From a virus, in the IMG/VR virus record IMGVR_UViG_3300044716_001642, positions 1-64,000 of that record: a DNA stretch of 64,000 nt; one strand, given 5' to 3'. Each line of letters opens with the position of its first letter. The first letter of the stretch is position 1. Positions 1 to 64,000 of the stretch are shown piece after piece. Under the pieces are notes generated by a model that saw nothing but the letters and a program-made list of their open reading frames with translations, did no database searches and was not told the DNA's origin. The position numbers and the translations under genes are program-made.

Positions 1-1
1 G

Positions 2-1033
2 TTGTCATATAGATCGAATTCTGCAATTTACGCCACTGCTCAAACGAATTTGCCCAACACGTTTAATACGAATCAAATACTCGATGTCTTTACTCAAATT
101 CCTGCTCTGCAAATTACACAAAGGGGGGCGGGTGAGGCTTTTAGAGTTGAAGATGAATCGTCAGATCCAACGCCTTTTATTATATCAAGCCATGGAAGGA
201 TTGGAATTGGGCAATATCCAGATGTATCCGGTGGTGCCGCTTTATCTATTGACGCTGGTGGAATAAAATTTAACGATGGATCTATACAGACTACTGCCGC
301 TACGGGTTATATTACAAATTCCCAGACTGGTGCATTTTACGCCGCTTCAAATCCAAGCGGCTATATTCGCAACACTCAGACTGGTGCATTTTACGCCGCT
401 TCAAATCCAAGCGGCTATATTCGCAACACTCAGACTGGTGCATTTTACGCCGCTTCAAATCCAAGTGGTTTCATTACTGGCATAAATCTTTCTAATTACG
501 TTACCACTTCGCAAACTGGAATTTTTGCAACAACTACGAGCCTTAACAACTTAGTTTCAATAACTGGAGCGCAAACCATCAGCGGGATTAAAACTTTTGC
601 ATCAAAGCCAACTGTTAATGGAACTCCAGTTTTAATTAGTGGTGAAGTTGCAAGTAGCATCAGTCGCGGAACCGCAAGTGTCACAACAACTTCTATTGCC
701 GCAAGCGGTACATTCAATACTGGTGTTGATTTTGGATGTAAATCTTACGGGCTTCTTTCTGTAAGTGGAGTTTCCGGAGCTTGGGTGAAACTCTATTACG
801 ATACAGCGAGTAGAACTAGCGATGCAACTCGTACTATAGATCAGGATCCATCTTCGAATGTTTCTTTAATAGCCGAATCTCTTTCTACTGGAAATGGTTT
901 AATAAGATTTGCTCCAGCAACTATTGGCTATAACGAAGGTACTAATAATTTAGTTCCAATTGCAATTACTAATACAAGAACAAGTGCGGCAACATATACC
1001 ATAGCATTTAACTTCTTAAAACTAGAAATATAA
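2..1033 (+). CDS. tail fibre-like structural protein (5' end probably outside window)
   Basis: The frame is open from the first bases and the only start at this end is a TTG at base 2, so the gene probably begins upstream. The visible 343 residues are rich in Ser, Thr, Gly and Ala and contain three tandem copies of an 18-residue unit (GAFYAASNPSGYIRNTQT, about residues 109-160) encoded by 54-bp DNA repeats. The segment GGIKFNDGSIQTTAA is typical of phage and secreted fibre shafts. A host-binding fibre or appendage is the likely role; the receptor is unknown. The stop overlaps the ATG of the protease gene (TAATG), so the two are probably co-translated. Confidence 0.6.
   Translation: MSYRSNSAIYATAQTNLPNTFNTNQILDVFTQIPALQITQRGAGEAFRVEDESSDPTPFIISSHGRIGIGQYPDVSGGAALSIDAGGIKFNDGSIQTTAATGYITNSQTGAFYAASNPSGYIRNTQTGAFYAASNPSGYIRNTQTGAFYAASNPSGFITGINLSNYVTTSQTGIFATTTSLNNLVSITGAQTISGIKTFASKPTVNGTPVLISGEVASSISRGTASVTTTSIAASGTFNTGVDFGCKSYGLLSVSGVSGAWVKLYYDTASRTSDATRTIDQDPSSNVSLIAESLSTGNGLIRFAPATIGYNEGTNNLVPIAITNTRTSAATYTIAFNFLKLEI
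323..472 (+). repeat. 54-bp tandem repeat inside fibre gene
   Basis: Two full units and one partial unit start at 323, 377 and 431, nearly identical and in frame. They encode the GAFYAASNPSG(Y/F)I units. Copy number changes would lengthen or shorten the fibre shaft without a frameshift. Confidence 0.9.
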
Positions 1034-2676
1034 TGGCTGAAGACCTAAAAGAATACATCATATCAGTTGAAAATAAAGACCAACTTGACACTCTCTATGA
1101 AAAAATGGAGTCCAAGGGCGGCAGTGAATTTATTCCTGATAGAAAAGTTGAAGTAGCTCATCGTAGACCAATGAGTAGAAATACTCATTATATGCTAACC
1201 CAAAGCGAGGCTGAAAATTTAAAAAATGAAATCGGCATTATTAATGTAGAGCTTTCGCCTAAAGACATAGGCGCACGCCCAAGACCGCATTGGATACAAA
1301 GATCTTCGGATTGGGATAGGTGCGGCAGTGGAAATACTAATGATATTAATTGGGGACTACTTAGATCAAGTTTAATTCAAAATATTGATTCCTGGGGCGC
1401 GTCTTTTTGTACGCCTGGTGATAAAGAAATTATTAGCTCTAGTGACGGTTTAAATGTAGATGTGGTTATTTCAGACGGAATGGTAAATCCAGCGCATCCA
1501 GAAATGGCATTAAATCCAAATGGTACTGGTGGCGCTAGAGTAGTACAATATAATTGGCTTAGGCATAGATTAGAAGTGGAGGGGACCGCTAATGGAACCT
1601 ATATTTATACTCCATATAACGATACGAATAATGCTGACCGAACTAGTGATAATAATCACGGCATGCACGTTGCTGGAACGGTTGCTGGCAATAGACAGGG
1701 CTGGGCAAAAAGAGCTAATATATACAATATTAATCCATATGAAACCGATATAAATAGTATAAATGATTTATTCCATTTTGATTACATAAGGGCTTTTCAT
1801 AGGGCAAAAACTGCAAATCCAGCAACTAGAGTAATCAATCCAACAGTTGTAAACGCTAGCTGGGGCTATTCATCAGCAGTAAACGTATCAAATATACAGC
1901 AAATTAGATTTCAGGGAACCACTTTTAATAGTCCATTCAATATTAGTCAATTATTTAGTCTGTACAATTTAGCAAATGACGAGGTTAGCGAAGTATATTT
2001 ACCATTTAGATACACAGCTTTAGAAATAGATATTCAAGATGCTATCAATGAGGGTATTATAATTGTCAGTTCCGCTGGAAATGACACCATGAAAATAGAC
2101 GTGTTAAATGGAACATCTTGGAATGATGAAGTTAAGGCTGGGAATGTGTGGTATCAATATCACAGGGGGTCAAGCCCAAGCGCTGATGCGAATGTAATAT
2201 GTGTTGGCGCTGTTGGTAATTATTCTCTAGATACAGAAACAAAAGCCTACTACAGCAACTACGGTCCTAGAATAAATGTCTGGGCACCGGGCAGTTCTAT
2301 TATAAGTTCTGTTCATACGAATGGAACAGCTGATCCAAGAAATAGCAATTTCTTATTGGATATATATAGCGGAACAAGTATGGCTTCACCCCAGGTATGC
2401 GGAGTAATTGCTTGTTTATTACAAAAATATCCAAGCCTTAAACAGGCGGATGTATTAAAATTTTTAAATGAAAAGTTGTCTATAATAGATGGCTTAAGCG
2501 ATGATGATTCAGATTTATATGGAATCATAGATGGAGCTACAACTAGATATTTATATAACTACCCGCATAAAAAATATACTGGACAAACAGTTCCTGATTT
2601 TAACTATAATTTAAGACAGAATAATCAAGTTAAATATCCTAGAACAAAAATCCACAGAAAAGTCATTAACACTTAA
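1033..2676 (+). CDS. subtilisin-like serine protease (peptidase S8)
   Basis: This 547-residue protein carries the subtilase catalytic set in the usual order: Asp148 in VVISDGM, His209 in NNHGMHVAGTVAG, oxyanion Asn350 in SSAGND, and Ser449 in SGTSMASPQVCG. About 130 residues precede the catalytic domain, and no signal peptide is visible, so it may be a virion-associated or intracellular maturation protease. It is coupled to the fibre gene by a TAATG overlap, which suggests it processes that protein or is a component of the same appendage. Asp148 lies in a divergent context (SDGMVNP rather than D-T/S-G). The family assignment is firm; the substrate is inferred. Confidence 0.9.
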   Translation: MAEDLKEYIISVENKDQLDTLYEKMESKGGSEFIPDRKVEVAHRRPMSRNTHYMLTQSEAENLKNEIGIINVELSPKDIGARPRPHWIQRSSDWDRCGSGNTNDINWGLLRSSLIQNIDSWGASFCTPGDKEIISSSDGLNVDVVISDGMVNPAHPEMALNPNGTGGARVVQYNWLRHRLEVEGTANGTYIYTPYNDTNNADRTSDNNHGMHVAGTVAGNRQGWAKRANIYNINPYETDINSINDLFHFDYIRAFHRAKTANPATRVINPTVVNASWGYSSAVNVSNIQQIRFQGTTFNSPFNISQLFSLYNLANDEVSEVYLPFRYTALEIDIQDAINEGIIIVSSAGNDTMKIDVLNGTSWNDEVKAGNVWYQYHRGSSPSADANVICVGAVGNYSLDTETKAYYSNYGPRINVWAPGSSIISSVHTNGTADPRNSNFLLDIYSGTSMASPQVCGVIACLLQKYPSLKQADVLKFLNEKLSIIDGLSDDDSDLYGIIDGATTRYLYNYPHKKYTGQTVPDFNYNLRQNNQVKYPRTKIHRKVINT

Positions 2677-3164
2677 CCTGGCCCGTTTTATTTTTTGTAT
2701 TCTCGGCTTTTTCACTTTTTTCGCATCCCCGGCCCCGGCCTAACGGGCTTGAGCTATTTTTTATCAATTTTTATTCTATTTTTTTGAAAAATAACGGGTA
2801 CCCCTGGTGTCCTGCGGACGCGGTACTCTTCGAGTACGGGGATAGATGGGGTTTTATTATTTATTTATTATTTTTATTATTATTATTTTATATAGGGAAT
2901 ACAGAAAGACAGAAAGACAGAAAGACAGATATATGTATTTTGTATTGTATTTTGTTTTTTTGTTTTATTATTATTATATTGCATTGTTATGATCATTGCG
3001 TGATATTAATTTAATTTAATATATTTTGTTTGGGGAGACTGAATTTTAAGACCCCCGCACGCTTTTTGGGCCCATGGCTGCCTAAAATTCGAAAAATTGG
3101 GGGGGGTGTCAAGGGAAATCTTTCGAGCGTCGAAAATAAATTAAAAAAAATTCAAAAAAAATCC
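2677..3164. other. gene-free low-complexity spacer
   Basis: About 490 bases with no convincing gene. It contains GC-rich patches near 2722-2750, a T-rich stretch with three AGAAAGAC microsatellite units at about 2901-2928, and GGGCCC near 3068. An open frame at 2784-3014 has no ribosome-binding site or promoter and mostly translates T-runs, so it is not called. Confidence 0.5.
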
Positions 3165-3192
3165 TTGCGCTCCTCCTATTCTGTGGTAGATT
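3165..3192 (+). promoter_or_regulatory. leaderless-type sigma70 promoter
   Basis: TTGCGC at 3165-3170, 16-bp spacer, TAGATT at 3187-3192, then six bases to the ATG at 3199. A run of A lies upstream. Confidence 0.75.
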
Positions 3193-3198
3193 AGAAAC

Positions 3199-3402
3199 AT
3201 GAAAGACACCATCACCCTCAGCCTCGAAATTCCACAGCAAATCGTCATCGTTCGCGCCTTGATCAATCGGGTCGAAAAACTTTTCACTATTCGCCACGAC
3301 ATGAACGGAAAACTTGACAAGTGGACAGCAAACGAAATTCGCTCTGCAATTAAGCTGGTTCGCTTGGCAAGAAAAGCCCATGAGATGAAATTCTCCCTGT
3401 AA
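3199..3402 (+). CDS. small hypothetical early protein
   Basis: A 67-residue, Lys/Arg-rich, largely helical protein with no recognised domain. The start is fixed by its promoter: the -10 box ends six bases before the ATG, so the transcript probably begins at or next to the start codon. It is the first of a string of short genes each with its own promoter. Function unknown. Confidence 0.7.
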   Translation: MKDTITLSLEIPQQIVIVRALINRVEKLFTIRHDMNGKLDKWTANEIRSAIKLVRLARKAHEMKFSL

Positions 3403-3410
3403 AATAATCC

Positions 3411-3438
3411 TTGCAATCAAATTCAATTCCACTATACT
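3411..3438 (+). promoter_or_regulatory. leaderless-type sigma70 promoter
   Basis: TTGCAA 3411-3416, 16-bp spacer, TATACT 3433-3438, six bases (AAAACC) to the ATG at 3445. AAAATAATCC precedes the -35 box, as in several other promoters here. Confidence 0.8.
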
Positions 3439-3444
3439 AAAACC

Positions 3445-3804
3445 ATGATACCAATAAACACCATCCCCCTCCACGCTGTCACTCACCCGCAGCACTTCGT
3501 CAAATTCAGCGCAACGCGCATCTCAAACAGCCGTGGCACTCACGACTCTGGACAATTCCAGATTCACTCCTCGACTCGCTTGTTCCATGTGTTCGCCGTG
3601 AAACAGCCCGATGGCACTTTCATCGGCAACTACCACGGTACGGAAGAGACTCGCCTTGAACTGGTTAAGGAGAAGGCTAAAAAGCTCTCTTTCATCTGTG
3701 GTATGTATGGCATTGGCGGTCAATCACTTACCTGTGATGATGGAGTCAAGCTGGAAGATGGCTCTTTCCTCTACAACGGCAGCTACGACTGCTGGAGCGA
3801 CTAG
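3445..3804 (+). CDS. hypothetical early protein
   Basis: A 119-residue soluble protein with no family I recognise. It has a central beta-like stretch (FHVFAVKQPDGTFIGNY), a helix rich in Lys/Glu and a C-terminal part with Cys (TCDDG, YDCWSD). The gene starts directly behind a consensus-like promoter and is followed by two sigma54-like motifs and the first 69-nt palindromic element, which mark the end of its transcription unit. Confidence 0.7.
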   Translation: MIPINTIPLHAVTHPQHFVKFSATRISNSRGTHDSGQFQIHSSTRLFHVFAVKQPDGTFIGNYHGTEETRLELVKEKAKKLSFICGMYGIGGQSLTCDDGVKLEDGSFLYNGSYDCWSD

Positions 3805-3807
3805 GCC

Positions 3808-3857
3808 TGGCATAGGTCTTGCTATGCGTGTCAGGGAAACTTGGCACGCTTTTTGCT
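3808..3857 (+). promoter_or_regulatory. two sigma54-like -24/-12 motifs
   Basis: TGGCAT-N5-TTGCTA at 3808-3824 and TGGCAC-N5-TTGCT at 3842-3857. Both keep GG and GC at the -24/-12 spacing. Whether they are active promoters is unknown; no gene starts directly downstream. Confidence 0.5.
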
Positions 3858-3875
3858 ATCCAGAAGCCAATCGGC

Positions 3876-3944
3876 GTAACTCCTTCAGTATCAACCACTT
3901 AGGGGCCCCTCGGGCCCGTAAGGCATTGCTGTTCAACACTTTAC
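3876..3944 (+). repeat. 69-nt palindromic intergenic element, copy 1
   Basis: Two 25-nt imperfect inverted repeats flank the GC core GGGGCCCCTCGGGCCC. Same layout as the other copies, at the 3' end of a transcription unit. Confidence 0.9.
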
Positions 3945-3947
3945 ACT

Positions 3948-4030
3948 TGGCGCGCTTCTTGAATACCTACTCACCGGGCCTGGCACGCTTCTTGATTGGC
4001 GCGTTACCTGGCCTGGCATGACGCCTGCTT
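3948..4030 (+). promoter_or_regulatory. three sigma54-like motifs
   Basis: TGGCGC-N5-TTGA at 3948, TGGCAC-N5-TTGA at 3981 and TGGCAT-N5-CTGCTT at 4014. The last, GC-type site lies just upstream of the A-rich tract of the next sigma70 promoter. Confidence 0.5.
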
Positions 4031-4070
4031 ACATCCCAAAAAAATAATTCAAAAAAAATAGAAATAATTC

Positions 4071-4098
4071 TTGCCTTCTTTGTGATCTGTGGTATCTT
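4071..4098 (+). promoter_or_regulatory. leaderless-type sigma70 promoter
   Basis: TTGCCT 4071-4076, 16-bp spacer, TATCTT 4093-4098, six bases to the ATG at 4105. AT-rich UP-like tract upstream. Confidence 0.8.
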
Positions 4099-4104
4099 AA
4101 AAAC

Positions 4105-4437
4105 ATGACAACGAACAACACCACCGCAGTAAACCCGAACGAAATCCCAGCCTCCACGACCCTCGTGAAGTTTACCTATGCCAAACCGCTTAAAGGCGGC
4201 GGCGTGAGTGTAACCCAGCGCGTCATCCGCATGGGGCGCGAGGTCATCCTGCCACTTCTCGCAGGCGGCTCGACTTGGGGCAAGAGCAACAACGGAAACC
4301 GCTTTGTGGCTCTCTATAAGAAGGACACAGAACAACGCCGCGAATACCTGCAAGGGGTTGAGGAGCAGGAGGATGGACGCCTCAAGATCAAGCGTTTCGA
4401 CTTCGGCTACATCAGCGATCTCCAAGTGCTGGCGTAA
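4105..4437 (+). CDS. early protein, AGGxxWGK paralogue family (copy A)
   Basis: A 110-residue protein with a Thr/Asn-rich N-terminus followed by a domain holding LAGGSTWGKSNNGN and YLQGVEE...KIKRFDF. The protein at 9327-9662 shares LAGG(S/T)xWGK, YLQGV and KRF in the same order and spacing, so the two are paralogues within the window. No external family is recognised. The GK in WGKS is not a full Walker A motif. Its promoter places the -10 box six bases from the ATG. Confidence 0.75.
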   Translation: MTTNNTTAVNPNEIPASTTLVKFTYAKPLKGGGVSVTQRVIRMGREVILPLLAGGSTWGKSNNGNRFVALYKKDTEQRREYLQGVEEQEDGRLKIKRFDFGYISDLQVLA

Positions 4438-4458
4438 GCCAGCCGAAATGAGCGACTT

Positions 4459-4515
4459 ATGCTAATCTTTACAGCAGGAATAATCATCGGAATAATCTTA
4501 ATTAAAAACTCTTAA
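4459..4515 (+). CDS. single-helix membrane microprotein
   Basis: The frame encodes only 18 residues (MLIFTAGIIIGIILIKNS), almost all hydrophobic with a central GxxxG-like GIIIG and a polar Lys-Asn end. Similar 18-26-residue frames with the same design occur at 6468, 9209, 16562, 24753 and 26411. It lies between two early genes in one direction. Translation is not proven, but the recurrence argues for a real class of membrane peptides. Confidence 0.45.
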   Translation: MLIFTAGIIIGIILIKNS

Positions 4516-4523
4516 TAAATACT

Positions 4524-4727
4524 ATGAAATCTATACTTAAAGCCAAAGTTCCACCCACAGTTAAACTCGGAAGCTGCACATTAGCAGGAATTTGTAGCCT
4601 TTACGAAACCCATAAGCAAAATATTCTCTGGGCATATAATAAAATGCTGGAAAGCGAAGGATATCAACCAGTTAGGCGTATGCCAGTTGGCACAAAATAC
4701 CAGTTTGTGGCTGGGTTTGGCTTCTGA
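4524..4727 (+). CDS. small hypothetical protein
   Basis: 67 residues, with VKLGSCTLAGICSLYETHK and YQPVRRMPVGTKYQF. No domain recognised. The N-terminal half could form a helix and the C-terminal half a short beta hairpin. It follows the microprotein frame by eight bases and is probably on the same transcript; the next 69-nt element follows its stop by about ten bases. Confidence 0.6.
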   Translation: MKSILKAKVPPTVKLGSCTLAGICSLYETHKQNILWAYNKMLESEGYQPVRRMPVGTKYQFVAGFGF

Positions 4728-4737
4728 TAAATAACCC

Positions 4738-4806
4738 GTAAGTCGCTGAGTATCAACGACTTAGGGGCCCCTCGGGCCCGTAAATCATTGTCAATCAACG
4801 GGTTAC
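4738..4806 (+). repeat. 69-nt palindromic intergenic element, copy 2
   Basis: Contains the perfect hairpin TAAGTCG...CGACTTA, the GGGGCCCCTCGGGCCC core and a second 25-nt arm ending GTTAC. Confidence 0.9.
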
Positions 4807-4810
4807 AACT

Positions 4811-4860
4811 TGGCACGGAAATTGAATACTAGAAACGAGGGCCTGGCATGGCGTTTGCTT
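4811..4860 (+). promoter_or_regulatory. two sigma54-like motifs
   Basis: TGGCAC-N5-TTGA at 4811 and TGGCAT-N5-TTGCTT at 4844, directly after the 69-nt element. Confidence 0.5.
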
Positions 4861-4901
4861 GCGGAGAAAAATAAAAATGAAAAAAAAATCGAAAAAATAT
4901 C

Positions 4902-4930
4902 TGGACAAAATTAGAGTTTTAGACTACATT
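4902..4930 (+). promoter_or_regulatory. leaderless-type sigma70 promoter
   Basis: TGGACA 4902-4907, 17-bp spacer, TACATT 4925-4930, six bases to the ATG at 4937. This promoter decides the start of the downstream gene. Confidence 0.75.
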
Positions 4931-4936
4931 AAAACC

Positions 4937-5092
4937 ATGAAGCAAGAAATGGTATCCAGATACGAGTGGGCAAAAGCAAGATTTGAAAATGGCTTGATCT
5001 CTCAAGATGAATGGTTCAAACTCTGCTTTGAAATCCTTGGTGAAATCATGGAGGAGAATAAAGATGTCCTCATCCGCCTCAAGAATCGCTGA
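4937..5092 (+). CDS. small hypothetical early protein
   Basis: 51 residues, charged and helical (VSRYEWAKARFENGLISQDEWFKLCFEILGEIMEEN). The frame is open further upstream to 4859, but the promoter -10 box at 4925-4930 fixes the ATG at 4937. The phrase 'ARFENGLISQDEW' resembles short-helical linker regions of phage regulatory proteins, but I recognise no family. Confidence 0.65.
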   Translation: MKQEMVSRYEWAKARFENGLISQDEWFKLCFEILGEIMEENKDVLIRLKNR

Positions 5093-5100
5093 AATAATCC

Positions 5101-5128
5101 TTGCAATAAAAATCTCAACCAATACAAT
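5101..5128 (+). promoter_or_regulatory. leaderless-type sigma70 promoter
   Basis: TTGCAA 5101-5106, 16-bp spacer, TACAAT 5123-5128, seven bases to the ATG at 5136. Confidence 0.75.
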
Positions 5129-5135
5129 TAAAACC

Positions 5136-5255
5136 ATGAAAGCAATAAACGCCATCGAAAAACTCATCCCCTACTTGTTCGCCTCTGTCTTCGCCCTTGC
5201 CATGTTCAATCTTTTCTTTGCATTCGCTGAATATGTCGAACGCCACGGGCTTTAA
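5136..5255 (+). CDS. small membrane protein
   Basis: A 39-residue protein with one hydrophobic segment (about residues 10-30, LIPYLFASVFALAMFNLFFA) between short polar ends, so a single-pass membrane protein is likely. The frame extends upstream, but the promoter places the start at 5136. It has its own promoter and precedes the 5301 gene by 45 bases. Function unknown. Confidence 0.6.
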   Translation: MKAINAIEKLIPYLFASVFALAMFNLFFAFAEYVERHGL

Positions 5256-5300
5256 TCTCTCAATCACCAACCAACAAAAAACAAAAAACAAAAAAACACC

Positions 5301-5483
5301 ATGACAAAAAAACACTTCACAGAAATTGCAAAGAGCATCAATCTTCAATACGCGCAAGCTGCTACAACCCAAGAGCTTAAATTGATTGAAAACATTGTGG
5401 ATGATCTCTGCTCTACCTTCAAAAATCTCAACAACTTGTTCGACAAGAATCGTTTCAAACAAGCCTGTGGAATAGAAAAATAA
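5301..5483 (+). CDS. small hypothetical early protein
   Basis: 60 residues, predicted all-helical, with leucine-rich heptads (LKLIENIVDDLCSTFKNLNNLF) that could form a short coiled coil. The leader is A/C-rich (CACCAACCAACAAAAAAC type) and has no Shine-Dalgarno sequence. A 69-nt element follows within six bases of the stop. No family recognised. Confidence 0.65.
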   Translation: MTKKHFTEIAKSINLQYAQAATTQELKLIENIVDDLCSTFKNLNNLFDKNRFKQACGIEK

Positions 5484-5488
5484 AGCGC

Positions 5489-5557
5489 GCAAACCCCTGA
5501 GTATCAACGACTTAGGGGCCCGTCGGGCCCGCAAGTCCTTACACCTCAACGCTTTAC
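5489..5557 (+). repeat. 69-nt palindromic intergenic element, copy 3
   Basis: Same two-arm layout; core GGGGCCCGTCGGGCCC with one base change in the loop. Confidence 0.9.
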
Positions 5558-5561
5558 AACT

Positions 5562-5611
5562 TGGCACACTTTTTGAATACCAGAAACGAGGGCCTGGCAT
5601 GTTCCATGCTT
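5562..5611 (+). promoter_or_regulatory. two sigma54-like motifs
   Basis: TGGCAC-N5-TTGA at 5562 and TGGCAT-N5-ATGCTT at 5595. Confidence 0.45.
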
Positions 5612-5640
5612 GTGCCTGAAAAATAAATTAAAAAAATATC

Positions 5641-5669
5641 TGGACAAAAACGAGAGAATCGACTACCCT
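5641..5669 (+). promoter_or_regulatory. leaderless-type sigma70 promoter
   Basis: TGGACA 5641-5646, 17-bp spacer, TACCCT 5664-5669, six bases to the ATG at 5676. Confidence 0.7.
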
Positions 5670-5675
5670 AAAACC

Positions 5676-5882
5676 ATGAAAAAATACCTCAACCAAGACG
5701 AACTGATCGACCGCCTCTCTGACTATGCAGGGGAAAACCTCTACAACAAATATGACCGCTTCATGGAGCAAGCTGGCGGCAATGTCTGGCTCGCTGAAAG
5801 CCTCGCGCAAGAGGACGCAATCCTAAAGCGTATCGCCCGCGAACAGGCAAGAGAGCTGAAGGAAACTGAACGCTTCGACTAA
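5676..5882 (+). CDS. small helical early protein
   Basis: 68 residues, acidic/basic patterned helices (LIDRLSDYAGENLYNKYDRF, LAQEDAILKRIAREQAREL). No recognised domain. The frame is open upstream to 5610, but the promoter fixes the start at 5676. It is followed after a few bases by the promoter of the next gene. Confidence 0.65.
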   Translation: MKKYLNQDELIDRLSDYAGENLYNKYDRFMEQAGGNVWLAESLAQEDAILKRIAREQARELKETERFD

Positions 5883-5889
5883 AAATAAT

Positions 5890-5918
5890 CCTTGACGCGC
5901 TCGCCACTAACCACTAAA
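5890..5918 (+). promoter_or_regulatory. sigma70-like promoter
   Basis: TTGACG about 5890-5895, 17-bp spacer, TAAACT. Unlike its neighbours it is followed by a leader of about 25 nt before the ATG at 5946. Confidence 0.6.
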
Positions 5919-5945
5919 CTAAAAACTCAATCAAATAACCTCACC

Positions 5946-6446
5946 ATGAAATTCACTAAAAAAACAGACCCTCTAAACTTCATCCAAGCAAAAGCTGTCC
6001 TTCAAAAGATCGAAGATCAAAAGCCCTACTTCTCTCTGACTGGGCGCATTGTTGAAAATGGGCGCGAATCTGTGAGCGGCGCAATTCACGATGAAATTCT
6101 TGCCGCCTTTCCAGAACTCGATGACCTTGTTGCCATGCACCTTTCCGACATTGACGGCAGACCCATGAACTCTTTTGAAAATGGCAAATACTGGGCAGGA
6201 TTTACAAAATGGGAAAACGGCAACGCTGAAATTCTCGCAAATCATTTTAGGATTGGAAAACAAAGATCGCAAGACCTTATGTATGAGACTCTTGTTGATA
6301 AATGCAATGACATTAAAGCTGATACTGGCGAGGATGTTCTTCCAGAAACTCTCTTCAAAGAGTTCCACGATAGGCAGTTAAGAAGATGGAAACAAGAGGC
6401 TGATAATGTCATTAAAAAATACTCTCTCGAAATCGTTGCAGATTAA
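5946..6446 (+). CDS. hypothetical early protein
   Basis: 166 residues, no recognised family. It has an N-terminal helix (DPLNFIQAKAVLQKIEDQK), a middle region with LDDLVAMHLSDIDGRPMNSFENGKYWAGFTKWENGNAEIL and a C-terminal helical part. The ATG at 5946 is preceded by an A/C-rich leader. It lies upstream of a microprotein and a lipoprotein gene in the same unit. Confidence 0.7.
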   Translation: MKFTKKTDPLNFIQAKAVLQKIEDQKPYFSLTGRIVENGRESVSGAIHDEILAAFPELDDLVAMHLSDIDGRPMNSFENGKYWAGFTKWENGNAEILANHFRIGKQRSQDLMYETLVDKCNDIKADTGEDVLPETLFKEFHDRQLRRWKQEADNVIKKYSLEIVAD

Positions 6447-6467
6447 CAGATTAAGGAGAATATAAAA

Positions 6468-6527
6468 ATGGAAATCACTCTACTTCTCGGCTTGGCTCTT
6501 GGCGTCTTTCTTGTGGCAAATAATTAA
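6468..6527 (+). CDS. single-helix membrane microprotein
   Basis: 19 residues (MEITLLLGLALGVFLVANN). It is preceded by AAGGAG at the right distance, one of the few clear Shine-Dalgarno sequences in this region, which supports translation. Its sequence closely parallels the frame at 9209 (ME-x-T-x-x-LG-x-x-LG-x-F), and both sit in the same position relative to early genes. Confidence 0.6.
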   Translation: MEITLLLGLALGVFLVANN

Positions 6528-6544
6528 ATTAAAAACAAAATAAA

Positions 6545-6754
6545 ATGAAAAACAAAATCATCCTCATCTCATTCTCTCTCAACCTCTTACTGGCAATGAC
6601 TTCCTGCTCATTCTATACTCTTGCCACAATTAAACAAAACGAGAATGATCAAGTAAAAAAAGCCGCTACGCAAGTCTTTGACTTTCCAGAGATTAAGAGC
6701 GAAGAAACGCCAAAAACCCTGCCAAAGAAAAAACAGAAAGCGCGCCAATCTTAA
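6545..6754 (+). CDS. small lipoprotein
   Basis: 69 residues with a lipoprotein signal: basic start (MKNK), hydrophobic core (IILISFSLNLLLAM) and the lipobox-like MTSC with Cys near residue 21. The mature part is hydrophilic and Lys-rich at its end (KKKQKARQS). It would be anchored in the host envelope; phage lipoproteins of this size often act in superinfection exclusion or lysis, but nothing here shows which. Confidence 0.65.
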   Translation: MKNKIILISFSLNLLLAMTSCSFYTLATIKQNENDQVKKAATQVFDFPEIKSEETPKTLPKKKQKARQS

Positions 6755-6763
6755 ACGGCACGC

Positions 6764-6832
6764 GTAAGTCCCTGAGTCTCAACGACTTAGGGGCCCCTCG
6801 GGCCCGCAAGTGATTGGTAATCAACAAGTTAC
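6764..6832 (+). repeat. 69-nt palindromic intergenic element, copy 4
   Basis: Both arms well kept: TAAGTCC...GACTTA and TAAC/GTTAC type second arm; perfect GGGGCCCCTCGGGCCC core. Confidence 0.9.
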
Positions 6833-6836
6833 AAGT

Positions 6837-6886
6837 TGGCACGCTTCTTGAATACTCCGATTCGAGGCCTGGCACGGCGTCTGCTT
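6837..6886 (+). promoter_or_regulatory. two sigma54-like motifs
   Basis: TGGCAC-N5-TTGA at 6837 and TGGCAC-N5-CTGCTT at 6870. Confidence 0.5.
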
Positions 6887-6914
6887 ACATGGCAAAAATA
6901 AATTAAAAAATATC

Positions 6915-6943
6915 TTGCACTTTTTTGGGACTTGGAGTATCTT
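6915..6943 (+). promoter_or_regulatory. leaderless-type sigma70 promoter
   Basis: TTGCAC 6915-6920, 17-bp spacer, TATCTT 6938-6943, six bases (TTAACC) to the ATG at 6950. Confidence 0.8.
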
Positions 6944-6949
6944 TTAACC

Positions 6950-7246
6950 ATGAACACGACCACCACCACCACCGACAACGAAATCATCAGCCTCGCCAGC
7001 GTGACTTGCGAGGAACTTGACGATACTTACTTTCAATTCGCCGACGGACTACGCGAAGAACAGGAAAGCGAGCAATACGATTCTTACCAAATCGACGACG
7101 ACAACGACGACGATCATCACGGCTTCAACCGCGAACCCCGCGAGGACAACTTCCGTGATGATGTGGACGCGGACGCAAACGCCTTGGCTGGAGCCGGTTA
7201 CGGCACGGACGAGGATTACGGATACTTCGGGGGCGACGAGTGGTGA
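6950..7246 (+). CDS. strongly acidic small early protein
   Basis: 98 residues, dominated by Asp and Glu (for example DDDNDDDHHGF and DDVDADANALAG) with Gly/Tyr/Trp at the end (YGYFGGDEW). The start is fixed by the promoter. Highly acidic early phage proteins often mimic DNA to block restriction or repair enzymes (Ocr, Arn, DMP19 are established examples), but there is no sequence similarity to those and much of this protein may be disordered. Confidence 0.65.
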   Translation: MNTTTTTTDNEIISLASVTCEELDDTYFQFADGLREEQESEQYDSYQIDDDNDDDHHGFNREPREDNFRDDVDADANALAGAGYGTDEDYGYFGGDEW

Positions 7247-7248
7247 GC

Positions 7249-7317
7249 GTAAACCCCTGAGTCTCAACGACTTAGGGGCCCCTCGGGCCCGCAAGTGGTT
7301 GGCGTTCAACGCTTTAC
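7249..7317 (+). repeat. 69-nt palindromic intergenic element, copy 5
   Basis: Starts three bases after the upstream stop codon; perfect GGGGCCCCTCGGGCCC core. Confidence 0.9.
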
Positions 7318-7320
7318 GAT

Positions 7321-7370
7321 TGGCACGATTCTTGAATACCTCAAATTGCAACTTGGCACGCCACCTGCTT
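7321..7370 (+). promoter_or_regulatory. two sigma54-like motifs
   Basis: TGGCAC-N5-TTGA at 7321 and TGGCAC-N5-CTGCTT at 7354. Confidence 0.5.
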
Positions 7371-7410
7371 ACAGGGAAAAATAAAAATAAATAAAAATTA
7401 AAAATAATTC

Positions 7411-7438
7411 TGGACATTAAGAAACCTTGTGATACCTT
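7411..7438 (+). promoter_or_regulatory. leaderless-type sigma70 promoter
   Basis: TGGACA 7411-7416, 16-bp spacer, TACCTT 7433-7438, six bases to the ATG at 7445. Confidence 0.75.
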
Positions 7439-7444
7439 AAATCC

Positions 7445-7684
7445 ATGACAACAACACCAACCACCACGAAAGCAATGAAGAAAAAGACAACAAACCGCTG
7501 GAGGCTGTCTATAACTTACCCGTCTGGGCATGGCATAGCCGAAACATTCGCAGTTGGCGCAACTAAACAGCAAACTCTGTATAGATGGTTTCTGCAATTT
7601 TATTGTGGCAGTGTTCCATCTGGCGCTCGCATCCCTAAAAATGCAATCTCTATCACTTGGATGAAAATTTTTCCTTCAAAATAA
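7445..7684 (+). CDS. small hypothetical early protein
   Basis: 79 residues, basic, with a Thr/Lys-rich N-terminus (MTTTPTTTKAMKKKTTN) and WRLSITYPSGHGIAETFAVGATKQQTLYRWF behind it. The latter reads like a small beta-hairpin plus helix module. No family recognised. Leaderless promoter directly upstream; the -35 box of the next promoter begins right behind the stop. Confidence 0.65.
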   Translation: MTTTPTTTKAMKKKTTNRWRLSITYPSGHGIAETFAVGATKQQTLYRWFLQFYCGSVPSGARIPKNAISITWMKIFPSK

Positions 7685-7687
7685 TCC

Positions 7688-7716
7688 TTGACACCATCAA
7701 CTTTAACCATTAAATT
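7688..7716 (+). promoter_or_regulatory. sigma70-like promoter
   Basis: TTGACA, 17-bp spacer, TAAATT; a leader of about 14 bases (AAAACTCAAAAC) then leads to the ATG at 7730. Confidence 0.65.
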
Positions 7717-7729
7717 AAAAACTCAAAAC

Positions 7730-8230
7730 ATGAATACAACAAACACCCAAACCCAAAACTCCAACCTCATCATCTCGCTCTACGGCTCTGAAATTGCCGT
7801 TGGCATCGAAGGAACACGCGAGGAAATCAACCAGCAATTCAACCGCTTTTTCAACATGGGAGGGGCAGCACCAAACTGCACTGCCGCTTTCTGCTCTGAA
7901 GACTCTGACGCTGGCGACAATTACATTCACTTCTTGAGCGACCGCTTCGCTTACTTCCTCTCTGACGAAGAGGCAATGATTAAAGCCCTTGAGACTGAAC
8001 AACTTATGATTGCAAACTCCAAACCCAATCCCGAACATAAAGGCAAGAAAGACGGCATTCTTAATGAGGTAAAAACTTTAGCCAAAGATCTTTACAAAAG
8101 TATCAAGCGCGAGAACTTCATGCTTTACAAAACCTCGGAACAGGTTGCGTTCAAGAAACTTGACGGCGGCGCACCTTCGCTGGATATGTCATCGCTCAAC
8201 TTCTTCTCGACTCACGCCCATGTGAGTTGA
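7730..8230 (+). CDS. hypothetical early protein
   Basis: 166 residues. An Asn/Thr/Gln-rich start is followed by LIISLYGSEIAVGIEGTREEINQQFNRFF, a Cys/Asp-rich middle (CTAAFCSEDSDAGDNYIHFLSDRF) and a Lys-rich helical part. No recognised family. The frame is open upstream to 7688 but overlaps the promoter, so 7730 is the start. A 69-nt element follows the stop. Confidence 0.7.
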   Translation: MNTTNTQTQNSNLIISLYGSEIAVGIEGTREEINQQFNRFFNMGGAAPNCTAAFCSEDSDAGDNYIHFLSDRFAYFLSDEEAMIKALETEQLMIANSKPNPEHKGKKDGILNEVKTLAKDLYKSIKRENFMLYKTSEQVAFKKLDGGAPSLDMSSLNFFSTHAHVS

Positions 8231-8240
8231 GGAAATCCCC

Positions 8241-8309
8241 TTAAGTTGCTGAATATCAACGACTTAGGGGCCCCTCGGGCCCGCAAGGCCTTGCTACTCA
8301 ACGCTTTAC
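8241..8309 (+). repeat. 69-nt palindromic intergenic element, copy 6
   Basis: TTAAGTTG...CAACGACTTA first arm, perfect core, second arm ending in CTTTACA. Confidence 0.9.
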
Positions 8310-8313
8310 AACT

Positions 8314-8397
8314 TGGCACGAGAATTGAATAGCCCGATCTAAAACTTGGCACGCTTTTTGAATATCTCAATCAGAGGCCTGGCACGCTTCTTGAATA
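8314..8397 (+). promoter_or_regulatory. three sigma54-like motifs
   Basis: TGGCAC-N5-TTGA at 8314, 8347 and 8380, evenly spaced by 33 bases. The 33-base spacing of neighbouring motifs recurs at the other copies. Confidence 0.5.
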
Positions 8398-8452
8398 GCT
8401 GTGAGAGGGTTAAAAATAAAAATGAAAAAAAATAAAAAAAATCCCTTGCCTA

Positions 8453-8482
8453 TTCTGTCAAATAAGACTATTCTCTTTCTTG
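8453..8482 (+). promoter_or_regulatory. sigma70-like promoter
   Basis: TTGCCT, 17-bp spacer, TATTCT, preceded by an A-run; a leader of about 25 A/C-rich bases precedes the ATG at 8504. Confidence 0.6.
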
Positions 8483-8503
8483 TAATCAACACCACCAAAC
8501 ACC

Positions 8504-9175
8504 ATGACATTACTTGCCACCAATACCAAACTCGAAAAAGGAACCAAACTCGACTGGACGACAAAAGGTCTGTCCCTCGCTCCTGCTAACCTCTCTGGAA
8601 AACAGCTCTGCCCTCACCGCTCCGCTGGCTGTGAACTCGCCTGCCTCAACACCGCTGGCATGGGCGTATTCTCCAATGTTCAAGAGGCTCGAATCAATAA
8701 AACCCGCTTTCTGATCGAGAAACGCGCCGACTTTCTAGCGGCTCTCAACAAGGAACTCGTCAACCTCAACAAACGAGCAGGCAAGGGTCAGAAAATTGCT
8801 GTGCGCCTCAATGTTCTTTCCGATCTGCCTTGGCATAACATGATCGACATGAAGAGCTTCGAGAATCTTCATTTTTATGATTATACTCCTAACATGGGTC
8901 GCATGATCCAATTCTTAAATGGAGAACTCCCTGCAAACTATCACCTTACATTCAGCCGCAAAGAAAATAATCAGGCTAAGGTTGAATTGATCGTTGCAAT
9001 GGGCGGCAATGTCGCGGTCGTGTTCGACAAACTCCCCGAAAGCTATCTCGGCAAGCAAGTTGTGGACGGTGACGCAACCGACTTGCGATTCCTTGATGCT
9101 AAAGGGGTTATCGTCGGGCTGAAAGCCAAGGGCAAGGGCAAAAAAGACACATCGGGCTTCGTAGTAAAAACATAA
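8504..9175 (+). CDS. GP88-family phage protein
   Basis: 223 residues matching the phage 'gene product 88' family: APANLSGKQLCPHRSAGCELACLNTAG with Cys36, Cys43 and Cys47, followed by SNVQEARINKTRFL and FYDYTPNMGRMI. The three conserved Cys look like a metal or Fe-S site; the biochemical role of the family is not established to my knowledge. The leader is A/C-rich without a Shine-Dalgarno sequence. The start is the first ATG after the promoter and gives the family's usual N-terminus. Confidence 0.8.
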   Translation: MTLLATNTKLEKGTKLDWTTKGLSLAPANLSGKQLCPHRSAGCELACLNTAGMGVFSNVQEARINKTRFLIEKRADFLAALNKELVNLNKRAGKGQKIAVRLNVLSDLPWHNMIDMKSFENLHFYDYTPNMGRMIQFLNGELPANYHLTFSRKENNQAKVELIVAMGGNVAVVFDKLPESYLGKQVVDGDATDLRFLDAKGVIVGLKAKGKGKKDTSGFVVKT

Positions 9176-9208
9176 CATGAAAGGACATACAACAAAAACA
9201 AACTATAA

Positions 9209-9274
9209 ATGGAACTCACTATCATTCTTGGCTTTATACTTGGCATTTTTATGCTCTACTCTTCTAAAAATTAA
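9209..9274 (+). CDS. single-helix membrane microprotein
   Basis: 21 residues beginning MELTIILGFILGIFML and ending in Ser-Lys-Asn. It is a near-twin of the frame at 6468 at both protein and DNA level. It lies between the GP88 gene and the promoter of the next gene. Confidence 0.55.
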   Translation: MELTIILGFILGIFMLYSSKN

Positions 9275-9290
9275 ATCAAAAAAAATTAAC

Positions 9291-9319
9291 TTGACAAAAC
9301 AAACCAAAAAACCTATAAA
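9291..9319 (+). promoter_or_regulatory. leaderless-type sigma70 promoter
   Basis: TTGACA 9291-9296, 17-bp spacer, TATAAA 9314-9319, seven bases to the ATG at 9327. Near-consensus. Confidence 0.8.
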
Positions 9320-9326
9320 TAATAAT

Positions 9327-9662
9327 ATGATTAACCTCACTAAAACCAACAAAACCAACAACATGAACACAAACAACCGCAAAGCTCAACAACTCGCTTC
9401 ACTCATCACTGAAATCGTAATTAACAAGGGAACCTGCTTTGCAGGATTCACTTACAACGGCAAACGCCGCAACCTCACCCTCGGCGCAAAAATGGCTGGT
9501 CGCCTCGCTGGCGGCACTTCATGGGGCAAGACATACGCCAATGGCGCGATTGTAGAGCATAATAATAATCTTTATCTCCAAGGCGTTCCTAATAATGAGG
9601 ATACGACTGCCGTGGTGAAGCGGTTCAAACTCGCCGAAGTTGATAACTTTGTAATTGGTTAG
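9327..9662 (+). CDS. early protein, AGGxxWGK paralogue family (copy B)
   Basis: 111 residues from the ATG set by the promoter (a second ATG at 9363 gives 99 residues). LAGGTSWGKTYANGA, YLQGVPN and VVKRFKL align with the 4105-4437 protein, marking an in-window duplication with strong divergence. No external family recognised. It is followed by a classical intrinsic terminator and then element copy 7. Confidence 0.75.
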   Translation: MINLTKTNKTNNMNTNNRKAQQLASLITEIVINKGTCFAGFTYNGKRRNLTLGAKMAGRLAGGTSWGKTYANGAIVEHNNNLYLQGVPNNEDTTAVVKRFKLAEVDNFVIG

Positions 9663-9682
9663 TGGTCAGGGTATAAGGGTAG

Positions 9683-9715
9683 AAACGCGCCTTGTGGTGG
9701 GGCGCGTTTCTTTTT
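9683..9715 (+). terminator. intrinsic terminator
   Basis: Perfect 9-bp stem AAACGCGCC/GGCGCGTTT (9683-9691 with 9701-9709), nine-base loop, then CTTTTT. Confidence 0.85.
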
Positions 9716-9733
9716 GCCCAGAAGCCTTTCCTC

Positions 9734-9802
9734 GTAAGTTGCTCAGCATCAACGACTTACGGGCCCCTCGGGCCCCTAAAGCATTGACGATCAACGAGTT
9801 AC
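9734..9802 (+). repeat. 69-nt palindromic intergenic element, copy 7
   Basis: Core variant CGGGCCCCTCGGGCCC. It follows a separate intrinsic terminator, so the element is not simply the terminator itself. Confidence 0.9.
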
Positions 9803-9806
9803 AACT

Positions 9807-9824
9807 TGGCATGGATCATGCTTG
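9807..9824 (+). promoter_or_regulatory. sigma54-like motif
   Basis: TGGCAT-N5-ATGCTT; last of the series on the plus strand. Confidence 0.4.
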
Positions 9825-9853
9825 CATGGCAGAATAAAAATTAAAAAAATATC

Positions 9854-9882
9854 TTGACCAATAATCAAGGAGCTTGTAAGAT
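9854..9882 (+). promoter_or_regulatory. sigma70-like promoter
   Basis: TTGACC 9854-9859, 17-bp spacer, TAAGAT 9877-9882, ten bases to the ATG at 9893. Confidence 0.65.
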
Positions 9883-9892
9883 CAATACTGTA

Positions 9893-10060
9893 ATGAATAA
9901 AGTTTATATTGTTTTCAAAGAAGAAGATTATGCAGCAGATAGATTGTTGTCTATTCATGCCACAGAAGAAGGAGCCAAAAAAGAATGCCAAATACGCTTT
10001 GAGCGTCTCGGTGGCGCAATAGATCCTTACTATTGGGAAGAAACAGAAGTTCAACCATAA
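9893..10060 (+). CDS. DUF7336-like small phage protein
   Basis: 55 residues: MNKVYIVFKEEDYAADRLLSIHATEEGAKKE matches the pattern of small phage proteins (DUF7336 type) that begin with K-V-Y-I-V, then a loop and a helix with 'S-T-E-E-A'. Function not known. The frame extends upstream into the promoter; 9893 is the promoter-consistent start. Confidence 0.6.
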   Translation: MNKVYIVFKEEDYAADRLLSIHATEEGAKKECQIRFERLGGAIDPYYWEETEVQP

Positions 10061-10068
10061 AAATATCC

Positions 10069-10097
10069 TTGACCATTGTATAAAATTATAGCATACT
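10069..10097 (+). promoter_or_regulatory. sigma70-like promoter with conserved spacer
   Basis: TTGACC 10069-10074, spacer starting ATTGTATAAAATT, CATACT 10092-10097, ten bases to the ATG at 10108. The spacer sequence recurs at 12589, 19366 and 27732. Confidence 0.65.
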
Positions 10098-10107
10098 CTT
10101 TTCTGTT

Positions 10108-10323
10108 ATGAACACCATCACTCGAACACCACAAATCAACATCGGCGACGACATCACCTTGAACGACGAGAAGGAGGGACGCGTTCTCTCCAAGACCATC
10201 GCGGGAATCTTGACCAACATTTTTGATGGCGAGGGCTACATTCGCAAAGTAAAGCCAACCGAAATCATTGCGCTTCGTCGTGGTAGCAATTTCTTCAAAG
10301 TCTCAATCAAGTCAAACATTTAA
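10108..10323 (+). CDS. small hypothetical early protein
   Basis: 71 residues with alternating hydrophobic pattern (INIGDDITLNDEKEGRVLSKTIAGILTNIFDGEGYIRKV) suggesting a small beta barrel, like many phage 'KOW/SH3-like' proteins, but no clear family. Followed after 45 bases, with an ACCAAC-repeat leader, by the next gene. Confidence 0.65.
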   Translation: MNTITRTPQINIGDDITLNDEKEGRVLSKTIAGILTNIFDGEGYIRKVKPTEIIALRRGSNFFKVSIKSNI

Positions 10324-10368
10324 TCTCATTTTAATTCAACCAACAAACCAACAAACCAACCAAACAAA

Positions 10369-10596
10369 ATGAAAATCACACGCAAATCACCATTGACAGG
10401 AATCACCCGCACCAAAGAAATTGATGTCACGATTGAGCAAATCTTAGCATGGGAAGAGGGCGAACTCATCCAGAACGCAATGCCGCAACTCTCGGCGGAC
10501 GACAGGGAGTTCGTAAAGACAGGGATCACAGGGGAAGAGTGGGATCAACTCTTTGGCGGCTCTGAGGAAGCAGAACAGGAGGAGGAACTTGTATGA
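10369..10596 (+). CDS. small acidic hypothetical protein
   Basis: 75 residues, ending in an acidic tail (GGSEEAEQEEELV). ITRKSPLTGITRTKEIDVTIEQILAWEEGELIQNAMPQLSADDREFVKTGIT is a pattern I have seen in phage hypothetical proteins (DUF-type, 'L.WE.G.LIQ.A.P.L...ERE.I.TG.T'); no function known. The leader is an ACCAAC repeat without a Shine-Dalgarno sequence. Its stop overlaps the next start (ATGA). Confidence 0.7.
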   Translation: MKITRKSPLTGITRTKEIDVTIEQILAWEEGELIQNAMPQLSADDREFVKTGITGEEWDQLFGGSEEAEQEEELV

Positions 10597-10892
10597 GAAA
10601 TACAACCTCACAAGATAAGTGGCTAATGGTCTTAAACTTAGCTGGACAACTGCATGATGTTCTCTTTGATGGAAAAGATGTTTATGACTACAATTTTCCA
10701 ACAGAAAAAATTCATAAGATTAAAACTCTCTGCGGATTAGTCATTGACCATGATACACTTGCAAAAATTTGTTCAGAGAAAATGATTGGTAAGAAAGTTG
10801 TATCTTCTGCATTTGATGGTAGATGGATGACAGAGGATGTGAATACGCCTTTCACTCTCTCGGTAGCTTCTGAAACCTACTGGTCTTCATAA
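10593..10892 (+). CDS. hypothetical protein
   Basis: 99 residues, start overlapping the previous stop by four bases (translational coupling). It has WLMVLNLAGQLHDVLFDGKDVYDYNF and a C-terminal part ending TYWSS. No family recognised. A 69-nt element starts four bases behind the stop. Confidence 0.65.
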   Translation: MRNTTSQDKWLMVLNLAGQLHDVLFDGKDVYDYNFPTEKIHKIKTLCGLVIDHDTLAKICSEKMIGKKVVSSAFDGRWMTEDVNTPFTLSVASETYWSS

Positions 10893-10895
10893 AGC

Positions 10896-10956
10896 GTTAA
10901 GCCCCAGCGGTTTAGGGGCCCCTCCGGCCCGTAAGTGGTTGGTATTGAACATGTTA
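10896..10956 (+). repeat. palindromic intergenic element, copy 8 (shortened)
   Basis: About 61 nt; the first arm is shorter (GTTAAGCCCCAGCGGTTTA) but the GGGGCCCCTCCGGCCC core and second arm are kept. Confidence 0.8.
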
Positions 10957-11092
10957 TGCATGCGTATACATATACCCATAAGTGTATGCAGAACTATCCC
11001 CGCCCTCATTATTTGCATTATTTACGGCCACCTAGGCCGCTATTTGCCCAAATTTTTTTTCTTTTTTTTGAATTTTTATTTTGAAATTTTTA

Positions 11093-11121
11093 TTGACAAT
11101 GGTGTAAAAAGACACTATATT
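11093..11121 (+). promoter_or_regulatory. strong sigma70 promoter for the large RNA and tRNAs
   Basis: TTGACA 11093-11098, 17-bp spacer, TATATT 11116-11121, preceded by about 50 bases of T/A-rich sequence. A second match (TTGACA 11201, 16 bp, TAGATA 11223-11228) lies inside the transcript. Confidence 0.75.
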
Positions 11122-11127
11122 AGTTTT

Positions 11128-11731
11128 ATAAGGTAGTTGGTTCCCGATGATCCAATGGGACTGGGCTTACTCGGTCGAAAACAAAATCGGAAATTGATTT
11201 TTGACATTTTATTTTTGTTTGGTAGATAGAGTAGTAATACCTATCCCTGTGCAATCGAAAGAGGAGTGGTGCTTAATAAGGCGTTTCGTGTGCATTCGTA
11301 TGCATCGCAGCCGCTTGCCAAATAGATTTTTAGTAGACCCGCCATGCCTCTCACTTGCAATGAGTAGTTTCTAAAGTACACGGCAACTAAGTAAGTTGAT
11401 GCACACTTTGGCGGGTGTTCTTTTACCAAGCGCAGATGCTCGCAAAGCTCTACCGCGATGGGCGACAATGCAATGTTTCCGGAAACAACATTTAACCCAT
11501 AGGGAACTTCAGAAGAAGTCTTGGTAATAATTCTAAAACTGGAATGTTAGCTTAGAGGCAGCTATCATCTAAGGAGTGGGACTGGACGTGGAGAACTGGT
11601 AATTAGTATGGACACAATTCAAATAAGCCATACATCCTATTTATAGGTGCGGAGATGACCGTGAATTGCGTTTCACAGGACGAAGAAATTCGTAACCCCT
11701 TTGGCGTAAAAGCACACCAGTAAATTTTATA
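11128..11731 (+). ncRNA. large structured RNA of unknown class, with 23S L11-domain-like module
   Basis: About 600 bases without a usable reading frame lie between a near-consensus promoter and two tRNA genes. Hairpins visible in the sequence include an 8-bp stem ACCCGCCA/TGGCGGGT (11337-11344 with 11409-11416), GTGAA/TTCAC (11661-11665/11672-11676) and ACGAA-GAAA-TTCGT with a GNRA tetraloop (11680-11693). Positions 11545-11575 match E. coli 23S rRNA 1058-1088, the L11-binding GTPase-associated region, in 26 of 31 bases. Size and position next to phage tRNAs recall the GOLLD and ROOL RNAs, known large ornate phage RNAs, but I cannot confirm membership. Ends are inferred from the promoter and the first tRNA. 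Confidence 0.6.
11545..11575 (+). other. L11-binding-region-like RNA motif
   Basis: Contains TGTTAGCTTAGAGGCAGC and ATCATCTAAGGA. Compared with E. coli 23S 1058-1088, five bases differ, all transitions. Two of them, G1062 to A and C1076 to U, are partners and keep the helix-43 pair as A-U. The thiostrepton-site base A1067 is kept. Confidence 0.6.
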
Positions 11732-11817
11732 TGCGGGTTAGACTAGAGGTCAAAGTCAACGGGCTCATATCCCGTAGTCTAATATAGACACGTTTGGTTC
11801 AATTCCAACACCCGCAA
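11732..11817 (+). tRNA. class II tRNA with CAU anticodon
   Basis: Acceptor TGCGGGT/ACCCGCA, D-arm GAC...GTC with GG in the loop, anticodon arm ACGGG-CTCATAT-CCCGT (anticodon CAU), a long variable arm with perfect hairpin GTCTA-ATA-TAGAC, and a T-arm with TTCAATT and one bulged base. Long variable arms are normal for Leu, Ser and Tyr tRNAs, not for CAU tRNAs, so its charging identity is open. Confidence 0.75.
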
Positions 11818-11826
11818 ATTTTTTAA

Positions 11827-11899
11827 CGAATAGTGGCCTAATGGCTAAGGCACCCCGTTTGGGGCGGAGGGATTGGAAGTTCAAGTCTTCCCTATTCGA
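11827..11899 (+). tRNA. tRNA-Pro (UGG)
   Basis: Acceptor CGAATAG/CTATTCG, D-stem GCC/GGC, anticodon loop TTTGGGG (anticodon TGG with G37), T-arm GGAAG-TTCAAGT-CTTCC. One C-A mismatch in the anticodon stem. Confidence 0.85.
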
Positions 11900-11904
11900 T
11901 TGAC

Positions 11905-12426
11905 TTAAATCTTCTCCGTAATTTTATTCTTTATTATGGGTGCTATTTTAGTTTCAAATGCTTCATCCATAATCTGTTTTTGTTTTTTTCTACTGCTTAC
12001 TTCTGAGACATTTATAATAAAAAAAGAATAGTTCATATCACACAGCTCTCTAAATTTTATACTATCTTTAAGTTTTACATCCTCAAGCTTCTTCTCTCCG
12101 AATATTGGGAAATAGTGAACTGGTCCATTTACTTCTACCGCTAAAGATATTTCTGGTATGCAAATATCTATCTCAAGACCAGATTGTAAGGTTTTCCTAT
12201 CTGACTGAATGACATTCAAAGAGGGAAATACTTCTTTTATTTTTAAGAGAAGATAATCCTCTGGAAAGCTTATATTTCTTTTGCAACCTTTATTGATATG
12301 AAAATTTTTATTAAAATACCTCATACGGCAAGATTTGCTACAGAATCTTTGATTATGCTTTGCCTTGTTGTGCTTCCTATCTTTCAAGGGTTTAAATAAT
12401 ACATTACATTCTGGACAGTTTATCAT
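11905..12426 (-). CDS. zinc-finger PDDEXK homing endonuclease-like protein
   Basis: 173 residues. The N-terminus has a four-Cys zinc finger (CPEC...CSKSCRMRYF). The C-terminal part has GLEIDICIPEISLAVEVNGPVHY, the signature of the Vsr-like / EDxHD group of PDDEXK nucleases that includes phage homing enzymes such as I-Bth0305I. It lies on the opposite strand only five bases from tRNA-Pro, a typical landing place for such mobile endonuclease genes. AT-rich compared with its early-region neighbours, consistent with transfer. Confidence 0.7.
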   Translation of the reverse strand: MINCPECNVLFKPLKDRKHNKAKHNQRFCSKSCRMRYFNKNFHINKGCKRNISFPEDYLLLKIKEVFPSLNVIQSDRKTLQSGLEIDICIPEISLAVEVNGPVHYFPIFGEKKLEDVKLKDSIKFRELCDMNYSFFIINVSEVSSRKKQKQIMDEAFETKIAPIIKNKITEKI

Positions 12427-12485
12427 ATGCTTATGATTAATTACACTTTTACATAAGCTATTAGACTTGAAAAATATCAGTCACG

Positions 12486-12553
12486 CAAACTTCTCATAAT
12501 CAATAACTTAAGGGCCCATCCGGCCCGTAAAGCCCTCTGCGTCAACAGGTTAT
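12486..12553 (+). repeat. palindromic intergenic element, copy 9 (diverged)
   Basis: CTTAAGGGCCCATCCGGCCCGTAAAG core; arms weaker than in copies 1-7. Directly upstream of the next promoter. Confidence 0.75.
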
Positions 12554-12582
12554 ATTAAATGAATTTTTATTCAAAATAATTC

Positions 12583-12611
12583 TTGACCATTGTATAAAAT
12601 TCCTATACATT
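12583..12611 (+). promoter_or_regulatory. sigma70-like promoter with conserved spacer
   Basis: TTGACC 12583-12588, spacer ATTGTATAAAATTCCTA, TACATT 12606-12611, ten bases to the ATG at 12622. Confidence 0.65.
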
Positions 12612-12621
12612 GATAGATGTT

Positions 12622-13167
12622 ATGAGCAACCTTGTTTCACCACTACTTGTCCCATCAGATATAAGGGAGTTTGCCGAAAATAATGTTAAGAAAGCTCTCG
12701 CCATTGGAGCATCAAAATTAAATATCCACATCCCATTTGAGGGTGTGCAATTTTTCAAAAAGAGCAGGACAGCAGGATATGTCCAACCAATGACCAGTAG
12801 CCTTGTCTATTTGAATCTTGAACTTGTCAAGCAGAATCGCCAGCATTTTGAGAAAGACACGATCCCGCATGAGGTAGCTCACCTGTTTGCAAGAAAACTT
12901 CAAGTGTTGAAGAACCTTCCAGTAGAAGGGGCGCACGGCAAAACTTGGAAAATGGTTATGCGGCGCGTGTATGGTCTTGAGCCAACTCGTTGTCATTCTT
13001 TAGACACGACTGGAATAGGAAAATGCGTTTCGCGCTTCCGATATATCTGTAATTGCAAGAAGCATGAGTTTACTGCAATCCGACATAATAAAGTTCAAAG
13101 CGGCAAGCAGTCTTATCGTTGCGGCTCTTGCAAATCTCGTTTGACATTTCTTTCAAAAATTGATTAA
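12622..13167 (+). CDS. SprT-like zinc metalloprotease
   Basis: 181 residues. HEVAH (residues 83-87) with the downstream GAHGKTWK and RVYG...PTRCHSLD give the SprT/Spartan zinc-metalloprotease core. A C-terminal zinc ribbon follows (two Cys pairs, CNCKKH and RCGSCKSRL). SprT-family proteins cleave proteins crosslinked to DNA; phage members are common but their substrates are unknown. A TTG at 12610 is possible, but the ATG at 12622 fits the promoter spacing and is preferred. Confidence 0.85.
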   Translation: MSNLVSPLLVPSDIREFAENNVKKALAIGASKLNIHIPFEGVQFFKKSRTAGYVQPMTSSLVYLNLELVKQNRQHFEKDTIPHEVAHLFARKLQVLKNLPVEGAHGKTWKMVMRRVYGLEPTRCHSLDTTGIGKCVSRFRYICNCKKHEFTAIRHNKVQSGKQSYRCGSCKSRLTFLSKID

Positions 13168-13207
13168 ATATAAAAGTAGAAAACAACCAACAAACCAAAA
13201 TAAAACC

Positions 13208-13663
13208 ATGCCTAACCATTGCTATAATCAACTCAAAATCTCAAGCGAAGAAGATATTCTAAATGTTCTTAATCCTTACTTGGTATTCAAGGGAGATAAC
13301 GAATACAGCTTTGACTTCAACAAGATCATTCCAGAGCCAGAAACAAATAATGGGGAAGATTGGTATTACTGGAGAATAGAGAACTGGGGGACGAAATGGG
13401 GCGGATATGATGGGAGGCTAAATGAAGATGGTTCAATGTTTTGTTTCAACACAGCTTGGTCCGCTCCGCTTCCAGTAATTAAGAAACTTGCAGAAATCAC
13501 AGGGCTGACTTTCGTTCTTGAATATATTGAAGAGGGATGTTTTTTCTGTGGTCGCTACACGGCTGGAAAAGATGGGGATTACGATGAGTTTTACAATGAG
13601 ATTGGAACAGCCCCGCAAGAACTTCTCGATAGCGTTGGCTACGAGCCATACCAAGAAGAGTGA
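13208..13663 (+). CDS. Api92-like ferredoxin-fold protein (DUF1281 type)
   Basis: 151 residues. It begins MPNHCYNQL and has WRIENWGTKWGGYDG...FNTAWSAPLPVIKKLAEITGLTF, the hallmark of the Api92-like / DUF1281 phage and plasmid family with a ferredoxin-like fold. Their function is not established. The ATG at 13208 follows an ACCAAC-type leader and gives the family's N-terminus. A 69-nt element lies downstream. Confidence 0.8.
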   Translation: MPNHCYNQLKISSEEDILNVLNPYLVFKGDNEYSFDFNKIIPEPETNNGEDWYYWRIENWGTKWGGYDGRLNEDGSMFCFNTAWSAPLPVIKKLAEITGLTFVLEYIEEGCFFCGRYTAGKDGDYDEFYNEIGTAPQELLDSVGYEPYQEE

Positions 13664-13668
13664 TCAAC

Positions 13669-13737
13669 ATAAACCCCTGCGAGTCAATGACTTGCAGGCC
13701 CGTCGGGCCCGTAAGTTCCTGGCGCGCAACGGTTTAT
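13669..13737 (+). repeat. 69-nt palindromic intergenic element, copy 10
   Basis: Core CAGGCCCGTCGGGCCC with both arms present; followed by the promoter TTGCCT...TATAAA of the next gene. Confidence 0.85.
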
Positions 13738-13765
13738 ATTTTTTTAATTTTTATTCAAAATAGTT

Positions 13766-13794
13766 CTTGCCTATTGTCTAAAATAGTTCTATAA
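13766..13794 (+). promoter_or_regulatory. sigma70-like promoter
   Basis: TTGCCT, spacer starting ATTGTCTAAAATAG, TATAAA; similar spacer to the conserved ATTGTATAAAA promoters. The leader ends ACCAACC before the ATG at 13821. Confidence 0.6.
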
Positions 13795-13820
13795 AAGAAT
13801 TATCAACCAAACAACCAACC

Positions 13821-13970
13821 ATGAAAATCAAACCATTCAAAATCGAGGTTGCAAAACCCAAAGCGCGGAAGAAAGCTGTGCCGCCCACCAAAGTAATCAA
13901 AGACAAGAAACAATACAGCAGAAAACAAAAGTATGCTCTATCTTTTCTCCAATGGGGGTATGAACTATGA
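13821..13970 (+). CDS. very basic small protein
   Basis: 49 residues, about one third Lys/Arg (MKIKPFKIEVAKPKARKK...). Probably nucleic-acid binding by charge; no family recognised. The stop overlaps the ATG of the next gene by four bases, indicating coupled translation. Confidence 0.6.
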   Translation: MKIKPFKIEVAKPKARKKAVPPTKVIKDKKQYSRKQKYALSFLQWGYEL

Positions 13971-14200
13971 CTGCCAGCCTCAAACAGAAAGCCTTCTGGT
14001 TTCACTACAATAAGCCGCTATCGCTTCAGCAGAAGAAAAACATACTAACCATCCACTTTGACGGGGCTTGTCATTTTGTGGAGGGATTAGACTGTCGAGT
14101 TCCTATCAAGACAAGAAACAGAAAAATTCAGCCGCGCTGTGTCATGGCAGGAAAAGCAACCGAGATCAAAGTAGAAAACGAAACCGCAATTATTATTTAA
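13967..14200 (+). CDS. conserved phage hypothetical protein
   Basis: 77 residues: KAFWFHYNKPLSLQQKKN, then TIHFDGACHFVEGLDCRVPI and RNRKIQPRCVMAGKA. This arrangement (WFHYNKP ... H ... C.VP...R..QP..VM.G) is familiar from short proteins of many phages and prophages but has no assigned function. Coupled to the preceding gene by ATGA overlap. Confidence 0.7.
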   Translation: MTASLKQKAFWFHYNKPLSLQQKKNILTIHFDGACHFVEGLDCRVPIKTRNRKIQPRCVMAGKATEIKVENETAIII

Positions 14201-14209
14201 TTAAATAAA

Positions 14210-14398
14210 ATGAAATTAGATACATTAGAAGTAGCCATATTATCAGTAATGGCATTCACCTTTGGATGCCTCATAACGCTCTTTGGGGTTCAGATAATCG
14301 TAACCGATCCACTCCGAACAGAAGCTATCCAAAAAGGATATGCCTCTTGGGAAGTAATCGACCAGTCAACAGGAAAAACTGAATTCAAATTCAAATGA
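14210..14398 (+). CDS. small single-pass membrane protein
   Basis: 62 residues with a hydrophobic segment at about residues 7-30 (VAILSVMAFTFGCLITLFGVQIIV) and a polar C-terminal domain ending EFKFK. Membrane location is likely; function unknown. Overlaps the next start (ATGA). Confidence 0.6.
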   Translation: MKLDTLEVAILSVMAFTFGCLITLFGVQIIVTDPLRTEAIQKGYASWEVIDQSTGKTEFKFK

Positions 14399-14646
14399 AA
14401 ACACAACTAAAACTAATACCAGAGCTAATACCAGAGCAAGAATACAAAATCCAAACGCGCACTCTTTGGGGATGGGGTGACTTGAAGTTTAGCGAAGATG
14501 GTCATAATTACTATACCGAAACCTTTGTTTCAAAAGAAGACGCTGAGACTGAAATAGAGGATATTGTCGAGTCTCTCGAAGAGTCAGACGAACTCTACCG
14601 AGTTGTTGTAGCCGAAGAGGTGGAAGACATAAACATCTATTGTTAG
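14395..14646 (+). CDS. small acidic hypothetical protein
   Basis: 83 residues, with TLWGWGDLKFSEDGHNYYTETFVSKEDAETEIEDIVES; the K-x-D-A-E-x-E-I pattern resembles phage proteins that transform a queried angle of hypothetical 'KEDAEK' helices, but no family is named. Coupled to the upstream membrane-protein gene by a four-base overlap. Last gene of the plus-strand early block. Confidence 0.6.
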   Translation: MKTQLKLIPELIPEQEYKIQTRTLWGWGDLKFSEDGHNYYTETFVSKEDAETEIEDIVESLEESDELYRVVVAEEVEDINIYC

Positions 14647-14648
14647 AC

Positions 14649-14717
14649 TATAAGTGCTTGTAGCTCAATGAGTTACAGGCCCGAGGGGCCCGTAAGTTGT
14701 TCACTTACAAGCCTTTG
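14649..14717 (-). repeat. 69-nt palindromic intergenic element, copy 11
   Basis: Read on the minus strand: CTTACGGGCCCCTCGGGCCTGTAAC core. It lies between the convergent ends of the plus and minus early blocks. Confidence 0.85.
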
Positions 14718-14721
14718 CATT

Positions 14722-14880
14722 TTACTTTTTAATTGAAAACTTTTCGATCTCTCCTGTGCGGAAGAGCATTTGTATATATGTCTCTTCACCAAAGAGATAC
14801 AACGGGCGAGGGTCTGGCTCTCTAAACGGGAAGATGATGCTCAATACTTTATTTAGAATTTTTTTAATTAGCTTTTCCAT
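14722..14880 (-). CDS. small hypothetical protein
   Basis: 52 residues beginning MEKLIKKILNKVLSIIFPF, an amphipathic or membrane-associated helix, followed by a polar region (REPDPRPLYLFGEETYIQMLF). The longer frame upstream overlaps the next membrane-protein gene, so this inner ATG, one base past that gene's stop, is the likely start. Function unknown. Confidence 0.5.
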   Translation of the reverse strand: MEKLIKKILNKVLSIIFPFREPDPRPLYLFGEETYIQMLFRTGEIEKFSIKK

Positions 14881-14881
14881 A

Positions 14882-15079
14882 TTATTTATTTGATTTAATT
14901 TTAATCGATCCAAGAAGAAGGAAGGCGGCAAGCCATGTCCAGAAGGTGAATGGTATCCCAAGACGGAATAACTCATTCAATGACCAGATAATTGCAAGCG
15001 GCACAATGGCTGAATAAGCCGCCACAAATAAAAATCCTCCAAATAACATTCCTAAAACTTCTGCTATATCTTTTTTCAT
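14882..15079 (-). CDS. small two-helix membrane protein
   Basis: 65 residues with two hydrophobic stretches (about residues 7-32 and 39-57) and a basic C-terminus (KIKSNK). Probably an inner-membrane protein of the early operon; no family recognised. Confidence 0.6.
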   Translation of the reverse strand: MKKDIAEVLGMLFGGFLFVAAYSAIVPLAIIWSLNELFRLGIPFTFWTWLAAFLLLGSIKIKSNK

Positions 15080-15092
15080 TTTAGTTCTTCTC

Positions 15093-15413
15093 CTATGCTT
15101 CTATCTGCAAATTGCGTACATCGGATTCGCCAGCTTGCCTTATCATATACCACTCTTCGGTTTGCGCTGTGCCGTTTTTAAGATTATACTCGATGTTGTC
15201 GCCGTAGCTGTTGCCATCACCAGCTCCAGAATAATCGTAAACCTCCCATACCCAATCTTCGATTTCTGTGGCAAAGGACTCGATAAACTTTGGCGTCATG
15301 CCAACCTCAAGATAGCCATTATCGTCGCCTCCGCTGAAGTTAAGGACGATGGTTTCGATTCCAAGCTCTTTGGCTTTGTTGTAGATTGCTTTGCTTAATG
15401 GTTTGATGTTCAT
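15093..15413 (-). CDS. hypothetical phage protein
   Basis: 106 residues: IETIVLNFSGGDDNGYLEVGM and VYDYSGAGDGNSYGDNIEYNL are alternating Gly/Asp motifs seen in phage proteins of DUF6878-like type. The assignment is tentative. The region is acidic and probably beta-rich. Confidence 0.55.
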   Translation of the reverse strand: MNIKPLSKAIYNKAKELGIETIVLNFSGGDDNGYLEVGMTPKFIESFATEIEDWVWEVYDYSGAGDGNSYGDNIEYNLKNGTAQTEEWYMIRQAGESDVRNLQIEA

Positions 15414-15432
15414 AATGGTATTTTTTCTATTT

Positions 15433-15792
15433 TTATTTTATTTCGAGGGTTTGTGTTTTGGTTGTTTTTCCGACTTGTAGCATCCACTTTTCTGGATGTT
15501 TTGTCAAGGGGGAAAGATAATCTTTTGGAGTTGGGATGAATCCGCAATCCTCCATGAGATGCTGTTCAGATAAAAGTTTTGTAGGAATTTTTTGACCCTT
15601 GGAGTTGGTGATCGTATGTCCAAACTTTTCGATTGACCATTGGATGCCAGCAGAGTGATGCCTCAATGCCCTATGTGTCCAGTCCCCTGTGAATGCTTTG
15701 GTTTCGTCAAACCAGTCGTGCAGGGCGATGTAATCTTCTGGCTCACCTCCCCATTTGGCGGCAGAACTTTGAGCGTGTTTGTATGGCGTCAT
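15433..15792 (-). CDS. DUF6915-family protein
   Basis: 119 residues: TPYKHAQSSAAKWGGEPEDY, HDWFDETKAFTGDWTHRALRHH, TITNSKGQKIPTKLLSEQHLMEDCGFIPT. This matches the DUF6915 phage/bacterial family, with several conserved His that could bind metal. Biochemistry unknown. The frame continues upstream into the next gene, so the ATG next to that gene's stop (overlap of coupled genes) is taken as the start. Confidence 0.8.
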   Translation of the reverse strand: MTPYKHAQSSAAKWGGEPEDYIALHDWFDETKAFTGDWTHRALRHHSAGIQWSIEKFGHTITNSKGQKIPTKLLSEQHLMEDCGFIPTPKDYLSPLTKHPEKWMLQVGKTTKTQTLEIK

Positions 15793-15793
15793 T

Positions 15794-16060
15794 TTAGTTC
15801 CTTTCAAAGCAAATAAAAGCAGGAGTGCTTTCTCCCACCCAAGCTCCCTCAACATTAAATTGGAAGTATTCTTCGGCTTCATCATAAGACATATCTTTTG
15901 CAAGAATGTCGATGCACTTGGCGCGATCATAGACGGCAAAGACGCTGTTGAATTGAGTGGCGATGCCAACAAAGGCATCTTCGTAGCCAGTGGCTAAAGT
16001 AATTTCTTGATCCTCGCCCAAGCAAGAATCAATAGCATTTTGAATTTTGGTGGTTGACAT
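15794..16060 (-). CDS. conserved phage hypothetical protein
   Basis: 88 residues, containing VYDRAKCIDILAKDMSYDEAEEYFQFNVEGAWVGESTPAFI, a recurrent short phage protein signature (Y-D-R...C-I...L...EEAEEYFEFNV.GA.VG..TP.F). No function assigned. It has its own promoter with an ACCAAC-type leader. Confidence 0.75.
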   Translation of the reverse strand: MSTTKIQNAIDSCLGEDQEITLATGYEDAFVGIATQFNSVFAVYDRAKCIDILAKDMSYDEAEEYFQFNVEGAWVGESTPAFICFERN

Positions 16061-16081
16061 GGTTTGGTTGGTTGAGTATCC

Positions 16082-16110
16082 AATGTAGGGTAATTTTATT
16101 AACTTGTCAA
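16082..16110 (-). promoter_or_regulatory. sigma70 promoter
   Basis: Minus strand: TTGACA (16110-16105), 17-bp spacer, TACATT (16087-16082), then a 21-base ACCAACC leader to the ATG at 16060. Confidence 0.75.
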
Positions 16111-16126
16111 GCGGATTTTATACTAC

Positions 16127-16195
16127 ATAACTTGTTGCCGCCCAGGTACTTGCGGGCCGGAGGGGCCCCTAAGTCGCTGATACTCAACAACTTAA
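16127..16195 (-). repeat. 69-nt palindromic intergenic element, copy 12
   Basis: Minus-strand orientation, between the 16227 gene and the promoter of the 16060 gene. Core AGGGGCCCCTCCGGCCCG. Confidence 0.9.
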
Positions 16196-16226
16196 GGGTT
16201 GGCTTACTTGTTTTTATTAATTTGCT

Positions 16227-16493
16227 TTAGTAATCTATTTCAATGTAGATGAGCTGTCCTTCTTTGGCAAGGTTTTTATATTTCTCTTTGATCTCTGGCG
16301 TGTCCTTGTATGTGTCTTGGACTTTCCATACCTCATCGAAGTTTTCTTCTGTGAGTGTTTTTACTTCGTAAGATTCGCAGGAATTTTCATAATCAGAGAA
16401 GTGATCCTCCAGTTGGCTCAATAGTTTCTGAATGTATTCAGATTTGGTTTTGCCTTCTGGAATCCGTTTGATTTGTGTTTCGAGCATCCCCAT
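16227..16493 (-). CDS. hypothetical protein
   Basis: 88 residues, highly charged and helical (LETQIKRIPEGKTKSEYIQKLLSQLEDHF...VWKVQDTYKDTPEIKEKYKNL). No family recognised. Upstream is a TTGACA-17-TAGATT promoter (16556-16528) with a long ACC-rich leader and no Shine-Dalgarno sequence. Confidence 0.65.
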   Translation of the reverse strand: MGMLETQIKRIPEGKTKSEYIQKLLSQLEDHFSDYENSCESYEVKTLTEENFDEVWKVQDTYKDTPEIKEKYKNLAKEGQLIYIEIDY

Positions 16494-16527
16494 TTTAGGT
16501 TTAGTTTGGTTGTATTGTCGGTTGAGT

Positions 16528-16557
16528 ATTTAATCTAATTTAAATTTATTGTTTTGT
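16528..16557 (-). promoter_or_regulatory. sigma70 promoter
   Basis: Minus strand: TTGACA, 17-bp AT-rich spacer, TAGATT; leader of about 35 bases to the ATG at 16493. Confidence 0.65.
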
Positions 16558-16561
16558 CAAG

Positions 16562-16636
16562 CTACCATTTTATGAAGGTTGATAGAATGATTCCAAGAAT
16601 TACGATTAGTGCGAATGACGGGTTTGTTGTTTCCAT
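16562..16636 (-). CDS. single-helix membrane microprotein
   Basis: 24 residues: METTNP followed by a hydrophobic helix (FALIVILGIILSTF) and Ile-Lys-Trp. Same design as the 18-26-residue frames elsewhere. Lies directly behind the DNA glycosylase gene. Confidence 0.5.
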   Translation of the reverse strand: METTNPSFALIVILGIILSTFIKW

Positions 16637-16662
16637 TTTGGTTTGTTGTTTTGGTTTTGTTG

Positions 16663-17373
16663 TTAGTATTGAATCTCATCTGTAAAGTCTCCCTCCTCAA
16701 GAACATAAGACCAGTAGCGCGAGTTTGTATAGCCTTGTTTTCTATCCCAATAAATGCAACGCGCAACATAGCAGGAAACATTATACTCGAAACACATTCT
16801 GACCCAATGATGCTCGATCTCTTGATATTTGTTTCTGTGCTTTGTTTGATCCAGTCCGTAAAGTTGGAATAGGTGAGTATCAAGGCAAGTGATCTCTGCT
16901 TCTGATGGGTAGAGCATCTCGATGCTGAAGCTGGATTTTGCCATACCCAAACCAAGAATAGTATCCTCGATACGATTGCGATATTCAGTCCAAGACTCGC
17001 CTTCTGCTTTCTTGTAGAAGGATGGGTTGCTCCAATACTTGATTGAGAACTGCTTGATAAACTTTACGCGATTGTTATACAGCCCTGCGCCACTCTCCCT
17101 CAAGCGATCCTCAAGAGCCTGCCAGTTGTTCATCCACTCCCACCAGTTTTTGATGAGAGAATACGCTTTGATATTGGACTCCCAAGAGGTATGGACGCTT
17201 GTAAAGGCGAAAAGGAAACGCTGAAAAATTTCCGTATCGTTGATTGGCTTGAGAGCAGACCAGTAAGCGGTCTGGAAGTCGATCTCATTTTTTGTCAATG
17301 AAGCAAAGAAAGCCTCTGCTTCGGTTGCGTCTATTCGGGCGATTGTGGTTGTTGGTAGTGTAGTGGTTGACAT
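16663..17373 (-). CDS. HhH-type DNA glycosylase-like protein
   Basis: 236 residues. The centre carries a helix-hairpin-helix signature TILGLGMAKSSFSIEML (residues 138-154), where Lys146 sits at the position of the Schiff-base Lys of Ogg-type enzymes, followed by CLDTHLFQLYG with Asp165 at the position of the catalytic Asp. This fits a bifunctional base-excision glycosylase/lyase; the damaged base is not predictable. A TTG six bases upstream is possible, but the ATG at 17373 is eight bases from the -10 box. Confidence 0.7.
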   Translation of the reverse strand: MSTTTLPTTTIARIDATEAEAFFASLTKNEIDFQTAYWSALKPINDTEIFQRFLFAFTSVHTSWESNIKAYSLIKNWWEWMNNWQALEDRLRESGAGLYNNRVKFIKQFSIKYWSNPSFYKKAEGESWTEYRNRIEDTILGLGMAKSSFSIEMLYPSEAEITCLDTHLFQLYGLDQTKHRNKYQEIEHHWVRMCFEYNVSCYVARCIYWDRKQGYTNSRYWSYVLEEGDFTDEIQY

Positions 17374-17381
17374 ACTCAATC

Positions 17382-17410
17382 AAGGTATGCGTTTTTGATG
17401 GATGCGTCAA
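17382..17410 (-). promoter_or_regulatory. near-leaderless sigma70 promoter
   Basis: Minus strand: TTGACG (17410-17405), 17-bp spacer, TACCTT (17387-17382), eight bases to the ATG at 17373. Confidence 0.75.
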
Positions 17411-17436
17411 TGAATTTTTTATAGAATATTCCTCGT

Positions 17437-17505
17437 GCAAGTTGTTCAACCAGAAGTACTTGCGGGCCGGAGGGGCCCGTAACTCACTGAGTTACAAGGC
17501 TTTGC
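17437..17505 (-). repeat. 69-nt palindromic intergenic element, copy 13
   Basis: Minus orientation; ends one base before the 17507 gene stop, at the end of that transcription unit. Confidence 0.9.
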
Positions 17506-17506
17506 G

Positions 17507-17698
17507 TCATGAATTATACTGCAACCAATCTAAGATTTCTTGATAGTAATTATCATAAAGGAGAGCCCTTGCCTCTTCCAGCTCGCAGGTATTAACCAAA
17601 TCCAATACAAAATCAAAATTCTCTACATTAGGCATTTGACTTGATGTCAAATAAACTATAGCCTTCTTAACGCTTGAATTGATTAGATGTTGTTGCAT
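17507..17698 (-). CDS. small hypothetical protein
   Basis: 63 residues, acidic helical (FDFVLDLVNTCELEEARALLYDNYYQEILDWLQYN). No family recognised. A 16-base poly-A tract on its coding strand (17701-17718 region) separates it from the upstream gene. Confidence 0.55.
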   Translation of the reverse strand: MQQHLINSSVKKAIVYLTSSQMPNVENFDFVLDLVNTCELEEARALLYDNYYQEILDWLQYNS

Positions 17699-17772
17699 AT
17701 TTTTTTTTTTTTTAATTTAAATCTGGCGTTTTATTTTGACAGGATGACGCCCAACCCCCAATCCTCAAATTC

Positions 17773-18354
17773 TCAAGATAGCTTGAATACTCGGGCTGGC
17801 TTGCCCTTGCCTTGTGGCTTTGTGCCAACAATCTGTATTGTGTCTGGATTCTCGCGCTGAATCTTTGCAATCTCATTATTGATAACGAACTTCTTTACTC
17901 CAAGTTTAGCAGCGATATGCCCTACTGTAAACTCTTCATGGCGAGGCAATTGAATTGCGTGCTTCTTTGGGCGACCCGCGCCCACTTTTGTATGTTTAAC
18001 ATTCTCAATGCTCATTTTCTTTACTTTCTTTGTTTTAGGTTTTACTTCTTTTTCTTCTTCTTTTTTTTCATTTAAAATTGTATTTAAAATTTCTTTTGGA
18101 ATTGTTATCATGCCCTCCTTATTGATTGGTAGCTTTTGCCTCCCCACATCATAAGAGACCATTGTGGCTGGAGCGAAGAAGTCAACGAATGGTGAATAGC
18201 CCCCTGCATCTGTTTGTTTGTATCCCTGCACCTTGCAGGTTGACTCGCCGCCTCTGATGAGATACATTAGCTTGAATGTATCTTTAAGAGATTCTACGAT
18301 GAACGGAGCACCATCTTGCAGATTTTGCAATTGAGTTGTTCTACGCTGTTGCAT
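17773..18354 (-). CDS. putative DNA-binding protein with HTH and AT-hook-like motif
   Basis: 193 residues from the inner ATG. The N-terminal half has APFIVESLKDTFKLMYLIRGGEST; a Lys/Glu-rich linker follows (KEEEKEVKPKTKKVKK); then GAGRPKKH (AT-hook-like), and a helix-turn-helix-like segment FTVGHIAAKLGVKKFVINNEIAKIQRE, ending basic. Probably a transcription or replication accessory factor. It overlaps the end of the RuvB-like helicase gene, suggesting co-transcription. Confidence 0.6.
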   Translation of the reverse strand: MQQRRTTQLQNLQDGAPFIVESLKDTFKLMYLIRGGESTCKVQGYKQTDAGGYSPFVDFFAPATMVSYDVGRQKLPINKEGMITIPKEILNTILNEKKEEEKEVKPKTKKVKKMSIENVKHTKVGAGRPKKHAIQLPRHEEFTVGHIAAKLGVKKFVINNEIAKIQRENPDTIQIVGTKPQGKGKPARVFKLS

Positions 18355-19351
18355 CAGTAAACCCTCCCTCATTCTTGAAAACATACTTGCGGAGATACTC
18401 TTTGCCGTTTGCTGTGATCTCCCTGCCGCCAGCTTTAATCTGCATCAGACCTTTCTTGACAAGATAGGACTCAAACTCAAGCATGATGGCTTGCCGTGTG
18501 AACCCTGTCTTTGCTGACAAGTTGTTGAGGGAGCAACCAGTAGGGAACTCGCTCAATGCCTTGAGAACTTGAACCTCGGAACTCTCAAGACCCATAGGCA
18601 TGATACCAAGAACCTCGCAGAGAGTTTCCCAATGTTTCTGGCAAAGTTTTGAAACCTTGCCGCCCTTCATATACTGGACGATGTTATCCTTTGCCATCAA
18701 TACAGCGTTACGCGCATTGCCACGGCATACCGAAGCAACATGAGGCATTACATCTTCTGGAATCTCCAAGCCCTCATCAAGATTCTCGCGGACAATCCTT
18801 CCAAGGTCTGAATACTCGTATTCGTCCATGTGAAGAATACGGCAACGATCTTTGAAAGGCCCCACCAATTTTTGCGGATCAGTAGTGGCGAATACAAAGC
18901 TCACCTTCTTGAAGTCAAAAAGAATTTCTGAATCTTCATATCGAAACAAGTTACTATTCTTCTTGTTTGGATTAAGGATTGTAAGCAGTGAAGTTTGAAC
19001 GCTTTCTGGAAGAGCATGACACTCATCAAAAAAAACTGTCAAAGTTTGGTCATTAACATACTTGAGAACAATGTCTTCCACGAATTGTCTCACATTCTTA
19101 ACTGTGCTGGAATTGACTGTCAGCAAAGGCTTTGGGCGACCTCCCATAGCGTCGAGTCGAAGATTCCTTGCGAGGGAAACAGCGAACTCTGTTTTGCCAG
19201 AACCTCTACCGCCTACCAAAAGAATGGTTGGCAGAATTTGAGTCTCGCGGAAAGAGTTGAGATAAAAGCGAAGTTGCGCTTTCAATTTGTTCTGTCCGAT
19301 CAAGTGGGCGAAATGATCTTTCTCTTCTTGGGTTGTGTTTGTATCGTTCAT
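18341..19351 (-). CDS. RuvB-like AAA+ ATPase (Holliday junction helicase type)
   Basis: 336 residues. Walker A GGRGSGKT (47-54), Walker B VFFDECHA (106-113), sensor 1 FVFATTDP, arginine-finger region FKDRCRI, and a C-terminal winged helix (GLESSEVQVLKALSEFPTG...FESYLVKKGLMQ) typical of RuvB. RuvB drives branch migration on Holliday junctions; no RuvA is seen here, so it may use a host partner or act alone. Promoter TTGACT-17-TACTAT sits eight bases from the ATG. Confidence 0.85.
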   Translation of the reverse strand: MNDTNTTQEEKDHFAHLIGQNKLKAQLRFYLNSFRETQILPTILLVGGRGSGKTEFAVSLARNLRLDAMGGRPKPLLTVNSSTVKNVRQFVEDIVLKYVNDQTLTVFFDECHALPESVQTSLLTILNPNKKNSNLFRYEDSEILFDFKKVSFVFATTDPQKLVGPFKDRCRILHMDEYEYSDLGRIVRENLDEGLEIPEDVMPHVASVCRGNARNAVLMAKDNIVQYMKGGKVSKLCQKHWETLCEVLGIMPMGLESSEVQVLKALSEFPTGCSLNNLSAKTGFTRQAIMLEFESYLVKKGLMQIKAGGREITANGKEYLRKYVFKNEGGFTDATA

Positions 19352-19359
19352 GGTTTAAT

Positions 19360-19388
19360 ATAGTAGTTGGTTTTTATACAATAGTCAA
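19360..19388 (-). promoter_or_regulatory. near-leaderless sigma70 promoter with conserved spacer
   Basis: Minus strand: TTGACT (19388-19383), spacer beginning ATTGTATAAAA, TACTAT (19365-19360), eight bases to the ATG at 19351. Confidence 0.7.
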
Positions 19389-19415
19389 ATAATTTTATTC
19401 TAAATCCGAATAATT

Positions 19416-19724
19416 TTATAGATTGATTGTCGCGTCTAATAGAGACTCATACTTCTTCCATGCCCTGCCCAATGCAATTGAATTTCCAACTTTCCTGCTG
19501 TAGTTTTCCTGCTCAGAGCAAACTGCCTTGCCAGACACATTGAATGTTTTATCTGGACTGGTTAGCTGAATTTCGGTAATGCCCCCCTTGGCTGAAACCT
19601 CGGAAGAACTTCCATTAAAGCGATCACGCAAAAAATAATTGCGCTGATGCAGGACGCGAACTTTCCAGCCGCGCTGCCGTAGATTTTTGATTGACAATGT
19701 TGAGTTTGGTATTTCTGGTTTCAT
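19416..19724 (-). CDS. conserved phage hypothetical protein
   Basis: 102 residues, basic N-terminal half (LRQRGWKVRVLHQRNYFLRDRF) and GGITEIQLTSPDKTFNVSGKAVCSEQENYSRKVGNSIALGRAWKKY. The pattern (G-W-K-V-R-V-x-H ... GG-x-T-E-I ... A-x-C-S ... N-Y-x-R-K-x-G-N-x-I-A-L-G-R-A) is common to short phage proteins of unknown function. Confidence 0.7.
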   Translation of the reverse strand: MKPEIPNSTLSIKNLRQRGWKVRVLHQRNYFLRDRFNGSSSEVSAKGGITEIQLTSPDKTFNVSGKAVCSEQENYSRKVGNSIALGRAWKKYESLLDATINL

Positions 19725-19736
19725 ATTTTTATTTAA

Positions 19737-20066
19737 TTAAAATGGGTTTTCGTCAAATGTTTCCAGCTCTGCCTGTGGGGAAATATGGTCGTCATCCTTT
19801 GGCTCTTCTTTTACTTTGTTAGCCTTTGGAGAATCCGGCTCATCATTTCCGAAGTCAACAAGTTGCATCTCTGCCTTACCGCTACTCACGCAATGCGTGA
19901 CAACATCCAAGTTAGAACTAACAGCCTTCCCGTTAAGTCCAACAAGTTGTGCGTATCGGATAGACAAAATGACTTTTGCATCTGGTTTCAATACTCTGTT
20001 TAGTTCACTCAGTTCAACTTGCATGAAGCTAACTGACCCTGGCTTTCTTCCTCGTTGTTTTGACAT
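19737..20066 (-). CDS. conserved phage hypothetical protein
   Basis: 109 residues, beginning MSKQRGRKPGSVSFMQVELSEL with a GRKPGS basic loop, a middle AKVILSIRYAQLVGL and an acidic disordered tail (KEEPKDDDHISP). An ATG six bases upstream exists, but it abuts the -10 box (20078-20073), so the second ATG, six bases behind the box, is the promoter-consistent start. Confidence 0.65.
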   Translation of the reverse strand: MSKQRGRKPGSVSFMQVELSELNRVLKPDAKVILSIRYAQLVGLNGKAVSSNLDVVTHCVSSGKAEMQLVDFGNDEPDSPKANKVKEEPKDDDHISPQAELETFDENPF

Positions 20067-20072
20067 ACCCAT

Positions 20073-20101
20073 AATATAAATGAATTTTAATGTGAATGCA
20101 A
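20073..20101 (-). promoter_or_regulatory. leaderless-type sigma70 promoter
   Basis: Minus strand: TTGCAT (20101-20096), 17-bp spacer, TATATT (20078-20073), six bases to the ATG at 20066. Confidence 0.75.
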
Positions 20102-20119
20102 GTATAAAGTATAGGATTG

Positions 20120-20188
20120 TTAAGTTATTGATACTGAGGCGCTTGCGGGCCGGAGGGGCCCGTAACCTGTTGATATTGAATGACTTAT
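20120..20188 (-). repeat. 69-nt palindromic intergenic element, copy 14
   Basis: Minus orientation, between the rIIB terminator and the promoter of the 20066 gene. Confidence 0.9.
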
Positions 20189-20225
20189 AAAGGTGCCAGT
20201 TTGCAACCTTAAAGAATAAAAATAC

Positions 20226-20256
20226 AAAAAAAATGGGAGGCTTGCGCCCCCCATTT
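20226..20256 (-). terminator. intrinsic terminator of rIIB
   Basis: Minus strand: AAATGGGGGGC-GCAA-GCCTCCCATTT followed by a run of T (A-run at 20226-20233 on the plus strand). Confidence 0.85.
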
Positions 20257-20280
20257 CTTTCTTCAGTATGAGTTTATCTC

Positions 20281-21174
20281 TCAATCTTCTTCCTCGTCCC
20301 ACGCAAGTTCATTGTAGGCATCCTCATATCCTTTGCTGTATGCCTCGTCCAAGTCGTTTTCGGTGTAGAGAGGTTCACCATCAGAGGAAACAACAGAGTG
20401 CGAAAACTCTTCTGCCTCAACCTTGCGGTCTGTGTATTCGCGCAAGACCTCCATCTGGCAAACGCGCATCTTGGCGTTGTTGTAGTCTTTGGGAACTGCG
20501 ATAACATCAGCAGGATTCACCTTGACAATAACAATTCGATCAGTCGAATCGGAGTTAGAACCGAAGTGTGGCAGGTAGCTCCATCCCGCACAATGCAATC
20601 CATTTGAGCAAGTCCTGTCTCGGTCTGGATCAACCTCGTTGCGCTTCATCGTTGGCGTTGCGCCAACAGAGTAGTCAACAGAGTTGGAGTGAATGTCCTT
20701 CCAGTTGCCGCGAATCTTTTTCCACGCGAGGAAGTGACCATCCTCGGTGATTGGGATTTGGTTTGCCTCAAGGAACAAGTAGAGTTCTTGAACTGCCGTG
20801 TAGGATGGATTCTCCATCACATTCTCAAGGAACTTGACAAGTCCCGTTGCGTCCAGTCCCTCGCGCATAATGTCGAGGATGCGTTCGCACATAACATTGT
20901 GGAGAGGCTTGCCATCATACAAAACCTCGCCGCCAACAACTTCGACGCTACCATCGAAGGTCTGGTTGATCTGATTCTTGATTGTGGCGAGTCCTGCCGC
21001 TTCTGCATACTTGCCCTCTTTGCAGAGTTGGAGAATGTCGTTGAACTTGGGGTTTGAGTTGTCGATGACCGCAGTATCCTCGGAGAAGATAAGCGTGATT
21101 TGCTCCTTGGACACGAAGCGTCCGATGAGAGCTTGAGTTGCGTATGGGTTGGTCTGGTTGTTAGTTGTGTTCAT
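20281..21174 (-). CDS. rIIB: rIIB-like protein
   Basis: 297 residues. The C-terminal half has FLENVMENPSYTAVQELYLFLE, ITEDGHFLAWKKIRGNWKDIHS and DRTCSNGLHCAGWSYLPHFG, which match the T4-type rIIB family. It ends with a very acidic tail. In T4, rIIA and rIIB act at the membrane in superinfection exclusion and lysis inhibition; their exact activity is not settled. It follows rIIA in the same direction but has its own promoter and terminator. The frame is open upstream through a 69-nt element; the ATG at 21174 follows the promoter. Confidence 0.85.
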   Translation of the reverse strand: MNTTNNQTNPYATQALIGRFVSKEQITLIFSEDTAVIDNSNPKFNDILQLCKEGKYAEAAGLATIKNQINQTFDGSVEVVGGEVLYDGKPLHNVMCERILDIMREGLDATGLVKFLENVMENPSYTAVQELYLFLEANQIPITEDGHFLAWKKIRGNWKDIHSNSVDYSVGATPTMKRNEVDPDRDRTCSNGLHCAGWSYLPHFGSNSDSTDRIVIVKVNPADVIAVPKDYNNAKMRVCQMEVLREYTDRKVEAEEFSHSVVSSDGEPLYTENDLDEAYSKGYEDAYNELAWDEEED

Positions 21175-21183
21175 AACAAAACC

Positions 21184-21212
21184 AATATGCACCTTTTTGA
21201 TTGGCGTGTCAA
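21184..21212 (-). promoter_or_regulatory. sigma70 promoter of rIIB
   Basis: Minus strand: TTGACA (21212-21207), 17-bp spacer, CATATT (21189-21184), nine bases to the ATG at 21174. Confidence 0.75.
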
Positions 21213-21238
21213 ATTTTTTTTCAAGTTTTTTTTCAATA

Positions 21239-21308
21239 CGTAAGTTGTTGGTAGCCAAGGACTTGCGGGCCGGAGGGGCCCGTAACTCGTTGGCGTTGAT
21301 ATACTTAC
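21239..21308 (-). repeat. 69-nt palindromic intergenic element, copy 15
   Basis: Minus orientation, between the rIIA terminator and the rIIB promoter; well kept arms. Confidence 0.9.
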
Positions 21309-21328
21309 ATGAGCTGGGCGAAAAGCAA

Positions 21329-21360
21329 AAAGAAGGGGCGCGGCAACCACTCCGCGCCCC
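21329..21360 (-). terminator. intrinsic terminator of rIIA
   Basis: Minus strand: GGGGCGCGG/CCGCGCCCC perfect 9-bp stem (21360-21352 with 21343-21335), then TTCTTTTT. Confidence 0.85.
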
Positions 21361-21398
21361 CAACCACCACTAACCATGATTTTTATTTAATTTTAATT

Positions 21399-23516
21399 CT
21401 ACAACGCATCAATCATGTTGATATAATCTGTGAGCGCTTTCTTGTAAGTGTCTGGATTGTATTCGTCTGAAACTGGCAAGACGAGAGGATACTTTTTAAT
21501 GATCTCGTTTACAAGATTCGTAAACTCACTCATTTCCTTGTCGATAGATGCTTGAGCATCAGCAATGAATGACTTATTGGCAAGGCGAATGAGGCTAATA
21601 GTTTTACTATCCATGCACTTCGATTGATCTTGAATGATTGGCTTGATTGTAGCCATTGCTTTGCCAACAATATGATTGGCAGGGAGAAGCGTAACCAATG
21701 ACTTGAGAGTTTCTGGCAACCCGCGCATTTCCCAGTTTTTAGAAAAATCGCGGAACTTACTCTTGAAGTTGTCCCAAGAAATAGCATTGATTCCCTTGTT
21801 GATCTGGTCTTGAAATTTTTTGTCTTGAACAAGATTGCAGAACTTAACAACAGGCTTGCCGTCGAAAGTCGAATCATTGAACTTGTCATAATCGGCTTTT
21901 GGAAGGAACAAGGCGGCAGTCTTCTGCTTTGATTCGTCAGAGAGAATCGCAATGATCGGGTCAACATAATTTGCTTGAAGTTGATCGTAAACCTTATTCG
22001 ATACCGAGGGGAACAGGATGAACTTTTCTGTGTCCTTGTGCGAGGCGGCGTTGTAAAACTCAACGCAATCGTGAAACCCATAGTTGCGACCAGAGCGCAT
22101 ACGGAATGTGCCTTTGGCAGTTGCGCCAGTTGAAGTCGAGGTCTTACCCTTGCTTGGAACTTTAGGCAGGGAACTTGTCAACACGAACTCTCCCACCCAT
22201 CCAGTTTCTTGAATGAACTTGGCTTTTTCAGAATCCTTGAGGATGTAGAAAGCGTATGAGGCATAGCTATCATTCTTTTTCTTTTCGAGGATGACTTGCT
22301 TTGCGCGACCAACGCCGCCCACCTTCAAATCGTCCAAGAATAAAAATGCTTTTTTATTCGGCTCAACATTCTTCTCTCCCTCGCTAACATTGATTTTCTT
22401 GTTCCATGATGCCGTGGCATACAGATTAACCTTTGCATCCTTAACCTGCATTGCAGTTGCGGTCAAAGGCTTGCCGTTCCAGTTGAGCTTGAGCGTATCT
22501 GGTAGGAAGGTGAAAGATTCGCGGAGGCTTTTCAGCTTGAGCTTTGCTTCCCAAGTGTTGCCCTTGAAAGCGTCCATGTCGGCTTGCATTTTTGGCAGGA
22601 AGGAGTCAACGATCTGTTCCAGCTTGGTGAACATCCTTGTCATCGTGAGGTCATCCAGTTGGATTGCCTCGCGGGATGGAGTGATGCTGTATTCACCGAT
22701 TGGAACATGGATAACAAGATTGCATCGGAGAAGTCTATCGAACTTGGCGAACTTTTTATTCTCCAAGAGAGTTTGAACAGGTAGGCTGTAACCCACGCCT
22801 CCCATGACAATGACAGGAGAACCACTGCCCTCGTAGATTGCGAAGTTGCTTGTGCCGCCATCAAAGGTCATAGCTTGAGGCGTGAAGTTGATATTCTTGG
22901 CAATGCCATCACAGAAAACTCGCGGCTTGATTGAGAAGAATCGGTAAGCTCTTTCGACCTTCTCGTTGAATTGAGAAACATGACGATCAGGGCAAAGGAA
23001 CTTTACCTCAAAGCCATTGCGTTCAGTAGTTGCCTCGCTCTTAATCAGTCGAATGTCGGGAAGTCCATTTGATTGCAGGGAGATGAAGTATTGCGACTTT
23101 GTGCCATTGAATCGGGAGATTGCTTGGAAGTTATTCACAAGCGAGCAAAGCGACCACTTGCCAACGCCGAACCCGCCAATGAGGTCATTGTTGCCGCGCT
23201 TGCTGGATGCCCCAATGATTGAGTAAATGCGGATCATTTGATCGTGAGAGATACCCACGCCATTGTCAACGAAACGAACATTGCCGTCGAGTCGTGAGGG
23301 AAGATGCAATTCCCATCCGAGGTCTTGTGTCCCTGCCTCGATAGTAGCATCAACGCAATTTGCACCCACTTCACGAAGGACTGCCATCGTTGGGTCTTGA
23401 TAGAGATTGGCAATCATGCGGAAGAAGTGAGCGATGTTCTTCTCGTCGATACCTACGGAAATAGTCTCGAAGTTGCCGTTGAATTGAACTTTGTTGGTTT
23501 TGTCTGCGATAATCAT
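21399..23516 (-). CDS. rIIA: rIIA-like protein with GHKL ATPase fold
   Basis: 705 residues. The N-terminus has the GHKL/Hsp90-type ATP-binding motifs: REVGANCVDATIEAG (N-box), VRFVDNGVGIS (G1 box) and GGFGVGKWS (G2 box). The overall architecture and its partner rIIB identify a T4-type rIIA homologue. T4 rIIA is a membrane-associated protein needed in lambda lysogens and involved in lysis timing. The leader is 30 bases of ACCAACC-type sequence without a Shine-Dalgarno sequence. Confidence 0.85.
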   Translation of the reverse strand: MIIADKTNKVQFNGNFETISVGIDEKNIAHFFRMIANLYQDPTMAVLREVGANCVDATIEAGTQDLGWELHLPSRLDGNVRFVDNGVGISHDQMIRIYSIIGASSKRGNNDLIGGFGVGKWSLCSLVNNFQAISRFNGTKSQYFISLQSNGLPDIRLIKSEATTERNGFEVKFLCPDRHVSQFNEKVERAYRFFSIKPRVFCDGIAKNINFTPQAMTFDGGTSNFAIYEGSGSPVIVMGGVGYSLPVQTLLENKKFAKFDRLLRCNLVIHVPIGEYSITPSREAIQLDDLTMTRMFTKLEQIVDSFLPKMQADMDAFKGNTWEAKLKLKSLRESFTFLPDTLKLNWNGKPLTATAMQVKDAKVNLYATASWNKKINVSEGEKNVEPNKKAFLFLDDLKVGGVGRAKQVILEKKKNDSYASYAFYILKDSEKAKFIQETGWVGEFVLTSSLPKVPSKGKTSTSTGATAKGTFRMRSGRNYGFHDCVEFYNAASHKDTEKFILFPSVSNKVYDQLQANYVDPIIAILSDESKQKTAALFLPKADYDKFNDSTFDGKPVVKFCNLVQDKKFQDQINKGINAISWDNFKSKFRDFSKNWEMRGLPETLKSLVTLLPANHIVGKAMATIKPIIQDQSKCMDSKTISLIRLANKSFIADAQASIDKEMSEFTNLVNEIIKKYPLVLPVSDEYNPDTYKKALTDYINMIDAL

Positions 23517-23546
23517 GGTTTGGTTTGGTTGGTTGGTTGAGTCTCT

Positions 23547-23575
23547 AATATGCAGGTTTTTTATATCGAGGTCAA
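23547..23575 (-). promoter_or_regulatory. sigma70 promoter of rIIA
   Basis: Minus strand: TTGACC (23575-23570), 17-bp spacer, CATATT (23552-23547). Confidence 0.75.
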
Positions 23576-23613
23576 GGGATTTTCTTAAAAAAGTTTTAGA
23601 ATCTTTTGCTCGC

Positions 23614-23682
23614 GTAAGTTGCTATCGTTCAAGGACTTGCGGGCCGGACGGGCCCCTAAAATGCTGATAATCAACAACTTAA
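23614..23682 (-). repeat. 69-nt palindromic intergenic element, copy 16
   Basis: Last copy, minus orientation, upstream of the rIIA promoter. Core variant GGGGCCCGTCCGGCCC. Confidence 0.9.
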
Positions 23683-23990
23683 AAAATCAAGTCAATAATT
23701 TATCCTATAATATACTATACTTACATCATTCTACAAAATCCTATTAATCTTTTTTTATTAAACCTCCTATGGTTTTTCTTTATTCTCCCATATGGGATAC
23801 GGAACGTCCGTAGATCGAACGACTTGTGTGCTAGCGTTACCCATAATTAAATTTGAATTAATTGTTGTAAGTTGGGGTTTCGTAAACCATTGAGAATCAG
23901 GGACTTACGTATACGTATAAATGTGCGCACAGGCTGGTGGGCGATTGGGCGGATGATCGTGCGCCGGATCGGGCGTATCCATATACATAT
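23683..23990. other. gene-free boundary region
   Basis: About 310 bases between the early block and the AT-rich half. It contains the perfect hairpin TACGGA-ACG-TCCGTA (23798-23812), itself bracketed by TATGGG (23791) and CCCATA (23840), and a degenerate half of a palindromic element near 23866-23915. No gene is supported. Confidence 0.5.
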
Positions 23991-24089
23991 TATTTGGCGA
24001 CTTCGCGTTCGCAAATACCATATATTATTTGGCGACTTCGAGTTCGTAAATCTGACCTATATTATTTCGGGCCAAATCATTCGCAAATA
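23991..24089 (-). repeat. three 27-nt TATTTG/CAAATA hairpins
   Basis: Copies at 23991-24017, 24026-24051 (last base changed) and 24063-24089, just downstream of the 24102 gene. TATTTGGCGA...TCGCAAATA forms a stem with one bulged G. Confidence 0.75.
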
Positions 24090-24101
24090 CAGCATTCATT
24101 T

Positions 24102-24710
24102 TCAATAATCTATATTGAATATCTCAGGCCATATTCTTTCTATGCTCCATGGCATATGAGTATTCCAATTATATGAATTCAAAAGATCCATATAAAATTC
24201 CCTTGGTCTATTCAGTATGTTTTGTTTATGAACTATGTACTGTGCTCCTGAAGCGTAAACGAAATATTGTTTTGAACTATTGAAGGTTTTATAATGTAAG
24301 TCTTCAGCATAAACACCTAAGCCTGAAAGAAAAGATTGATCTTCTTTCAATATTCGATTAGCCAATGAATAACAACCCTCTGAGAATTTATTCAATTCGC
24401 CGGCGCATTGTGGAAAATCATTCACCAATCTAATAACTTCTGGACAATGATCAAATGGATTACCTTGAAGAAATATATTCCAAGTAGCAAGATTATTATA
24501 GTTATTAACTATGTGATGTAAATAAGTATGAGCTTCTCTTCCAATATTTTCTAGATGATAAACTTTTAGCTGATAAAGTTCTCTACCTTCTTTCAGAGAC
24601 AAGGCTTGTTCATCTAATGCAGATCCCTTATTGTAAATTACTACATTAGTAAATATACCATCTAGCCAAAGCAAATCTTCATTGTATCTTGAGACAATAG
24701 TAGTAACCAT
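24102..24710 (-). CDS. DUF3431-family protein
   Basis: 202 residues: TTIVSRYNEDLLWLDGI at the N-terminus, then ENIGREAHTYLHHIVNNYNNLATWNIFLQGNPFDH. N-(I/V)-G-R-E-(A/G)-H-T-Y-L with F-x-Q-G-x-P-x-D-H is the DUF3431 signature, a family related to glycosyltransferase-like enzymes acting on surface glycans. A second member lies at 43637-44581. Acts presumably on virion or host glycans; substrate unknown. Confidence 0.75.
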   Translation of the reverse strand: MVTTIVSRYNEDLLWLDGIFTNVVIYNKGSALDEQALSLKEGRELYQLKVYHLENIGREAHTYLHHIVNNYNNLATWNIFLQGNPFDHCPEVIRLVNDFPQCAGELNKFSEGCYSLANRILKEDQSFLSGLGVYAEDLHYKTFNSSKQYFVYASGAQYIVHKQNILNRPREFYMDLLNSYNWNTHMPWSIERIWPEIFNIDY

Positions 24711-24752
24711 AAAATTAATCTAATCAACTTTATGTATTACACGGAAATTTAT

Positions 24753-24833
24753 TTAAAGAAACAACTGAAAACAAATCCAAAAAATTAATCCAAGAATATA
24801 ATATACTACATCTTCATTAGCATTGTTAATCAT
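24753..24833 (-). CDS. single-helix membrane microprotein
   Basis: 26 residues: MINNANEDV then a hydrophobic helix (VYYILGLIFWICFQLFL). No ribosome-binding site visible; called because of recurrence of such frames. Confidence 0.4.
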   Translation of the reverse strand: MINNANEDVVYYILGLIFWICFQLFL

Positions 24834-24874
24834 AATACTTATATTTGTCTTTATATGTTATAATCAAAAAGAAA

Positions 24875-24989
24875 GGGACCAGGTCGGGACGGCTACCACC
24901 CCGCCCAACACAGTGGGAACCATATATGGCAACAACCACGGAGCCATACCAACCACCCCACCGTCGCCAAAGAACCTGGCGCTGGTCCC
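24875..24989 (+). ncRNA. GC-rich structured segment, candidate small RNA
   Basis: About 115 bases of more than 60% GC in an AT-rich setting, closed by a perfect 8-bp stem GGGACCAG/CTGGTCCC (24875-24882 with 24982-24989). A TATAAT at 24859-24864 is well placed for plus-strand transcription, though no -35 box is clear. On the minus strand the segment is followed by a T-rich tract and holds a GG-rich run that could form a two-tier quadruplex. Strand and function are undecided. Confidence 0.35.
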
Positions 24990-24998
24990 AAATTAAAA

Positions 24999-25619
24999 TT
25001 ACCTGCTGCCGAATCCTTGTGTTTTTATATTCAAGGATTGTAAGCTATTTGTATTTCCGCATTGCCCATCGGGAAAAACATTGAATGCTATTGTATATCT
25101 TGGCGTATCTGATTGATGCACCAGAACTTTATGCAAAAGATTAGATGGGAAAAGTATCAATGCGCCAGCTTCGGGTCTTACTGTAATAACGTCATCATGT
25201 CGGGATAAAAATGGAGACTTGTACCAAATCGGAATATTATTGGTAAAAAATTCAGTTTCTCCTCCTTCGCCAGGTTTCGCGGAGGTAAAATAAAATACTC
25301 CGCTCATGAATGAGTTAGGATGAGAGTGCAAATGGTGAGACTCTCCCTTGGTTGATTTATTAGCCCATGACTGAGTAATGACCAGGTTTTCTACTTCTAG
25401 GAATGCTATGTCTGATTTCGCTTCTTGAATGCAGTCAAGAAACCACAAATGTATATCTTTAAATCCTTCATGATTGTATAGGTCATAAATTTTTGAGTAA
25501 GAGTTTAGTTTATTCTCTTGCCAATCTGTTAATTTGATTAACTCAAATGCCTCTGCATACATTTCGGGCTTAGCATTAAATTTATATATGCTATTATGAT
25601 AATAAGAAATTTTTTTCAT
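24999..25619 (-). CDS. 2-oxoglutarate/Fe(II) oxygenase-like protein
   Basis: 206 residues. HHLHSHPNSFMSGVFYF, a distal His in FPSNLLHKVLVHQSDTPRYTIAFNVFP and the Arg after it match the double-stranded beta-helix of the phage 2OG-Fe(II) oxygenase group (TIGR02466 type). Such enzymes hydroxylate proteins, nucleic acids or sugars; the target here is unknown. One of four such genes in the window. Confidence 0.8.
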   Translation of the reverse strand: MKKISYYHNSIYKFNAKPEMYAEAFELIKLTDWQENKLNSYSKIYDLYNHEGFKDIHLWFLDCIQEAKSDIAFLEVENLVITQSWANKSTKGESHHLHSHPNSFMSGVFYFTSAKPGEGGETEFFTNNIPIWYKSPFLSRHDDVITVRPEAGALILFPSNLLHKVLVHQSDTPRYTIAFNVFPDGQCGNTNSLQSLNIKTQGFGSR

Positions 25620-25627
25620 TTTAATTA

Positions 25628-25909
25628 TTATCTACTATAGTCTACTTTGCATTTATGGCTACCAGATGTTTGAATATATCCTACTCCTTTTACAAATTCA
25701 TGCTTTGCAGATCCATTGAAGTTTACTTTTTCAATCTTTGCTCCGTACGGCAGGTTTTGAATTGCCGAAGCCAATGAGTCACCTTTACTGTTTCCAGCGC
25801 CGATAACATAATCATAATACCTATAGTCTCCGGCTGCTGAAGCCGCTGCCGTTGATGCGAGTAGCGCCGCCGCTAGAAGTTTTACTGTAGACTTGGTCAA
25901 TGCTTTCAT
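25628..25909 (-). CDS. small secreted protein
   Basis: 93 residues with a clear signal peptide (MKALTKSTVKLLAAALLASTAAASA, cut after ASA). The mature part is DYRYYDYVIGAGNSKGDSLASAIQNLPYGAKIEKVNF..., about 68 residues with one Cys. The promoter places the -10 box seven bases from the ATG. The function in the periplasm or outside is unknown. Confidence 0.65.
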   Translation of the reverse strand: MKALTKSTVKLLAAALLASTAAASAAGDYRYYDYVIGAGNSKGDSLASAIQNLPYGAKIEKVNFNGSAKHEFVKGVGYIQTSGSHKCKVDYSR

Positions 25910-25916
25910 ATATAAC

Positions 25917-25945
25917 ACTATATACCATCTTTCAAATGTTGTCAA
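25917..25945 (-). promoter_or_regulatory. leaderless-type sigma70 promoter
   Basis: Minus strand: TTGACA (25945-25940), 17-bp spacer, TATAGT (25922-25917), seven bases to the ATG at 25909. Confidence 0.75.
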
Positions 25946-26052
25946 ATGAATAAAATTATATTCGTTATTTTTTATTGTATTCTATTATAGTACAAGATAG
26001 TATTAGATCTCTTGTTATTTAATTAAATTAATTTAAACTAATTTTTATTTGG

Positions 26053-26124
26053 CTCCCAGGGTAAGATTCGAACTTACGACCAACCCGTTAACAGCGGGCC
26101 GCTCTACCTCTGAGCTACCTGGGA
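26053..26124 (-). tRNA. tRNA-Asn (GUU)
   Basis: Acceptor TCCCAGG/CCTGGGA, D-arm GCTC...GAGC, anticodon loop CTGTTAA, T-arm with TTCGAAT. Canonical. Confidence 0.92.
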
Positions 26125-26131
26125 TCTTATT

Positions 26132-26158
26132 TATTTGGCGACTTCACGTTCGCAAATA
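26132..26158 (-). repeat. 27-nt hairpin between tRNA-Glu and tRNA-Asn
   Basis: TATTTGGCGACTTCACGTTCGCAAATA type; same stem as the copies at 23991-24089. Confidence 0.75.
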
Positions 26159-26161
26159 TGG

Positions 26162-26233
26162 CATCTCCAATGGGGATTGAACCCATGCTCCCACCGTGAA
26201 AGGGTAGTGTGCTAACCGCTACACTATGGAGAC
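26162..26233 (-). tRNA. tRNA-Glu (UUC)
   Basis: Acceptor GTCTCCA/TGGAGAT, anticodon arm CTACC-CTTTCAC-GGTGG, T-arm ATGGG-TTCAATC-CCCAT. Confidence 0.9.
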
Positions 26234-26256
26234 AAAAATTTTTCGGGCGCTTATAT

Positions 26257-26283
26257 TATTTGGCAAAAAATGGTTCGCAAATA
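26257..26283 (-). repeat. 27-nt hairpin between tRNA-Thr and tRNA-Glu
   Basis: TATTTGGC...TTCGCAAATA; outer 6-bp stem kept, inner part A-rich. Confidence 0.7.
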
Positions 26284-26287
26284 CTGG

Positions 26288-26358
26288 AGGTCAATCAGAG
26301 AATCGAACTCTGCTCTCAACTTTACAAAAGTCGTGCATCACCACAATGCTTAAAGACC
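26288..26358 (-). tRNA. tRNA-Thr (UGU)
   Basis: Anticodon arm CGACT-TTTGTAA-AGTTG, T-arm CAGAG-TTCGATT-CTCTG, acceptor GGTCTTT/ATTGACC with two U-U mismatches. Confidence 0.85.
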
Positions 26359-26364
26359 GAGCTT

Positions 26365-26391
26365 TATTTGGCAAAAAATCATTCGCAAATA
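26365..26391 (-). repeat. 27-nt hairpin upstream of tRNA-Thr
   Basis: TATTTGGC...TTCGCAAATA, between the microprotein frame and tRNA-Thr. Confidence 0.7.
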
Positions 26392-26410
26392 CAGTAAATA
26401 TACTATACAC

Positions 26411-26482
26411 TTATTTATTAATTTTGTCAATGGGTAAGAGTCCTATGATGGCTCCTAATAAGATCATGAATATTATTTCCAT
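26411..26482 (-). CDS. single-helix membrane microprotein
   Basis: 23 residues: MEIIFMILLGAIIGLLPI then Asp-Lys-Ile-Asn-Lys. Same ME-x... start and GxxxG-type helix as the frames at 6468 and 9209. Lies inside the tRNA cluster between two 27-nt hairpins. Confidence 0.45.
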   Translation of the reverse strand: MEIIFMILLGAIIGLLPIDKINK

Positions 26483-26517
26483 GAAGTTATTATATTAGAT
26501 AATTGGCCGGCTTATAT

Positions 26518-26544
26518 TATTTGGGATTTTTTTGTTCGCAAATA
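26518..26544 (-). repeat. 27-nt hairpin downstream of HNH gene
   Basis: TATTTGGG...TTCGCAAATA, nine bases behind the stop of the HNH endonuclease gene. Confidence 0.65.
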
Positions 26545-26552
26545 CAGGATTA

Positions 26553-26984
26553 CTATTCTGGATAATTACAGAATTCTAAACCAACATTATCGGCGTTTTT
26601 TATTCTTCTATTGAATGTTCTGTTCTTGTGACAATTACTGCAGACTACTTCGCATTTTTGAATCTCTTCTTTTACCCTATCAAGAGAGATGGTATGAATT
26701 CTATGTTGAGAAATATTAAATTCTTTATTGCCCAAATGATCAAATTCTAAAATCCAATATGGATAATTCTCTTTGCAATCTGCGCAAGATTTACTTGACT
26801 TATATTCTTGTATGTATCTTGTTATCTTGCCTCTTGCATCTATCCTTCTTTTGTCCACTTTATCTTTTTGACCCACTCCCAAATGATAAGAGATGGTCCC
26901 CTTAGAGCAGTTCAATTCTTTTTGAATATCCCTATAAGAATAACCTTCTTTCTTTAGTTTGAAAATTTCATCTTTTAATTTCAT
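26553..26984 (-). CDS. HNH homing endonuclease
   Basis: 143 residues. An N-terminal helix-turn-helix (YSYRDIQKELNCSKGTISYHL) precedes an HNH zinc-binding core: CADCKENYPYWILEFDHLG and CEVVCSNCHKNRTF, with two CxxC pairs and the His/Asn residues of the motif. It lies between the two tRNA-Ser genes and the Thr/Glu/Asn cluster, a usual position for mobile endonucleases. Probably a self-spreading element rather than a gene serving the phage. Confidence 0.85.
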   Translation of the reverse strand: MKLKDEIFKLKKEGYSYRDIQKELNCSKGTISYHLGVGQKDKVDKRRIDARGKITRYIQEYKSSKSCADCKENYPYWILEFDHLGNKEFNISQHRIHTISLDRVKEEIQKCEVVCSNCHKNRTFNRRIKNADNVGLEFCNYPE

Positions 26985-27019
26985 TTAAATTATTTATTCT
27001 AATATTCAACTTGAAGAGT

Positions 27020-27105
27020 CGGGTGGCTGAAGTGCCGACCTCCATACCATTCCTGGTACCGCTAGTTTTCAAGACTAGGTCTAGAGCCGTCTAGATTAAC
27101 CACCC
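27020..27105 (-). tRNA. tRNA-Ser (UGA), unusual T-loop
   Basis: Class II. Acceptor GGGTGGT/GCCACCC, anticodon arm CTAGT-CTTGAAA-ACTAG, variable-arm stem TACC/GGTA. The T-loop reads GTCGGCA rather than TTCRANN, and the D-arm contains the palindrome TCTAGA twice. Confidence 0.8.
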
Positions 27106-27119
27106 ATATATAATAAACT

Positions 27120-27204
27120 CAGGCCGGGAAGGATTCGAACCTTCGGAACCTTTCGGTTCTGCAGTTTAGTAAACTGCTGCAATCGGCCGCTCTGCCACCG
27201 ACCC
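27120..27204 (-). tRNA. tRNA-Ser-like, anticodon ACU
   Basis: Class II. Acceptor GGGTCGG/CCGGCCT, anticodon arm GCAGT-TTACTAA-ACTGC giving ACU, variable arm GAACC-GAAA-GGTTC, T-arm GAAGG-TTCGAAT-CCTTC. Bacterial AGY-reading tRNA-Ser normally has GCU, so A34 is unusual. Confidence 0.8.
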
Positions 27205-27273
27205 ATGAACTATTAAATTAATTTTTATTTATTCAAACTTATTGTACTTCTTCATTACACTCATTTATTATAC

Positions 27274-27456
27274 TCAGTCTTCTTTATTAGTCCAAATTTT
27301 ATTCCCACCAAGATCATCATACTTGATTGAGAGAAGCATGCAGTTATGATAAAGGTGGTAGGCAAAGCCGGCCGGGATTCTCCAAAAAATGTCCCCAAGA
27401 TAATAGAATAGATAAGCTAATAGAGTATAGTATAAAGAAGATATAGGTTTCAACAT
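27274..27456 (-). CDS. small phage membrane-associated protein
   Basis: 60 residues: MLKPISSLYYTLLAYLFYYLGDIFWRIPAGFAYHLYHNCMLLS, hydrophobic in its first 25 residues, followed by a polar tail (IKYDDLGGNKIW). The design (Y-Y-L-G-D...A-Y-x-L-Y...) is known from short hypothetical proteins of marine and enteric phages; no function. Confidence 0.6.
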   Translation of the reverse strand: MLKPISSLYYTLLAYLFYYLGDIFWRIPAGFAYHLYHNCMLLSIKYDDLGGNKIWTNKED

Positions 27457-28145
27457 ATTTTTTTAATTTTAATTCTTTTTATTTAATTTAAATTAATTTT
27501 AATTCGAGTTTATGAGGTTTTGCGTATAGAGGCCGTATCGGCCCTAGGGAAAAAGTTCATTCGCCGCCATGAATTTTCTATTTTAATTAATTTTTATTCA
27601 GGTTTATTCAGTAAAGTTCCGCCCACTTTAGCACTATAAAGGCTTTTTAGCTGTAGGTAAAGAAGAAAATGCCGTAGGATAAGAAGAATATTCTTTTGTA
27701 TAAAATTATTTTTGGTATTTTTTGCTTGACTATTGTATAAAATTATAAAAATCGAAATATTATTAATCAATTTTTATTATTTACATTAGTATATAACATT
27801 ATCTTGTTTATTCTCTATTATTCTCTATACTTATACTCTCTTTTATTTGTGTTTATTTTGCCCTATAATTTTGTGCTATTTTCCCTAGTGTAGAGGGGTA
27901 TTTTTGGTGTTGAATTTTGTGGTATTTTTCTTAGGGTTTTCCGTAGGCTTTTCCTATCGAAATAGGGTGGCTATATTGTGGCAAAATGTGGATAAAAAAT
28001 AATACAGCGGCGAAGTTTTTAAATTTATACAAATAAAATCTTTTATATATATAGTAAGCGGTTGTATTATATATTTTAATTAATTGATTTATACGTTATA
28101 ATATGTGTAATTGGTGATATACCTCTTCAATAAACGCATTTACAT
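27457..28145. other. gene-free region at a strand switch, candidate origin
   Basis: About 690 bases of AT-rich sequence with no gene, between minus-strand genes on the left and plus-strand genes on the right. It holds a perfect DnaA-box (TGTGGATAA at 27987-27995), a TTGACTATTGTATAAAATT motif at 27726-27744 shared with early promoters, and T-rich, strand-biased tracts at 27781-27960. Confidence 0.4.
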
Positions 28146-28727
28146 ATGATATATAATTTAAACCATTTAACTCAGTTGCCAGACCAAGATGTAGTAGGTC
28201 CGATTCAAGATGATGAAGCTTTAACATTATTTGGCATAATTAAAGTAATGAGACTGAAACGCATTGTTGAAATCGGTGCTCACTCAGGGTATTCAGCTAA
28301 AAATTTTTTGGAAGCAGTTGGTGATGGTGGACACGTTATTGGAATTGATATTTTTCCGACGCCAAAGTGGAGCGAAAATCACACCACTATTATTAAAGAC
28401 GCGAGATTAGTTACATCGGAAGAGATTCCTTGGGAAATCGATTTATTATTTTATGACTGTCACGATTTGGAAGCCTCCATGCAGTTTCATTCAAATATGG
28501 TAAAAAATAACAAGATTACCAAAAGAACAATTTTAGCACTGCATGATACAAATTTACATCCTGGAGGAGTAATGCATCAACCTGTTGAAAGAAAAATGGT
28601 GAATTTGCTAGTGGAGCAAGGATGGAGCGCTATATGTTTGCATACAAGATCAGAAGATCATGACGCATCACTTCCATTTCGTCATGGGCTCACCTTAATG
28701 CAGCAATTTGTACCGCTTGAAACATGA
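28146..28727 (+). CDS. class I SAM-dependent methyltransferase
   Basis: 193 residues. IVEIGAHSGYSAKNFLEAV (motif I), HVIGIDIFP (motif II), and WEIDLLFYDCHDLEASMQF fit the Methyltransf_24 / sugar O-methyltransferase group. Its stop overlaps the start of the glf gene (ATGA), so the two are co-translated and probably work on the same glycan, perhaps capping or modifying a galactofuranose-containing sugar. Confidence 0.75.
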   Translation: MIYNLNHLTQLPDQDVVGPIQDDEALTLFGIIKVMRLKRIVEIGAHSGYSAKNFLEAVGDGGHVIGIDIFPTPKWSENHTTIIKDARLVTSEEIPWEIDLLFYDCHDLEASMQFHSNMVKNNKITKRTILALHDTNLHPGGVMHQPVERKMVNLLVEQGWSAICLHTRSEDHDASLPFRHGLTLMQQFVPLET

Positions 28728-29713
28728 AGGTAAAAATCGTAGGATGTGGGCTTTCTGGAATAACTGCTGCTATAATAGCCAAGCGCGCTGGGCATGATGT
28801 TGAGATTTTTGAATCCCGACCTCATATTGGCGGCAATTGTTATGATAGTAGTACAAATGGCGTACTATTGCATAATTATGGACCTCATATATTTCATACT
28901 GATGATGAGGAAGTATTCTCTTTTTTGAGTAGATATACTGAATGGACTCCTTTTCTGCTTAGGCCAGTTGGCAATACTTATCTTGGAAAGATATCACTAC
29001 CCTATAGTAAAAAAACTATTCAACAAATAGGTAGAGAATTAAATGAAAAAGAAATTGTTGAATTTTTATTCAAAGACTACTCTGAAAAACAATGGGGGGT
29101 TCCATTTGAGAAAATTTCCTCCGCGATTACTGGAAGAATACCAAAAACAAAAGACTGCGAAGATCCAACTTGGTTTGAGGGACAGAAGTATCAATGTATA
29201 CCTAAGAATGGATACACCTACATGATGAATAATATGCTTGACGGCATAAAGGTCAACCTTGGCGTTGAGCAATCAGAATGGAGAAAACACAAAGCCGATT
29301 TAACTATCTATACTGGAAAGATAGATGAGTATTATGGAAATCAATACGGGCAACTTCCCTACCGGTCTTTAACCTTCAATCATACCGTCACCAGCAAAAA
29401 GCAAGAGACTTTTGTTATTAATGATAATACAAAGTATAATGACTATACAAGAAAATATGATCATAGCTATTTTACTCCTGATCATAAGGGTGTTACTATA
29501 ATTACCAGAGAGTTTCCAAAAGTCTATGAGGAAGGCGATATTCCTTTTTATCCGATTACCTTTGGAGATGGGGTTAAAACTTACGGAAAATACAAAGAGC
29601 TTGCTGATTCTGAAAAAGATGTATTATTCTTGGGAAGATTGGCTACTTATAAATATTTAGATATGTGGATGGCTATTAAGCAGGTGATGGTCAAGTTAGA
29701 AGGATTAAATTAA
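28724..29713 (+). CDS. glf: UDP-galactopyranose mutase
   Basis: 329 residues. FAD-binding GCGLSG (7-12), ESRPHIGGNCYD, NYGPHIFHT, SEKQWGVPFEKI, RIPKTKD and the C-terminal FLGRLATYKYLDM are the family signatures. The enzyme interconverts UDP-galactopyranose and UDP-galactofuranose using reduced FAD. The presence in a phage with several glycosyltransferases implies that galactofuranose is added to a virion or host glycan. Slightly shorter than typical bacterial Glf (about 370-390). Confidence 0.95.
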   Translation: MKVKIVGCGLSGITAAIIAKRAGHDVEIFESRPHIGGNCYDSSTNGVLLHNYGPHIFHTDDEEVFSFLSRYTEWTPFLLRPVGNTYLGKISLPYSKKTIQQIGRELNEKEIVEFLFKDYSEKQWGVPFEKISSAITGRIPKTKDCEDPTWFEGQKYQCIPKNGYTYMMNNMLDGIKVNLGVEQSEWRKHKADLTIYTGKIDEYYGNQYGQLPYRSLTFNHTVTSKKQETFVINDNTKYNDYTRKYDHSYFTPDHKGVTIITREFPKVYEEGDIPFYPITFGDGVKTYGKYKELADSEKDVLFLGRLATYKYLDMWMAIKQVMVKLEGLN

Positions 29714-29714
29714 T

Positions 29715-30254
29715 TTAAATTCTTTTAAATGTATGTCCCTTATGTGACTTTGCCCGCCCATTTACGCAACGATAAACTGAAACATTACAAAACCCTTCGC
29801 TTTCAATGTTTGTTCTGCCCTTTAGTACTTTTACCAATTCGCCATTTTTATAAACCTCTATAGCCCCCTTGTAAACTTTGCTAGATTCACCAAATTGAAA
29901 TAGGTCTAAAAGATTATTTTGAACGGCATGTTTATGGTTTTCTTCAAAAGTATTCCACTCTAAATTTTGTATCCTATTGTCAGTCTTTATTGCGTTTTTA
30001 TGATTTACCGTTTCTTTATTGGAAGGATTAGGGATGTATTGTTTAGCAACAATTCTATGCAATGGGGTTCTATTACATTTATTACCATTTATCCTATATA
30101 GGCTGAAACAAAGATAGCCAGCATCTAAGTAGGGTTTTAATATTTTTAATTTTGTTTTGCTCCTCACTTGGACATAAGGACTTTCATCAATCATCTTGAT
30201 TTCATATCTGCCTTCATGTCCTACAATATCTGACCATTCTTCTGGATTGTTCAT
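29715..30254 (-). CDS. NUMOD4/HNH homing endonuclease
   Basis: 179 residues. EEWSDIVGHEGRYEI is a NUMOD4 motif; LHRIVAKQYIPNPSNKETVNHKNAIKTDNRIQNLEWNTFEENHKHA is the HNH core; a NUMOD1-like C-terminal DNA-recognition segment follows (IEVYKNGELVKVLKGRTN...). It lies antisense to glf with only one base between the stops. Mobile gene. Confidence 0.9.
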   Translation of the reverse strand: MNNPEEWSDIVGHEGRYEIKMIDESPYVQVRSKTKLKILKPYLDAGYLCFSLYRINGNKCNRTPLHRIVAKQYIPNPSNKETVNHKNAIKTDNRIQNLEWNTFEENHKHAVQNNLLDLFQFGESSKVYKGAIEVYKNGELVKVLKGRTNIESEGFCNVSVYRCVNGRAKSHKGHTFKRI

Positions 30255-30267
30255 AATAAGAGGGTGA

Positions 30268-30510
30268 TTATTCTGATTGAGAGATTTTTTTATATGGACA
30301 AATTTGTGTTTTGCATTTTTGAAATTTACTACAAAATTGACATAGTGGATCTGCTTGTTCAGAAAAATTATACATATTAACGGCGGCAGTGAAGTTTTTA
30401 AAATCTTTACCGACTTGGTTCGCTGTTTCGCAACCTGTAAATGTGGCTGATACGATGAGCAGAGTTACAATTTTTTTAATACTATTTGTAGTTTGTGATT
30501 TTAATTTCAT
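30268..30510 (-). CDS. small Cys-rich lipoprotein
   Basis: 80 residues. Signal: basic start, IVTLLIVSATF and the lipobox TGC (Cys near 27). The mature part ends with a Cys cluster (CQFCSKFQKCKTQICPYKK) that could bind metal or form disulfides. Envelope-anchored; role unknown. Its weak promoter (TTGACA, 17 bp, TAAAAA) ends six bases from the ATG. Confidence 0.65.
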   Translation of the reverse strand: MKLKSQTTNSIKKIVTLLIVSATFTGCETANQVGKDFKNFTAAVNMYNFSEQADPLCQFCSKFQKCKTQICPYKKISQSE

Positions 30511-30516
30511 GTATTA

Positions 30517-30545
30517 TTTTTAAAACTAATTGCGCCGATTGTCAA
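30517..30545 (-). promoter_or_regulatory. possible leaderless promoter
   Basis: Minus strand: TTGACA (30545-30540), 17-bp spacer, TAAAAA (30522-30517), six bases to the ATG at 30510. Confidence 0.5.
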
Positions 30546-30600
30546 GGGTTATTGATAAGGATAAAATAGAAATGTAGCTTAGTGTGGTGTAATATAGAGT

Positions 30601-31377
30601 ATGGATAAACTTCAATTAATAAAACTGGTAGAAGAGGGTTCGACTCACAGAGAAATTGCACAAAAAATGAACTGCGCGCAAAGCACGGTTAGACATTGGA
30701 TGAAAAAGTATGATCTGAAGAGTAAAAACTTTAAAGTCGGTGACAAAGAGTTTTATTCTACTGAAAGATTTTTGAATATGAATAGATTAGGTTCCAATAG
30801 AGATTTGTCATATATCCAATCATTATACGATAGCGGTTTAAGTTGGAGAGAAGTCAGTAAGGTTGGAAAAATTTCTTGTGCAACTATCTATGAAAAAGTG
30901 AGAAGTAATGAATTAAAAAGTAGAAACTTGTCGGACTCCATTAAACTAACGGCAGTTAAAAAACCAAGAAAACATTCAGAAGAAACGAAAAATAAAATAT
31001 CGCTAGCGAGAAAAAAATATTTGAAAGAAAATGGCGAGAATCCATGGAAATACAAGTCATCAGTTCATTCCTCTGTTCCGTGTGAAAAATTTAAATCATT
31101 CTTGAAAAAAAGGGGAATAGATTTTTCTGAAGAATACTTGCCACTTATTGAAAAGGGTAGATTTTTTAGAATAGACATAGCATTTCCAGATAAGAAAATA
31201 GGAATAGAGATCAACGGGAATCAACATTATAATCCAGACTCTTCTTTAAAACCATACTATGAAGAAAGACATAATTTGATTGTTGAAGAGGGTTGGATTT
31301 TGCTCGAAATCCCATCTAAAAGATGTTTTTCTGAAGCGAGTATGGAAGAGATTATCAAAAATATTGATTTTAAGTAA
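30601..31377 (+). CDS. PDDEXK (EDxHD-type) homing endonuclease with HTH and NUMOD3
   Basis: 258 residues. Two helix-turn-helix segments at the start (THREIAQKMNCAQSTVRHWM, SWREVSKVGKISCATIYEKV), a NUMOD3-like segment (HSEETKNKISLARKKYLKENG), then the nuclease domain with FRIDIAFPDKKIGIEINGNQHY. This is the Vsr-fold homing endonuclease design. It ends five bases from tRNA-Arg, like the related gene next to tRNA-Pro at 11905. Confidence 0.8.
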   Translation: MDKLQLIKLVEEGSTHREIAQKMNCAQSTVRHWMKKYDLKSKNFKVGDKEFYSTERFLNMNRLGSNRDLSYIQSLYDSGLSWREVSKVGKISCATIYEKVRSNELKSRNLSDSIKLTAVKKPRKHSEETKNKISLARKKYLKENGENPWKYKSSVHSSVPCEKFKSFLKKRGIDFSEEYLPLIEKGRFFRIDIAFPDKKIGIEINGNQHYNPDSSLKPYYEERHNLIVEEGWILLEIPSKRCFSEASMEEIIKNIDFK

Positions 31378-31381
31378 AAAA

Positions 31382-31453
31382 TGTCTCAAGAAAGAGTCGA
31401 ACTTTCATTAAAGGCTTAGAAGGCCCTTGTCCTATCCATTGAACGATTGAGAC
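31382..31453 (-). tRNA. tRNA-Arg (UCU)
   Basis: Acceptor GTCTCAA/TTGAGAC, anticodon arm AGGGC-CTTCTAA-GCCTT, T-arm GAAAG-TTCGACT-CTTTC. Confidence 0.9.
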
Positions 31454-31464
31454 TTATGAAGTGG

Positions 31465-31536
31465 TAGGGGCGATGGGAGTCAAACCCACTTTCCTTCCGT
31501 TATGAGCAGAGCGCATGATCGATATGCTTCACCCCT
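31465..31536 (-). tRNA. tRNA-Met (CAU) lacking G18G19 and C56
   Basis: Class I. Acceptor AGGGGTG/CGCCCCT, D-stem GCAT/ATGC with loop ATCGATC (no GG), anticodon loop CTCATAA, T-arm with TTTGACT, so C56 is U. The D-loop/T-loop G19-C56 pair cannot form. Confidence 0.8.
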
Positions 31537-31575
31537 ATAAATTGATAAGTTGCAAAATTGGTGGATCAAATTTGG

Positions 31576-31658
31576 TAGTCGAGGAGGAACTCGAATCCTC
31601 ACGCCATTACTGGCAACGGATTTTAAGTCCGTTGTGTCTGCCATTCCACCACTCGACC
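31576..31658 (-). tRNA. tRNA-Leu (UAA)
   Basis: Class II. Acceptor GGTCGAG/CTCGACT, anticodon arm ACGGA-CTTAAAA-TCCGT, variable arm TGCC/GGCG, T-arm GAGGA-TTCGAGT-TCCTC. Confidence 0.9.
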
Positions 31659-31764
31659 ATTGAATTATATCCCGTCAAAAATCTTTTCCATTTATTTTTA
31701 TAAGGTCTGGATGACCTTGTATGTGGCGCAACTCCCTCTTTTGGGCTGTTGCCGTACTTCAAAT

Positions 31765-31793
31765 ATACTACGCGCTTTTTATGCAGCTGTCAA
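31765..31793 (-). promoter_or_regulatory. promoter of tRNA-Leu/Met/Arg cluster
   Basis: Minus strand: TTGACA (31793-31788), 17-bp spacer, TAGTAT (31770-31765), about 100 bases upstream of tRNA-Leu. Confidence 0.75.
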
Positions 31794-31925
31794 ATATTTT
31801 TCGAGATGAAAATCGGAAGTGTATAAAGCGAACCGCAACGCTTGTGTAAAATTACGTCGTAACCCAAAAAGCCAATCTCCTAAAACACTTATAATCCCCG
31901 CGCAAACTCTCAGTATTAATGCGCT

Positions 31926-32996
31926 TTAACTAGAAGGGGTATATGTTGCAGTCAGCGTTGACGAAGAAGTGTTGGTGTATCCGTCGCTGCCCTGCCATCC
32001 GGGGCACCACGTTCCAAAAGCAGGAAGATTTTCACCGTCCACTGTTATACTGACGGATGTAGGGTATCCACACTGCGAAGATTCAGCCTCAGAGGTAGCT
32101 TCGTGAGCCGTTCCAGAAAGTTTTACAAAATAAAGGTCATTTTCAACATCATGACTTAATGAATAGCTTATGCTGCATGAAATTGTATATTCAGAAGGAC
32201 CGCCAGGTGGATATGTGACGGTAGCTGTTCCTTGAGCAGATACGTATCCAGAGCATCCATTTGTATCCCCGCTTCCGGATATGCTTCCGCCACCATTCGA
32301 AGATCTACCATCAGCAGCTGATTCGGTTTCTGAAAAAGCACTGGTTAAAGTCCATGTTCCTCCTCTTAAATACGCATAGTATTTTTCTTTGCTTATTTCG
32401 AAAACATTTTGACCAGAGGTGGGTCCATTGCACGGCTCGCAGCAGCCGCAATAAACATACGGCCTATATTCATCATCGTCTGTTTTCAAAACGGGTAGAG
32501 TAAAATCTATCCCAACTGGGCAATTATTTATATAAAATTCCCATTTATTTTCATATAATTTTGTAACAAGCTCTGATTCTTTATCTTTTAAAATGTCTTT
32601 TGAATCTTCCGTGATTGTTAACGTATCTATATCATAAGTGTACTGCGAAACTCTATTATTTGTTGATGTAATATCATTTGCGTCTTTTATTTTTGGCTTG
32701 GCATGACTCATTCTCCAAAAAACTTGAAATAACTGATCAAATGTAAATTTGTAACTATATTCAGGTGATAAAACCGAAACCAGATTATCACTTGATTTAC
32801 TTGGTATACTTTCGTAAGTTGTTTCTAAATCCCAATCAGAAAAAGTATTGTTTTCTTGGTCCTTTTCCAAGATTGGAAAAGGAAAACGATTGAATTTACT
32901 AGAATTGTAGGCGTCCCATCCAGATTGACTGAATTCGGCAGTTTTCCCTTCGCTATCTTTCCAATTTGTTGTTGCAAATGCTACTTTATCTGGCAT
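31926..32996 (-). CDS. putative structural protein
   Basis: 356 residues. N-terminal and middle parts are mixed; the C-terminal third is rich in Ser, Thr and Gly (GRSSNGGGSISGSGDTNG, SGYVSAQGTATVTYPPGG) with spaced Cys, like virion surface or fibre domains. It also contains CGCCEPCNG. No family recognised. It follows a 69-residue gene in the same direction, probably the same operon. Confidence 0.55.
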   Translation of the reverse strand: MPDKVAFATTNWKDSEGKTAEFSQSGWDAYNSSKFNRFPFPILEKDQENNTFSDWDLETTYESIPSKSSDNLVSVLSPEYSYKFTFDQLFQVFWRMSHAKPKIKDANDITSTNNRVSQYTYDIDTLTITEDSKDILKDKESELVTKLYENKWEFYINNCPVGIDFTLPVLKTDDDEYRPYVYCGCCEPCNGPTSGQNVFEISKEKYYAYLRGGTWTLTSAFSETESAADGRSSNGGGSISGSGDTNGCSGYVSAQGTATVTYPPGGPSEYTISCSISYSLSHDVENDLYFVKLSGTAHEATSEAESSQCGYPTSVSITVDGENLPAFGTWCPGWQGSDGYTNTSSSTLTATYTPSS

Positions 32997-33035
32997 AATC
33001 TTGAATTGGTCAAGGTTTTTTTTTTATTTTTTTTG

Positions 33036-33245
33036 TTATAATCCGGTAACTGGATCTCTCAGTACGGAACCGTCCGCGCTATTATAGATTGGTTGACCGT
33101 TTCCATTGTCATATGGAAAAAATTTATCAAAAACTAAATCAAATTCTTTATAGCCCGCAGCTGACATAGGAAAATGTGCGCCGGTAATGGTAAAATTTTT
33201 ATTTAAATTACCATTGGCATTTTCTACTTTAATATTGAAGTCCAT
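33036..33245 (-). CDS. small putative virion-associated protein
   Basis: 69 residues: MDFNIKVENANGNLNKNFTITGAHFPMSAAGYKEFDLVFDKFFPYDNGNGQPIY... ending DPVTGL. Asn/Gly-rich and beta-like. Lies upstream of the 31926 gene with a short T-rich gap. Function unknown. Confidence 0.5.
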   Translation of the reverse strand: MDFNIKVENANGNLNKNFTITGAHFPMSAAGYKEFDLVFDKFFPYDNGNGQPIYNSADGSVLRDPVTGL

Positions 33246-33339
33246 AATGTTTTTTTTGAATTTTCTATATACCTAATATATACTTATATAAGAATATTTA
33301 TATTTTTTTTAAAAAAAACTAATACCCAGCTTATTATAT

Positions 33340-34443
33340 ATGATGCAGCAAAATTATATTCTTATTCCGCATTTTTATCGCTTGAACTGGGCGAGAGAAA
33401 TGAGCGAGTTCTTGAAAAATTCTGGACGTTTCCAATGTTATGGCAAGGACTTCCAATATGGAAATTACTCCAAAGCGGGCAAATTGAGAGATGAATATTT
33501 AAATTCTTTATTAGATAATTCTGCTAAAATACAAGGCGGTGCGCTATTTTTTGTAAATCTGAATGATTATATTTACTTCAATAGAAGAACTGAACTTAAA
33601 GAAAAATTCAAAATAGCAGGTTTTATGAGAGGCTCAAGATACTTCGAAGGAGAGCCTGGAAATGCTTCTATTGGAAAAGATTCATTAGTTGATATGCAAA
33701 ATTTAGAAGGCGAGGCTTTGAAAGAGGTTGATCAACTTTTTTTAGGAAGTAAAGCTTTCTGTTCTTTTTTAACAAGTAAAGTAACAAATTTAGACATTGG
33801 CAAAATAAACATACTCGGAATACCAATTTTTATACCGCCGTATTATTTAGGAAAAACTCATGAAGAGGTAAAAAGTTTTCAAATACAAAAAAGTAAAGAC
33901 CTGATTATCTGGAATCATAGATTGCAGAAGCAGAAGAATCCTTGGGTGCTGTTTGCACTCGACCAGTTTGTAAAAGAGAGGATAGCTGTTTGTACGCCAG
34001 AAGCTTTAAGTGCAGCTTATTCAGTTGAGATGAAGCATCATGAATTAACCTTCAATAAAATTGTTAGAGACAACGGCAAAAAGCGTGACTCATATCTTGA
34101 GTGCTTGAAGAAGTCGAGTTTTGTCCTGAGTTTTGCAGAGCATGAAACTTGGGGGAACTCTATGATAGAGGCTATCATGCAAGGAGCAACTCCTCTTGCT
34201 CCAGATGGCGAATTGTGCGCGTATAAAGATTTATACCCAAAAGAGTTCCTGTATCCCGCCTCTTGGATTAAAAAAGAAAAAAATATCGACAAAAGAAAAG
34301 AGAATATGAAAAAGCTGTCAACACATATAGATAACTTTATGAAATATGATCATTCTCTTTTATTGAATGATTCACAGGATGATTTATGGTCAAAATACAA
34401 TAAAGACCAATGGTTGAAAAATTTAGTAAATCTTTTAAATTAA
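33340..34443 (+). CDS. GT-B fold glycosyltransferase
   Basis: 367 residues. The C-terminal half carries SFVLSFAEHETWGNSMIEAIMQGATPLAPDGELCAYKDLYP, the donor-binding pattern (E-x7-E) of GT4-like enzymes. The N-terminal half (IPHFYRLNWAREMSEFL) would bind the acceptor. It lies in the glycan island with glf and two other glycosyltransferases. Donor and acceptor cannot be predicted. Confidence 0.8.
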   Translation: MMQQNYILIPHFYRLNWAREMSEFLKNSGRFQCYGKDFQYGNYSKAGKLRDEYLNSLLDNSAKIQGGALFFVNLNDYIYFNRRTELKEKFKIAGFMRGSRYFEGEPGNASIGKDSLVDMQNLEGEALKEVDQLFLGSKAFCSFLTSKVTNLDIGKINILGIPIFIPPYYLGKTHEEVKSFQIQKSKDLIIWNHRLQKQKNPWVLFALDQFVKERIAVCTPEALSAAYSVEMKHHELTFNKIVRDNGKKRDSYLECLKKSSFVLSFAEHETWGNSMIEAIMQGATPLAPDGELCAYKDLYPKEFLYPASWIKKEKNIDKRKENMKKLSTHIDNFMKYDHSLLLNDSQDDLWSKYNKDQWLKNLVNLLN

Positions 34444-34449
34444 AAAAAA

Positions 34450-34758
34450 TTACCAAACGCATTCAAAGCCAGCATAAAAAGCGGTGGTTTGAGCATTTTC
34501 AATAAAAATTTCCTTTATAGGGCCACCTTTTATCCAATAATCGTGAAAGGTTTTTGCTAAAATATCACCGGAATAATGTAGCGCATTTTCATTATTTGAG
34601 AAAAGTTGTGCCTTTAATTCCCCGTGATCGTTTGTCATCTGTCTTAATTTATTAGAGAAGTCAATAAAGTTGAACCTACCTGCGTTTAGGCATCTACCGG
34701 CATTTAATTTTAAGTCAGCAGGAATTGATTTTTCTATGTTTTTTAAAATATCTTCCAT
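34450..34758 (-). CDS. hypothetical protein
   Basis: 102 residues, helical, with MEDILKNIEKSIPADLKL, NKLRQMTNDHGELKAQLF and FYAGFECVW. No family recognised. It is the third of a three-gene minus-strand run (35667 to 34450) of unknown function, convergent with the 33340 glycosyltransferase. Confidence 0.6.
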   Translation of the reverse strand: MEDILKNIEKSIPADLKLNAGRCLNAGRFNFIDFSNKLRQMTNDHGELKAQLFSNNENALHYSGDILAKTFHDYWIKGGPIKEIFIENAQTTAFYAGFECVW

Positions 34759-34765
34759 ATTCTCA

Positions 34766-35023
34766 TTAGCCCTCCCAGCTTTTTGCTGTTTCTATTGCGA
34801 GAAATAATTTGTCAGTATCGAAATCTGGAGTGAGTGCTAAAATTCTTAAATCTTTTTCATCTATTAAAACCCTAAGCGCCGAATTAATTTTAGAAATTGC
34901 CTTGTTTTCCTCGCCTTTTTCGCATCGTAAAACTATAACATCTTTTTCATTAATTTTTGAATATGGTACAATTTCCACTAATGGAGAAAGATTATATTCT
35001 TTATCAAAATTTATATTATTCAT
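34766..35023 (-). CDS. hypothetical protein
   Basis: 85 residues with alternating alpha/beta pattern: KDVIVLRCEKGEENKAISKINSALRVLIDEKDLRILALTPDFD. The segment resembles small RRM- or ferredoxin-like phage proteins, but no match is recognised. Ends seven bases before the next start. Confidence 0.6.
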   Translation of the reverse strand: MNNINFDKEYNLSPLVEIVPYSKINEKDVIVLRCEKGEENKAISKINSALRVLIDEKDLRILALTPDFDTDKLFLAIETAKSWEG

Positions 35024-35040
35024 ATTGCGAATCTTTGTTT

Positions 35041-35667
35041 TTACTTTTTGTTTTTTTGTTGTCTTGATTTCCTTGGAACTTTTTTAGTTTTCTTTATATT
35101 CTTTTTTGATTCTTCTTCATAAGTGAGTAATTCTCGCAAATTTTGAATTGCGTCATGGTCTTGGAAATATAGTTCAGTAAATTGCAACAGCTTCAAAGAT
35201 GTCCAATCCTGCATTAATTTTATTATCTCAGAGGCGTTTCCATTTAAATCCTGAACATATGATTCAAAGATTTGTTTATCATGTTCGTCTGGACTGAACA
35301 TATTATTTACATCTCTTATCATAGAGATAATTTCTTCATTATTGTAAAATCCATATACAGGAGAAGTCTCCGACTGTTGATCGCCTATTTGGGAGAATAA
35401 TTGAAAGTAAAAATAGTTTTTATTTTCTTGATTTAAATCTTCTATCTTCAAACAATAACATATATAAAAATATCTGAAGGATTTTAAAACTTTTTCAATT
35501 TGCGTTTTAGACCCGCATTCTTTTATTATTGAATTTATTTCTTCATTACTTTGTAGGAGGCTATAAGATGGAAACAACGCTTTAGATGGGCAAAACGCAA
35601 AATTCAAGGAAGCTGAAAATTGATTGAGATTTGGATTTTTATTTTCGTTATTTGATATTTTTTTCAT
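35041..35667 (-). CDS. hypothetical protein with basic tail
   Basis: 208 residues. Asn-rich start, a helical middle (LFSQIGDQQSE, IISMIRDVNNMFSPDEHDK, LKLLQFTELYFQDHDAIQNLREL) and a strongly basic tail (KKNIKKTKKVPRKSRQQKNKK) that suggests nucleic-acid contact. Diverges from the 35740 oxygenase across a 72-bp AT-rich promoter region. Confidence 0.6.
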   Translation of the reverse strand: MKKISNNENKNPNLNQFSASLNFAFCPSKALFPSYSLLQSNEEINSIIKECGSKTQIEKVLKSFRYFYICYCLKIEDLNQENKNYFYFQLFSQIGDQQSETSPVYGFYNNEEIISMIRDVNNMFSPDEHDKQIFESYVQDLNGNASEIIKLMQDWTSLKLLQFTELYFQDHDAIQNLRELLTYEEESKKNIKKTKKVPRKSRQQKNKK

Positions 35668-35739
35668 TTTCCGTGTATACGTGATATAATATATTATACT
35701 TTTAATTATTTAACAAGCAAAAAAAATATAAAAAAACAT

Positions 35740-36357
35740 ATGGAAATTAGCAATAATCAAATTCACTCAATGGAAAAAACTTTTTTTAAAAATTCTGATG
35801 AATTGCCTCGTTTAACTACGCTTGGTTTTGAAGTGAAGCGTGTTCCTGTTGAAATTTTTAATATAATTAAAGATGCGTATAATTCTCTTAAAGATTCTGC
35901 TCGTGATGAGAATGCAGGTTTGGGTTTTATAAAAAACGCTTCTGGAAGCATTGCTACAGAGATTATGTCTTTGGATCAATTTCCAGAGATTCGAGAGTCG
36001 ATACTTCAAGGATTGCTTTCTGAGCATGAAGCTTGGGCTGACGTTGATTTGAGTCCAATAGCATGTTATGGAATAAGAAGTTACAAAAATGGCTCTACAT
36101 TAAAGATGCATAAGGACAAGGTAGAAACCCACCATATTTCTTGTATCATCATTGTGGATGAAGACGGTGAAAAATGGCCTTTAGATATAAAAGACCATAC
36201 TGGAAAGCTGCATCATGTTTACGCCAAGCCTGGCGATATGATTATGTATGAGTCAGCAGTTTGCGAGCATGGAAGAACAACTCCGTATCCTGGAAATTTT
36301 TTCAGAAATATGTTTGTGCATTATAGTTTTAAGAACTTGATTTACAAACCGGAATAA
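35740..36357 (+). CDS. prolyl 4-hydroxylase-like 2OG/Fe(II) oxygenase
   Basis: 205 residues. YGIRSYKNGSTLKMHKDKVETH (His-x-Asp pair), CIIIVDED, then AKPGDMIMYESAVCEHGRTTPYPGNFFRNMFVHY with distal His and Arg. This is the P4H-like group of 2OG oxygenases, which hydroxylate peptide side chains. Together with the glycosyltransferases it could prepare hydroxyl groups for glycosylation; that link is inference. The 3' end overlaps the convergent 36329 gene. Confidence 0.8.
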   Translation: MEISNNQIHSMEKTFFKNSDELPRLTTLGFEVKRVPVEIFNIIKDAYNSLKDSARDENAGLGFIKNASGSIATEIMSLDQFPEIRESILQGLLSEHEAWADVDLSPIACYGIRSYKNGSTLKMHKDKVETHHISCIIIVDEDGEKWPLDIKDHTGKLHHVYAKPGDMIMYESAVCEHGRTTPYPGNFFRNMFVHYSFKNLIYKPE

Positions 36358-37720
36358 TCGGTTTAGAATAAATTGTATCTTTATTGGTCGTGTTATCTTT
36401 TATCTCGTCGTTAAAAAGTAAACGCCATCTCATTCTTTGAAAGTTGCTATTGCAATGAAAACTCCATAAGGAATTAATAAGTTCTTTTTTTGTAATATTT
36501 TTTCTTTCATCAATCAGGTCTAAAACTTTATCGTATTTAGCAGGGACATTGCCAATTTTATTTTTAATTGATTCTATTATTTTCGTGTTAAATACTGAGT
36601 CATCAGGTACAAATAATGTTTTCAACTTTGGACTAGAATATATTGTTGATGTTCCAATTTTATCGCGGTCAAGTAGTAAAATAATTTTATTTTTTAACTC
36701 TAAAGCATTTTTATGAAAAAAAACTGGGGCATGCTCGTATTCCTTAAACATGTCTATATAAACTTCTCTTTCAGGAATAAGAGTATAACACCCGTTGTAT
36801 ATCGCATCCAAAGCCGCCATATTCCAAGTGGAATATCCTTTGTGATTGCAAACTGCAAAGTGGCTTTGCTGCATTAAATATCCATAATTTTCAAATGGAA
36901 GTTGCTCAATGTGAACGAATGGATACTTTTTAGCTATTTCGGAGCTTTCCTTGTTCGCGGCATCGGTTATCCACAAAACAAAATCTTGTCGTGTTTGATA
37001 TATCTCTTCGAATATTTTAACAACTTCTTTCCATTGAGTTGTTTGATTTAATCTATGATTGAATAAAACTATTTTTTTACCAGAAAATTTTGACAAATCT
37101 ACTGGATCATTTCCAAATTTAGTTGCCGATGGTCTAAAATATAAAACTTTGTCGTCTTTGATTTCTTCTATATCTTTACCATTTTCGCCAAACCTGGATT
37201 TAAATTCATTTTTAAATAGGGAAAAAGCATAATCATTATGGAATGCTGAATAGTCTGCGTCAATGAACCCCTCCGCTTCTCTATAAAAATATCCCCCAAG
37301 ATCTTCACCAAATTTTCTAGATTCTTGGCAGTCTATCCAGTGGAAAAAATTAATTATTATAGGCTTTTCTCTTTTCGCTGTATCAAATAAAGTTCTTAAT
37401 GAGCCGGTTACTTCCGGCTGATTATTGAGAATAAAGTCAATATCAGTAGTGTAAGGTATAGCGTCCAGTATATTTCTGCCATAGAAATCATATCTGTTCC
37501 TATGTATGCTAGTAGGATAGGGATAGTAAATGAAATCAATATTTGGATGTGCATCAAGAAACCATTGCTGTTCGTTTTTTTTAAAAACCTGCTCTGGAAC
37601 AATCCAAGTAAATCTATAATCTTTTGGAAAACTCTTGAGAAGCTGCTTTACATATATAAATCCGCTGTCTTTGTAGTAATAAAATTTTTTGCTGATCTTA
37701 TCTATGACCAGCGGATTCAT
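36329..37720 (-). CDS. glycosyltransferase-like protein
   Basis: 463 residues from the inner ATG. FSGKKIVLFNHRLNQTTQWKEVVKIFEEI starts the C-terminal Rossmann domain, followed by DFVLWITDAAN, V-HIEQLPFENYGYLMQQSHFAVCNHKGYSTWNMAALDAIYNGCYTLIP, a GT-B donor-site pattern. The N-terminal domain (FTWIVPEQVF...DAHPNIDFIYYPYP) is the acceptor half. Overlaps convergently with the oxygenase gene by about 28 bases. Confidence 0.75.
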   Translation of the reverse strand: MNPLVIDKISKKFYYYKDSGFIYVKQLLKSFPKDYRFTWIVPEQVFKKNEQQWFLDAHPNIDFIYYPYPTSIHRNRYDFYGRNILDAIPYTTDIDFILNNQPEVTGSLRTLFDTAKREKPIIINFFHWIDCQESRKFGEDLGGYFYREAEGFIDADYSAFHNDYAFSLFKNEFKSRFGENGKDIEEIKDDKVLYFRPSATKFGNDPVDLSKFSGKKIVLFNHRLNQTTQWKEVVKIFEEIYQTRQDFVLWITDAANKESSEIAKKYPFVHIEQLPFENYGYLMQQSHFAVCNHKGYSTWNMAALDAIYNGCYTLIPEREVYIDMFKEYEHAPVFFHKNALELKNKIILLLDRDKIGTSTIYSSPKLKTLFVPDDSVFNTKIIESIKNKIGNVPAKYDKVLDLIDERKNITKKELINSLWSFHCNSNFQRMRWRLLFNDEIKDNTTNKDTIYSKPIIPVCKSSS

Positions 37721-37750
37721 GTAAATTAAACCTCTAAGCATTCTATAAAA

Positions 37751-37945
37751 TTATCCCAAATGCAAAAGTTTTAGTATGAGCTTTTTAAGCCATTGCAATT
37801 TGGATTCTGGCTTGGATCTAGTTTCTGATTTGTGACAATCCTTGTCGCAACTTCTGTTGCAACTTTTATCGCAACTTTTACCACAATTTTTTCGTGTTGT
37901 ATTTTTTCTTCTATTAAGAATATTTCTTGTTTGTCTTGTTTTCAT
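37751..37945 (-). CDS. Cys/Lys-rich small protein
   Basis: 64 residues, basic throughout, with five Cys at regular spacing (CGKSCDKSCNRSCDKDCHKS; C-x3-C repeated) and a basic C-terminal helix. The regular spacing suggests metal binding or a disulfide ladder. No family recognised. Lies between a glycosyltransferase and the UV-repair gene. Confidence 0.55.
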   Translation of the reverse strand: MKTRQTRNILNRRKNTTRKNCGKSCDKSCNRSCDKDCHKSETRSKPESKLQWLKKLILKLLHLG

Positions 37946-37954
37946 AATATGATA

Positions 37955-38866
37955 TTATATTTCTTTTAACAAGTTTTTATACTCAAAAATTGCTAGATTT
38001 TTTGCTTTTGCTTCTACTTCTATATCTACGTTGTATAGTGAGAAAATTTTAGGAATGTGCTTTATGTAGTCTGAATGCGCCCTGTCGTCAGTTTTAGACT
38101 TTCCTTCTGAATGATGAAAGACTGGATTAACATTTTTCCAAGTTAGGGTTGCAGATTTAAAAGCATCGTCAAATGACAAAAGCGCATCTGGATTGCAAAT
38201 ATAATGAAGAGAATCAAAAACAACTGGAACATTGGGAAAATAAGAACGAATGTTTGAAACGGTCCAAAAGCCGGAATGCTCATTCTCAAACGTGAGTCTG
38301 TTAAGAACATTTGGTTTTAACTTTGCAAGTGACTCTTTAAAAAATGGAAGCAGTGGGATTGGATCTTTACCATTGCTGAGGTGAATATTTATATGGGCTG
38401 AGTGATCCTGCGGCAAACCAAGTTTGTCCATAAAATCTGCATGATGAATTAAGTTTTTGATTGAATTTTCCCTAACACTTGGATTGGAAGATCCGATGCT
38501 GCAGAACTGACCTGGATGCGTGGAGCATCTGCCGCCCATCTCATAATACTTTTCTAAACAAATTTTTGCAGAATCCCATTCTGATTGATTTGAATAAAAA
38601 CTGTCGTAGACATGTGAAAAATCTGGATGATCTCCAAGCGGAAAAAGATCAGAGGAGATGCGGTAAATCCAAATTTTTTTATCTATACAGTAGTTGATTA
38701 CTTTTTTTAGCTCTAACAGGTTGTTTTTATATATATCGACAAGTTTTTTTGGTGCTTGAGACTTATTTTTAGTACACCATGATAGTGTTGTGGATTTGAA
38801 TTTAGTGCCAATGTAATTTTCGTGCGGAAGCGAGATACAGCAAAAACCAATTCTTTGTTTAGTCAT
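37955..38866 (-). CDS. uvdE: UV damage endonuclease (UvdE/UvsE family)
   Basis: 303 residues. RIGFCCISL, WIYRISSDLFPLGDHPDF, GGRCSTHPGQFCSIGSSNP, HINIHLSNGKD, RLTFENEHSGFW, VVFDSLHY and VFHHSEGKSKTDDRAHSDYI form the metal-binding TIM-barrel of the UvdE family. The enzyme nicks DNA 5' of UV photoproducts and some other lesions, starting an excision pathway independent of UvrABC. Four bases separate it from the dCMP deaminase gene; both serve phage DNA metabolism. Confidence 0.93.
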   Translation of the reverse strand: MTKQRIGFCCISLPHENYIGTKFKSTTLSWCTKNKSQAPKKLVDIYKNNLLELKKVINYCIDKKIWIYRISSDLFPLGDHPDFSHVYDSFYSNQSEWDSAKICLEKYYEMGGRCSTHPGQFCSIGSSNPSVRENSIKNLIHHADFMDKLGLPQDHSAHINIHLSNGKDPIPLLPFFKESLAKLKPNVLNRLTFENEHSGFWTVSNIRSYFPNVPVVFDSLHYICNPDALLSFDDAFKSATLTWKNVNPVFHHSEGKSKTDDRAHSDYIKHIPKIFSLYNVDIEVEAKAKNLAIFEYKNLLKEI

Positions 38867-38869
38867 ATT

Positions 38870-39286
38870 TTATATATATGATATTTTTATTGGGCAGTCA
38901 ATCTGTATTAGCTCTATTCCTAATTTTTCAGCTAATTCTAATGAGGAACTGTCCTTATCGTATACATCAGCATAAATAACCTTTTTAATTCCATATGACG
39001 ATAGGGATTTTAGACAATCATTGCATGGAAGTAATGTAGTAGCGGCTAAGTAGCATTCATCTGGTCTGATGTATCTTAATGCATTTTGCTCTGCATGCAC
39101 CACAAATTTCCTTCTCCTGTCTCTATCAGTCCAATCTTCCTCTATTCCGGCTGGAAATCCATTAAAACCATGCGCCGCGACTGTGTTATTGTGTCTCAAT
39201 AGGGTACAACCAACCTTAACATATGGATCTTTTGATTTTAAAGATGCCACAGATGCTAAGGCTAGTGCATGTTGCTCCCAAGTCAT
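38870..39286 (-). CDS. dCMP deaminase
   Basis: 138 residues. VVHAEQNAL (His64, Glu66) and LPCNDCLKSLS (Cys88, Cys91) form the zinc site of the cytidine/deoxycytidylate deaminase fold; DPYVKVGCTLLRHNN and NGFPAGIEEDW are typical of dCMP deaminases. It turns dCMP into dUMP, the substrate of ThyX, also encoded here. Downstream of a phosphoesterase gene in the same direction. Confidence 0.9.
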   Translation of the reverse strand: MTWEQHALALASVASLKSKDPYVKVGCTLLRHNNTVAAHGFNGFPAGIEEDWTDRDRRRKFVVHAEQNALRYIRPDECYLAATTLLPCNDCLKSLSSYGIKKVIYADVYDKDSSSLELAEKLGIELIQIDCPIKISYI

Positions 39287-39288
39287 TT

Positions 39289-40365
39289 TTAAAGATTAAA
39301 ATAAATCTTGTGAACCAGTCCCATTTCCTTATCAAAGAGGGAAGATTCTACTCCTCTTGTGTTGCCGACATATCCCTTCTTCTTGTGCCAGAAGTCGCTG
39401 GCGGAAAGAGATGGCTTCCAGCATACTCGAACTCCTTGCAATTCCCTTTGTTGCATCATATGATAGTGACCAAGATGCCAGAAACGATGCTTGCAGTCAG
39501 CCCACAATCTTGATTCTTCAGTTGCCATAATACCAACCAAGTCAGCAACCTTTTCCTCATTTCCATGGGTATATCCGATCAAATTCTTTCCATAGCTGTA
39601 ATACTTTCTAGTCATTGGAGAATTATTGACCGTGACATTCTTATCATGCTCATACTTTACTTCAAGCAGATCGCCAAGCATAAATTCAGAAAGATGACCG
39701 TGATTACCAGAAACAATCACAACATCCACTGGCGCAACAGTTTTCAATTTTTCAATTGTCTCAATTACGATCTTTCGACCCTCTCGCAAGATTTTCTTGA
39801 ACCTTGAGTCGGTGTCTTGATGAGTTCCAGCCGTTGTGGTATTTTGCTCATTGTCAATCTGGAAGAAGTCATTGCCGAACGGAAATACAATCTTATTAAC
39901 TGGAAACTTAGAAACAGCATTGAGAGTATAATCAATTGATTTATTCAAAGCCATCGCAGCTTCCTTCATATCATAATGTTCCCCAGCTTCCTCAGCCCAT
40001 GCGAGTTTGCCCCAATGTAGATCGAATGGTGCAAATTCTAGAAGCATTCCGTTCTCCCTGTTTTTATACTTAATAGGTGATGATTTTTGAACATAACTTG
40101 AAAGCTCCCTCTTCAACTCGCTAATGTCTTGCCCAAGAATAGTCTTCTTCTTCAGATAAACTTTAAAATTATAGCCTCTTGTGTTTTCTTCAATGGTGTA
40201 ATGATCAACACTCCATTTTGATTCATCCACTCCACAAGCCTTCAAGGTTTGCTCTAAACTCTTACCTTCCGAGCATGGCATTGAAATTGATCCATCATCG
40301 GATACTGTATCTTCGAATGTTGGTTTTTTACTTTTCGCGCTTTTTGTCATTTTGTTGTTGTTCAT
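39289..40365 (-). CDS. calcineurin-like metallophosphoesterase
   Basis: 358 residues. APFDLHWGK (D-x-H), PFGNDFFQIDN (G-N-D), IVSGNHGHLSE (G-N-H), GYTHGNEEK and HLGHYHMM (G-H-x-H) are the five metal-binding motifs. This is the phage-type relative of SbcD/Mre11 and other phosphoesterases found beside replication genes in many phages. It may be a nuclease or nucleotide phosphatase. The N-terminal 90 residues are an extra, family-specific part. Confidence 0.8.
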   Translation of the reverse strand: MNNNKMTKSAKSKKPTFEDTVSDDGSISMPCSEGKSLEQTLKACGVDESKWSVDHYTIEENTRGYNFKVYLKKKTILGQDISELKRELSSYVQKSSPIKYKNRENGMLLEFAPFDLHWGKLAWAEEAGEHYDMKEAAMALNKSIDYTLNAVSKFPVNKIVFPFGNDFFQIDNEQNTTTAGTHQDTDSRFKKILREGRKIVIETIEKLKTVAPVDVVIVSGNHGHLSEFMLGDLLEVKYEHDKNVTVNNSPMTRKYYSYGKNLIGYTHGNEEKVADLVGIMATEESRLWADCKHRFWHLGHYHMMQQRELQGVRVCWKPSLSASDFWHKKKGYVGNTRGVESSLFDKEMGLVHKIYFNL

Positions 40366-40371
40366 TTTAAA

Positions 40372-40569
40372 TTATTTTTTATTGCTCAACTTTTTAATCT
40401 TCAGCTTTGTTTTTTTTGATCCATGATGTTCCGACCATGAAAAGGGGGACATTGCGTCAAAGTCTTCATTTGTGGTATGAATATATTTCAATAAATTTTT
40501 AGAATCTTCGTTTTTAAATTTTTCAGATTCTACAAGTAAGGCAATTAGGATTTTCTCTTTCTTCGTCAT
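40372..40569 (-). CDS. small basic hypothetical protein
   Basis: 65 residues with MTKKEKILIALLVESEKF and a basic tail (GSKKTKLKIKKLSNKK). No family recognised. It lies between the MoxR-type ATPase and the phosphoesterase in the same direction. Confidence 0.6.
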   Translation of the reverse strand: MTKKEKILIALLVESEKFKNEDSKNLLKYIHTTNEDFDAMSPFSWSEHHGSKKTKLKIKKLSNKK

Positions 40570-40606
40570 TTTTTATGAAACTGTCAAGATTATTTTTATT
40601 TTTTTA

Positions 40607-41668
40607 TTAATTTGTGAGTTCTAGGTTCTCTATGTTTTTAAGAGATTTGTTCAATAGGTTTTTAATGTAACCGTCGCATGAGTCAGCGTTTTTAATTTGA
40701 ATTAGAGCTTCTTTAAAGTATAAAGGGTTTCTTAGGGCATAGCTTTTAACCTCTTCGTATTTGAAAAATAAGGATATGAATCTTTCCTCAGAAAGCACAG
40801 GCAAGAAAAATCTAAGAAATTCTTTGTTTTTAGTGATGAAGGGAATCGAGCTTTGATAGGTATTCTCCACTGACAGAAAATTTTGAGCTTGTTTGAAATC
40901 TGATTTTTGAAAAATTTCTTTGAGTTTGTCTTCAACATTGCCAATGGAAATGGAAGTAATCAGTTTCGAAGGATTAGATTCGAGCGGAAGAACATCAAAA
41001 ACATCGCCGCCAAGATTATACATCTCTATTGCGTAGTCAAGACGCCTCGGGGAAACTAATAGTTGGGTTGATTTATTCAGTCCATTCCACCATTCGATTG
41101 CTGCTTTTCCGATTTCTGCGCCAAATTTTTTTGAAAAATAACTTAAGTCAGCCTGATATGGGAGTTTTATTTGGACCTGGAAACGATCCAATTGGGCAGG
41201 GTCAAGCTGCTCAACATCATAAGACTGATCAATCTCATCGTCACTGAATGGGTTAATGCCAACCCATACGGTTTTTAACGAAGGAAATTTTTTACCATTG
41301 ATGCTTTTAAATTGAATAAGTTCCATTGAGCCATTTCTGACTTTTTTATGTGTTCTATTGTACTCATCAATAAAAATTGCCTTTATGTTTTTTGTAACAA
41401 AATGCTTTGGCAGTACGAAATCAAGATAATTATTTCCATTTTCGTCTTTCTGCTCTCTTGGAACTCCTACAAAATCTATAAATGGGTCCATGGTTGAACC
41501 GGAAAGATAAAGCCAATTCCCCTCCCCAAACTCTTCATTGAAGACTTGAGTGATGATTGTTGTTTTTCCAGTTCCGGCTCTTCCTTCCAAGAGCACATTT
41601 TGATCATGTTTTAGATAGAACTTAAGTTTTGCTATTAACTTTTGGTAGTCGAAATTATGCTTTGACAT
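40607..41668 (-). CDS. MoxR-type AAA+ ATPase
   Basis: 353 residues. Walker A GRAGTGKT (29-36), Walker B IFIDEYNR (98-105), sensor 1 WVGINPF and arginine-rich LDRFQV fit MoxR-type AAA+ ATPases. These usually act with a VWA-domain protein to remodel or insert cofactors in targets; such a partner lies at 44644-45984. The promoter leaves six bases between -10 and ATG. Confidence 0.8.
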   Translation of the reverse strand: MSKHNFDYQKLIAKLKFYLKHDQNVLLEGRAGTGKTTIITQVFNEEFGEGNWLYLSGSTMDPFIDFVGVPREQKDENGNNYLDFVLPKHFVTKNIKAIFIDEYNRTHKKVRNGSMELIQFKSINGKKFPSLKTVWVGINPFSDDEIDQSYDVEQLDPAQLDRFQVQIKLPYQADLSYFSKKFGAEIGKAAIEWWNGLNKSTQLLVSPRRLDYAIEMYNLGGDVFDVLPLESNPSKLITSISIGNVEDKLKEIFQKSDFKQAQNFLSVENTYQSSIPFITKNKEFLRFFLPVLSEERFISLFFKYEEVKSYALRNPLYFKEALIQIKNADSCDGYIKNLLNKSLKNIENLELTN

Positions 41669-41674
41669 GAAAAA

Positions 41675-41703
41675 AACATACGTAATTTTTTTCGGTATGT
41701 CAA
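41675..41703 (-). promoter_or_regulatory. leaderless-type sigma70 promoter
   Basis: Minus strand: TTGACA (41703-41698), 17-bp spacer, TATGTT (41680-41675), six bases to the ATG at 41668. Confidence 0.75.
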
Positions 41704-41704
41704 G

Positions 41705-43582
41705 TCATTTCAGAAAATATTCACCAGCCTTTGGATATGGCAAGCGAGTAAATTTATCTTCGGACAAATTGAATACATCGCAATTGTTGTCTTTTGCTAT
41801 TTTTTCAAATCTTTTGTATATGTTTTCTAAATAATTGGGGTCATTTTTTCCTCTTACTTTGACCATATAATCAGGATCTGACATTCCTCTATTTTTTATA
41901 TCTATTCCAATTCCATAGAAATGCGTATTTCCATTTTCATCTGGAATGTAACTCATATCAGCGCCCAAATAATATATCTGTTTTGGATTAAGATTATCTA
42001 AAGCCCAGTACGAAGCATTCAACATAATAGAAAATCCACATTCGCCTATGCCTCCGTATTTTCTGAGTGATGGTCCGTATATATTTGCATTTATTTCGAC
42101 CTGATTTTCCTTTATTAGATCCGGCTTAGAACCTTCGTAATCGTTTGGATGAATCCAATATGTCCATTTTTCAGTTAGAGCCCAAGCATTATTGACGGCA
42201 ATAATTGAATTGAAATATTTTTCATACTTTGAGACATCTAATCCGCTTTTTCCGCTTCCAATAATAAGGATTTTATCTTTTTCATTGCTTCTTCGAGTTA
42301 AAATTTTGTATTTTTTTAAAACATTGTCGGAAACAGCTTCTGTCTTTTTTAAATTTTCTATAGGGAATAATGGGCTTTTTTTCATCCATTTCTTAGATTT
42401 AGAATAAGGCCAAATTACAAAACTTTTTGGTTCTTGGTATGGGTGATAATAATTTATTTCGAACTCTGTTTCGTTTAATTTTTTGTTTAAAAAGTCAGGA
42501 GATTTTTTTATATTTAAATTTTTTCTTTCAATCGTATTTTCATTTGAATCTTTAATAAAAAAAGCTAAAAACGAAATATCATCCGCATAATCTACCAAAT
42601 TTATATCCCAAGTAAGCTTTACAGTAATTTTTTTCTTTATTAGTGACCACGAATCCGGGTCTGGATCAACTGGAGGCTCGTTGCACTCTACCGCGTCTTT
42701 ATGAAGAATATTTCTTTCGAAATCTATGCCTGAATAATTTTTATAATCTTCTAAGGTTCTCTCTGTTCCTAATGAAAAATTTTTAAGATCATAATCGGAA
42801 TTAAAGCCAAGTAAGCATTTCAATCTGTTTCTTGATTTAGACGATAAGACTGCGCTACTGTGATCCTTCCAATGCTTTGAGTATTCGTTTCTTATGTAAA
42901 AATGCCAAAGGAAAAAATCCACTGGATGATATATGTTATAACCACGAGTATAGAGCCTGATGAAAAGAGACGTTTCTTCCCCAGAAAAATAAAATTCTGG
43001 ATCGTATGGGACATCTTTTATAAGAAAACCTCTTCCAAAGAGGAAACCTGCAGCTAAATGTCTGGCTAAATATGGTTTTTTTCTAATTTCCCAATTGTCC
43101 AAAGTTTTTGGTCTCTGTTTTGTCATGCCGTTTTGAATAGCATAAACATGGATCACGTAAGTTTTTTTTTCCCAATCCTTTTCCTCGCTTGACGGATTGT
43201 ATGGGGGCGGATAAGACGTGTAAATAGCCTTATCATCATTAAGCGACTTCCAAGAGTCTATTAACTTTGAGTCCCAGTGTTTTATAAATCTAGAATGCGA
43301 GTCTATTTGTAAAGTGTATTCTTCGTCGGCATACATTTCATTAGTTTTGCTTCTAGCCCAACAAGCGCCAAGAGACTCCTTAAATGGAATATTTAAAATT
43401 TTGAATCTATTATCATTTTCATAACGATTGACTTCTAGAGAAAATTCGTCTTCCTCGCAGTATTGATTAACGATTGCAAATGTTAAATTTTCTGGAAATT
43501 CAGATTTAGAGATGCAGTCATCAATTGTTTTGCATAATTCGGGATCCCTATAAGATGCAATTTGAATAAATATTTTTGACAT
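41705..43582 (-). CDS. two-domain glycosyltransferase (GlcNAc-transferase type N-domain)
   Basis: 625 residues. The N-terminal half has IFIQIASYRDPELCKTIDDC, LQIDSHSRFIKHWDSKLI (DxH) and FYFSGEETSLFIRLYTRGYNIYHP, the PF11397-type GlcNAc transferase pattern (as in Skp1 GlcNAc-transferase). After a beta-rich linker, the C-terminal third has ILIIGSGKSGLDVSKYEKYFNSIIAVNNAW...YWIHPNDY, resembling DUF115/sialyltransferase-like Rossmann domains. A fusion of two glycosyl-transfer modules is likely; the substrates are unknown. Confidence 0.75.
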   Translation of the reverse strand: MSKIFIQIASYRDPELCKTIDDCISKSEFPENLTFAIVNQYCEEDEFSLEVNRYENDNRFKILNIPFKESLGACWARSKTNEMYADEEYTLQIDSHSRFIKHWDSKLIDSWKSLNDDKAIYTSYPPPYNPSSEEKDWEKKTYVIHVYAIQNGMTKQRPKTLDNWEIRKKPYLARHLAAGFLFGRGFLIKDVPYDPEFYFSGEETSLFIRLYTRGYNIYHPVDFFLWHFYIRNEYSKHWKDHSSAVLSSKSRNRLKCLLGFNSDYDLKNFSLGTERTLEDYKNYSGIDFERNILHKDAVECNEPPVDPDPDSWSLIKKKITVKLTWDINLVDYADDISFLAFFIKDSNENTIERKNLNIKKSPDFLNKKLNETEFEINYYHPYQEPKSFVIWPYSKSKKWMKKSPLFPIENLKKTEAVSDNVLKKYKILTRRSNEKDKILIIGSGKSGLDVSKYEKYFNSIIAVNNAWALTEKWTYWIHPNDYEGSKPDLIKENQVEINANIYGPSLRKYGGIGECGFSIMLNASYWALDNLNPKQIYYLGADMSYIPDENGNTHFYGIGIDIKNRGMSDPDYMVKVRGKNDPNYLENIYKRFEKIAKDNNCDVFNLSEDKFTRLPYPKAGEYFLK

Positions 43583-43636
43583 AAAGCGTGTATTATATAA
43601 TATAATATAACATTATAATTAAATAATTAATTTTTT

Positions 43637-44581
43637 ATGAAAAAAGTTGCAGTTTTATCCAGATACAAAGAAAATAATAATTTTTGGCATGACTTGGTGT
43701 CTCAAAAATACGAAGTCATTGTTTACAATAAGCACAATGGGGACAACCTTCTTCCGAATATAGGCAGGGAAGGGCATACTTATCTAAATTATATAATTGA
43801 AAATTATGACAATTTGCCAGACGAATTACTATTTTCTCAATATGACCCAATTGATCATTTTAGCAAGAAAAGAAAAATTCCATTCGAGACCGAAATGAAT
43901 ATTTTCTTGAATAAAAATTTATTAGATTTTTGTGGGATAAGTCCGACTGACTTTGACATGATCGTGCGTAAAAGGACAATAAATTGGATTGGTTTTTCTA
44001 CAGAATTATACGGAAAATTTGAATCAAAAAAAATAAATGAATTACTTGCTTGTGGAGCAACGTTATACGGAATATTCAGAGTCTCTAAAAAGGCTATTTT
44101 AAGAAACAAAATTGATTTTTATAAAAAAGCTTTGGAAATGATTTCTAGAGGGGTTGATCCATATGAGGGGTATTACTTTGAAAGAATGTGGAAATTTATT
44201 TTTACAAAAATTGGATGTGAGCAAAAGCATTTGGAAATGTTTAATAATAAAATTTTTATGTTTGGATCGCTAGACCCCGATGCGCCATTTAGTAAAACTG
44301 AACAATGGAAATTAAATAATTATGGACATTTGAAGCTTTCTGAGGATGGAACATTAAGGTCAAATGGAAATATTTCATACTACTCTCACTTTAATGAAAG
44401 CTTTTGGACAACTAGAGACGGTTTTTTGTATCTGCTGGACGGATCTGGCGCAGCAACTTCCAGATTTCAAATACATGAAAGCGTTGATTTACAAGTGATG
44501 GTTGGCGACCAAAGTGTTGGGGGACCGAATGAATGGAGAGAAAGGATAATGAAATTATCTAAGCCATTTCTATTTATTTAA
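43637..44581 (+). CDS. DUF3431-family glycosyltransferase-like protein
   Basis: 314 residues. VAVLSRYKEN, LPNIGREGHTYLNYIIENYDNLPDELLFSQYDPIDHF is the DUF3431 signature, parallel to the 24102-24710 protein, which is 100 residues shorter. The C-terminal 110 residues (FNNKIFMFGSLDPDAPF...FWTTRDGFLYLLDGSG) are an extra beta-rich domain. Diverges from the 41705 glycosyltransferase, with about 55 bases of AT-rich promoter region between. Confidence 0.7.
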   Translation: MKKVAVLSRYKENNNFWHDLVSQKYEVIVYNKHNGDNLLPNIGREGHTYLNYIIENYDNLPDELLFSQYDPIDHFSKKRKIPFETEMNIFLNKNLLDFCGISPTDFDMIVRKRTINWIGFSTELYGKFESKKINELLACGATLYGIFRVSKKAILRNKIDFYKKALEMISRGVDPYEGYYFERMWKFIFTKIGCEQKHLEMFNNKIFMFGSLDPDAPFSKTEQWKLNNYGHLKLSEDGTLRSNGNISYYSHFNESFWTTRDGFLYLLDGSGAATSRFQIHESVDLQVMVGDQSVGGPNEWRERIMKLSKPFLFI

Positions 44582-44643
44582 AAAAATAATAATCTGAATT
44601 ATGGAAAAATTTGCCTTATGAATTTGTAGATCAATTTAAAAAA

Positions 44644-45984
44644 TTATTCAAAATCTTTCAATATGAAAGCATGCGAATCTTTTGGTATACAGGATTTGTT
44701 ATCTTCTGATAAAAACCAATACCATTTTTTCGCATCTTGAGGTTTTACATTTGTTCCATGCCCATCTGTCAAAACGAAAACAGCAGCAGGATATTTTTTC
44801 CCTTCTTTTTTAATTGATTTTTGGATGAAATTTTCTATTGAAATAAAACAAGTTCCTCCAAATCCATAAAGTTTTCCCGCGTTTACGTCGGCATCTTTCA
44901 GTTTATAAACCTGGGTATCAAAGCAATAATAGTGAACATTGAATTTTTCTTTTGGAAGTGAATTCGCTGCGCGCCAAAATCTTGGAGCTAAATCCGCACA
45001 TGAGCCTGAAGTGTCAAGCATCATCCAAACGTCTATTTTTTCATCTTTTGTTTTTTTGATTTCGTATTCGATTTCGGACGGAATAAAGAAATCGGTATTG
45101 ATTAAAGAGTTTCTGCGCGCCTTCACCAACCAGTGATTTTCTTCCCTTTCGGCTTTTCCGAATTTTAAACTCCACTTTTTAATAACGGTTTCCCATTTTT
45201 TCTTCTTTTTAGGTTTTACTTTTCCAAGCAATTTTACCATTCCGCCAGCCACATTACCTCTTGTTTTTGATTTTTCTTCTTTATTTTTAGACTCTTCATT
45301 TCTAGCCATTCTTTCGCATATATCTTTTAGGCTACCAGCTTCTTCTTCGGAAAGGGATTCAGCCAAGTCTTGAACCGCTTTTTCGCCATCTTCGCCATCG
45401 AAGGAATTAAGAGACTCATGCGAATTTGTTTCTAAATCTCCCTCTCCGGATTCTCCAGATCCCATGCCACAAATTGATATTTTTTCAACATCTGCATTTT
45501 CTTTTATTTTATTGAAATAAAATTCATACCCTTTATCATTTGGCACTTTTTCTTTTTTAAAGACGGTGTTTGCCCAGCAAAATTTATTTTTTGGATCTAT
45601 GTTTTTTCTATCAAAGCCAAAATATTTAACTAGCATTTCGTTAATTGGTATATCAAGGCAGGCATTTGTCAACTCTGGATTCAATTTGGTATTTATAGAG
45701 CAAGCCCTTTTCCCATGTTCAAGAATAACATGAAGACACTCATGACAAATAATAAAATTTTTCTTTTCTTGAGAAAGTTTATTCCAGAATTTTTTATTAA
45801 TCAAGAAGTCGATACATTGATTTTCTTTATTGAAGACTACGCAAGCAGTTGGAACATTTTTGGCGTTTGTATAAGATGGTCTAACTAGATCCCAAAATTT
45901 ATAGAAAACTCCGTGATGCTTGATAATGTCCCTAGATATTTCAGAAAATTCTGAATATTCAATTGGTTCATAAAAATCTTTCAT
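44644..45984 (-). CDS. VWA-domain metallopeptidase-like protein
   Basis: 446 residues. The N-terminal part has ICHECLHVILEHG (HExxH at 81-85), as in the DUF2201 putative metallopeptidases; after an acidic linker (about 175-235) a VWA domain follows with the MIDAS motif MLDTSGSCADL (324-328) and FVLTDGHG. This DUF2201-plus-VWA design pairs with MoxR-type ATPases, and one lies 3 kb away (40607). Likely a client-remodelling pair of unknown target. Confidence 0.8.
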   Translation of the reverse strand: MKDFYEPIEYSEFSEISRDIIKHHGVFYKFWDLVRPSYTNAKNVPTACVVFNKENQCIDFLINKKFWNKLSQEKKNFIICHECLHVILEHGKRACSINTKLNPELTNACLDIPINEMLVKYFGFDRKNIDPKNKFCWANTVFKKEKVPNDKGYEFYFNKIKENADVEKISICGMGSGESGEGDLETNSHESLNSFDGEDGEKAVQDLAESLSEEEAGSLKDICERMARNEESKNKEEKSKTRGNVAGGMVKLLGKVKPKKKKKWETVIKKWSLKFGKAEREENHWLVKARRNSLINTDFFIPSEIEYEIKKTKDEKIDVWMMLDTSGSCADLAPRFWRAANSLPKEKFNVHYYCFDTQVYKLKDADVNAGKLYGFGGTCFISIENFIQKSIKKEGKKYPAAVFVLTDGHGTNVKPQDAKKWYWFLSEDNKSCIPKDSHAFILKDFE

Positions 45985-46042
45985 ACAGGAAGACTATAAT
46001 CTATACATGTAATTTGATAGCTTGTCAAGTTAACAATTTTAG

Positions 46043-46588
46043 CTATTCGCAAGAATAATATTCAGTTTGTAGTTTTAAATTCACAGTAGAGGTATTGTCA
46101 GTAAAGCTTGAATCGTTGAATAAAACTTTATTGGTTGGCTGAATGGTTAATCTTCCATTGTGTAATTTTATAAATTTAAATTCCTTTGACTGCTCTGGTG
46201 CGTTTGAAAAACCGTCTCCAATAGGAGCAACTGTGAATAAATATTCACCATCTAGGAAATTATCTTTAATTTTGCATGAACAGCCTAGCCCTTTTAAATA
46301 GGTATACTCAACGCTTGTCCAATCATAACCGTAGCAATCCCATAATTGTGAGTCATCCGCCTTCCAAATTTTTTGCCTTGGGTTTTCTGAAAATGAAATT
46401 GTATGTGGGGGCAATGATCTGTAAACCGCGCCATTTTCAAACATTACATTCAAGCCCCAAGTCCTACCAGGAAAACTAACAAGTCCAAACCAAACCGCCC
46501 TTACAAATCCTGCAGAATTTTTATGAGTAAAATTGGAGTCAACCCAAATATACTGATGCTTAGGTATTGATCCAATTAAAGTATTCAT
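46043..46588 (-). CDS. hypothetical protein
   Basis: 181 residues. MNTLIGSIPKHQYIWVDSNFTH, GFVRAVWFGLVSFPGRTWGLNVMFENGAVYRSLPPH, W-DCYGYDWTSVEYTYL. Beta-rich with aromatic residues; this organisation is seen in phage proteins of unknown function. Overlaps the upstream 46585 gene by four bases. Confidence 0.6.
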   Translation of the reverse strand: MNTLIGSIPKHQYIWVDSNFTHKNSAGFVRAVWFGLVSFPGRTWGLNVMFENGAVYRSLPPHTISFSENPRQKIWKADDSQLWDCYGYDWTSVEYTYLKGLGCSCKIKDNFLDGEYLFTVAPIGDGFSNAPEQSKEFKFIKLHNGRLTIQPTNKVLFNDSSFTDNTSTVNLKLQTEYYSCE

Positions 46589-46848
46589 TTTTCAATATCA
46601 AAATCATCCACCTTACTTGTGAAGTCGTGCCGGTTTTCTACAATTAAATTGAATAAATTTAAAATTTCTTTTTCAAATTCTAATTGTTTATGATCTTCCA
46701 ATTTAGAAACCATAAAATCTATAATTGACACGCACATTCCTGCTACAGTCGCAGGGTCCAGACTTGCCGTATTAATTTGCCTACAAGCCGGCAATTCTTG
46801 ATCGACTATTCCCACTTCAAAAACTGGGAGAAAAGATACTTTATTCAT
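46585..46848 (-). CDS. small hypothetical protein
   Basis: 87 residues: VSFLPVFEVGIVDQELPACRQINTASLDPATVAGMCVSIIDFMVSKLEDHKQ. No family recognised. Probably co-translated with the gene behind it through a four-base overlap; both lie between the VWA protein and the epimerase gene. Confidence 0.6.
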   Translation of the reverse strand: MNKVSFLPVFEVGIVDQELPACRQINTASLDPATVAGMCVSIIDFMVSKLEDHKQLEFEKEILNLFNLIVENRHDFTSKVDDFDIEK

Positions 46849-46859
46849 GTTTTTTTTAT

Positions 46860-47447
46860 TTATTTTTCACAGCTTATCACCTTTTGACCATTAGAAAAAT
46901 TTATTTCATTTATTAAAACTTTATTCAAATCTCCTGGCGTAATACATTCAGTAACCTTTTTTTTAGAAGATGTCCAGTAATATTGTTCATTTTCTTTATA
47001 GAATCTATTAGTATTATCATTATCTCCTATTACGCACGTTGGTCTAACTATGCAGTTATTTTTATAGATTTCATTTACAAACTTCTCGCAAAGAGATTTA
47101 TTATACGCATAAGATTTCATAACCTCGTCTGCATATTCATGTAAAACAGAAATAGTGGATATGTATATATACTTATGACATCTTAAATATTTTGATATAT
47201 TAGACAATTGAATAACTTTGTAACCAGAAAAATCAAACACAAAATCATAGAAATCATTAAATATTATCTGGCAATCTTTTTCTAGGTTTCTGTCGCATTT
47301 TATTTTATTTAAATTTGAAAACAATTCAGGGTTAGATACTCCTCTATTGCATAGAGTTATCTTTTTGGTGTTTTGGCTACACTCTAGCTCCTCAACAAAG
47401 CTTCTACCAAGAAATTGCGTGCCTCCTAAAATTAATATATTTGACAT
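46860..47447 (-). CDS. NAD-dependent epimerase/dehydratase-like protein
   Basis: 195 residues. ILILGGTQFLGRSFVEEL is the Rossmann G-x-x-G-x-x-G motif; YIYISTISVLHEY and YAYNKSLCEKFV hold the Ser/Thr and Tyr-x3-Lys of extended SDR enzymes. At 195 residues it is shorter than typical (about 310), lacking most of the substrate domain, so it may be a reduced form. It fits the sugar-modification island. Confidence 0.65.
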   Translation of the reverse strand: MSNILILGGTQFLGRSFVEELECSQNTKKITLCNRGVSNPELFSNLNKIKCDRNLEKDCQIIFNDFYDFVFDFSGYKVIQLSNISKYLRCHKYIYISTISVLHEYADEVMKSYAYNKSLCEKFVNEIYKNNCIVRPTCVIGDNDNTNRFYKENEQYYWTSSKKKVTECITPGDLNKVLINEINFSNGQKVISCEK

Positions 47448-47461
47448 ATTTTATTTATAAA

Positions 47462-48415
47462 TTAGATAATATTTAAATCTTCTTTACTGGATATAAATTT
47501 CATTGGTTTTTTAAAAAAAACTTGATAATTCTTAGCTTTTTCCAAATTCCATGGATTTTTTGGATCCCAGTCTTCAAATAGGGGTAAACCATTCCTTATT
47601 TGATCTTCAAAGTCTTCGAAATTTTTATGTACAAATTGCACCGGATCAGAGTGAAACCAGTTGGTATTAACATACCTATTAAATGTGGCTGGCTGAACAC
47701 CATGATAAGATTTTTTCGATATTTTAAAAATAAATAAACTATTATTGATCGGCGGAATTGTTTTAATTATATTGCGACCACTCTCATGACTGTAAATAAA
47801 AGTTCCGCCGCCATCTTGCTCTTTTAAATCTTTCTTATTATTCAGATAAAATAAAAACGCTACTGATCTTACTGCATGCTCTACAGCATCTGGATCATAA
47901 TCCATATTAGTATGCGTATATAATCTATTATTAAATTGCATATTGTTTAAATAGTTGCTTTCGCTCTCGTTTTTTGTGAATTTACATACATTTAAATCGG
48001 TATGAGGCCAGCCTAGTACCGACGGATTGTCAATTTGCCCTTCGTGCAAATGGCAAGATGAAGAGAAAAATCTTGTTAATTGTAAATCAAAAATTCTGGA
48101 AATAAAGTTTTTAAAATTCTCAGATGTAAAAAAAGAATAGCCCGTGTTTTCAGCGGCTTTAGGATAAATATTTGCTATTTTGGCATATTTTTTTGAGGTT
48201 CCGCCCGCTGAATAACTATCATTACTAACTTTTGAACATAATTCATTTGCACGACCGCACATTTCTTGGTAAGTTTCTTCGTTAAATATATTAAAAAGCC
48301 TAATGTGTTCGTATGGGTAGGAGTAGTATTCACCACTAATATTGTTACTGAATATTCCAAGCCCTCTTAATGTATTTAGAAACTGCTGCAAAATGAAGTA
48401 TTTATTTATATTCAT
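47462..48415 (-). CDS. 2OG/Fe(II) oxygenase-like protein
   Basis: 317 residues. SVLGWPHTDLNVCKF (His-x-Asp), FLFYLNN..., GTFIYSHESGRNIIKTIPPINNSLFIFKISKKSYHGVQPATFNRYVNTNWFHSD with distal His and Arg form a double-stranded beta-helix oxygenase. The substrate is unknown. Directly downstream of the epimerase in the same orientation, so probably part of the same pathway. Confidence 0.7.
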   Translation of the reverse strand: MNINKYFILQQFLNTLRGLGIFSNNISGEYYSYPYEHIRLFNIFNEETYQEMCGRANELCSKVSNDSYSAGGTSKKYAKIANIYPKAAENTGYSFFTSENFKNFISRIFDLQLTRFFSSSCHLHEGQIDNPSVLGWPHTDLNVCKFTKNESESNYLNNMQFNNRLYTHTNMDYDPDAVEHAVRSVAFLFYLNNKKDLKEQDGGGTFIYSHESGRNIIKTIPPINNSLFIFKISKKSYHGVQPATFNRYVNTNWFHSDPVQFVHKNFEDFEDQIRNGLPLFEDWDPKNPWNLEKAKNYQVFFKKPMKFISSKEDLNII

Positions 48416-48486
48416 ATTTTTAATTCAAAATTTTACAACCCAAAAATAAATACATTGAGATTATTAAAGATAGAATCAATATTAAT

Positions 48487-48633
48487 TTAATTTTTATTTT
48501 CGTTGTCACTCTTTTTTTTATTCCAATTTATTTGGTCATAATTGTCATAATACTTTTTACTGATATTTCTTGGCTTGTCGCCTTTTCCGGCATCACTTTT
48601 TGATTTAAAAATAGAATCTTTATTGTTTGACAT
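48487..48633 (-). CDS. small conserved phage protein
   Basis: 48 residues: SKSDAGKGDKPRNISKKYYDNYDQINWN. K-G-D-(K/R)-P-R...Y-x-x-N-(Y/W)-D-x-I-(F/N)-(G/W) is a small protein pattern found in many tailed phages; function unknown. Too short to be seen by length alone but supported by this pattern and by its position at the head of the gene series. Confidence 0.6.
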   Translation of the reverse strand: MSNNKDSIFKSKSDAGKGDKPRNISKKYYDNYDQINWNKKKSDNENKN

Positions 48634-48637
48634 ATTA

Positions 48638-48835
48638 TTATTTTATATTTTTATTCAATTTCAATAATCTTTCGAATCCTCTTCTGCAAGCAATGTCTCC
48701 TATAGCCCAATCATCTCTTGAAGTTTGCTTTTTTGTCCAATCTTCAATAGTTTTAACAGCATTGATTACTTTTTTTGGAACAATTGTTGCTCTTACGTCT
48801 GTGTTTTTATTTTCTTTTGCGCTTTTCATTTTCAA
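48638..48835 (-). CDS. small basic hypothetical protein
   Basis: 65 residues, basic, with RATIVPKKVINAVKTIEDWTKKQTSRDDWAIGDIACRRGFERLLKL. The residues form two probable helices. No family recognised. Follows the phosphatase gene and precedes the 48487 gene in one direction. Confidence 0.6.
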   Translation of the reverse strand: MKMKSAKENKNTDVRATIVPKKVINAVKTIEDWTKKQTSRDDWAIGDIACRRGFERLLKLNKNIK

Positions 48836-48844
48836 AAATTATAT

Positions 48845-49399
48845 TTACCAAACCCATCCAGCTTTAGGAACGAATAAATTACCGCCTTGATGTTCTTTCC
48901 ATTGTTTGATTGGAGCAACTAAATCTTGATTGAGCCTTTGGGAAGCAAATCTTAAAATTCTTAAATTGGGCCACGCCATGGGTCTAACTTGGATAATTTC
49001 ATCAAGTGCTTCGACCGGAGTTTTACCCTGTAATACCCAAGCAATTATTCCTATTGCCGTTGATCTAGACACGCCAGCAAAGCAATTAATGCCAAGATTA
49101 TACACAGTACTGGAATCAACCAGCGGTTCGATAAAAGAAATAATATTGTTAACATGTTGTTCTTGTGGTCCTTGCTGCTCTATGTTTTTTTGAATGTATT
49201 CATCATTGTCTTCATCAGACCAATCATAAAAATATTGTGCAAAATGTTTAACATTTCTTTTGCATAAATTTCCTCTCATCATTCTGATTTTATTCTCGTC
49301 CTCTTCATCGACTGTAGAAATCCAAGCATTTTGCTTAAGTTCTTTGAAAGAACTGGATACAGCATCGGAAAGATCAGTTATCGTAACGCTATTTATCAT
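48845..49399 (-). CDS. dual-specificity-type protein phosphatase-like
   Basis: 184 residues. The P-loop is NCFAGVSRSTAIG, with Cys106 and Arg112 in the C-x5-R arrangement, preceded by the helix-strand pattern of DSP enzymes. The His usually before the Cys is Asn, a change seen in some divergent or weak members. It could dephosphorylate host proteins or nucleotides. Overlaps the upstream 49389 gene. Confidence 0.7.
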   Translation of the reverse strand: MINSVTITDLSDAVSSSFKELKQNAWISTVDEEDENKIRMMRGNLCKRNVKHFAQYFYDWSDEDNDEYIQKNIEQQGPQEQHVNNIISFIEPLVDSSTVYNLGINCFAGVSRSTAIGIIAWVLQGKTPVEALDEIIQVRPMAWPNLRILRFASQRLNQDLVAPIKQWKEHQGGNLFVPKAGWVW

Positions 49400-49598
49400 T
49401 AAATTTATTTAAAAATTGGCCAAGATCCCAACTATAAACGCCGTGATCGCCATCATCGAGTATGGGACAAGTCTTTCCTCTCATGAAATTATCCCATTCT
49501 TCTCGTAATTCATTTGGAATGTTTATCAAAATTTCGCTTTCTTTAATGGCTTGAGCCTCTAAAGTTTTTTCATTTAAAATTTTTACCCAATCTTTCAT
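49389..49598 (-). CDS. small hypothetical protein
   Basis: 69 residues: NEKTLEAQAIKESEILINIPNELREEWDNFMRGKTCPILDDGDHGVYSWDL. No family recognised. Overlaps the phosphatase start by 11 bases and the upstream gene stop by four, so it is part of a coupled series. Confidence 0.6.
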   Translation of the reverse strand: MKDWVKILNEKTLEAQAIKESEILINIPNELREEWDNFMRGKTCPILDDGDHGVYSWDLGQFLNKFNDK

Positions 49599-50080
49599 TT
49601 TATTAATGATAATGCTTTTTCAGTATTCAGAACGATTTGTTTGTATTCTTCTAGTTTATTAGCGAGGAAGTCTTTACCGACAATTGCTGGTTTCCCATGA
49701 TCTGTTACGACCAATTGGCAATCGATTCCCGTATTGATGATATAACCATATCCATCCATCTCCCATTGATGATTTAAAATTTCAAATTTATGAATAATTT
49801 TGCCAAATTCTTTTTCTATTTTTTTCTCAACCCCAGTTGAATGCGGCAAATCATCCCAAGATCCAATTATTTCTGGATACTTCACAGATGCTTCCATATA
49901 TTCATAATCATCAAGAGTGATGTTAAAATCCGTCGGGATATTTTCCATGGCTTCTTTAAAATTAAACTTACTTCCATCGCCGTAAGATGTTGTAAAATTA
50001 ATTTCCTGCAATTTGTTCTTTGCTTTAAGAAAAGCCACTTCTTTTTCTAATTCTTCTACTCGTTGTTCAATGTATTTCAT
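49595..50080 (-). CDS. hypothetical protein with N-terminal coiled coil
   Basis: 161 residues. The start (YIEQRVEELEKEVAFLKAKNKLQ) is a heptad coiled coil; the rest is alpha/beta with YGYIINTGIDCQLVVTDHGKPAIVGKDFL. No family recognised. Overlaps its upstream neighbour by 14 bases. Confidence 0.6.
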   Translation of the reverse strand: MKYIEQRVEELEKEVAFLKAKNKLQEINFTTSYGDGSKFNFKEAMENIPTDFNITLDDYEYMEASVKYPEIIGSWDDLPHSTGVEKKIEKEFGKIIHKFEILNHQWEMDGYGYIINTGIDCQLVVTDHGKPAIVGKDFLANKLEEYKQIVLNTEKALSLIK

Positions 50081-50219
50081 AATAATCTCCTATATCGTAC
50101 TGCGTCCAAGTGTGTTTGTCTACTAAAATTTCAATCAAGCCTTCTGATTCATCTTCAACATAAAATGAATAGCGTTTAAAAAACCAAAAGCCCCAAACAT
50201 CTTTATGGTAAATTTTCAT
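50067..50219 (-). CDS. small conserved phage protein
   Basis: 50 residues: MKIYHKDVWGFWFFKRYSFYVEDESEGLIEILVDKHTWTQYDIGDYY. The end W-T-Q-Y-x-I-G-D-(Y/W)-Y and aromatic content are typical of short phage proteins of unknown function. Overlaps both neighbours, and its start codon overlaps the 50216 stop. Confidence 0.6.
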   Translation of the reverse strand: MKIYHKDVWGFWFFKRYSFYVEDESEGLIEILVDKHTWTQYDIGDYYEIH

Positions 50220-50491
50220 TTATATTGCTCAAGACCTTTCTCCAGAAGATCTGAAATAACTTGATTAATTGAAACGTCTTTGTCACAAGACTCTTGGATA
50301 AGAAATTCTAGAATTTCTCTATCAACCTCATTCAAATCGATATCAATAGTAGCAAATTTTTCAAGTAAAATTCCTTCTTCTGTTTCTTTAATAGAAAACT
50401 TGTCTCCTTGCTTAATATTAAGTTGCGCAAGTTCATCTTCTGTGAATTTAACACAGACATCTCCTGTTGGTTCTACTGTTTTTTTAATCAT
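50216..50491 (-). CDS. AbrB-like DNA-binding protein (antitoxin-type fold)
   Basis: 91 residues. The N-terminal part (KKTVEPTGDVCVKFTEDELAQLNIKQGDKFSIKETEEGILLEK) is a SpoVT/AbrB-type swapped-hairpin domain; the C-terminal half (DREILEFLIQESCDKDVSINQVISDLLEKGLEQY) looks like a ribbon-helix-helix tail. Such proteins are usually transcription regulators or antitoxins. No toxin is obvious next to it, though the 50488 gene overlaps its start. Confidence 0.65.
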   Translation of the reverse strand: MIKKTVEPTGDVCVKFTEDELAQLNIKQGDKFSIKETEEGILLEKFATIDIDLNEVDREILEFLIQESCDKDVSINQVISDLLEKGLEQYK

Positions 50492-50829
50492 AAAAGTTTT
50501 TCTAGTAATTCTTTTTCGTTACAAACAAATTCACAATCAGTCCAGTCTCTGCTTTGAACGCTATTGTCTAATTTGTCATCTAAAATTGTGTGGGCGGTTT
50601 TTAGTGCTTTTTTTGCATCCTTACTCAACTTGCATTTCAATAGTGTTAAAATAGCTTCGACATCGTCATCATCCAAATCAAATCTTAGCTTACTACCATC
50701 ATACTTTGATCCATATCCAAAGTCAAGTATTAATTCTACATGAGGATCAAATTCTCCAAAACATTTTCCAGAGAAATCAGAATAATAAACTGCTTCTTCT
50801 CGCTGTGCTGGTCTAGTTGTTTTTTTCAT
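50488..50829 (-). CDS. hypothetical protein
   Basis: 113 residues: VELILDFGYGSKYDGSKLRFDLDDDDVEAILTLLKCKLSKDAKKALKTAHTIL. Acidic middle and helical C-terminus. Overlaps the AbrB-like gene start by four bases, so the two could be a regulatory pair; that is inference. No family recognised. Confidence 0.6.
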   Translation of the reverse strand: MKKTTRPAQREEAVYYSDFSGKCFGEFDPHVELILDFGYGSKYDGSKLRFDLDDDDVEAILTLLKCKLSKDAKKALKTAHTILDDKLDNSVQSRDWTDCEFVCNEKELLEKLL

Positions 50830-51122
50830 TTTAAATGTTCCTTAACTACCTCCCATAATGACGGAATATCATAACAAATTTCCTTGCCATTTTTATCTGT
50901 TGCTAAATTTACCTTATCGTTGAATCCGATTCGTTCGTATAGGTACCAATCAACCCATCCGCAACCCTCTTCATCGAAGACGCCCTTCATAAGAATATCA
51001 ATTATTTTAAAATAAGAATCTTCAAAATCTAAAAGATCTATATCTAATTTATACAGCGCCGATGAACGTTCCCTTACTTTTTCAATTGTTTCAATCAGGT
51101 CTTTGAATTGTTCGTATTCCAT
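50826..51122 (-). CDS. hypothetical protein
   Basis: 98 residues: FKDLIETIEKVRERSSALYKLDIDLLDFEDSYFKIIDILMKGVFDEEGCGWVDWYLYERIGF...VVKEHLK. A common short phage protein pattern (helical, ending K-D...S-L-W-E-V...). Overlaps the previous gene by four bases. Function unknown. Confidence 0.65.
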   Translation of the reverse strand: MEYEQFKDLIETIEKVRERSSALYKLDIDLLDFEDSYFKIIDILMKGVFDEEGCGWVDWYLYERIGFNDKVNLATDKNGKEICYDIPSLWEVVKEHLK

Positions 51123-51125
51123 ATA

Positions 51126-51383
51126 TTAAAATTCTATTTTTAGAGTCGTGAAAACATTAGTTTCTTTTATTTCATTTTTAAAACAATCAAGATCAACATT
51201 GATGGCATTTGAAATACTGATCAAAACCTTATGATCTTCATAAATCTTAAAAAGATGTTCGACTTTGCCGCTTGACGATAAGTGTTTGTCGTTTTGTTGC
51301 GAATAGTTTGTGTTACCATTAAAGTTTACCTGAGTAAAACTAACATTAGCACTTATTAAAATTAAAGCAAGTGCTAGTTTCAT
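51126..51383 (-). CDS. small secreted protein
   Basis: 85 residues with a signal peptide (MKLALALILISANVSFTQ, cleavage near residue 18). The mature part is Asn/Lys-rich (VNFNGNTNYSQQNDKHLSSSGKVEHLFKIYEDHKVLISISN...). No family recognised. Overlaps the 51380 gene by four bases. Confidence 0.6.
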   Translation of the reverse strand: MKLALALILISANVSFTQVNFNGNTNYSQQNDKHLSSSGKVEHLFKIYEDHKVLISISNAINVDLDCFKNEIKETNVFTTLKIEF

Positions 51384-51973
51384 AGTATGTTTCTGATGAT
51401 GAAATATCGAATAATATCAAAAAAGCGAGACGTTGAATAGCAGCGCTTTTCTATTTTCTTCCATAACCAAAACCAGCCAGAATATTTTCTAAGCTTGTAA
51501 CAGAAGCTATTTTGTTTGCTCTCGTAAGTCTTCCAATACTCATCCATTTTTACTTTACGGTTTTCGTATTTTTCAACCTTGGCTAATTCTAGTTTATCTA
51601 GCTTCCCATAAACGAAATAAGCGTCAAAGTCTACCCAAATAGATTCTTGATCATTTAAATCAAGAGTTTCATAAAAAACAATCTTGCCATGAAAATCTAC
51701 CTTCTTTGTTTCTTGTTTTACTATCTTTTGATCTTTGACAAGATTCCAAGGCTTGTGGTTTTTTTGCTTCTTTTCCTCTTCTGTATAATACGTGTACTCA
51801 TACTCTATTACCTCCTCCAACAGCTCTCCGTCTTCTGAGATAATATAAGTCTCCAAACAATTATCCAAATCTTTGGTTTGGTATTGCAATTCGTTCCACT
51901 TCACAGAAAGACCTTTTAGTTCTTCTGTAAGTGGTAATTCCTTTTTACATTTAATATATGAAAACATTCCCAT
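51380..51973 (-). CDS. conserved phage protein (MGMFxYIxC type)
   Basis: 197 residues beginning MGMFSYIKCKKELPL...FQTKDL-type, the typical N-terminus of a widespread phage family (M-G-M-F-D-Y-I-x-C). Function not known. A cluster of basic and aromatic residues lies in the C-terminal third. The promoter leaves seven bases between -10 and ATG. Confidence 0.7.
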   Translation of the reverse strand: MGMFSYIKCKKELPLTEELKGLSVKWNELQYQTKDLDNCLETYIISEDGELLEEVIEYEYTYYTEEEKKQKNHKPWNLVKDQKIVKQETKKVDFHGKIVFYETLDLNDQESIWVDFDAYFVYGKLDKLELAKVEKYENRKVKMDEYWKTYESKQNSFCYKLRKYSGWFWLWKKIEKRCYSTSRFFDIIRYFIIRNIL

Positions 51974-51980
51974 GAGTTTT

Positions 51981-52008
51981 AGTATAAATTATTATTTGTT
52001 TAGGTCAA
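51981..52008 (-). promoter_or_regulatory. leaderless-type sigma70 promoter
   Basis: Minus strand: TTGACC (52008-52003), 16-bp spacer, TATACT (51986-51981), seven bases to the ATG at 51973. Confidence 0.75.
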
Positions 52009-52010
52009 CA

Positions 52011-52649
52011 TTACAGCCAATTTAAAGCACAAGAAGTAACTGGAAATTCTTTAACAAAAATCTTTTTAATTTCTTCTGCAATAATTCTGTGCTCTTTTTG
52101 CGTATCTTCTTTTGTTCTTAGTTCCAAATAATGTATCCAAGAACGAATTGTACCAGACATAAACAATGTAGTGGATGTAGTCAAAGGCAGAACCATTCTA
52201 GCACATTCTTTAGCAATACCGTTTCCAATAAGCTTATCGTAAAGTTCTTTACAATTAGTTAAAGTAGCATCGACTTCGTATTTTAGCTCTGGTGACAAAT
52301 CTATTTCTTCGTCCCCAACTTGTCTATTTGTTTTACCCTGCATTCTCCATTCAATATCTTCAAAAGAAGTAGATTGGGAATATCTTTGTGAAAATTCTTG
52401 AAAACTAAAACTACGATGTCTAAGAATTTGTGCTGCAATGGCTCTTGAAGTTTTAATTTCTACGCACATATTGACCATCTCATACGGACTGAAATGTTTA
52501 TGAGTGATTAGATACTTTAGAAGCTTTGGAGCAGTTTCGACATTGAGTTGGTTTGATGGATTAGAAACTCTTGCACAATAAGATATCAAATCTTCGGCAG
52601 TTTTTAGTCCTTCTATGTTAGGTTGTGTGAGTGATATTAATTTGATCAT
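52011..52649 (-). CDS. thyX: flavin-dependent thymidylate synthase
   Basis: 212 residues. RHRSFSFQEFSQRYS (77-91) is the ThyX motif (R-H-R-x7-S). It makes dTMP from dUMP using FAD, NADPH and methylene-tetrahydrofolate. The dCMP deaminase at 38870 supplies dUMP. The stop of the upstream gene overlaps its start by four bases. Confidence 0.95.
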   Translation of the reverse strand: MIKLISLTQPNIEGLKTAEDLISYCARVSNPSNQLNVETAPKLLKYLITHKHFSPYEMVNMCVEIKTSRAIAAQILRHRSFSFQEFSQRYSQSTSFEDIEWRMQGKTNRQVGDEEIDLSPELKYEVDATLTNCKELYDKLIGNGIAKECARMVLPLTTSTTLFMSGTIRSWIHYLELRTKEDTQKEHRIIAEEIKKIFVKEFPVTSCALNWL

Positions 52650-53263
52650 GTCCAGAAATATTCTCTACGTTTAATAAGTTCAGTTAGAACTTCTGTATCT
52701 CGGTTTTTAATCTCTTCTTCGATTCTATTGACGTCCTTATATTTTACTTCATAAGGGATACCATCGTCTTTCATATATATTCTAGTTGTTCCGTCTTCTT
52801 GTGGAATGCGCTCAAACATTTCTTCAATTGGTTTGGAAGGAGGATAAGCATTTTGTAGATCAATTTCTAGTTGAGGTTTAATCTTAGTTACATATTCGTA
52901 AGCTTTTTCCAACCATTCCGCAAACTCTTTATGATGTTCTGTTGCTTCCCAATCTACAATATCAGCCTTGTATTCATCTTCGTAGAATGCTTTAATAAAT
53001 TCAAAATTAACACTCACTACCAATTCAGTAACATCAACCCAAGTACGAGGAATAGACTTTCTAATCTTTTGGTTTTGAGGTTTAATGATTGGTCTAATTT
53101 TATCGTAATATGTCATTCTCCAGCTATAAGGAAACAAATCCCAAGCATCCCAAAAGCCATATTTTTCAAAAATATAACTCCTTACTTTTCCAAATAGAGT
53201 TTCATCCTTTTTGGGAAAATCTTTCAAGCAGTGATTTTTAGCTATAAATTTTTCTTCGTTCAT
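52646..53263 (-). CDS. conserved phage hypothetical protein
   Basis: 205 residues: KVRSYIFEKYGFWDAWDLFPYSWRMTYYDKIRPI, PRTWVDVTELVVSVNFEFIKAFYEDE, DWEATEHHKEFAEWLEKAYEYVTKIKPQLE. The W-(D/V)-x-x-x-(L/F)-(F/Y)...(P/R)-x-x-W-x-D layout is shared by several phage hypothetical families of unknown role. Overlaps thyX by four bases. Confidence 0.65.
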   Translation of the reverse strand: MNEEKFIAKNHCLKDFPKKDETLFGKVRSYIFEKYGFWDAWDLFPYSWRMTYYDKIRPIIKPQNQKIRKSIPRTWVDVTELVVSVNFEFIKAFYEDEYKADIVDWEATEHHKEFAEWLEKAYEYVTKIKPQLEIDLQNAYPPSKPIEEMFERIPQEDGTTRIYMKDDGIPYEVKYKDVNRIEEEIKNRDTEVLTELIKRREYFWT

Positions 53264-53544
53264 TTTTTATTCATCCATTTGTTAAATTTTTCAGCAGTAT
53301 CTTGCAAGTGGTTTTCACAAGCAATTATAGCATCTTCTTCTGTCTTATAAAACTTATTAGAAATTTTTGTAATATCATCATCAAACTTTCCAAAGTATAA
53401 ACCTCCAATAAAGCCACAATGTTGCCCAAAATCATAATCACTATCTACAATATATTCCCAACCAATAACAGGTACTTTTGCAGAATACCAATAACCAGAT
53501 TTATCATCAAGCCATTTCTTCTTCCAATTTAATTTAGTTTTCAT
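53260..53544 (-). CDS. small hypothetical protein
   Basis: 94 residues from the inner ATG: TKLNWKKKWLDDKSGYWYSAKVPVIGWEYIVDSDYDFGQHCGFIGGLYFGKFDDD...TEEDAIIACENHLQDTAEKFN. A strand-rich body and a C-terminal helix ('A-x-x-A-C-x-x-H') fit a family of short phage proteins. The longer frame overlaps the upstream gene, so the inner start is preferred. Confidence 0.55.
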   Translation of the reverse strand: MKTKLNWKKKWLDDKSGYWYSAKVPVIGWEYIVDSDYDFGQHCGFIGGLYFGKFDDDITKISNKFYKTEEDAIIACENHLQDTAEKFNKWMNKK

Positions 53545-53951
53545 TTCAAGTTCAATAAATAGTCTATATGTTTTTGAAGATTTGTCAAGTCTTCTTCTAG
53601 GATTCCACAAACTTCTAATTTTGCTGTTGGTCCCGAATAACCTTCTCTGTCATGTAATTTTACTTCTGGATAGTATCTCAAATCAAATGTAAAATAATCT
53701 TCAAAAACTGGCATGAGTGCTTCTAGATGAAGTCTTTTAAATTTTTCATTTTTACTTTTAAATCCGAATTGCCACCATAATGAAGATTCCTCTATATCTG
53801 GTTTTTCTTTAGCAACCGACATATCTTTCCAGTTACCACAATAACGACCATCAGAATACCAAAGGCATTCAAGATTCTCAAAACCATGTTCTTTTAGAAC
53901 TTCGCGGAAAAAATCTACTTTTTTAATTATTTTAATTAATTCTGGACTCAT
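53541..53951 (-). CDS. hypothetical protein
   Basis: 136 residues from the inner ATG: MSPELIKIIKKVDFFREVLKEHGFENLECLWYSDGRYCGNWKDM, FDLRYYPEVKLHDREGYSGPTAKLEVC. Mixed alpha/beta with conserved aromatic residues, no family recognised. A longer start at 54020 overlaps the previous gene by 89 bases and is less likely. Confidence 0.55.
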   Translation of the reverse strand: MSPELIKIIKKVDFFREVLKEHGFENLECLWYSDGRYCGNWKDMSVAKEKPDIEESSLWWQFGFKSKNEKFKRLHLEALMPVFEDYFTFDLRYYPEVKLHDREGYSGPTAKLEVCGILEEDLTNLQKHIDYLLNLK

Positions 53952-54369
53952 ATGTTTTTTCCAAAAATGTTCTGGCAATTTGTCCCATACTTTTCCAATC
54001 TTCGTATGTATCATCACCATCTATATAGATATCTTCAATTTTCATTATTGCGTCTATTGCTGCGTCTCGTTCGCGGATTGCTTTTTCTTTTTCAGAAACA
54101 GCTTTTTCCGCTCCAGTATTTTCTGCGATTGATCTGTATTCTTCTAGCTCTATCAACGCCTCATCCCGTTCGCGTTCTGCTTTTATTTTGGCATTCAAGT
54201 ATTCATGGCACAGTTCTTGCGTCTGACGGAGAAATTCCTGAACCCCAATACGCTGAAATTCAAAGTTACTGCATTTTTCTTCAAGTTCTTCGATGTATCC
54301 TGTTGCAGTAGGATCTCCTGACCATTTTGCTATTAAAGCATCTGTTTCTAATGTTGGTCTGTTATTCAT
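53932..54369 (-). CDS. coiled-coil phage protein
   Basis: 145 residues. LIAKWSGDPTATGYIEELEEKC then heptad repeats (KIKAERERDEALIELEEYRSIAENTG...KEKAIRERDAAIDAIMKIED). Its repeat RERDAAID-A-I/L also occurs in the 54369 protein (RDAAMDVLSKV), suggesting related proteins. Phage Ea22-like proteins have similar coiled coils; no function known. Confidence 0.6.
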   Translation of the reverse strand: MNNRPTLETDALIAKWSGDPTATGYIEELEEKCSNFEFQRIGVQEFLRQTQELCHEYLNAKIKAERERDEALIELEEYRSIAENTGAEKAVSEKEKAIRERDAAIDAIMKIEDIYIDGDDTYEDWKSMGQIARTFLEKTYESRIN

Positions 54370-54818
54370 TATGCTTTTCCCAATACATGTGCATTTTTAT
54401 TTTGCCATTTGTTTATTCTATCTGTGCCTTCTATCTCATCCATAGCAAGCCAAGCTTCTTTTAATTCTTTGATTAAATTGGTTTTTTCTGCTTCCGCTAA
54501 ATCCCTCTCGCCACCAAGCCGGTTACTCAAGTCAACAAATCCATCAATGATTCTATCACCAAATTGTTTGGCGGTGGTGGTTTCGTCTCCAATCCCGCAA
54601 CTCAAAAAATGAGAAACTTTACTTAAAACATCCATTGCTGCGTCTCGTTGATTGCAAATTTTATTAACTTCCAGCATATTTTCTGTTGCAAGGGTGTCGT
54701 ATTTTTCTTGTAATTCGTTAAGTTCTTTTTCGACTGAAAGGAATTGTTCTAACGGAACAACAAAGGCAGATCTTTCATAATCTTGCGCTTCTTTGTATTC
54801 TGCTTGTATTTTTCTCAT
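54369..54818 (-). CDS. coiled-coil phage protein
   Basis: 149 residues. Heptads through most of the length (LEQFLSVEKELNELQEKYDTLATENMLEVNKICNQRDAAMDVLSKV ... RLGGERDLAEAEKTNLIKELKEAWLAMDEI). Starts one base before the 53932 start region ends and shares the R-D-A-A-M/I-D element with it. Function unknown. Confidence 0.6.
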   Translation of the reverse strand: MRKIQAEYKEAQDYERSAFVVPLEQFLSVEKELNELQEKYDTLATENMLEVNKICNQRDAAMDVLSKVSHFLSCGIGDETTTAKQFGDRIIDGFVDLSNRLGGERDLAEAEKTNLIKELKEAWLAMDEIEGTDRINKWQNKNAHVLGKA

Positions 54819-55120
54819 TTTAAAACCTTTTCTTTTTGTTTCAAAATTCTACCTTTTGCTTCAGACCAAAACTTTTGTCTCTCTTCGCTATCTTTATCAG
54901 TTTTAGGAGTATCGCAAAGTTTCCAGAATGTGCTATTGATCATTTTGTCTCTTTGAGCATCAGTAACAAACTCCCCGCTTCTGTGACTGTAGCTCCAATT
55001 ATCGGCATTCTCTACTAGCTCTCTAACTCCGTCATTATTGCCAGAAATACAAAACATATTAATCTTGTGCAGGAAAGCCTCATATTGGGCCACTTTTTGT
55101 TTAAGCGTCGGATTTTTCAT
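54815..55120 (-). CDS. small hypothetical protein
   Basis: 101 residues, charged and helical: KQKVAQYEAFLHKINMFCISGNNDGVRELVENADNWSYSHRSG. This short-protein pattern ('E-x-F-L-x-x-I-x-x-x-C-x-x-G-N') is common in T4-like phages. The perfect consensus promoter lies directly upstream. Overlaps the next gene by four bases. Confidence 0.65.
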   Translation of the reverse strand: MKNPTLKQKVAQYEAFLHKINMFCISGNNDGVRELVENADNWSYSHRSGEFVTDAQRDKMINSTFWKLCDTPKTDKDSEERQKFWSEAKGRILKQKEKVLK

Positions 55121-55121
55121 A

Positions 55122-55454
55122 TTATTGATTATAGAAGTCTTTTTCTACAATGTCAAGCCTATCTTTTAGCCAGGCACGCAATGCCCAATGGTAATGTGTA
55201 TAATTTGGATCCCTCTCGTAATGAAAGAAAGCGTGACCAACATCAAAATAAACATCAGCCGCGATTTTATTCTTTAATCCTTTAATATTTTTTATATTAA
55301 AATTATTTAAATTTACAGCGCCATCCATGCCAAAATCCCAAGTATAATACGCAACCTTGGCTTTTCGGTCTACATAATATACATCAACATAGATTGGTTC
55401 TTTGCAGCTTACTAAGCCAATTTCAACAAAATGTTTTTTAAGATAGAGTTTCAC
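55122..55454 (-). CDS. hypothetical protein
   Basis: 110 residues: KLYLKKHFVEIGLVSCKEPIYVDVYYVDRKAKVAYYTWDFGMDG..., then FDVGHAFFHYERDPNYTHYHWALRAWLKDRL. Beta-rich N-terminus and an aromatic, His-rich C-terminus. No family recognised. Overlaps the YopX-like gene by 17 bases. Confidence 0.6.
   Translation of the reverse strand: MKLYLKKHFVEIGLVSCKEPIYVDVYYVDRKAKVAYYTWDFGMDGAVNLNNFNIKNIKGLKNKIAADVYFDVGHAFFHYERDPNYTHYHWALRAWLKDRLDIVEKDFYNQ
55128..55156 (-). promoter_or_regulatory. leaderless-type promoter, perfect consensus
   Basis: Minus strand: TTGACA (55156-55151), 17-bp spacer, TATAAT (55133-55128), seven bases to the ATG at 55120. Confidence 0.9.
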
Positions 55455-55809
55455 GTTTTACCAGCTCTCCTTTTTCATCATACATATAATCTTCAATCAT
55501 ATTACCGAGTATTTCTAAAGAGTCAAATGCTATATTAGAAATTTCATGATACCAATCTACAACATAGCAGCAAAGATCATAACTATATATTACTTCTCCG
55601 ATTATATCAATTCCTTCTAAGCCATATGTGCCTTTTACTACGTCTCCCTCATAAACTTCTTTCATGCGTGAATCTAAAATTCCAAGAAATTGCTGAACCG
55701 AACATGAATGCTGAGAAAGCAAACGATCAGGAACAGTGATATTATTAAGATCAAAGTATTCAAACTTCTTCTGAATGTTGTCCCAAACTCTAAATTTTTT
55801 ATTGTTCAT
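55438..55809 (-). CDS. YopX-like protein (copy 1)
   Basis: 123 residues: KKFRVWDNIQKKFEYFDL, QFLGILDSRMKEVYEGDVVKG, GEVIYSYDLCCYVVDWY, EILGNMIEDYMY. The R-V-W-D...Q-F-x-G-x-x-D...V-Y-E-G-D...G-x-V...E-x-x-G-N pattern is the YopX fold found in many phages. Function not established. First of five paralogues between here and 59121. Confidence 0.8.
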   Translation of the reverse strand: MNNKKFRVWDNIQKKFEYFDLNNITVPDRLLSQHSCSVQQFLGILDSRMKEVYEGDVVKGTYGLEGIDIIGEVIYSYDLCCYVVDWYHEISNIAFDSLEILGNMIEDYMYDEKGELVKRETLS

Positions 55810-55937
55810 TTATTTTTTTGAATTTTATTAACCAACTTTTTTAGTCCTCGTTTTCCAAGTTTCAGAAAATTTGGATGATTTGCTACTTCGGTTGCTAAAT
55901 TTTTACCACCTTTAAGTTTTTTCAGTTCTTTGCTCAT
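55806..55937 (-). CDS. small basic protein
   Basis: 43 residues, one quarter Lys (MSKELKKLKGGKNLATEVANHPNFLKLGKRGLKKLVNKIQKNK). The inner ATG is set by the promoter, whose -10 box lies seven bases upstream. Function unknown; nucleic-acid binding is possible by charge. Confidence 0.55.
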   Translation of the reverse strand: MSKELKKLKGGKNLATEVANHPNFLKLGKRGLKKLVNKIQKNK

Positions 55938-55944
55938 GTTGATA

Positions 55945-55973
55945 ATATTAGAGAATATTTTCGGAAACGTCAA
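55945..55973 (-). promoter_or_regulatory. leaderless-type sigma70 promoter
   Basis: Minus strand: TTGACG (55973-55968), 17-bp spacer, TAATAT (55950-55945), seven bases to the ATG at 55937. Nearly identical to the promoter at 56608-56636. Confidence 0.8.
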
Positions 55974-56115
55974 TCTTTTTCTGCATAGCCTTCTCCATAT
56001 CACCATAGATACTATTTGAGATTTGATCTTCCCCTGCATCAAACAAAGCATCTATTGCTTTTTTTAGAAGTTTTGATAATTCCAACTCTAATTTTGTTAG
56101 GTTTTTAATGTTCAT
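55948..56115 (-). CDS. small hypothetical protein
   Basis: 55 residues: MNIKNLTKLELELSKLLKKAIDALFDAGEDQISNS..., helical. Its 3' end overlaps the promoter of the next gene. Called on length and position in the gene series only; no family recognised. Confidence 0.5.
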   Translation of the reverse strand: MNIKNLTKLELELSKLLKKAIDALFDAGEDQISNSIYGDMEKAMQKKIDVSENIL

Positions 56116-56302
56116 TAATCAAAGTTTTTCTTATTAAATCTATTAGATAATAATAACTCACGCTCGACACGCGACAAGTATAACGAGATTTCTTAATCTC
56201 GTAACTATCACCGTTTGCTACCGCAACTACATCGGCTTTATTATGCATATCCATCATTTCAGCTTTTTCGTATTCTTTTTGATTTTTGTATATAGTGATC
56301 AT
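56105..56302 (-). CDS. small hypothetical protein
   Basis: 65 residues: TIYKNQKEYEKAEMMDMHNKADVVAVANGDSYEIKKSRYTCRVSSVSYYYLIDLIRK. No family recognised. A possible TAATAC -10-like box lies in the end of the upstream gene, but it is not convincing. Overlaps the 55948 gene by 11 bases. Confidence 0.55.
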   Translation of the reverse strand: MITIYKNQKEYEKAEMMDMHNKADVVAVANGDSYEIKKSRYTCRVSSVSYYYLIDLIRKTLINEH

Positions 56303-56315
56303 GACAGTATTGGTA

Positions 56316-56597
56316 TTAGATATTATTGATTTTTTTCAGTAACTTGCTGGCTTCTTTAGTTCTTTCGATCTTAATCTTTTGTAGTTGCTTAATAAGATAG
56401 TCCGCGCCTAGAATTTCTCTATATAAGTCATTCAAGTCTAATACTTTTTCATGATGAGAAGTACTAATAAAAGACTTAGGTTCTGTGTAGTTGTCATTTG
56501 CGATGTCATGGAGAGTTGTATCAAGCAAGTCAAGAAGGTCTTCTTTCATCTCAAAAGAGATTTTGATTTTACTAGGTTGTTTATATGTTTTATTCAT
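56316..56597 (-). CDS. small hypothetical protein
   Basis: 93 residues, helical (KIKISFEMKEDLLDLLDTTLHDIANDNY, DLYREILGADYLIKQLQKIKIERTKEASKLLKKINNI). The frame is open upstream through the promoter -35 box read as TTG, so the ATG ten bases behind the -10 box is taken as the start. Confidence 0.6.
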   Translation of the reverse strand: MNKTYKQPSKIKISFEMKEDLLDLLDTTLHDIANDNYTEPKSFISTSHHEKVLDLNDLYREILGADYLIKQLQKIKIERTKEASKLLKKINNI

Positions 56598-56607
56598 ACT
56601 AGAAACG

Positions 56608-56636
56608 ATATTAGACAATATTTCTGGAAACGTCAA
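56608..56636 (-). promoter_or_regulatory. sigma70 promoter
   Basis: Minus strand: TTGACG (56636-56631), 17-bp spacer, TAATAT (56613-56608), ten bases to the ATG at 56597. Spacer sequence closely matches the promoter at 55945-55973. Confidence 0.75.
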
Positions 56637-56929
56637 TCTTTTTCTGCATCTTCTCCAAAAATTAATTTGTGTAATTTATCCAAACCTTTTTGATGAACTT
56701 CCCATTCTTTTTTAAGACCTAAACAATAGCAAATCTTTTCTGCTAAAGGATAAAGAAAGTCTTGTTCATATTTCAAGTATACATAAAGATAATGAGGCTT
56801 TCTGGTCTTAAGCAATCTCATCAACCACATGATTATATTTGCAATGAATTCAGAAAGTCTGAATAAACCACCTACTATTACGATACTAGCAATTTTTTGT
56901 TTGAGTGTCATTTGGATGCGTATTTTCAA
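56633..56929 (-). CDS. membrane-associated hypothetical protein
   Basis: 98 residues with a hydrophobic segment (IASIVIVGGLFRLSEFIANIIMWLMRLL, about residues 13-40) and a charged C-terminal half (EQDFLYPLAEKICYCLGLKKEWEVHQKG). Probably a membrane protein of the host envelope. Overlaps the previous gene by four bases. Confidence 0.6.
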   Translation of the reverse strand: MKIRIQMTLKQKIASIVIVGGLFRLSEFIANIIMWLMRLLKTRKPHYLYVYLKYEQDFLYPLAEKICYCLGLKKEWEVHQKGLDKLHKLIFGEDAEKD

Positions 56930-57117
56930 TTTTCATGAACAATAATTTCTTTACATGGATTATAATTCAGCCATGCTTTTGCTCTGAACAATGATTCAAA
57001 TGCCATATCAGATCCATGTAAATTCTCAAAATTGCGCCACCAAAATAAGAATTTATATTGCGGAAAATATCTTCTATTGTTTCTGCTGTCTACAACTTCA
57101 AGGATGCGCGTTTTCAT
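56926..57117 (-). CDS. small hypothetical protein
   Basis: 63 residues: KTRILEVVDSRNNRRYFPQYKFLFWWRNFENLHGSDMAFESLFRAKAWLNYNPC. This is a common phage motif set (Y-F-P-Q-Y-K, A-x-x-W-L). No function known. Overlaps the 56633 gene by four bases. Confidence 0.65.
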   Translation of the reverse strand: MKTRILEVVDSRNNRRYFPQYKFLFWWRNFENLHGSDMAFESLFRAKAWLNYNPCKEIIVHEN

Positions 57118-57150
57118 ATTAGGGACTTGTTGTTTTGTAGATTTGTATGT

Positions 57151-57507
57151 CTAAACAGCGTTCGCGTAACGGCAAAACCATTCCTGCCGCACAAAAACTG
57201 GTTTTCCGGCGCGAGTGATTTCTTCAAATCCAGAAACCATGAATCCATCGGCGTGCATCCAGTCGATCTGCGCTCGCTCCATTCTGCGGATGGCGCGTCT
57301 TCCATCTGCGTCCATCAGTAGTGCCATCCCGTTGTGTTGCACCGATACAGTGCATTGCCCTAGTTCTTTTAATGTTGGCTGTTGTTCGATACACCAAAAA
57401 GCGCGAACAGGCGCATCAACCGCAACGCCAGCCCGTTCAGAGTTTGAGTTTTTCTTTGATTTCATAGGTTTATTTGCAGCAGCGATGTTTTTTTCTTCGT
57501 TTGTCAT
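57151..57507 (-). CDS. hypothetical protein of foreign base composition
   Basis: 118 residues, more than 50% GC in a surrounding of about a third. WCIEQQPTLKELGQCTVSVQHNGMALLMDADGRRAIRRMERAQIDWMHADGFMVSGFEEITRAGKPVFVRQEWFCRY reads like a small metabolic or regulatory domain, but I recognise no family. The leaderless promoter fixes the start. The high GC content suggests recent transfer or import from another replicon. Confidence 0.6.
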   Translation of the reverse strand: MTNEEKNIAAANKPMKSKKNSNSERAGVAVDAPVRAFWCIEQQPTLKELGQCTVSVQHNGMALLMDADGRRAIRRMERAQIDWMHADGFMVSGFEEITRAGKPVFVRQEWFCRYANAV

Positions 57508-57514
57508 GATTTAG

Positions 57515-57543
57515 ATATTAGAGATTGTTTAAGGAAAGGTCAA
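57515..57543 (-). promoter_or_regulatory. leaderless-type sigma70 promoter
   Basis: Minus strand: TTGACC (57543-57538), 17-bp spacer, TAATAT (57520-57515), seven bases to the ATG at 57507. Confidence 0.8.
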
Positions 57544-57953
57544 GAATCTTTTTTAATAAATTGACAATCGCTCAACCAACAATCACAAACCAAACATTCT
57601 CCATTATGATCTGGATTGCAAGGTAATTGAAAAATATTTCCAACTACTTCAAAGTATTTCATATAATCCATCAAATCTTCAAATGTTTCAAAAGCATTTC
57701 CAGTCCTAACTCCAAATGATGCTCTGTCTTCAAGCCATATTACTTCCCCAAAGAAGTCTACATTTCCAGTATAACCAAATCTTACTCTGTCACCTTCATA
57801 GATTGGTTTTTTGTTCTTGTCGTAGAGTTCGGTGAATTGCTGAACGATGTACTTCTCATCTTCAAACAAATCAGTATATGAACATTCTTTGACATCAATC
57901 CAATTTAATTTTGTATCGTCCCATGCTCTGAATTTTAGTGTTCTATTTCTCAT
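57540..57953 (-). CDS. YopX-like protein (copy 2) with Cys-rich tail
   Basis: 137 residues: LKFRAWDDTKLNWIDV, VQQFTELYDKNKKPIYEGDRVRFG, GEVIWLEDRASFGVR, YFEVVGNIFQ are the YopX elements. The tail adds five Cys (CNPDHNGECLVCDCWLSDCQF) that could bind zinc. It is the longest of the five paralogues. Confidence 0.8.
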   Translation of the reverse strand: MRNRTLKFRAWDDTKLNWIDVKECSYTDLFEDEKYIVQQFTELYDKNKKPIYEGDRVRFGYTGNVDFFGEVIWLEDRASFGVRTGNAFETFEDLMDYMKYFEVVGNIFQLPCNPDHNGECLVCDCWLSDCQFIKKDS

Positions 57954-58386
57954 TGTTTAAAAGTTCTTTAGATTCGAAGATATTACCAATTACTTCATAA
58001 CTATAAGAAAGATATCGAAAATCATCCATATCATCATAACCTTTATAAGAAATTAAAAAGGTAGCTTTGGTTTCCAGCCAAATTATCTGTCCTGTCTCTA
58101 ACCCTCCATCAATTGTTTTATATTCTATTTTCCCATCCTTAACATAAGGACGAGTAAAACTTCTTTGGACATTAACTATATCTCCTTCATAGATTGGTTT
58201 TCCATTTTTGTCTTTTAATCCTGTGAATTGTTGAAAAATTATACTATCAAATGATTGCGATTCCCAGTAATTAAACCAAACTGCTTTGTCATATCCAATA
58301 GTTTCAAAAACAAAATCTATGGTTCTTAATTCTATAAATCTCTTTTCAACTTTATGCCAGACCCTATAATTTGGAATTCTATTCAT
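57943..58386 (-). CDS. YopX-like protein (copy 3)
   Basis: 147 residues from the inner ATG: NRIPNYRVWHKVEKRFIELRTIDFV, FQQFTGLKDKNGKPIYEGDIVNV, GQIIWLETKATFLIS, YEVIGNIFESKELL. YopX pattern. Its N-terminus is very close to copy 4, indicating a recent duplication. Overlaps copy 2 by 11 bases. Confidence 0.8.
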   Translation of the reverse strand: MNRIPNYRVWHKVEKRFIELRTIDFVFETIGYDKAVWFNYWESQSFDSIIFQQFTGLKDKNGKPIYEGDIVNVQRSFTRPYVKDGKIEYKTIDGGLETGQIIWLETKATFLISYKGYDDMDDFRYLSYSYEVIGNIFESKELLNNEK

Positions 58387-58747
58387 TATCAAATATATTT
58401 CCAATTACTTCAATATCATCTCCGCTCCATATACCTGTATATTCTTTTTCATTAATTTTTGAATGAAAGGCGGCGTCTATAAAAACTACTTCAGCTTCAT
58501 AATTGTCGTTAATAAATTCTTTGGAATATGATCTAATGATATCGCCTTCATAAATTTCTTTTTTGTTCTTATCATATTCTCCAGTCCATTGCTGAAAGAC
58601 GATCTCATCAAATTTAGCAACATCATAATAATGAGCTTCTCCTTGACAATCATAACCAATACTTTCTTGTTCAAAGTCTATGTTTCGCAAATCAACAAAA
58701 CGTTTTTCAATTTTGTGCCAGACTCTATAATTTGGTATTTTATTCAT
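58379..58747 (-). CDS. YopX-like protein (copy 4)
   Basis: 122 residues: NKIPNYRVWHKIEKRFVDLRNIDFEQESIGYD, FQQWTGEYDKNKKEIYEGDIIRS, AEVVFIDAAFHSK, IEVIGNIFDNE. Differs from copy 3 by only a few residues in the first 33 positions and more afterwards. Overlaps copies 3 and 5 by a few bases. Confidence 0.8.
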   Translation of the reverse strand: MNKIPNYRVWHKIEKRFVDLRNIDFEQESIGYDCQGEAHYYDVAKFDEIVFQQWTGEYDKNKKEIYEGDIIRSYSKEFINDNYEAEVVFIDAAFHSKINEKEYTGIWSGDDIEVIGNIFDNE

Positions 58748-59121
58748 TTATTTAAAAGTTCTCTAGATTCAAAAATATTTCCAACTACTTCAAAGTTTGG
58801 CAAATTGACTATTAGAGGTGTACTATATAATCTTGTATCTATCATCTCCCAACCATTATTACCCCACCCTACGGTTTGAGTATAAACAGTGCCATCTAGC
58901 TCATATCTTACTATGTCGCCTTCATAAATATCATTACTTTCATAGTCTTTTAGTCCAGTCCATTGCTGAACAACATATTCATCACCACCAGAACCATTCT
59001 GAAGGTTTTGAAATTGTCCATTCAAAGTAAGAACATAATGTCCTTGATATCCTTTATCTGGATAGGTGAATTGTTTTGCTAGTTTATCCCAAGCGCGAAA
59101 TTTAAGGGTTCTATTTTGCAT
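58744..59121 (-). CDS. YopX-like protein (copy 5)
   Basis: 125 residues: TLKFRAWDKLAKQFTYPDKGYQ, VQQWTGLKDYESNDIYEGDIVRYE, FEVVGNIFESRELL. YopX pattern. Starts the tandem run; overlaps the next gene upstream by 11 bases. Confidence 0.8.
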   Translation of the reverse strand: MQNRTLKFRAWDKLAKQFTYPDKGYQGHYVLTLNGQFQNLQNGSGGDEYVVQQWTGLKDYESNDIYEGDIVRYELDGTVYTQTVGWGNNGWEMIDTRLYSTPLIVNLPNFEVVGNIFESRELLNK

Positions 59122-59599
59122 AATAATCTAAAGCTTCTTGATATTGCTTTTCATTATATGATCCATCTTCATTGCTGTCAACATAAAAAGTTTTAGGTAT
59201 AAGAGGAAATTTGACATTCATTTTGGATTTTCCATTTGTGTAGCAATCTCCATCTGAATCTCTCCAAACTACAGCTTCTATGTAATATGCTGACCCATCT
59301 GAATTTTTAAATACTGCCCCATTTCTTATGTTTTGATATTTTGCATCATCTCCTAAACTAGAAATATCTCCCCATTCATCGTCTTCTCCAGTGAGAGGAG
59401 TTAATGTTTCAAAATTTGCTAAAGTTTTAAACATATTTGCAACATAGGGAGCACTGAAACCAGAATGTCCTTGTTTTGAAAATACTTCAATAAGCTCCAG
59501 AATACAATCATATGCTAATTTATTATATCCTTCTTTTAAATCTTCTTCTGAATAGATAAGACCAAGTTCTTTTTTTGCGTGTGTTATTAGGTTACTCAT
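59111..59599 (-). CDS. hypothetical protein
   Basis: 162 residues: KKELGLIYSEEDLKEGYNKLAYDCILELIEVFSKQGHSGFSAPYVANMFKTLANFETLTPLTGEDDEWGDIS. The start (LAYDCILELIEVFSKQGHSGFSAPYV...F..L) and W-x-D are a recurring phage and plasmid protein pattern of unknown function. Overlaps the YopX copy 5 start by 11 bases. Confidence 0.65.
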   Translation of the reverse strand: MSNLITHAKKELGLIYSEEDLKEGYNKLAYDCILELIEVFSKQGHSGFSAPYVANMFKTLANFETLTPLTGEDDEWGDISSLGDDAKYQNIRNGAVFKNSDGSAYYIEAVVWRDSDGDCYTNGKSKMNVKFPLIPKTFYVDSNEDGSYNEKQYQEALDYYAK

Positions 59600-59603
59600 A
59601 TTT

Positions 59604-59831
59604 TTAATTTGGTATATATTTTTTCCAATTTTTGATTAAAGTTATCGGAATTTCTCCGTTTGAATTCTCCCATTCTTTTTTGGTAACATAAATCCACGGA
59701 CTTCGGCAACCGCATGAATCACAGGATATTGCAGACGGTATTCCTTCTCTGTCTTCGCAATCAAACTGAACAGGAACAAAATTATGCTCGTCAGAAGTTC
59801 TGCAAAATGGGCAAGTTAAATTATATTTCAT
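59604..59831 (-). CDS. zinc-ribbon protein, Lar-like
   Basis: 75 residues: CPFCRTSDEHNFVPVQFD...ISCDSCGCRSPWIYVTKKE. Two Cys pairs, CPFC and CDSC, form a zinc ribbon like that of Lar, a restriction-alleviation protein of Rac/lambdoid phages, and of its many small phage relatives. The match is to the fold; restriction alleviation is not proven. The promoter leaves seven bases to the ATG. Confidence 0.6.
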   Translation of the reverse strand: MKYNLTCPFCRTSDEHNFVPVQFDCEDREGIPSAISCDSCGCRSPWIYVTKKEWENSNGEIPITLIKNWKKYIPN

Positions 59832-59838
59832 TTTTTAA

Positions 59839-59867
59839 ATACTATACTTTTTCCATCTTAAAGTCAA
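59839..59867 (-). promoter_or_regulatory. leaderless-type sigma70 promoter
   Basis: Minus strand: TTGACT (59867-59862), 17-bp spacer, TAGTAT (59844-59839), seven bases to the ATG at 59831. Confidence 0.75.
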
Positions 59868-60274
59868 GCTTCAAAATCTGCTAAAGAAAACCATTGTCTC
59901 TTGTTTCTCATTTCTTCAATCTTCCAATATGGAACTCCGTGTTCGTTTTGATATTCTCCTGTCATATGATGAATCTCTACATTATAGCCATATTTTCTTG
60001 TCAAGTCAATATAAGGTTTTGCTTCTTTTTTGGTAAGAGTAGTATTAGAGACAATAACATCTTCCCCTCTCTGCATAGACTCTTCTGTGCTTTTTTGGCA
60101 CTCTGCATGACAATAACCAAGCCTTTTGGGATTAAAAAAATAGTTGTCATAAAGATCAACCATCCATTGATCTGCTTCAAAATGATTTGTAATGCCTTTT
60201 TCTTTTTTAAGTTTATTGGCGAAAGTAGTTTTTCCCGAACCACTTGGACCGCAAATGAGATAAAGAGTTTTCAT
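59864..60274 (-). CDS. P-loop kinase-like protein
   Basis: 136 residues. ICGPSGSGKTTFANKL (Walker A), DQWMVDLYDNYFFNPKRLGYCHAECQKSTEESMQRGEDVIVSNTTLTKKEAKPYIDLTRKYGYNVEIHHM is the pattern of the polynucleotide-kinase-like / N4BP2L1-like P-loop family (Walker B-like V-I-V-S-N-T). It could phosphorylate nucleic-acid ends. Start codon overlaps the stop of the phosphoesterase gene. Confidence 0.7.
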   Translation of the reverse strand: MKTLYLICGPSGSGKTTFANKLKKEKGITNHFEADQWMVDLYDNYFFNPKRLGYCHAECQKSTEESMQRGEDVIVSNTTLTKKEAKPYIDLTRKYGYNVEIHHMTGEYQNEHGVPYWKIEEMRNKRQWFSLADFEA

Positions 60275-60960
60275 TAAAATGGATTTAAAGTGTCTTTAGT
60301 ATGATGGTCAAATGTTTTATTTTCTTTTTCTTTAAAGCGCATTCTAAGTTGAGGAAAACTTATAGGTTCACTAACTTCTTCTACTCCCACGTCTCTAATC
60401 TTACAATGTATGTATAGAGTTTTTCCAATATCACTATTCCACAAATTACCATGACAATGCCCATGAATCATCCAACTTCCTTTTGCCTGACCATTCCACG
60501 AAACTAATGGGTAATGAGAAAGCACAATAGGTTGACCGCAAATCATAATCTCTAAATAATTTGGAACAAAATAAACTCTTTTATTATCAAAATTAAGATA
60601 CCTAGTTCCATTTTCTTCCGATGATTTACTCAACAATTGTTTGTAACCAGCTGAATGATTGCCAGAAAAAAGATAAAGAGTCTTAAATGTCAACCTATTG
60701 AGAACATCTGTTAATCTTTCTTCTCCTTTAGTACCAAACATTATATCACCTAAATGAAAGATTTCAGATTCTTCTCCAAGATTATCATTCCACCTTTTAA
60801 TAAGAATTTCGTCATGTTCTTCAACAGAGTTAAAACCTCTATTTTTCCATAATGGAGTTTCCCAATGTTCGCACTTATGACCCAAGTGCATATCAGACCA
60901 AAACCAAACATTAGTATGTTCGATTTTAATTGGTTCCCAAAAATAGTTAGATAGTTTCAC
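60274..60960 (-). CDS. metallophosphoesterase
   Basis: 228 residues. FWSDMHLGHK (D-x-H), IFHLGDIMFG (G-D), YLFSGNHS (G-N-H), VLSHYPLVSWNG, MIHGHCHG (G-H-x-H) are the metallophosphoesterase motifs. Coupled with the kinase gene (stop and start overlap), it may form a nucleic-acid end-repair pair with the kinase; that is inference. Confidence 0.85.
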   Translation of the reverse strand: MKLSNYFWEPIKIEHTNVWFWSDMHLGHKCEHWETPLWKNRGFNSVEEHDEILIKRWNDNLGEESEIFHLGDIMFGTKGEERLTDVLNRLTFKTLYLFSGNHSAGYKQLLSKSSEENGTRYLNFDNKRVYFVPNYLEIMICGQPIVLSHYPLVSWNGQAKGSWMIHGHCHGNLWNSDIGKTLYIHCKIRDVGVEEVSEPISFPQLRMRFKEKENKTFDHHTKDTLNPF

Positions 60961-60963
60961 GTT

Positions 60964-61122
60964 TTAATTTCCGTATCCAAAAAAGTTATAAATTCTAAAA
61001 TAACCATCACTAAAGTTATTTTGTTTATGATATGAATTATAAGAAATTTTAGGTTTCCATGAACCTCTTTCAATTTGAAAATGCCAAGCAAAAAGTCTAA
61101 TGTTTATTATTGTGTTGTCCAT
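60964..61122 (-). CDS. small hypothetical protein
   Basis: 52 residues: MDNTIINIRLFAWHFQIERGSWKPKISYNSYHKQNNF...YRIYNFFGYGN. The aromatic-rich end and 'R-L-F-A-W-H-F' type start are known from small phage proteins. No family name. Starts inside the end of the next gene upstream. Confidence 0.5.
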   Translation of the reverse strand: MDNTIINIRLFAWHFQIERGSWKPKISYNSYHKQNNFSDGYFRIYNFFGYGN

Positions 61123-61327
61123 ATTTTTTAAATTTAAAACCGAAAATCCATTCCATCATCTTTCTGTGAAAGATATTAGGTGTTTTGGTAAGAAAGAATA
61201 TTACATCATCATTACCAAATGGTCTACATTCGCATTCACCTTTTTTTGGTTTATTGAAAAAATTGTCCTGTATATATGTTAAATCTCCTTTAACGGATGT
61301 CAATAGATATTTTGAATTATCATCCAT
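61097..61327 (-). CDS. small hypothetical protein
   Basis: 76 residues: YLLTSVKGDLTYIQDNFFNKPKKGECECRPFGNDDVIFFLTKTPNIFHRKMMEWIFGFKFKKY. Contains C-x-C and a hydrophobic C-terminal half. No family recognised. Confidence 0.55.
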   Translation of the reverse strand: MDDNSKYLLTSVKGDLTYIQDNFFNKPKKGECECRPFGNDDVIFFLTKTPNIFHRKMMEWIFGFKFKKYGQHNNKH

Positions 61328-61583
61328 ATTTCTTTCTCTCTAGTCTAACTTCTTTCCTCTTCAAGTCAAGTTTTTTGATTTGTTCTTCGAGTTTCTTATT
61401 TCTGTGTTTTCCAAAATCGAAACGAAAAGCCCCAGTGGAGATTACTCGCTCTTGGAGTCTTGAAATCTGTCTATCCAGCTTTTGTAATTTTTTAAAAATG
61501 GTCGAAAGTACACGACTCGAACGTGTGCCACTCGTACGTCTACGGCTGTTCTCTCCTCCTAAACTAACTTTCGAAATTTTCAC
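61320..61583 (-). CDS. small basic coiled-coil protein
   Basis: 87 residues, one quarter Arg/Lys (RRRTSGTRSSRVLSTIFKKLQKLDRQISRLQERVIST...KKLEEQIKKLDLKRKEVRLERKK). Helical and basic, so likely to bind nucleic acid. No family recognised. Overlaps both neighbours by four to eight bases. Confidence 0.6.
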   Translation of the reverse strand: MKISKVSLGGENSRRRTSGTRSSRVLSTIFKKLQKLDRQISRLQERVISTGAFRFDFGKHRNKKLEEQIKKLDLKRKEVRLERKKYG

Positions 61584-61960
61584 ACGTCTAAATCTTTTAA
61601 CTGGTTGCCGAGTTTATATTGCAACTCTATAATATTTTGTACAGATTTTTTAATCCTATGAACAATTTCAGAATCTTCGCGTTCTGTTTTTCTTTCATTT
61701 CCACAAGGCTCTAGATTAGGATGTTCATTGGGATTAGAAACCCATTCCAATCTTTCAATTAAAGTTTCTTGAAGTGCGGAAAGTTTTTCAATTGCATATT
61801 CCAATTCTGAGAGTTGTTCATAAACTGGAATTATTTTTACTTCCTCTGGATGAGGTTTTGGATAGTTGTTTTGTTTGTAGTATTTTTGATCCTCTGGATG
61901 AGGTTCTAGATAATTATTTTGTTTATCTTCGCTTCTTGCTTCGTAGTTGTATTTATTCAT
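61580..61960 (-). CDS. hypothetical protein with repeated acidic segments
   Basis: 126 residues. Two short repeats at the start (QNNYLEPHPEDQKYYK / QNNYPKPHPEEVKII), then heptad segments (LSELEYAIEKLSALQETLIERLEW...RIKKSVQNIIELQYKLGNQLKDL). Coiled coil; overlaps its neighbour by four bases. No family recognised. Confidence 0.55.
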   Translation of the reverse strand: MNKYNYEARSEDKQNNYLEPHPEDQKYYKQNNYPKPHPEEVKIIPVYEQLSELEYAIEKLSALQETLIERLEWVSNPNEHPNLEPCGNERKTEREDSEIVHRIKKSVQNIIELQYKLGNQLKDLDV

Positions 61961-61964
61961 AATG

Positions 61965-62186
61965 TTAATTTACTTTAATTTTCTGATAACCAATTTCTTC
62001 AATTACTTCACCATCTTTAAGCAAACGGTGCTTATAGTTCTGATTATAATAACTTTTCAACATAGCCCAAGCACCTTCCGCAAATGATTTTTGCATACAA
62101 TCATAAGGATATAAAAGTGACCATCGATTATGTTCGGGCGTATCAGGATATTCCCAAAATCTTTCTATTTTGTAAAGGCTTTTCAT
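61965..62186 (-). CDS. small hypothetical protein
   Basis: 73 residues: YKIERFWEYPDTPEHNRWSLLYPYDCMQKSFAEGAWAMLKSYYNQNYKHRLLKDG. Recurrent phage pattern (aromatic, K/R rich). No function known. Overlaps the 62183 gene by four bases. Confidence 0.6.
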   Translation of the reverse strand: MKSLYKIERFWEYPDTPEHNRWSLLYPYDCMQKSFAEGAWAMLKSYYNQNYKHRLLKDGEVIEEIGYQKIKVN

Positions 62187-62428
62187 ACTTCTCCCTTTGC
62201 TTTTTTCATTTTGTGAATGTTTTTATAATCTACAGTACCGATAGTATCTGAATGCTCAAACATTTGAACAACATAAGCATAAGCATCATAAAGACCTTCC
62301 GAATATCTCCTGTAATACTCGTCTCTCATCATATCATTTTTTAGACCCTCATTTAATTTTTTATGGTGAAGAGCCATATAATAGATGTTGTTTAAGAGTT
62401 TTTTGTTAGTCATGGTACATTTTTTCAT
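62183..62428 (-). CDS. small hypothetical protein
   Basis: 81 residues, helical: LLNNIYYMALHHKKLNEGLKNDMMRDEYYRRYSEGLYDAYAYVVQMF. No family recognised. It overlaps 61965 by four bases and abuts 62429, so these three form one unit. Confidence 0.6.
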   Translation of the reverse strand: MKKCTMTNKKLLNNIYYMALHHKKLNEGLKNDMMRDEYYRRYSEGLYDAYAYVVQMFEHSDTIGTVDYKNIHKMKKAKGEV

Positions 62429-62629
62429 TTAAAGTTTGAATTGCTTATCATTTCCAAAATGTATTGAACAAAGCATATCCACGCATCCATGAATTTCTCT
62501 CATTAAATTGGCATGAGGGTTGCTAAAAAGGCTTTCTGGGTAATCAAAACCAGTAGAAATAGAACGAACTGGTTCTAGTGTTTCAGAATCTTTTATTGTA
62601 ATTTCAATAAAGTATCTTTTATCCTTCAT
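62429..62629 (-). CDS. small hypothetical protein
   Basis: 66 residues: KRYFIEITIKDSETLEPVRSISTGFDYPESLFSNPHANLMREIHGCVDMLCSI. Alternating strand/helix pattern; the start is fixed by the promoter with six bases between -10 and ATG. No family recognised. Confidence 0.6.
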   Translation of the reverse strand: MKDKRYFIEITIKDSETLEPVRSISTGFDYPESLFSNPHANLMREIHGCVDMLCSIHFGNDKQFKL

Positions 62630-62635
62630 ATAACC

Positions 62636-62663
62636 AGTATAGATTATTTGTAGGAAAAGTCAA
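62636..62663 (-). promoter_or_regulatory. leaderless-type sigma70 promoter
   Basis: Minus strand: TTGACT (62663-62658), 16-bp spacer, TATACT (62641-62636), six bases to the ATG at 62629. Confidence 0.8.
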
Positions 62664-62676
62664 GCTTCTTTAAGAT

Positions 62677-63510
62677 TTAATGTTGTCCGCCTTCCCATGT
62701 GCTACCACACGGACCCCCGCTCTGATTAGCTTCAATCATGATATCTTCCCCTTCAGGAGTTATTAACGGAAGATAATGCTTGCTAATACGTTCTGTTGTT
62801 TTTGGAACATAATGGCAAATAAATGATCTGCGAAATCTGTCTTTGGATCGATTTGGTCCGGAGCCATGAATTGAAGAGCCATTAAAGAATAATGTATCTC
62901 CTGACTTCATAATACAGGGAACAGCTTTTTTTCCTTTTGGAGTTGGTACAAGATGCGTTGTAAATGACTCATTAGCATTAGCTTCTTTAGGACATATGAT
63001 CTCCTCTTCTGCTGTATCTGACACAAGGTACATTCCTCCGTTATCAGGATCAGCATCATCAATTGCTGTCCATGCTGCAACACACGTTTGCGGCTCAACT
63101 AAAAGATAGAAATTGTCTTGATGCATTGCTTGTCCCTTAGAACCAGGTGGTTTATAATAAAACATACTCTGTGCGGCAAGTACATCTTCTTGCATGAGGT
63201 CTTTCAAGCAAAAAAGAACACCCGAATGAACAAGATTCTTACGAGATACTGCGTTGAAACGGTGCGGTTGCATCACTCTTGGAAATTCTTTTAAAGGATC
63301 TCCGTTTGATTCTTCTTTGGACACAGGGTAAAAATAATCTTCAATAGTACCATTCTTTGCAATTTGATCAAAGGTATTTTTAATTTCCTCGACCTCCGCT
63401 TTGGAAAACAAGCCACGAGCAACAGCATATCCGTGTTGTTTAAATGATTCTCTCATTTCATCCAAATTAACAGATTCAGGAAGAATATAATTGTCGTTTG
63501 TTGTGCTCAT
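62677..63510 (-). CDS. phytanoyl-CoA dioxygenase-family protein
   Basis: 277 residues. HGYAVARGLFSKAEVEEIK, AMHQDNFYLLVEP (His-x-Asp), AWTAIDDADPDNGGMYLVSDT, FNGSSIHGSGPNRSKDRFRRSFICHYVP with distal His and Arg are the PhyH-family signature. It is a 2OG/Fe(II) oxygenase likely to act on small molecules or sugars. Composition is less AT-rich than its neighbours. Confidence 0.85.
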   Translation of the reverse strand: MSTTNDNYILPESVNLDEMRESFKQHGYAVARGLFSKAEVEEIKNTFDQIAKNGTIEDYFYPVSKEESNGDPLKEFPRVMQPHRFNAVSRKNLVHSGVLFCLKDLMQEDVLAAQSMFYYKPPGSKGQAMHQDNFYLLVEPQTCVAAWTAIDDADPDNGGMYLVSDTAEEEIICPKEANANESFTTHLVPTPKGKKAVPCIMKSGDTLFFNGSSIHGSGPNRSKDRFRRSFICHYVPKTTERISKHYLPLITPEGEDIMIEANQSGGPCGSTWEGGQH

Positions 63511-63534
63511 ATATATGATATTTATTTTAAATAA

Positions 63535-63867
63535 TTACACTAACTCCAGCCAATTTGTATCATCTGGCATTATTTCTACCTTCACTCCGGCTTCTTTGGA
63601 TTTTTCTATAATGTCATGTAAAACTCCGTGACCGTACATATTGGTTCCATAAGCATCTGTGTGACATTTATAAACAGAACCAGAATAGCCTTCAAACAAA
63701 TAGAAATTTTCTTCTTGTGTGGCTCTTGTGATGCCGCTATTCATCTTCCAAGAATCGCCATTCAAATAACCTCCATACCAACAAGCAAATACTTTATAAG
63801 TCAAAGGAAATTTTCCTCCCTCGATCTTAACAACTAGCCATTTATGAGGAATGTATTCGTTATTCAT
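63535..63867 (-). CDS. hypothetical protein
   Basis: 110 residues: HKWLVVKIEGGKFPLTYKVFACWYGGYLNGDSWKMNSGITRATQEENFYLFEGYSGSVYKCHTDAYG. Phage protein pattern with W-x-x-G-Y and 'Y-x-F-x-G-x-S-G-S-x-Y-x-C'; no function known. It overlaps the gene at the window edge by eight bases. Confidence 0.65.
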   Translation of the reverse strand: MNNEYIPHKWLVVKIEGGKFPLTYKVFACWYGGYLNGDSWKMNSGITRATQEENFYLFEGYSGSVYKCHTDAYGTNMYGHGVLHDIIEKSKEAGVKVEIMPDDTNWLELV

Positions 63868-64000
63868 TTAATGAAGATTCTTCTAATGCTTTTTTTGCAA
63901 CATTTTTATACCATTCGACGTTATTAAATGGTTCTTTATCAGAAGGAGCAAGGGCAATTTCATTCAATGCTTCTTGAAGAATAAAATATTGTTTGGTAAC
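63860..64000 (-). CDS. partial hypothetical protein (5' end outside window)
   Basis: The last 46 residues of a minus-strand gene: VTKQYFILQEALNEIALAPSDKEPFNNVEWYKNVAKKALEESSLNE. The C-terminal helix resembles the ends of Ea22-like and other short phage proteins. The start lies beyond the window edge. Confidence 0.6.
   Translation of the reverse strand, partial: VTKQYFILQEALNEIALAPSDKEPFNNVEWYKNVAKKALEESSLNE

Follow-up and report, generated by a model that had tools for sequence, protein, structure and literature searches.

The early region of this phage genome raises the question of why a virus should carry, on one strand and ahead of its small early genes, repeated copies of a motif resembling the −24/−12 element recognised by the host sigma factor sigma54 (RpoN). 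The initial annotation of the window (the whole stretch of DNA analysed, 64,000 nucleotides) reported seventeen such sites and offered sigma54 recruitment, decoy titration or an unrelated repeat as possible explanations.

Arrays of −24/−12 sites in the window

A pattern scan with TGGCRY-N6-TGM gave 23 matches in the 64-kb window against 2.8 expected (maximum of 100 shuffles, 9). Seventeen of these lie on the + strand at 3808–9821 and fit the sigma54 −24/−12 element, in agreement with the annotated number, strand and positions, as did the scan with an E. coli matrix described below. The annotated layout was also confirmed, with groups of one to three sites at a period of 33 bp (34 bp for 3808/3842) and 15 of the 17 sites placed behind a 69-nt element, sites 3808 and 3842 preceding the first such element. 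A scan of the complete 134,417-bp record found the motif clustered nowhere outside this plus-strand block, as had been proposed. The features are as follows.

3199..10892, +, block of small ORFs behind the arrays, with a GP88 family member at 8504-9175
3808..3822, +, sigma54-like site TGGCATAGGTCTTGC(T), directly 3' of the stop codon of ORF 3445-3804; matrix score 18.6
3842..3856, +, full-consensus sigma54-like site TGGCACGCTTTTTGC(T); matrix score 21.0, best of the 17
3876..3944, +, first of seven 69-nt elements preceding arrays; two dyads TAAGTnnTTGA-N3/4-TCAAnnACTTA around GGGGCCCCTCGGGCCC
4739-4807, 5490-5558, 6765-6833, 7250-7318, 8242-8310 and 9735-9803, +, other array-preceding 69-nt elements
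3948..4028, +, three-site array, 33 bp period: 3948 (TTGAA type), 3981 (TTGAT type), 4014 (CTGCT type)
4811..4858, +, two-site array, 33 bp period: 4811 (TTGAA), 4844 (TTGCT)
4902..4930, +, sigma70-type promoter TGGACA-N17-TACATT, then 6 nt to ATG; an example of the one downstream of each array
5562..5609, +, two-site array, 33 bp period: 5562 (TTGAA), 5595 (ATGCT)
6837..6884, +, two-site array, 33 bp period: 6837 (TTGAA), 6870 (CTGCT)
7321..7368, +, two-site array, 33 bp period: 7321 (TTGAA), 7354 (CTGCT); near-identical orthologue in the relative L009
8314..8394, +, three-site array, 33 bp period: 8314, 8347, 8380, TTGAA type throughout; upstream of the GP88 gene
9807..9821, +, lone site TGGCATGGATCATGC(T); matrix score 17.7

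The annotated order, with TTGAAT sites first and TGCT sites last, was found in five of the six multi-site arrays behind 69-nt elements and fails for the array at about 8314, in which all sites are TTGAA. Roughly half of the sites in the window carry TGA at −12, a variant tolerated in the hydN promoter of E. coli, which is confirmed and has TGAA (PMC4591121). Across the family of the window phage, the base at −12 is C in 29 and A in 12 of the last sites of arrays, against 11 C and 28 A in the upstream sites (P = 0.0003). Site 3842 also supplies the 3' arm and the U-run of a hairpin resembling a terminator (3826-3849, GCGTGTC..GGCACGC-TTTTT), which has the GC-rich stem and following U-run of an intrinsic terminator and whose stem is kept in L009; this element reads ambiguously, as a sigma54-like site or as a terminator.

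Within the 69-nt element some 42 bp separate the two dyads, which lie near −72 and −115 relative to the predicted start. This placement made a sigma54-specific enhancer attractive, but the element also precedes genes with sigma70 promoters and no sigma54 sites (at 10890, 12486 and 13670, and as minus-strand copies at 16126-23681), so this role was dropped. An RNA role was likewise discarded due to a lack of covariation and to pairing no better than that of shuffled sequences, and a search of Rfam gave no match apart from tRNAs. The spacing of the sigma70-type promoters suggests a leaderless start. An A-rich tract upstream of the −35 region of promoter 4902..4930 was considered as proof of a sigma54 start and set aside, being equally well explained as an UP element.

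Sigma54 specificity and conservation of the sites

A matrix was constructed from sigma54 ChIP-seq data of E. coli (50 intergenic sites; PMC4591121), and with it the 17 sites occupy 17 of the 19 best positions in the window. They score 15.9–21.0, against a median of 15.7 when the E. coli sites themselves are scored leave-one-out. At a cut-off of ≥9 there were 36 matches in the window, 17 of them array sites, while mirrored and column-shuffled control matrices gave 8–18 matches in all.

A logo of 626 unique phage sites returned YTGGCAYR-R..T-TTGCW at the positions that had not been selected for, which is the sigma54 consensus, and no informative position differs in specificity from E. coli sigma54. 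The distance between the −24 and −12 parts is also specific, with 203 matches against 17–27 for other spacings. Sigma54-dependent promoters are characterised by GG at −24 and GC at −12 at a fixed spacing, with the consensus TGGCAYG-N4-TTGCW, and the phage sites conform to this, apart from the TGA of about half of those in the window. Bacterial sigma54-dependent promoters have the Barrios-type consensus TGGCAC-N5-TTGCT (PMC12316311, PMC4591121); the phage sites share its sequence, internal spacing and position-specific preferences and score at or above ChIP-seq-confirmed E. coli sites, differing in that many sites of the window family have A for C at −12.

Among relatives of the window phage, orthologous arrays kept 143 of 152 core bases, whereas the spacer within the sites (49 of 76 kept) and the DNA around them (509 of 675 kept) have drifted and neighbouring sites stand at different distances (27, 33, 34, 42, 45, 46, 51 and 52). 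This shows that the sites are real conserved elements; site 3808, for instance, is kept as TGGCACACTTCCTGC in L009. No close cultured relative was found by ribonucleotide reductase (RNR), helicase, portal or early-region DNA.

The proposal of sigma54 recruitment is strongly supported by these sequences in the sense of binding, while promoter use and decoy use cannot be told apart from the window alone.

Distribution in other phages and in bacteria

At least about 25 phage clusters that are unrelated carry the same element, arrayed in their non-coding DNA. In IMG/VR, 32 stretches were detected, most of them non-coding arrays, compared to 19 stretches, nearly all coding or due to chance, in 257 Gb of bacterial genomes; the arrangement is almost never seen in bacterial genomes. 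A three-site scan yielded 99 loci with non-coding arrays among at least 120 stretches listed, against seven, mostly simple repeats, when the spacer was made one base longer. One locus (L168, genome G008) was removed as a palindrome of another kind. These phage loci contain several high-scoring predicted sites clustered in non-coding DNA, as would be looked for in a decoy array.

Cultured Vibrio and Aeromonas phages carrying the element are VpV262, pVp-1, Thalassa, Direpillow8 and AhSzq-1, and in the Vibrio phages it lies at or near the genome ends. The hosts of VpV262, pVp-1, Thalassa and AhSzq-1 belong to Vibrio or Aeromonas, genera which have rpoN. VpV262 and the Vibrio T5-like phages pVp-1 and Thalassa are unrelated to the window phage and share its element, located in early or terminal non-coding DNA; no published account of it in these three was found. 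Vibrio T5-like phages have a site upstream of A2, and in some of them each terminal repeat holds only two sites, while no sites were detected in the A1/A2 region of enterobacterial T5-like phages. Eight cultured phages that were checked had no cluster, including Roseobacter phage CRP-1, Pelagibacter phage HTVC103P and three other Zobellviridae. BLAST with an idealised array gave weak single matches only.

Orientation distinguishes the window family from the others. In the window every array faces the way the early genes run, and sites in the relatives face with the genes in 10 of 10 cases at ++ flanks and in 33 of 34 at −− flanks. In array-bearing phages outside this family, for which ORF calls were rough, sites do not keep to the direction of a gene, with 51 + and 50 − sites between ++ genes and a further 76 between convergent genes. 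Many face-to-face pairs in these phages lie 18–22 bp apart and tandem sites 25–29 bp apart, so that orientation and spacing are free there, in contrast to the one orientation of the window family. Neither a sigma54 DNA-binding domain nor an activator domain was found above cut-off in 21 array-bearing phages, and genes for sigma54 or an activator are likewise missing from the block 3199..10892. A weak match to an ATPase, at 41534, fell below cut-off and was not retained.

Possible roles of the arrays

The reading preferred here, at a probability of roughly 0.47, is that the phage genome captures host sigma54-RNA polymerase (Esigma54) through multiplied genuine recognition sites, since elsewhere the sites face both ways, ignore gene direction and are densely packed, with no phage-encoded sigma54 or activator. 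The first step would be the presence of sites of sigma54 specificity, which the sequences demonstrate, and the second, binding by host RpoN, is strongly indicated. Capture as the general role, in place of normal promoter firing, is moderately likely given orientation, packing and the lack of a phage activator. Beyond this, and speculatively, the phage copies made by replication could exceed sigma54 molecules in number and so mute the regulon of this factor; alternatively, Esigma54 could be docked on early-region DNA. In the window phage, captured Esigma54 would sit directly upstream of the early-gene sigma70 promoters and in the same direction, and firing may also occur from some sites, most of all the TGCT-type one that closes each array. 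Against capture, pure titration needs neither the co-orientation with early genes nor the ordered site types of the window family. An infecting genome also carries only 4–17 sites, few compared to the approximately 100 sigma54 molecules of E. coli, and replication would have to come first for titration to work. The mere two sites in each terminal repeat of some Vibrio T5-like phages also weigh against it.

The main rival is auxiliary sigma54 promoters, because the window arrays all point with the early genes: each early gene would have a leaderless sigma70 promoter plus one to three tandem sigma54 promoters served by a host enhancer-binding protein, perhaps a sensor of infection stress. This is rather doubtful as an overall explanation, as is its corollary that upstream TTGAAT sites are weaker or accessory and the last TGCT site is the main start. 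The gene-strand placement, the position-specific site types, the hydN precedent and the site upstream of A2 all fit such promoters, and the predicted +1 of TGCT-type last sites falls in the A-rich tract or a base or two off. That tract may equally be a sigma70 UP element, however; no phage-encoded activator or gene-specific activator site was found, as the 69-nt element also stands before sigma70-only genes, site direction is unrelated to genes in other phages, and sites 25–29 bp apart would overlap one another's start regions. Co-orientation therefore favours promoters within the window, whereas random orientation, dense packing and the missing activator favour titration or capture elsewhere.

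Binding sites of another widely conserved protein, or replication-origin iterons, would account for the fact that nearly all sites on long contigs fall within one cluster, and that 13 of 32 arrays are found no more than 2 kb from the end of a contig, against 2.9 expected. This is improbable, as initiators particular to each phage would not converge on a single 16-bp specificity, equal to that of E. coli sigma54, in dozens of phages without relationship to one another, and the window family has eight dispersed arrays. Still less probable is a roadblock or insulator, in which stable closed Esigma54 complexes block read-through from upstream and shield the next sigma70 promoter; the arrays do follow the end of one unit and precede the sigma70 promoter of the unit after it, and site 3842 overlaps the terminator-like hairpin, but many arrays elsewhere occupy long non-coding gaps between divergent genes, where no read-through arises. 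The unrelated repeat put forward initially, or chance, is hardly credible and was excluded. The fixed 33-bp period is typical of repeats in the window family, yet the relatives keep the site and not the period and conserve its core over spacer and flanks; the 23 matches exceed the shuffle maximum, and the matrix ranking, the unselected logo positions, the specific spacing and the convergence of unrelated phages of different hosts all point to sigma54.

Compared with known systems, the phage sites depart from bacterial sigma54 promoters in being arrayed, in an orientation independent of genes in most phages, and in that no gene for an activator, and no upstream site dedicated to one, could be found. 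They resemble the non-promoter sigma54 sites of E. coli and Salmonella in lacking an evident promoter role; those are single and mostly intragenic (PMC4591121, PMC3844500), unlike the dense non-coding phage arrays, and sequestering of Esigma54 by them has been suggested (PMC3844500). No paper describing phage sigma54-site arrays was found in a search that covered subscription journals thinly. The near absence of such an arrangement from bacterial genomes suggests that phages capture or exploit sigma54 in a way absent from the literature searched.

The stoperators of mycobacteriophage L5 are many asymmetric sites in short intergenic gaps, in one orientation relative to transcription, and the protein bound to them is a phage repressor that has a specificity of its own. 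The window sites share this co-oriented, intergenic layout but appear to match a host sigma factor.

Phage proteins inhibit or retarget host RNA polymerase. More tentative than capture itself is the wider view that multiplied host sigma54 sites form a sponge or dock in many unrelated phages, capturing sigma54-RNA polymerase without a phage activator and reprogramming or silencing the sigma54 regulon, often at the genome end that enters first. If true, this would be a class of takeover element made of DNA and not protein, and capture of Esigma54 would mean protein-free interference with nitrogen, flagellar, pilus and phage-shock regulation. The presence of such arrays in a metagenomic phage may also hint, at the level of sequence, that its host has RpoN. 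Examples at genome ends are the terminal repeats of the Vibrio T5-like phages and the left end of VpV262.

Sigma54-like sites and the 69-nt element in the early region

Within the 64-kb window, the pattern TGGCRY-N6-TGM was found 23 times against 2.8 matches expected, and 17 of the 23 lie on the plus strand at 3808-9821. A scoring matrix was constructed from 50 intergenic E. coli sigma54 ChIP-seq sites (PMC4591121); with this matrix, these 17 sites were among the 19 best of 128,000 window positions, each scoring higher than the leave-one-out median for the E. coli sites. When the cut-off was lowered to 9, it gave 36 hits in the window, 17 of them the array sites, with 8-18 hits for control matrices. 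The pattern count and matrix ranking agree with the initial annotation, which had placed 17 sigma54-like sites at 3808-9824 in a single plus-strand block. The window comprises the first 64 kb of a 134,417-bp IMG/VR record, and the pattern forms no second cluster elsewhere in that record. Their described arrangement, in groups of one to three, 33 bp apart and mostly behind copies of a 69-nt repeated element, was also found, two sites being exceptions:

3808 and 3842 (+): sites before the first 69-nt element
3876-9803, 10890, 12486 and 13670 (+): copies of the 69-nt element
16126-23681 (-): copies of the 69-nt element

The sequence of site 3842 also supplies the 3' arm and the U-run of a hairpin that looks like a terminator, so this site is not to be counted as independent evidence. 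Each unit runs from a stop codon through the 69-nt element, one to three sites and an A-rich tract to a sigma70-type promoter approximately 6 nt upstream of the ATG. Early ORFs at 3199-10892 look leaderless, with a -10 hexamer approximately 6 nt before the ATG and an A-rich UP-like tract upstream of the -35.

The 69-nt element contains two imperfect tandem dyads approximately 42 bp apart, with conserved half-sites resembling TCAACGACTTA, flanking an invariant GC block (GGGGCCCCTCSGGCCC). The dyads showed neither RNA covariation nor an Rfam match, and so resemble two sites in tandem for a DNA-binding protein that acts as a dimer. Leaderless-looking sigma70 promoters follow the element on both strands; since it also precedes sigma70-only genes, it is not sigma54-specific.

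Conservation and occurrence in other phages

The same arrays were identified at ten loci from relatives of the window phage, with site-to-site distances of 27, 33, 34, 42, 45, 46, 51 and 52, so conservation acts on the site itself rather than on a repeat of 33 bp. Across eight orthologous array pairs, core positions were identical in 143 of 152 comparisons, against 49 of 76 for the four-base spacer inside the site and 509 of 675 for DNA outside the sites (P about 1e-8). The proposed order of site types, TTGAA(T) upstream and TGCT last, holds as a majority trend in the window and relatives (P = 0.0003).

Two sites 33 bp apart occurred in 32 stretches in IMG/VR, the majority being non-coding arrays. 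A search of 257 Gb of bacterial genomes yielded just 19 such stretches, almost all of them in coding sequence or due to chance. Two Nitratireductor loci (L085, L090), among the few bacterial ones with such tandem sites, are possibly a real bacterial tandem promoter. A three-site scan gave at least 120 stretches, with non-coding arrays at at least 99 analysed loci; lengthening the spacer by one base as a control left 65 stretches, with 7 non-coding loci that were chiefly simple repeats. The array-bearing loci group into between 25 and 49 clusters as the protein-similarity threshold is varied, and in each of 20 long phage contigs a single compact cluster holds nearly all matches. Among 626 unique sites chosen solely by TGGCAY and TGM, the unselected positions (Y ahead of TGG, R behind it, T at -14, W following TGC, N4 free) match sigma54 preferences.

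In a 147,530-bp phage contig (G012, locus L134), 32 sigma54-like sites, some on each strand, are spread over more than one non-coding gap. Another phage family (L046, L050-L052, L055, L057, L060, L070, L074) has TTGA-type pairs (TTGGCATGATTCTTGATT) 33 bp apart and shares its -12 variant with the window family (the window phage and relatives with orthologous arrays); the two perhaps infect hosts of one lineage. Pattern-matching repeats in another phage (L168, G008; 34310-34408) were rejected as a different element, the perfect palindrome TGGCACAGGTTGTGCCA.

In the cultured phages that carry them, the sites occur near genome ends or pre-early genes. VpV262 of Vibrio parahaemolyticus has six at 173-346 (four forward, two reverse), immediately following its 138-bp terminal repeat inside a 0.9-kb non-coding end. 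In the T5-like Vibrio phage pVp-1, four strong sites are divided between two non-coding gaps of 0.92 kb next to pre-early gene A2; in Thalassa and Direpillow8 of V. harveyi the sole matches lie in the terminal-repeat region with A2, at both genome ends (A1, annotated in Thalassa, is also there), and three sites adjoin A2 in Aeromonas phage AhSzq-1. The A1/A2 region is the first part of T5 DNA to enter the cell. No sites were detected in this region of enterobacterial T5-like phages, and no cluster in eight other cultured phages. Arrays lie within 2 kb of a contig end in 13 of 32 long array-bearing contigs against 2.9 expected, a bias to which assembly breaks at repeats may contribute.

Possible capture of sigma54-RNA polymerase or tandem promoters

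The initial annotation had left open sigma54 recruitment, a decoy, or an unrelated look-alike repeat. The last does not agree with the variable spacing in relatives or the specificity common to unrelated phages, for which only sigma54 binding accounts; judged from sequence, host sigma54 probably binds these sites (probability about 0.85). How binding would be used is where the window family and the other phages disagree. All arrays of the window family share the orientation of the genes, and their site types follow an order, a pattern compatible with promoters or some other polar function. Outside it, site direction is unrelated to gene direction: by simple ORF calls, 51 plus- and 50 minus-strand sites lie between successive plus-strand genes and 76 between convergent genes. 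There, tandem sites are 25-29 bp apart and face-to-face pairs 18-22 bp apart, and no sigma54 or activator genes were found in the array-bearing phages examined. Such direction-blind, densely packed sites without phage sigma54 or activator fit capture of the holoenzyme, by titration or docking, which we tentatively prefer at somewhat under even odds; that the sites are sigma54-dependent promoters seems somewhat less likely. The face-to-face pairs could be bidirectional promoters between divergent genes, making them evidence for capture and not proof. Capture would resemble the sequestering of the holoenzyme by extra sigma54 sites suggested in Salmonella (PMC3844500). No description of phage sigma54 arrays was found in open-access papers.

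Comparison of RNR, helicase, portal and early-region DNA revealed no close cultured relative of the window phage. It encodes RIIA/RIIB, a clamp loader, DnaB-type helicase, DNA polymerase, ribonucleotide reductase and a sigma70-kind sigma factor. A phage-encoded sigma factor of this kind (phrog_351) lies at L044 5401-6021 on the minus strand. At L043 3386-7294 (record 87386-91294), a DNA polymerase is split between two ORFs that are separated by a further ORF and whose junction resembles that of an intein.
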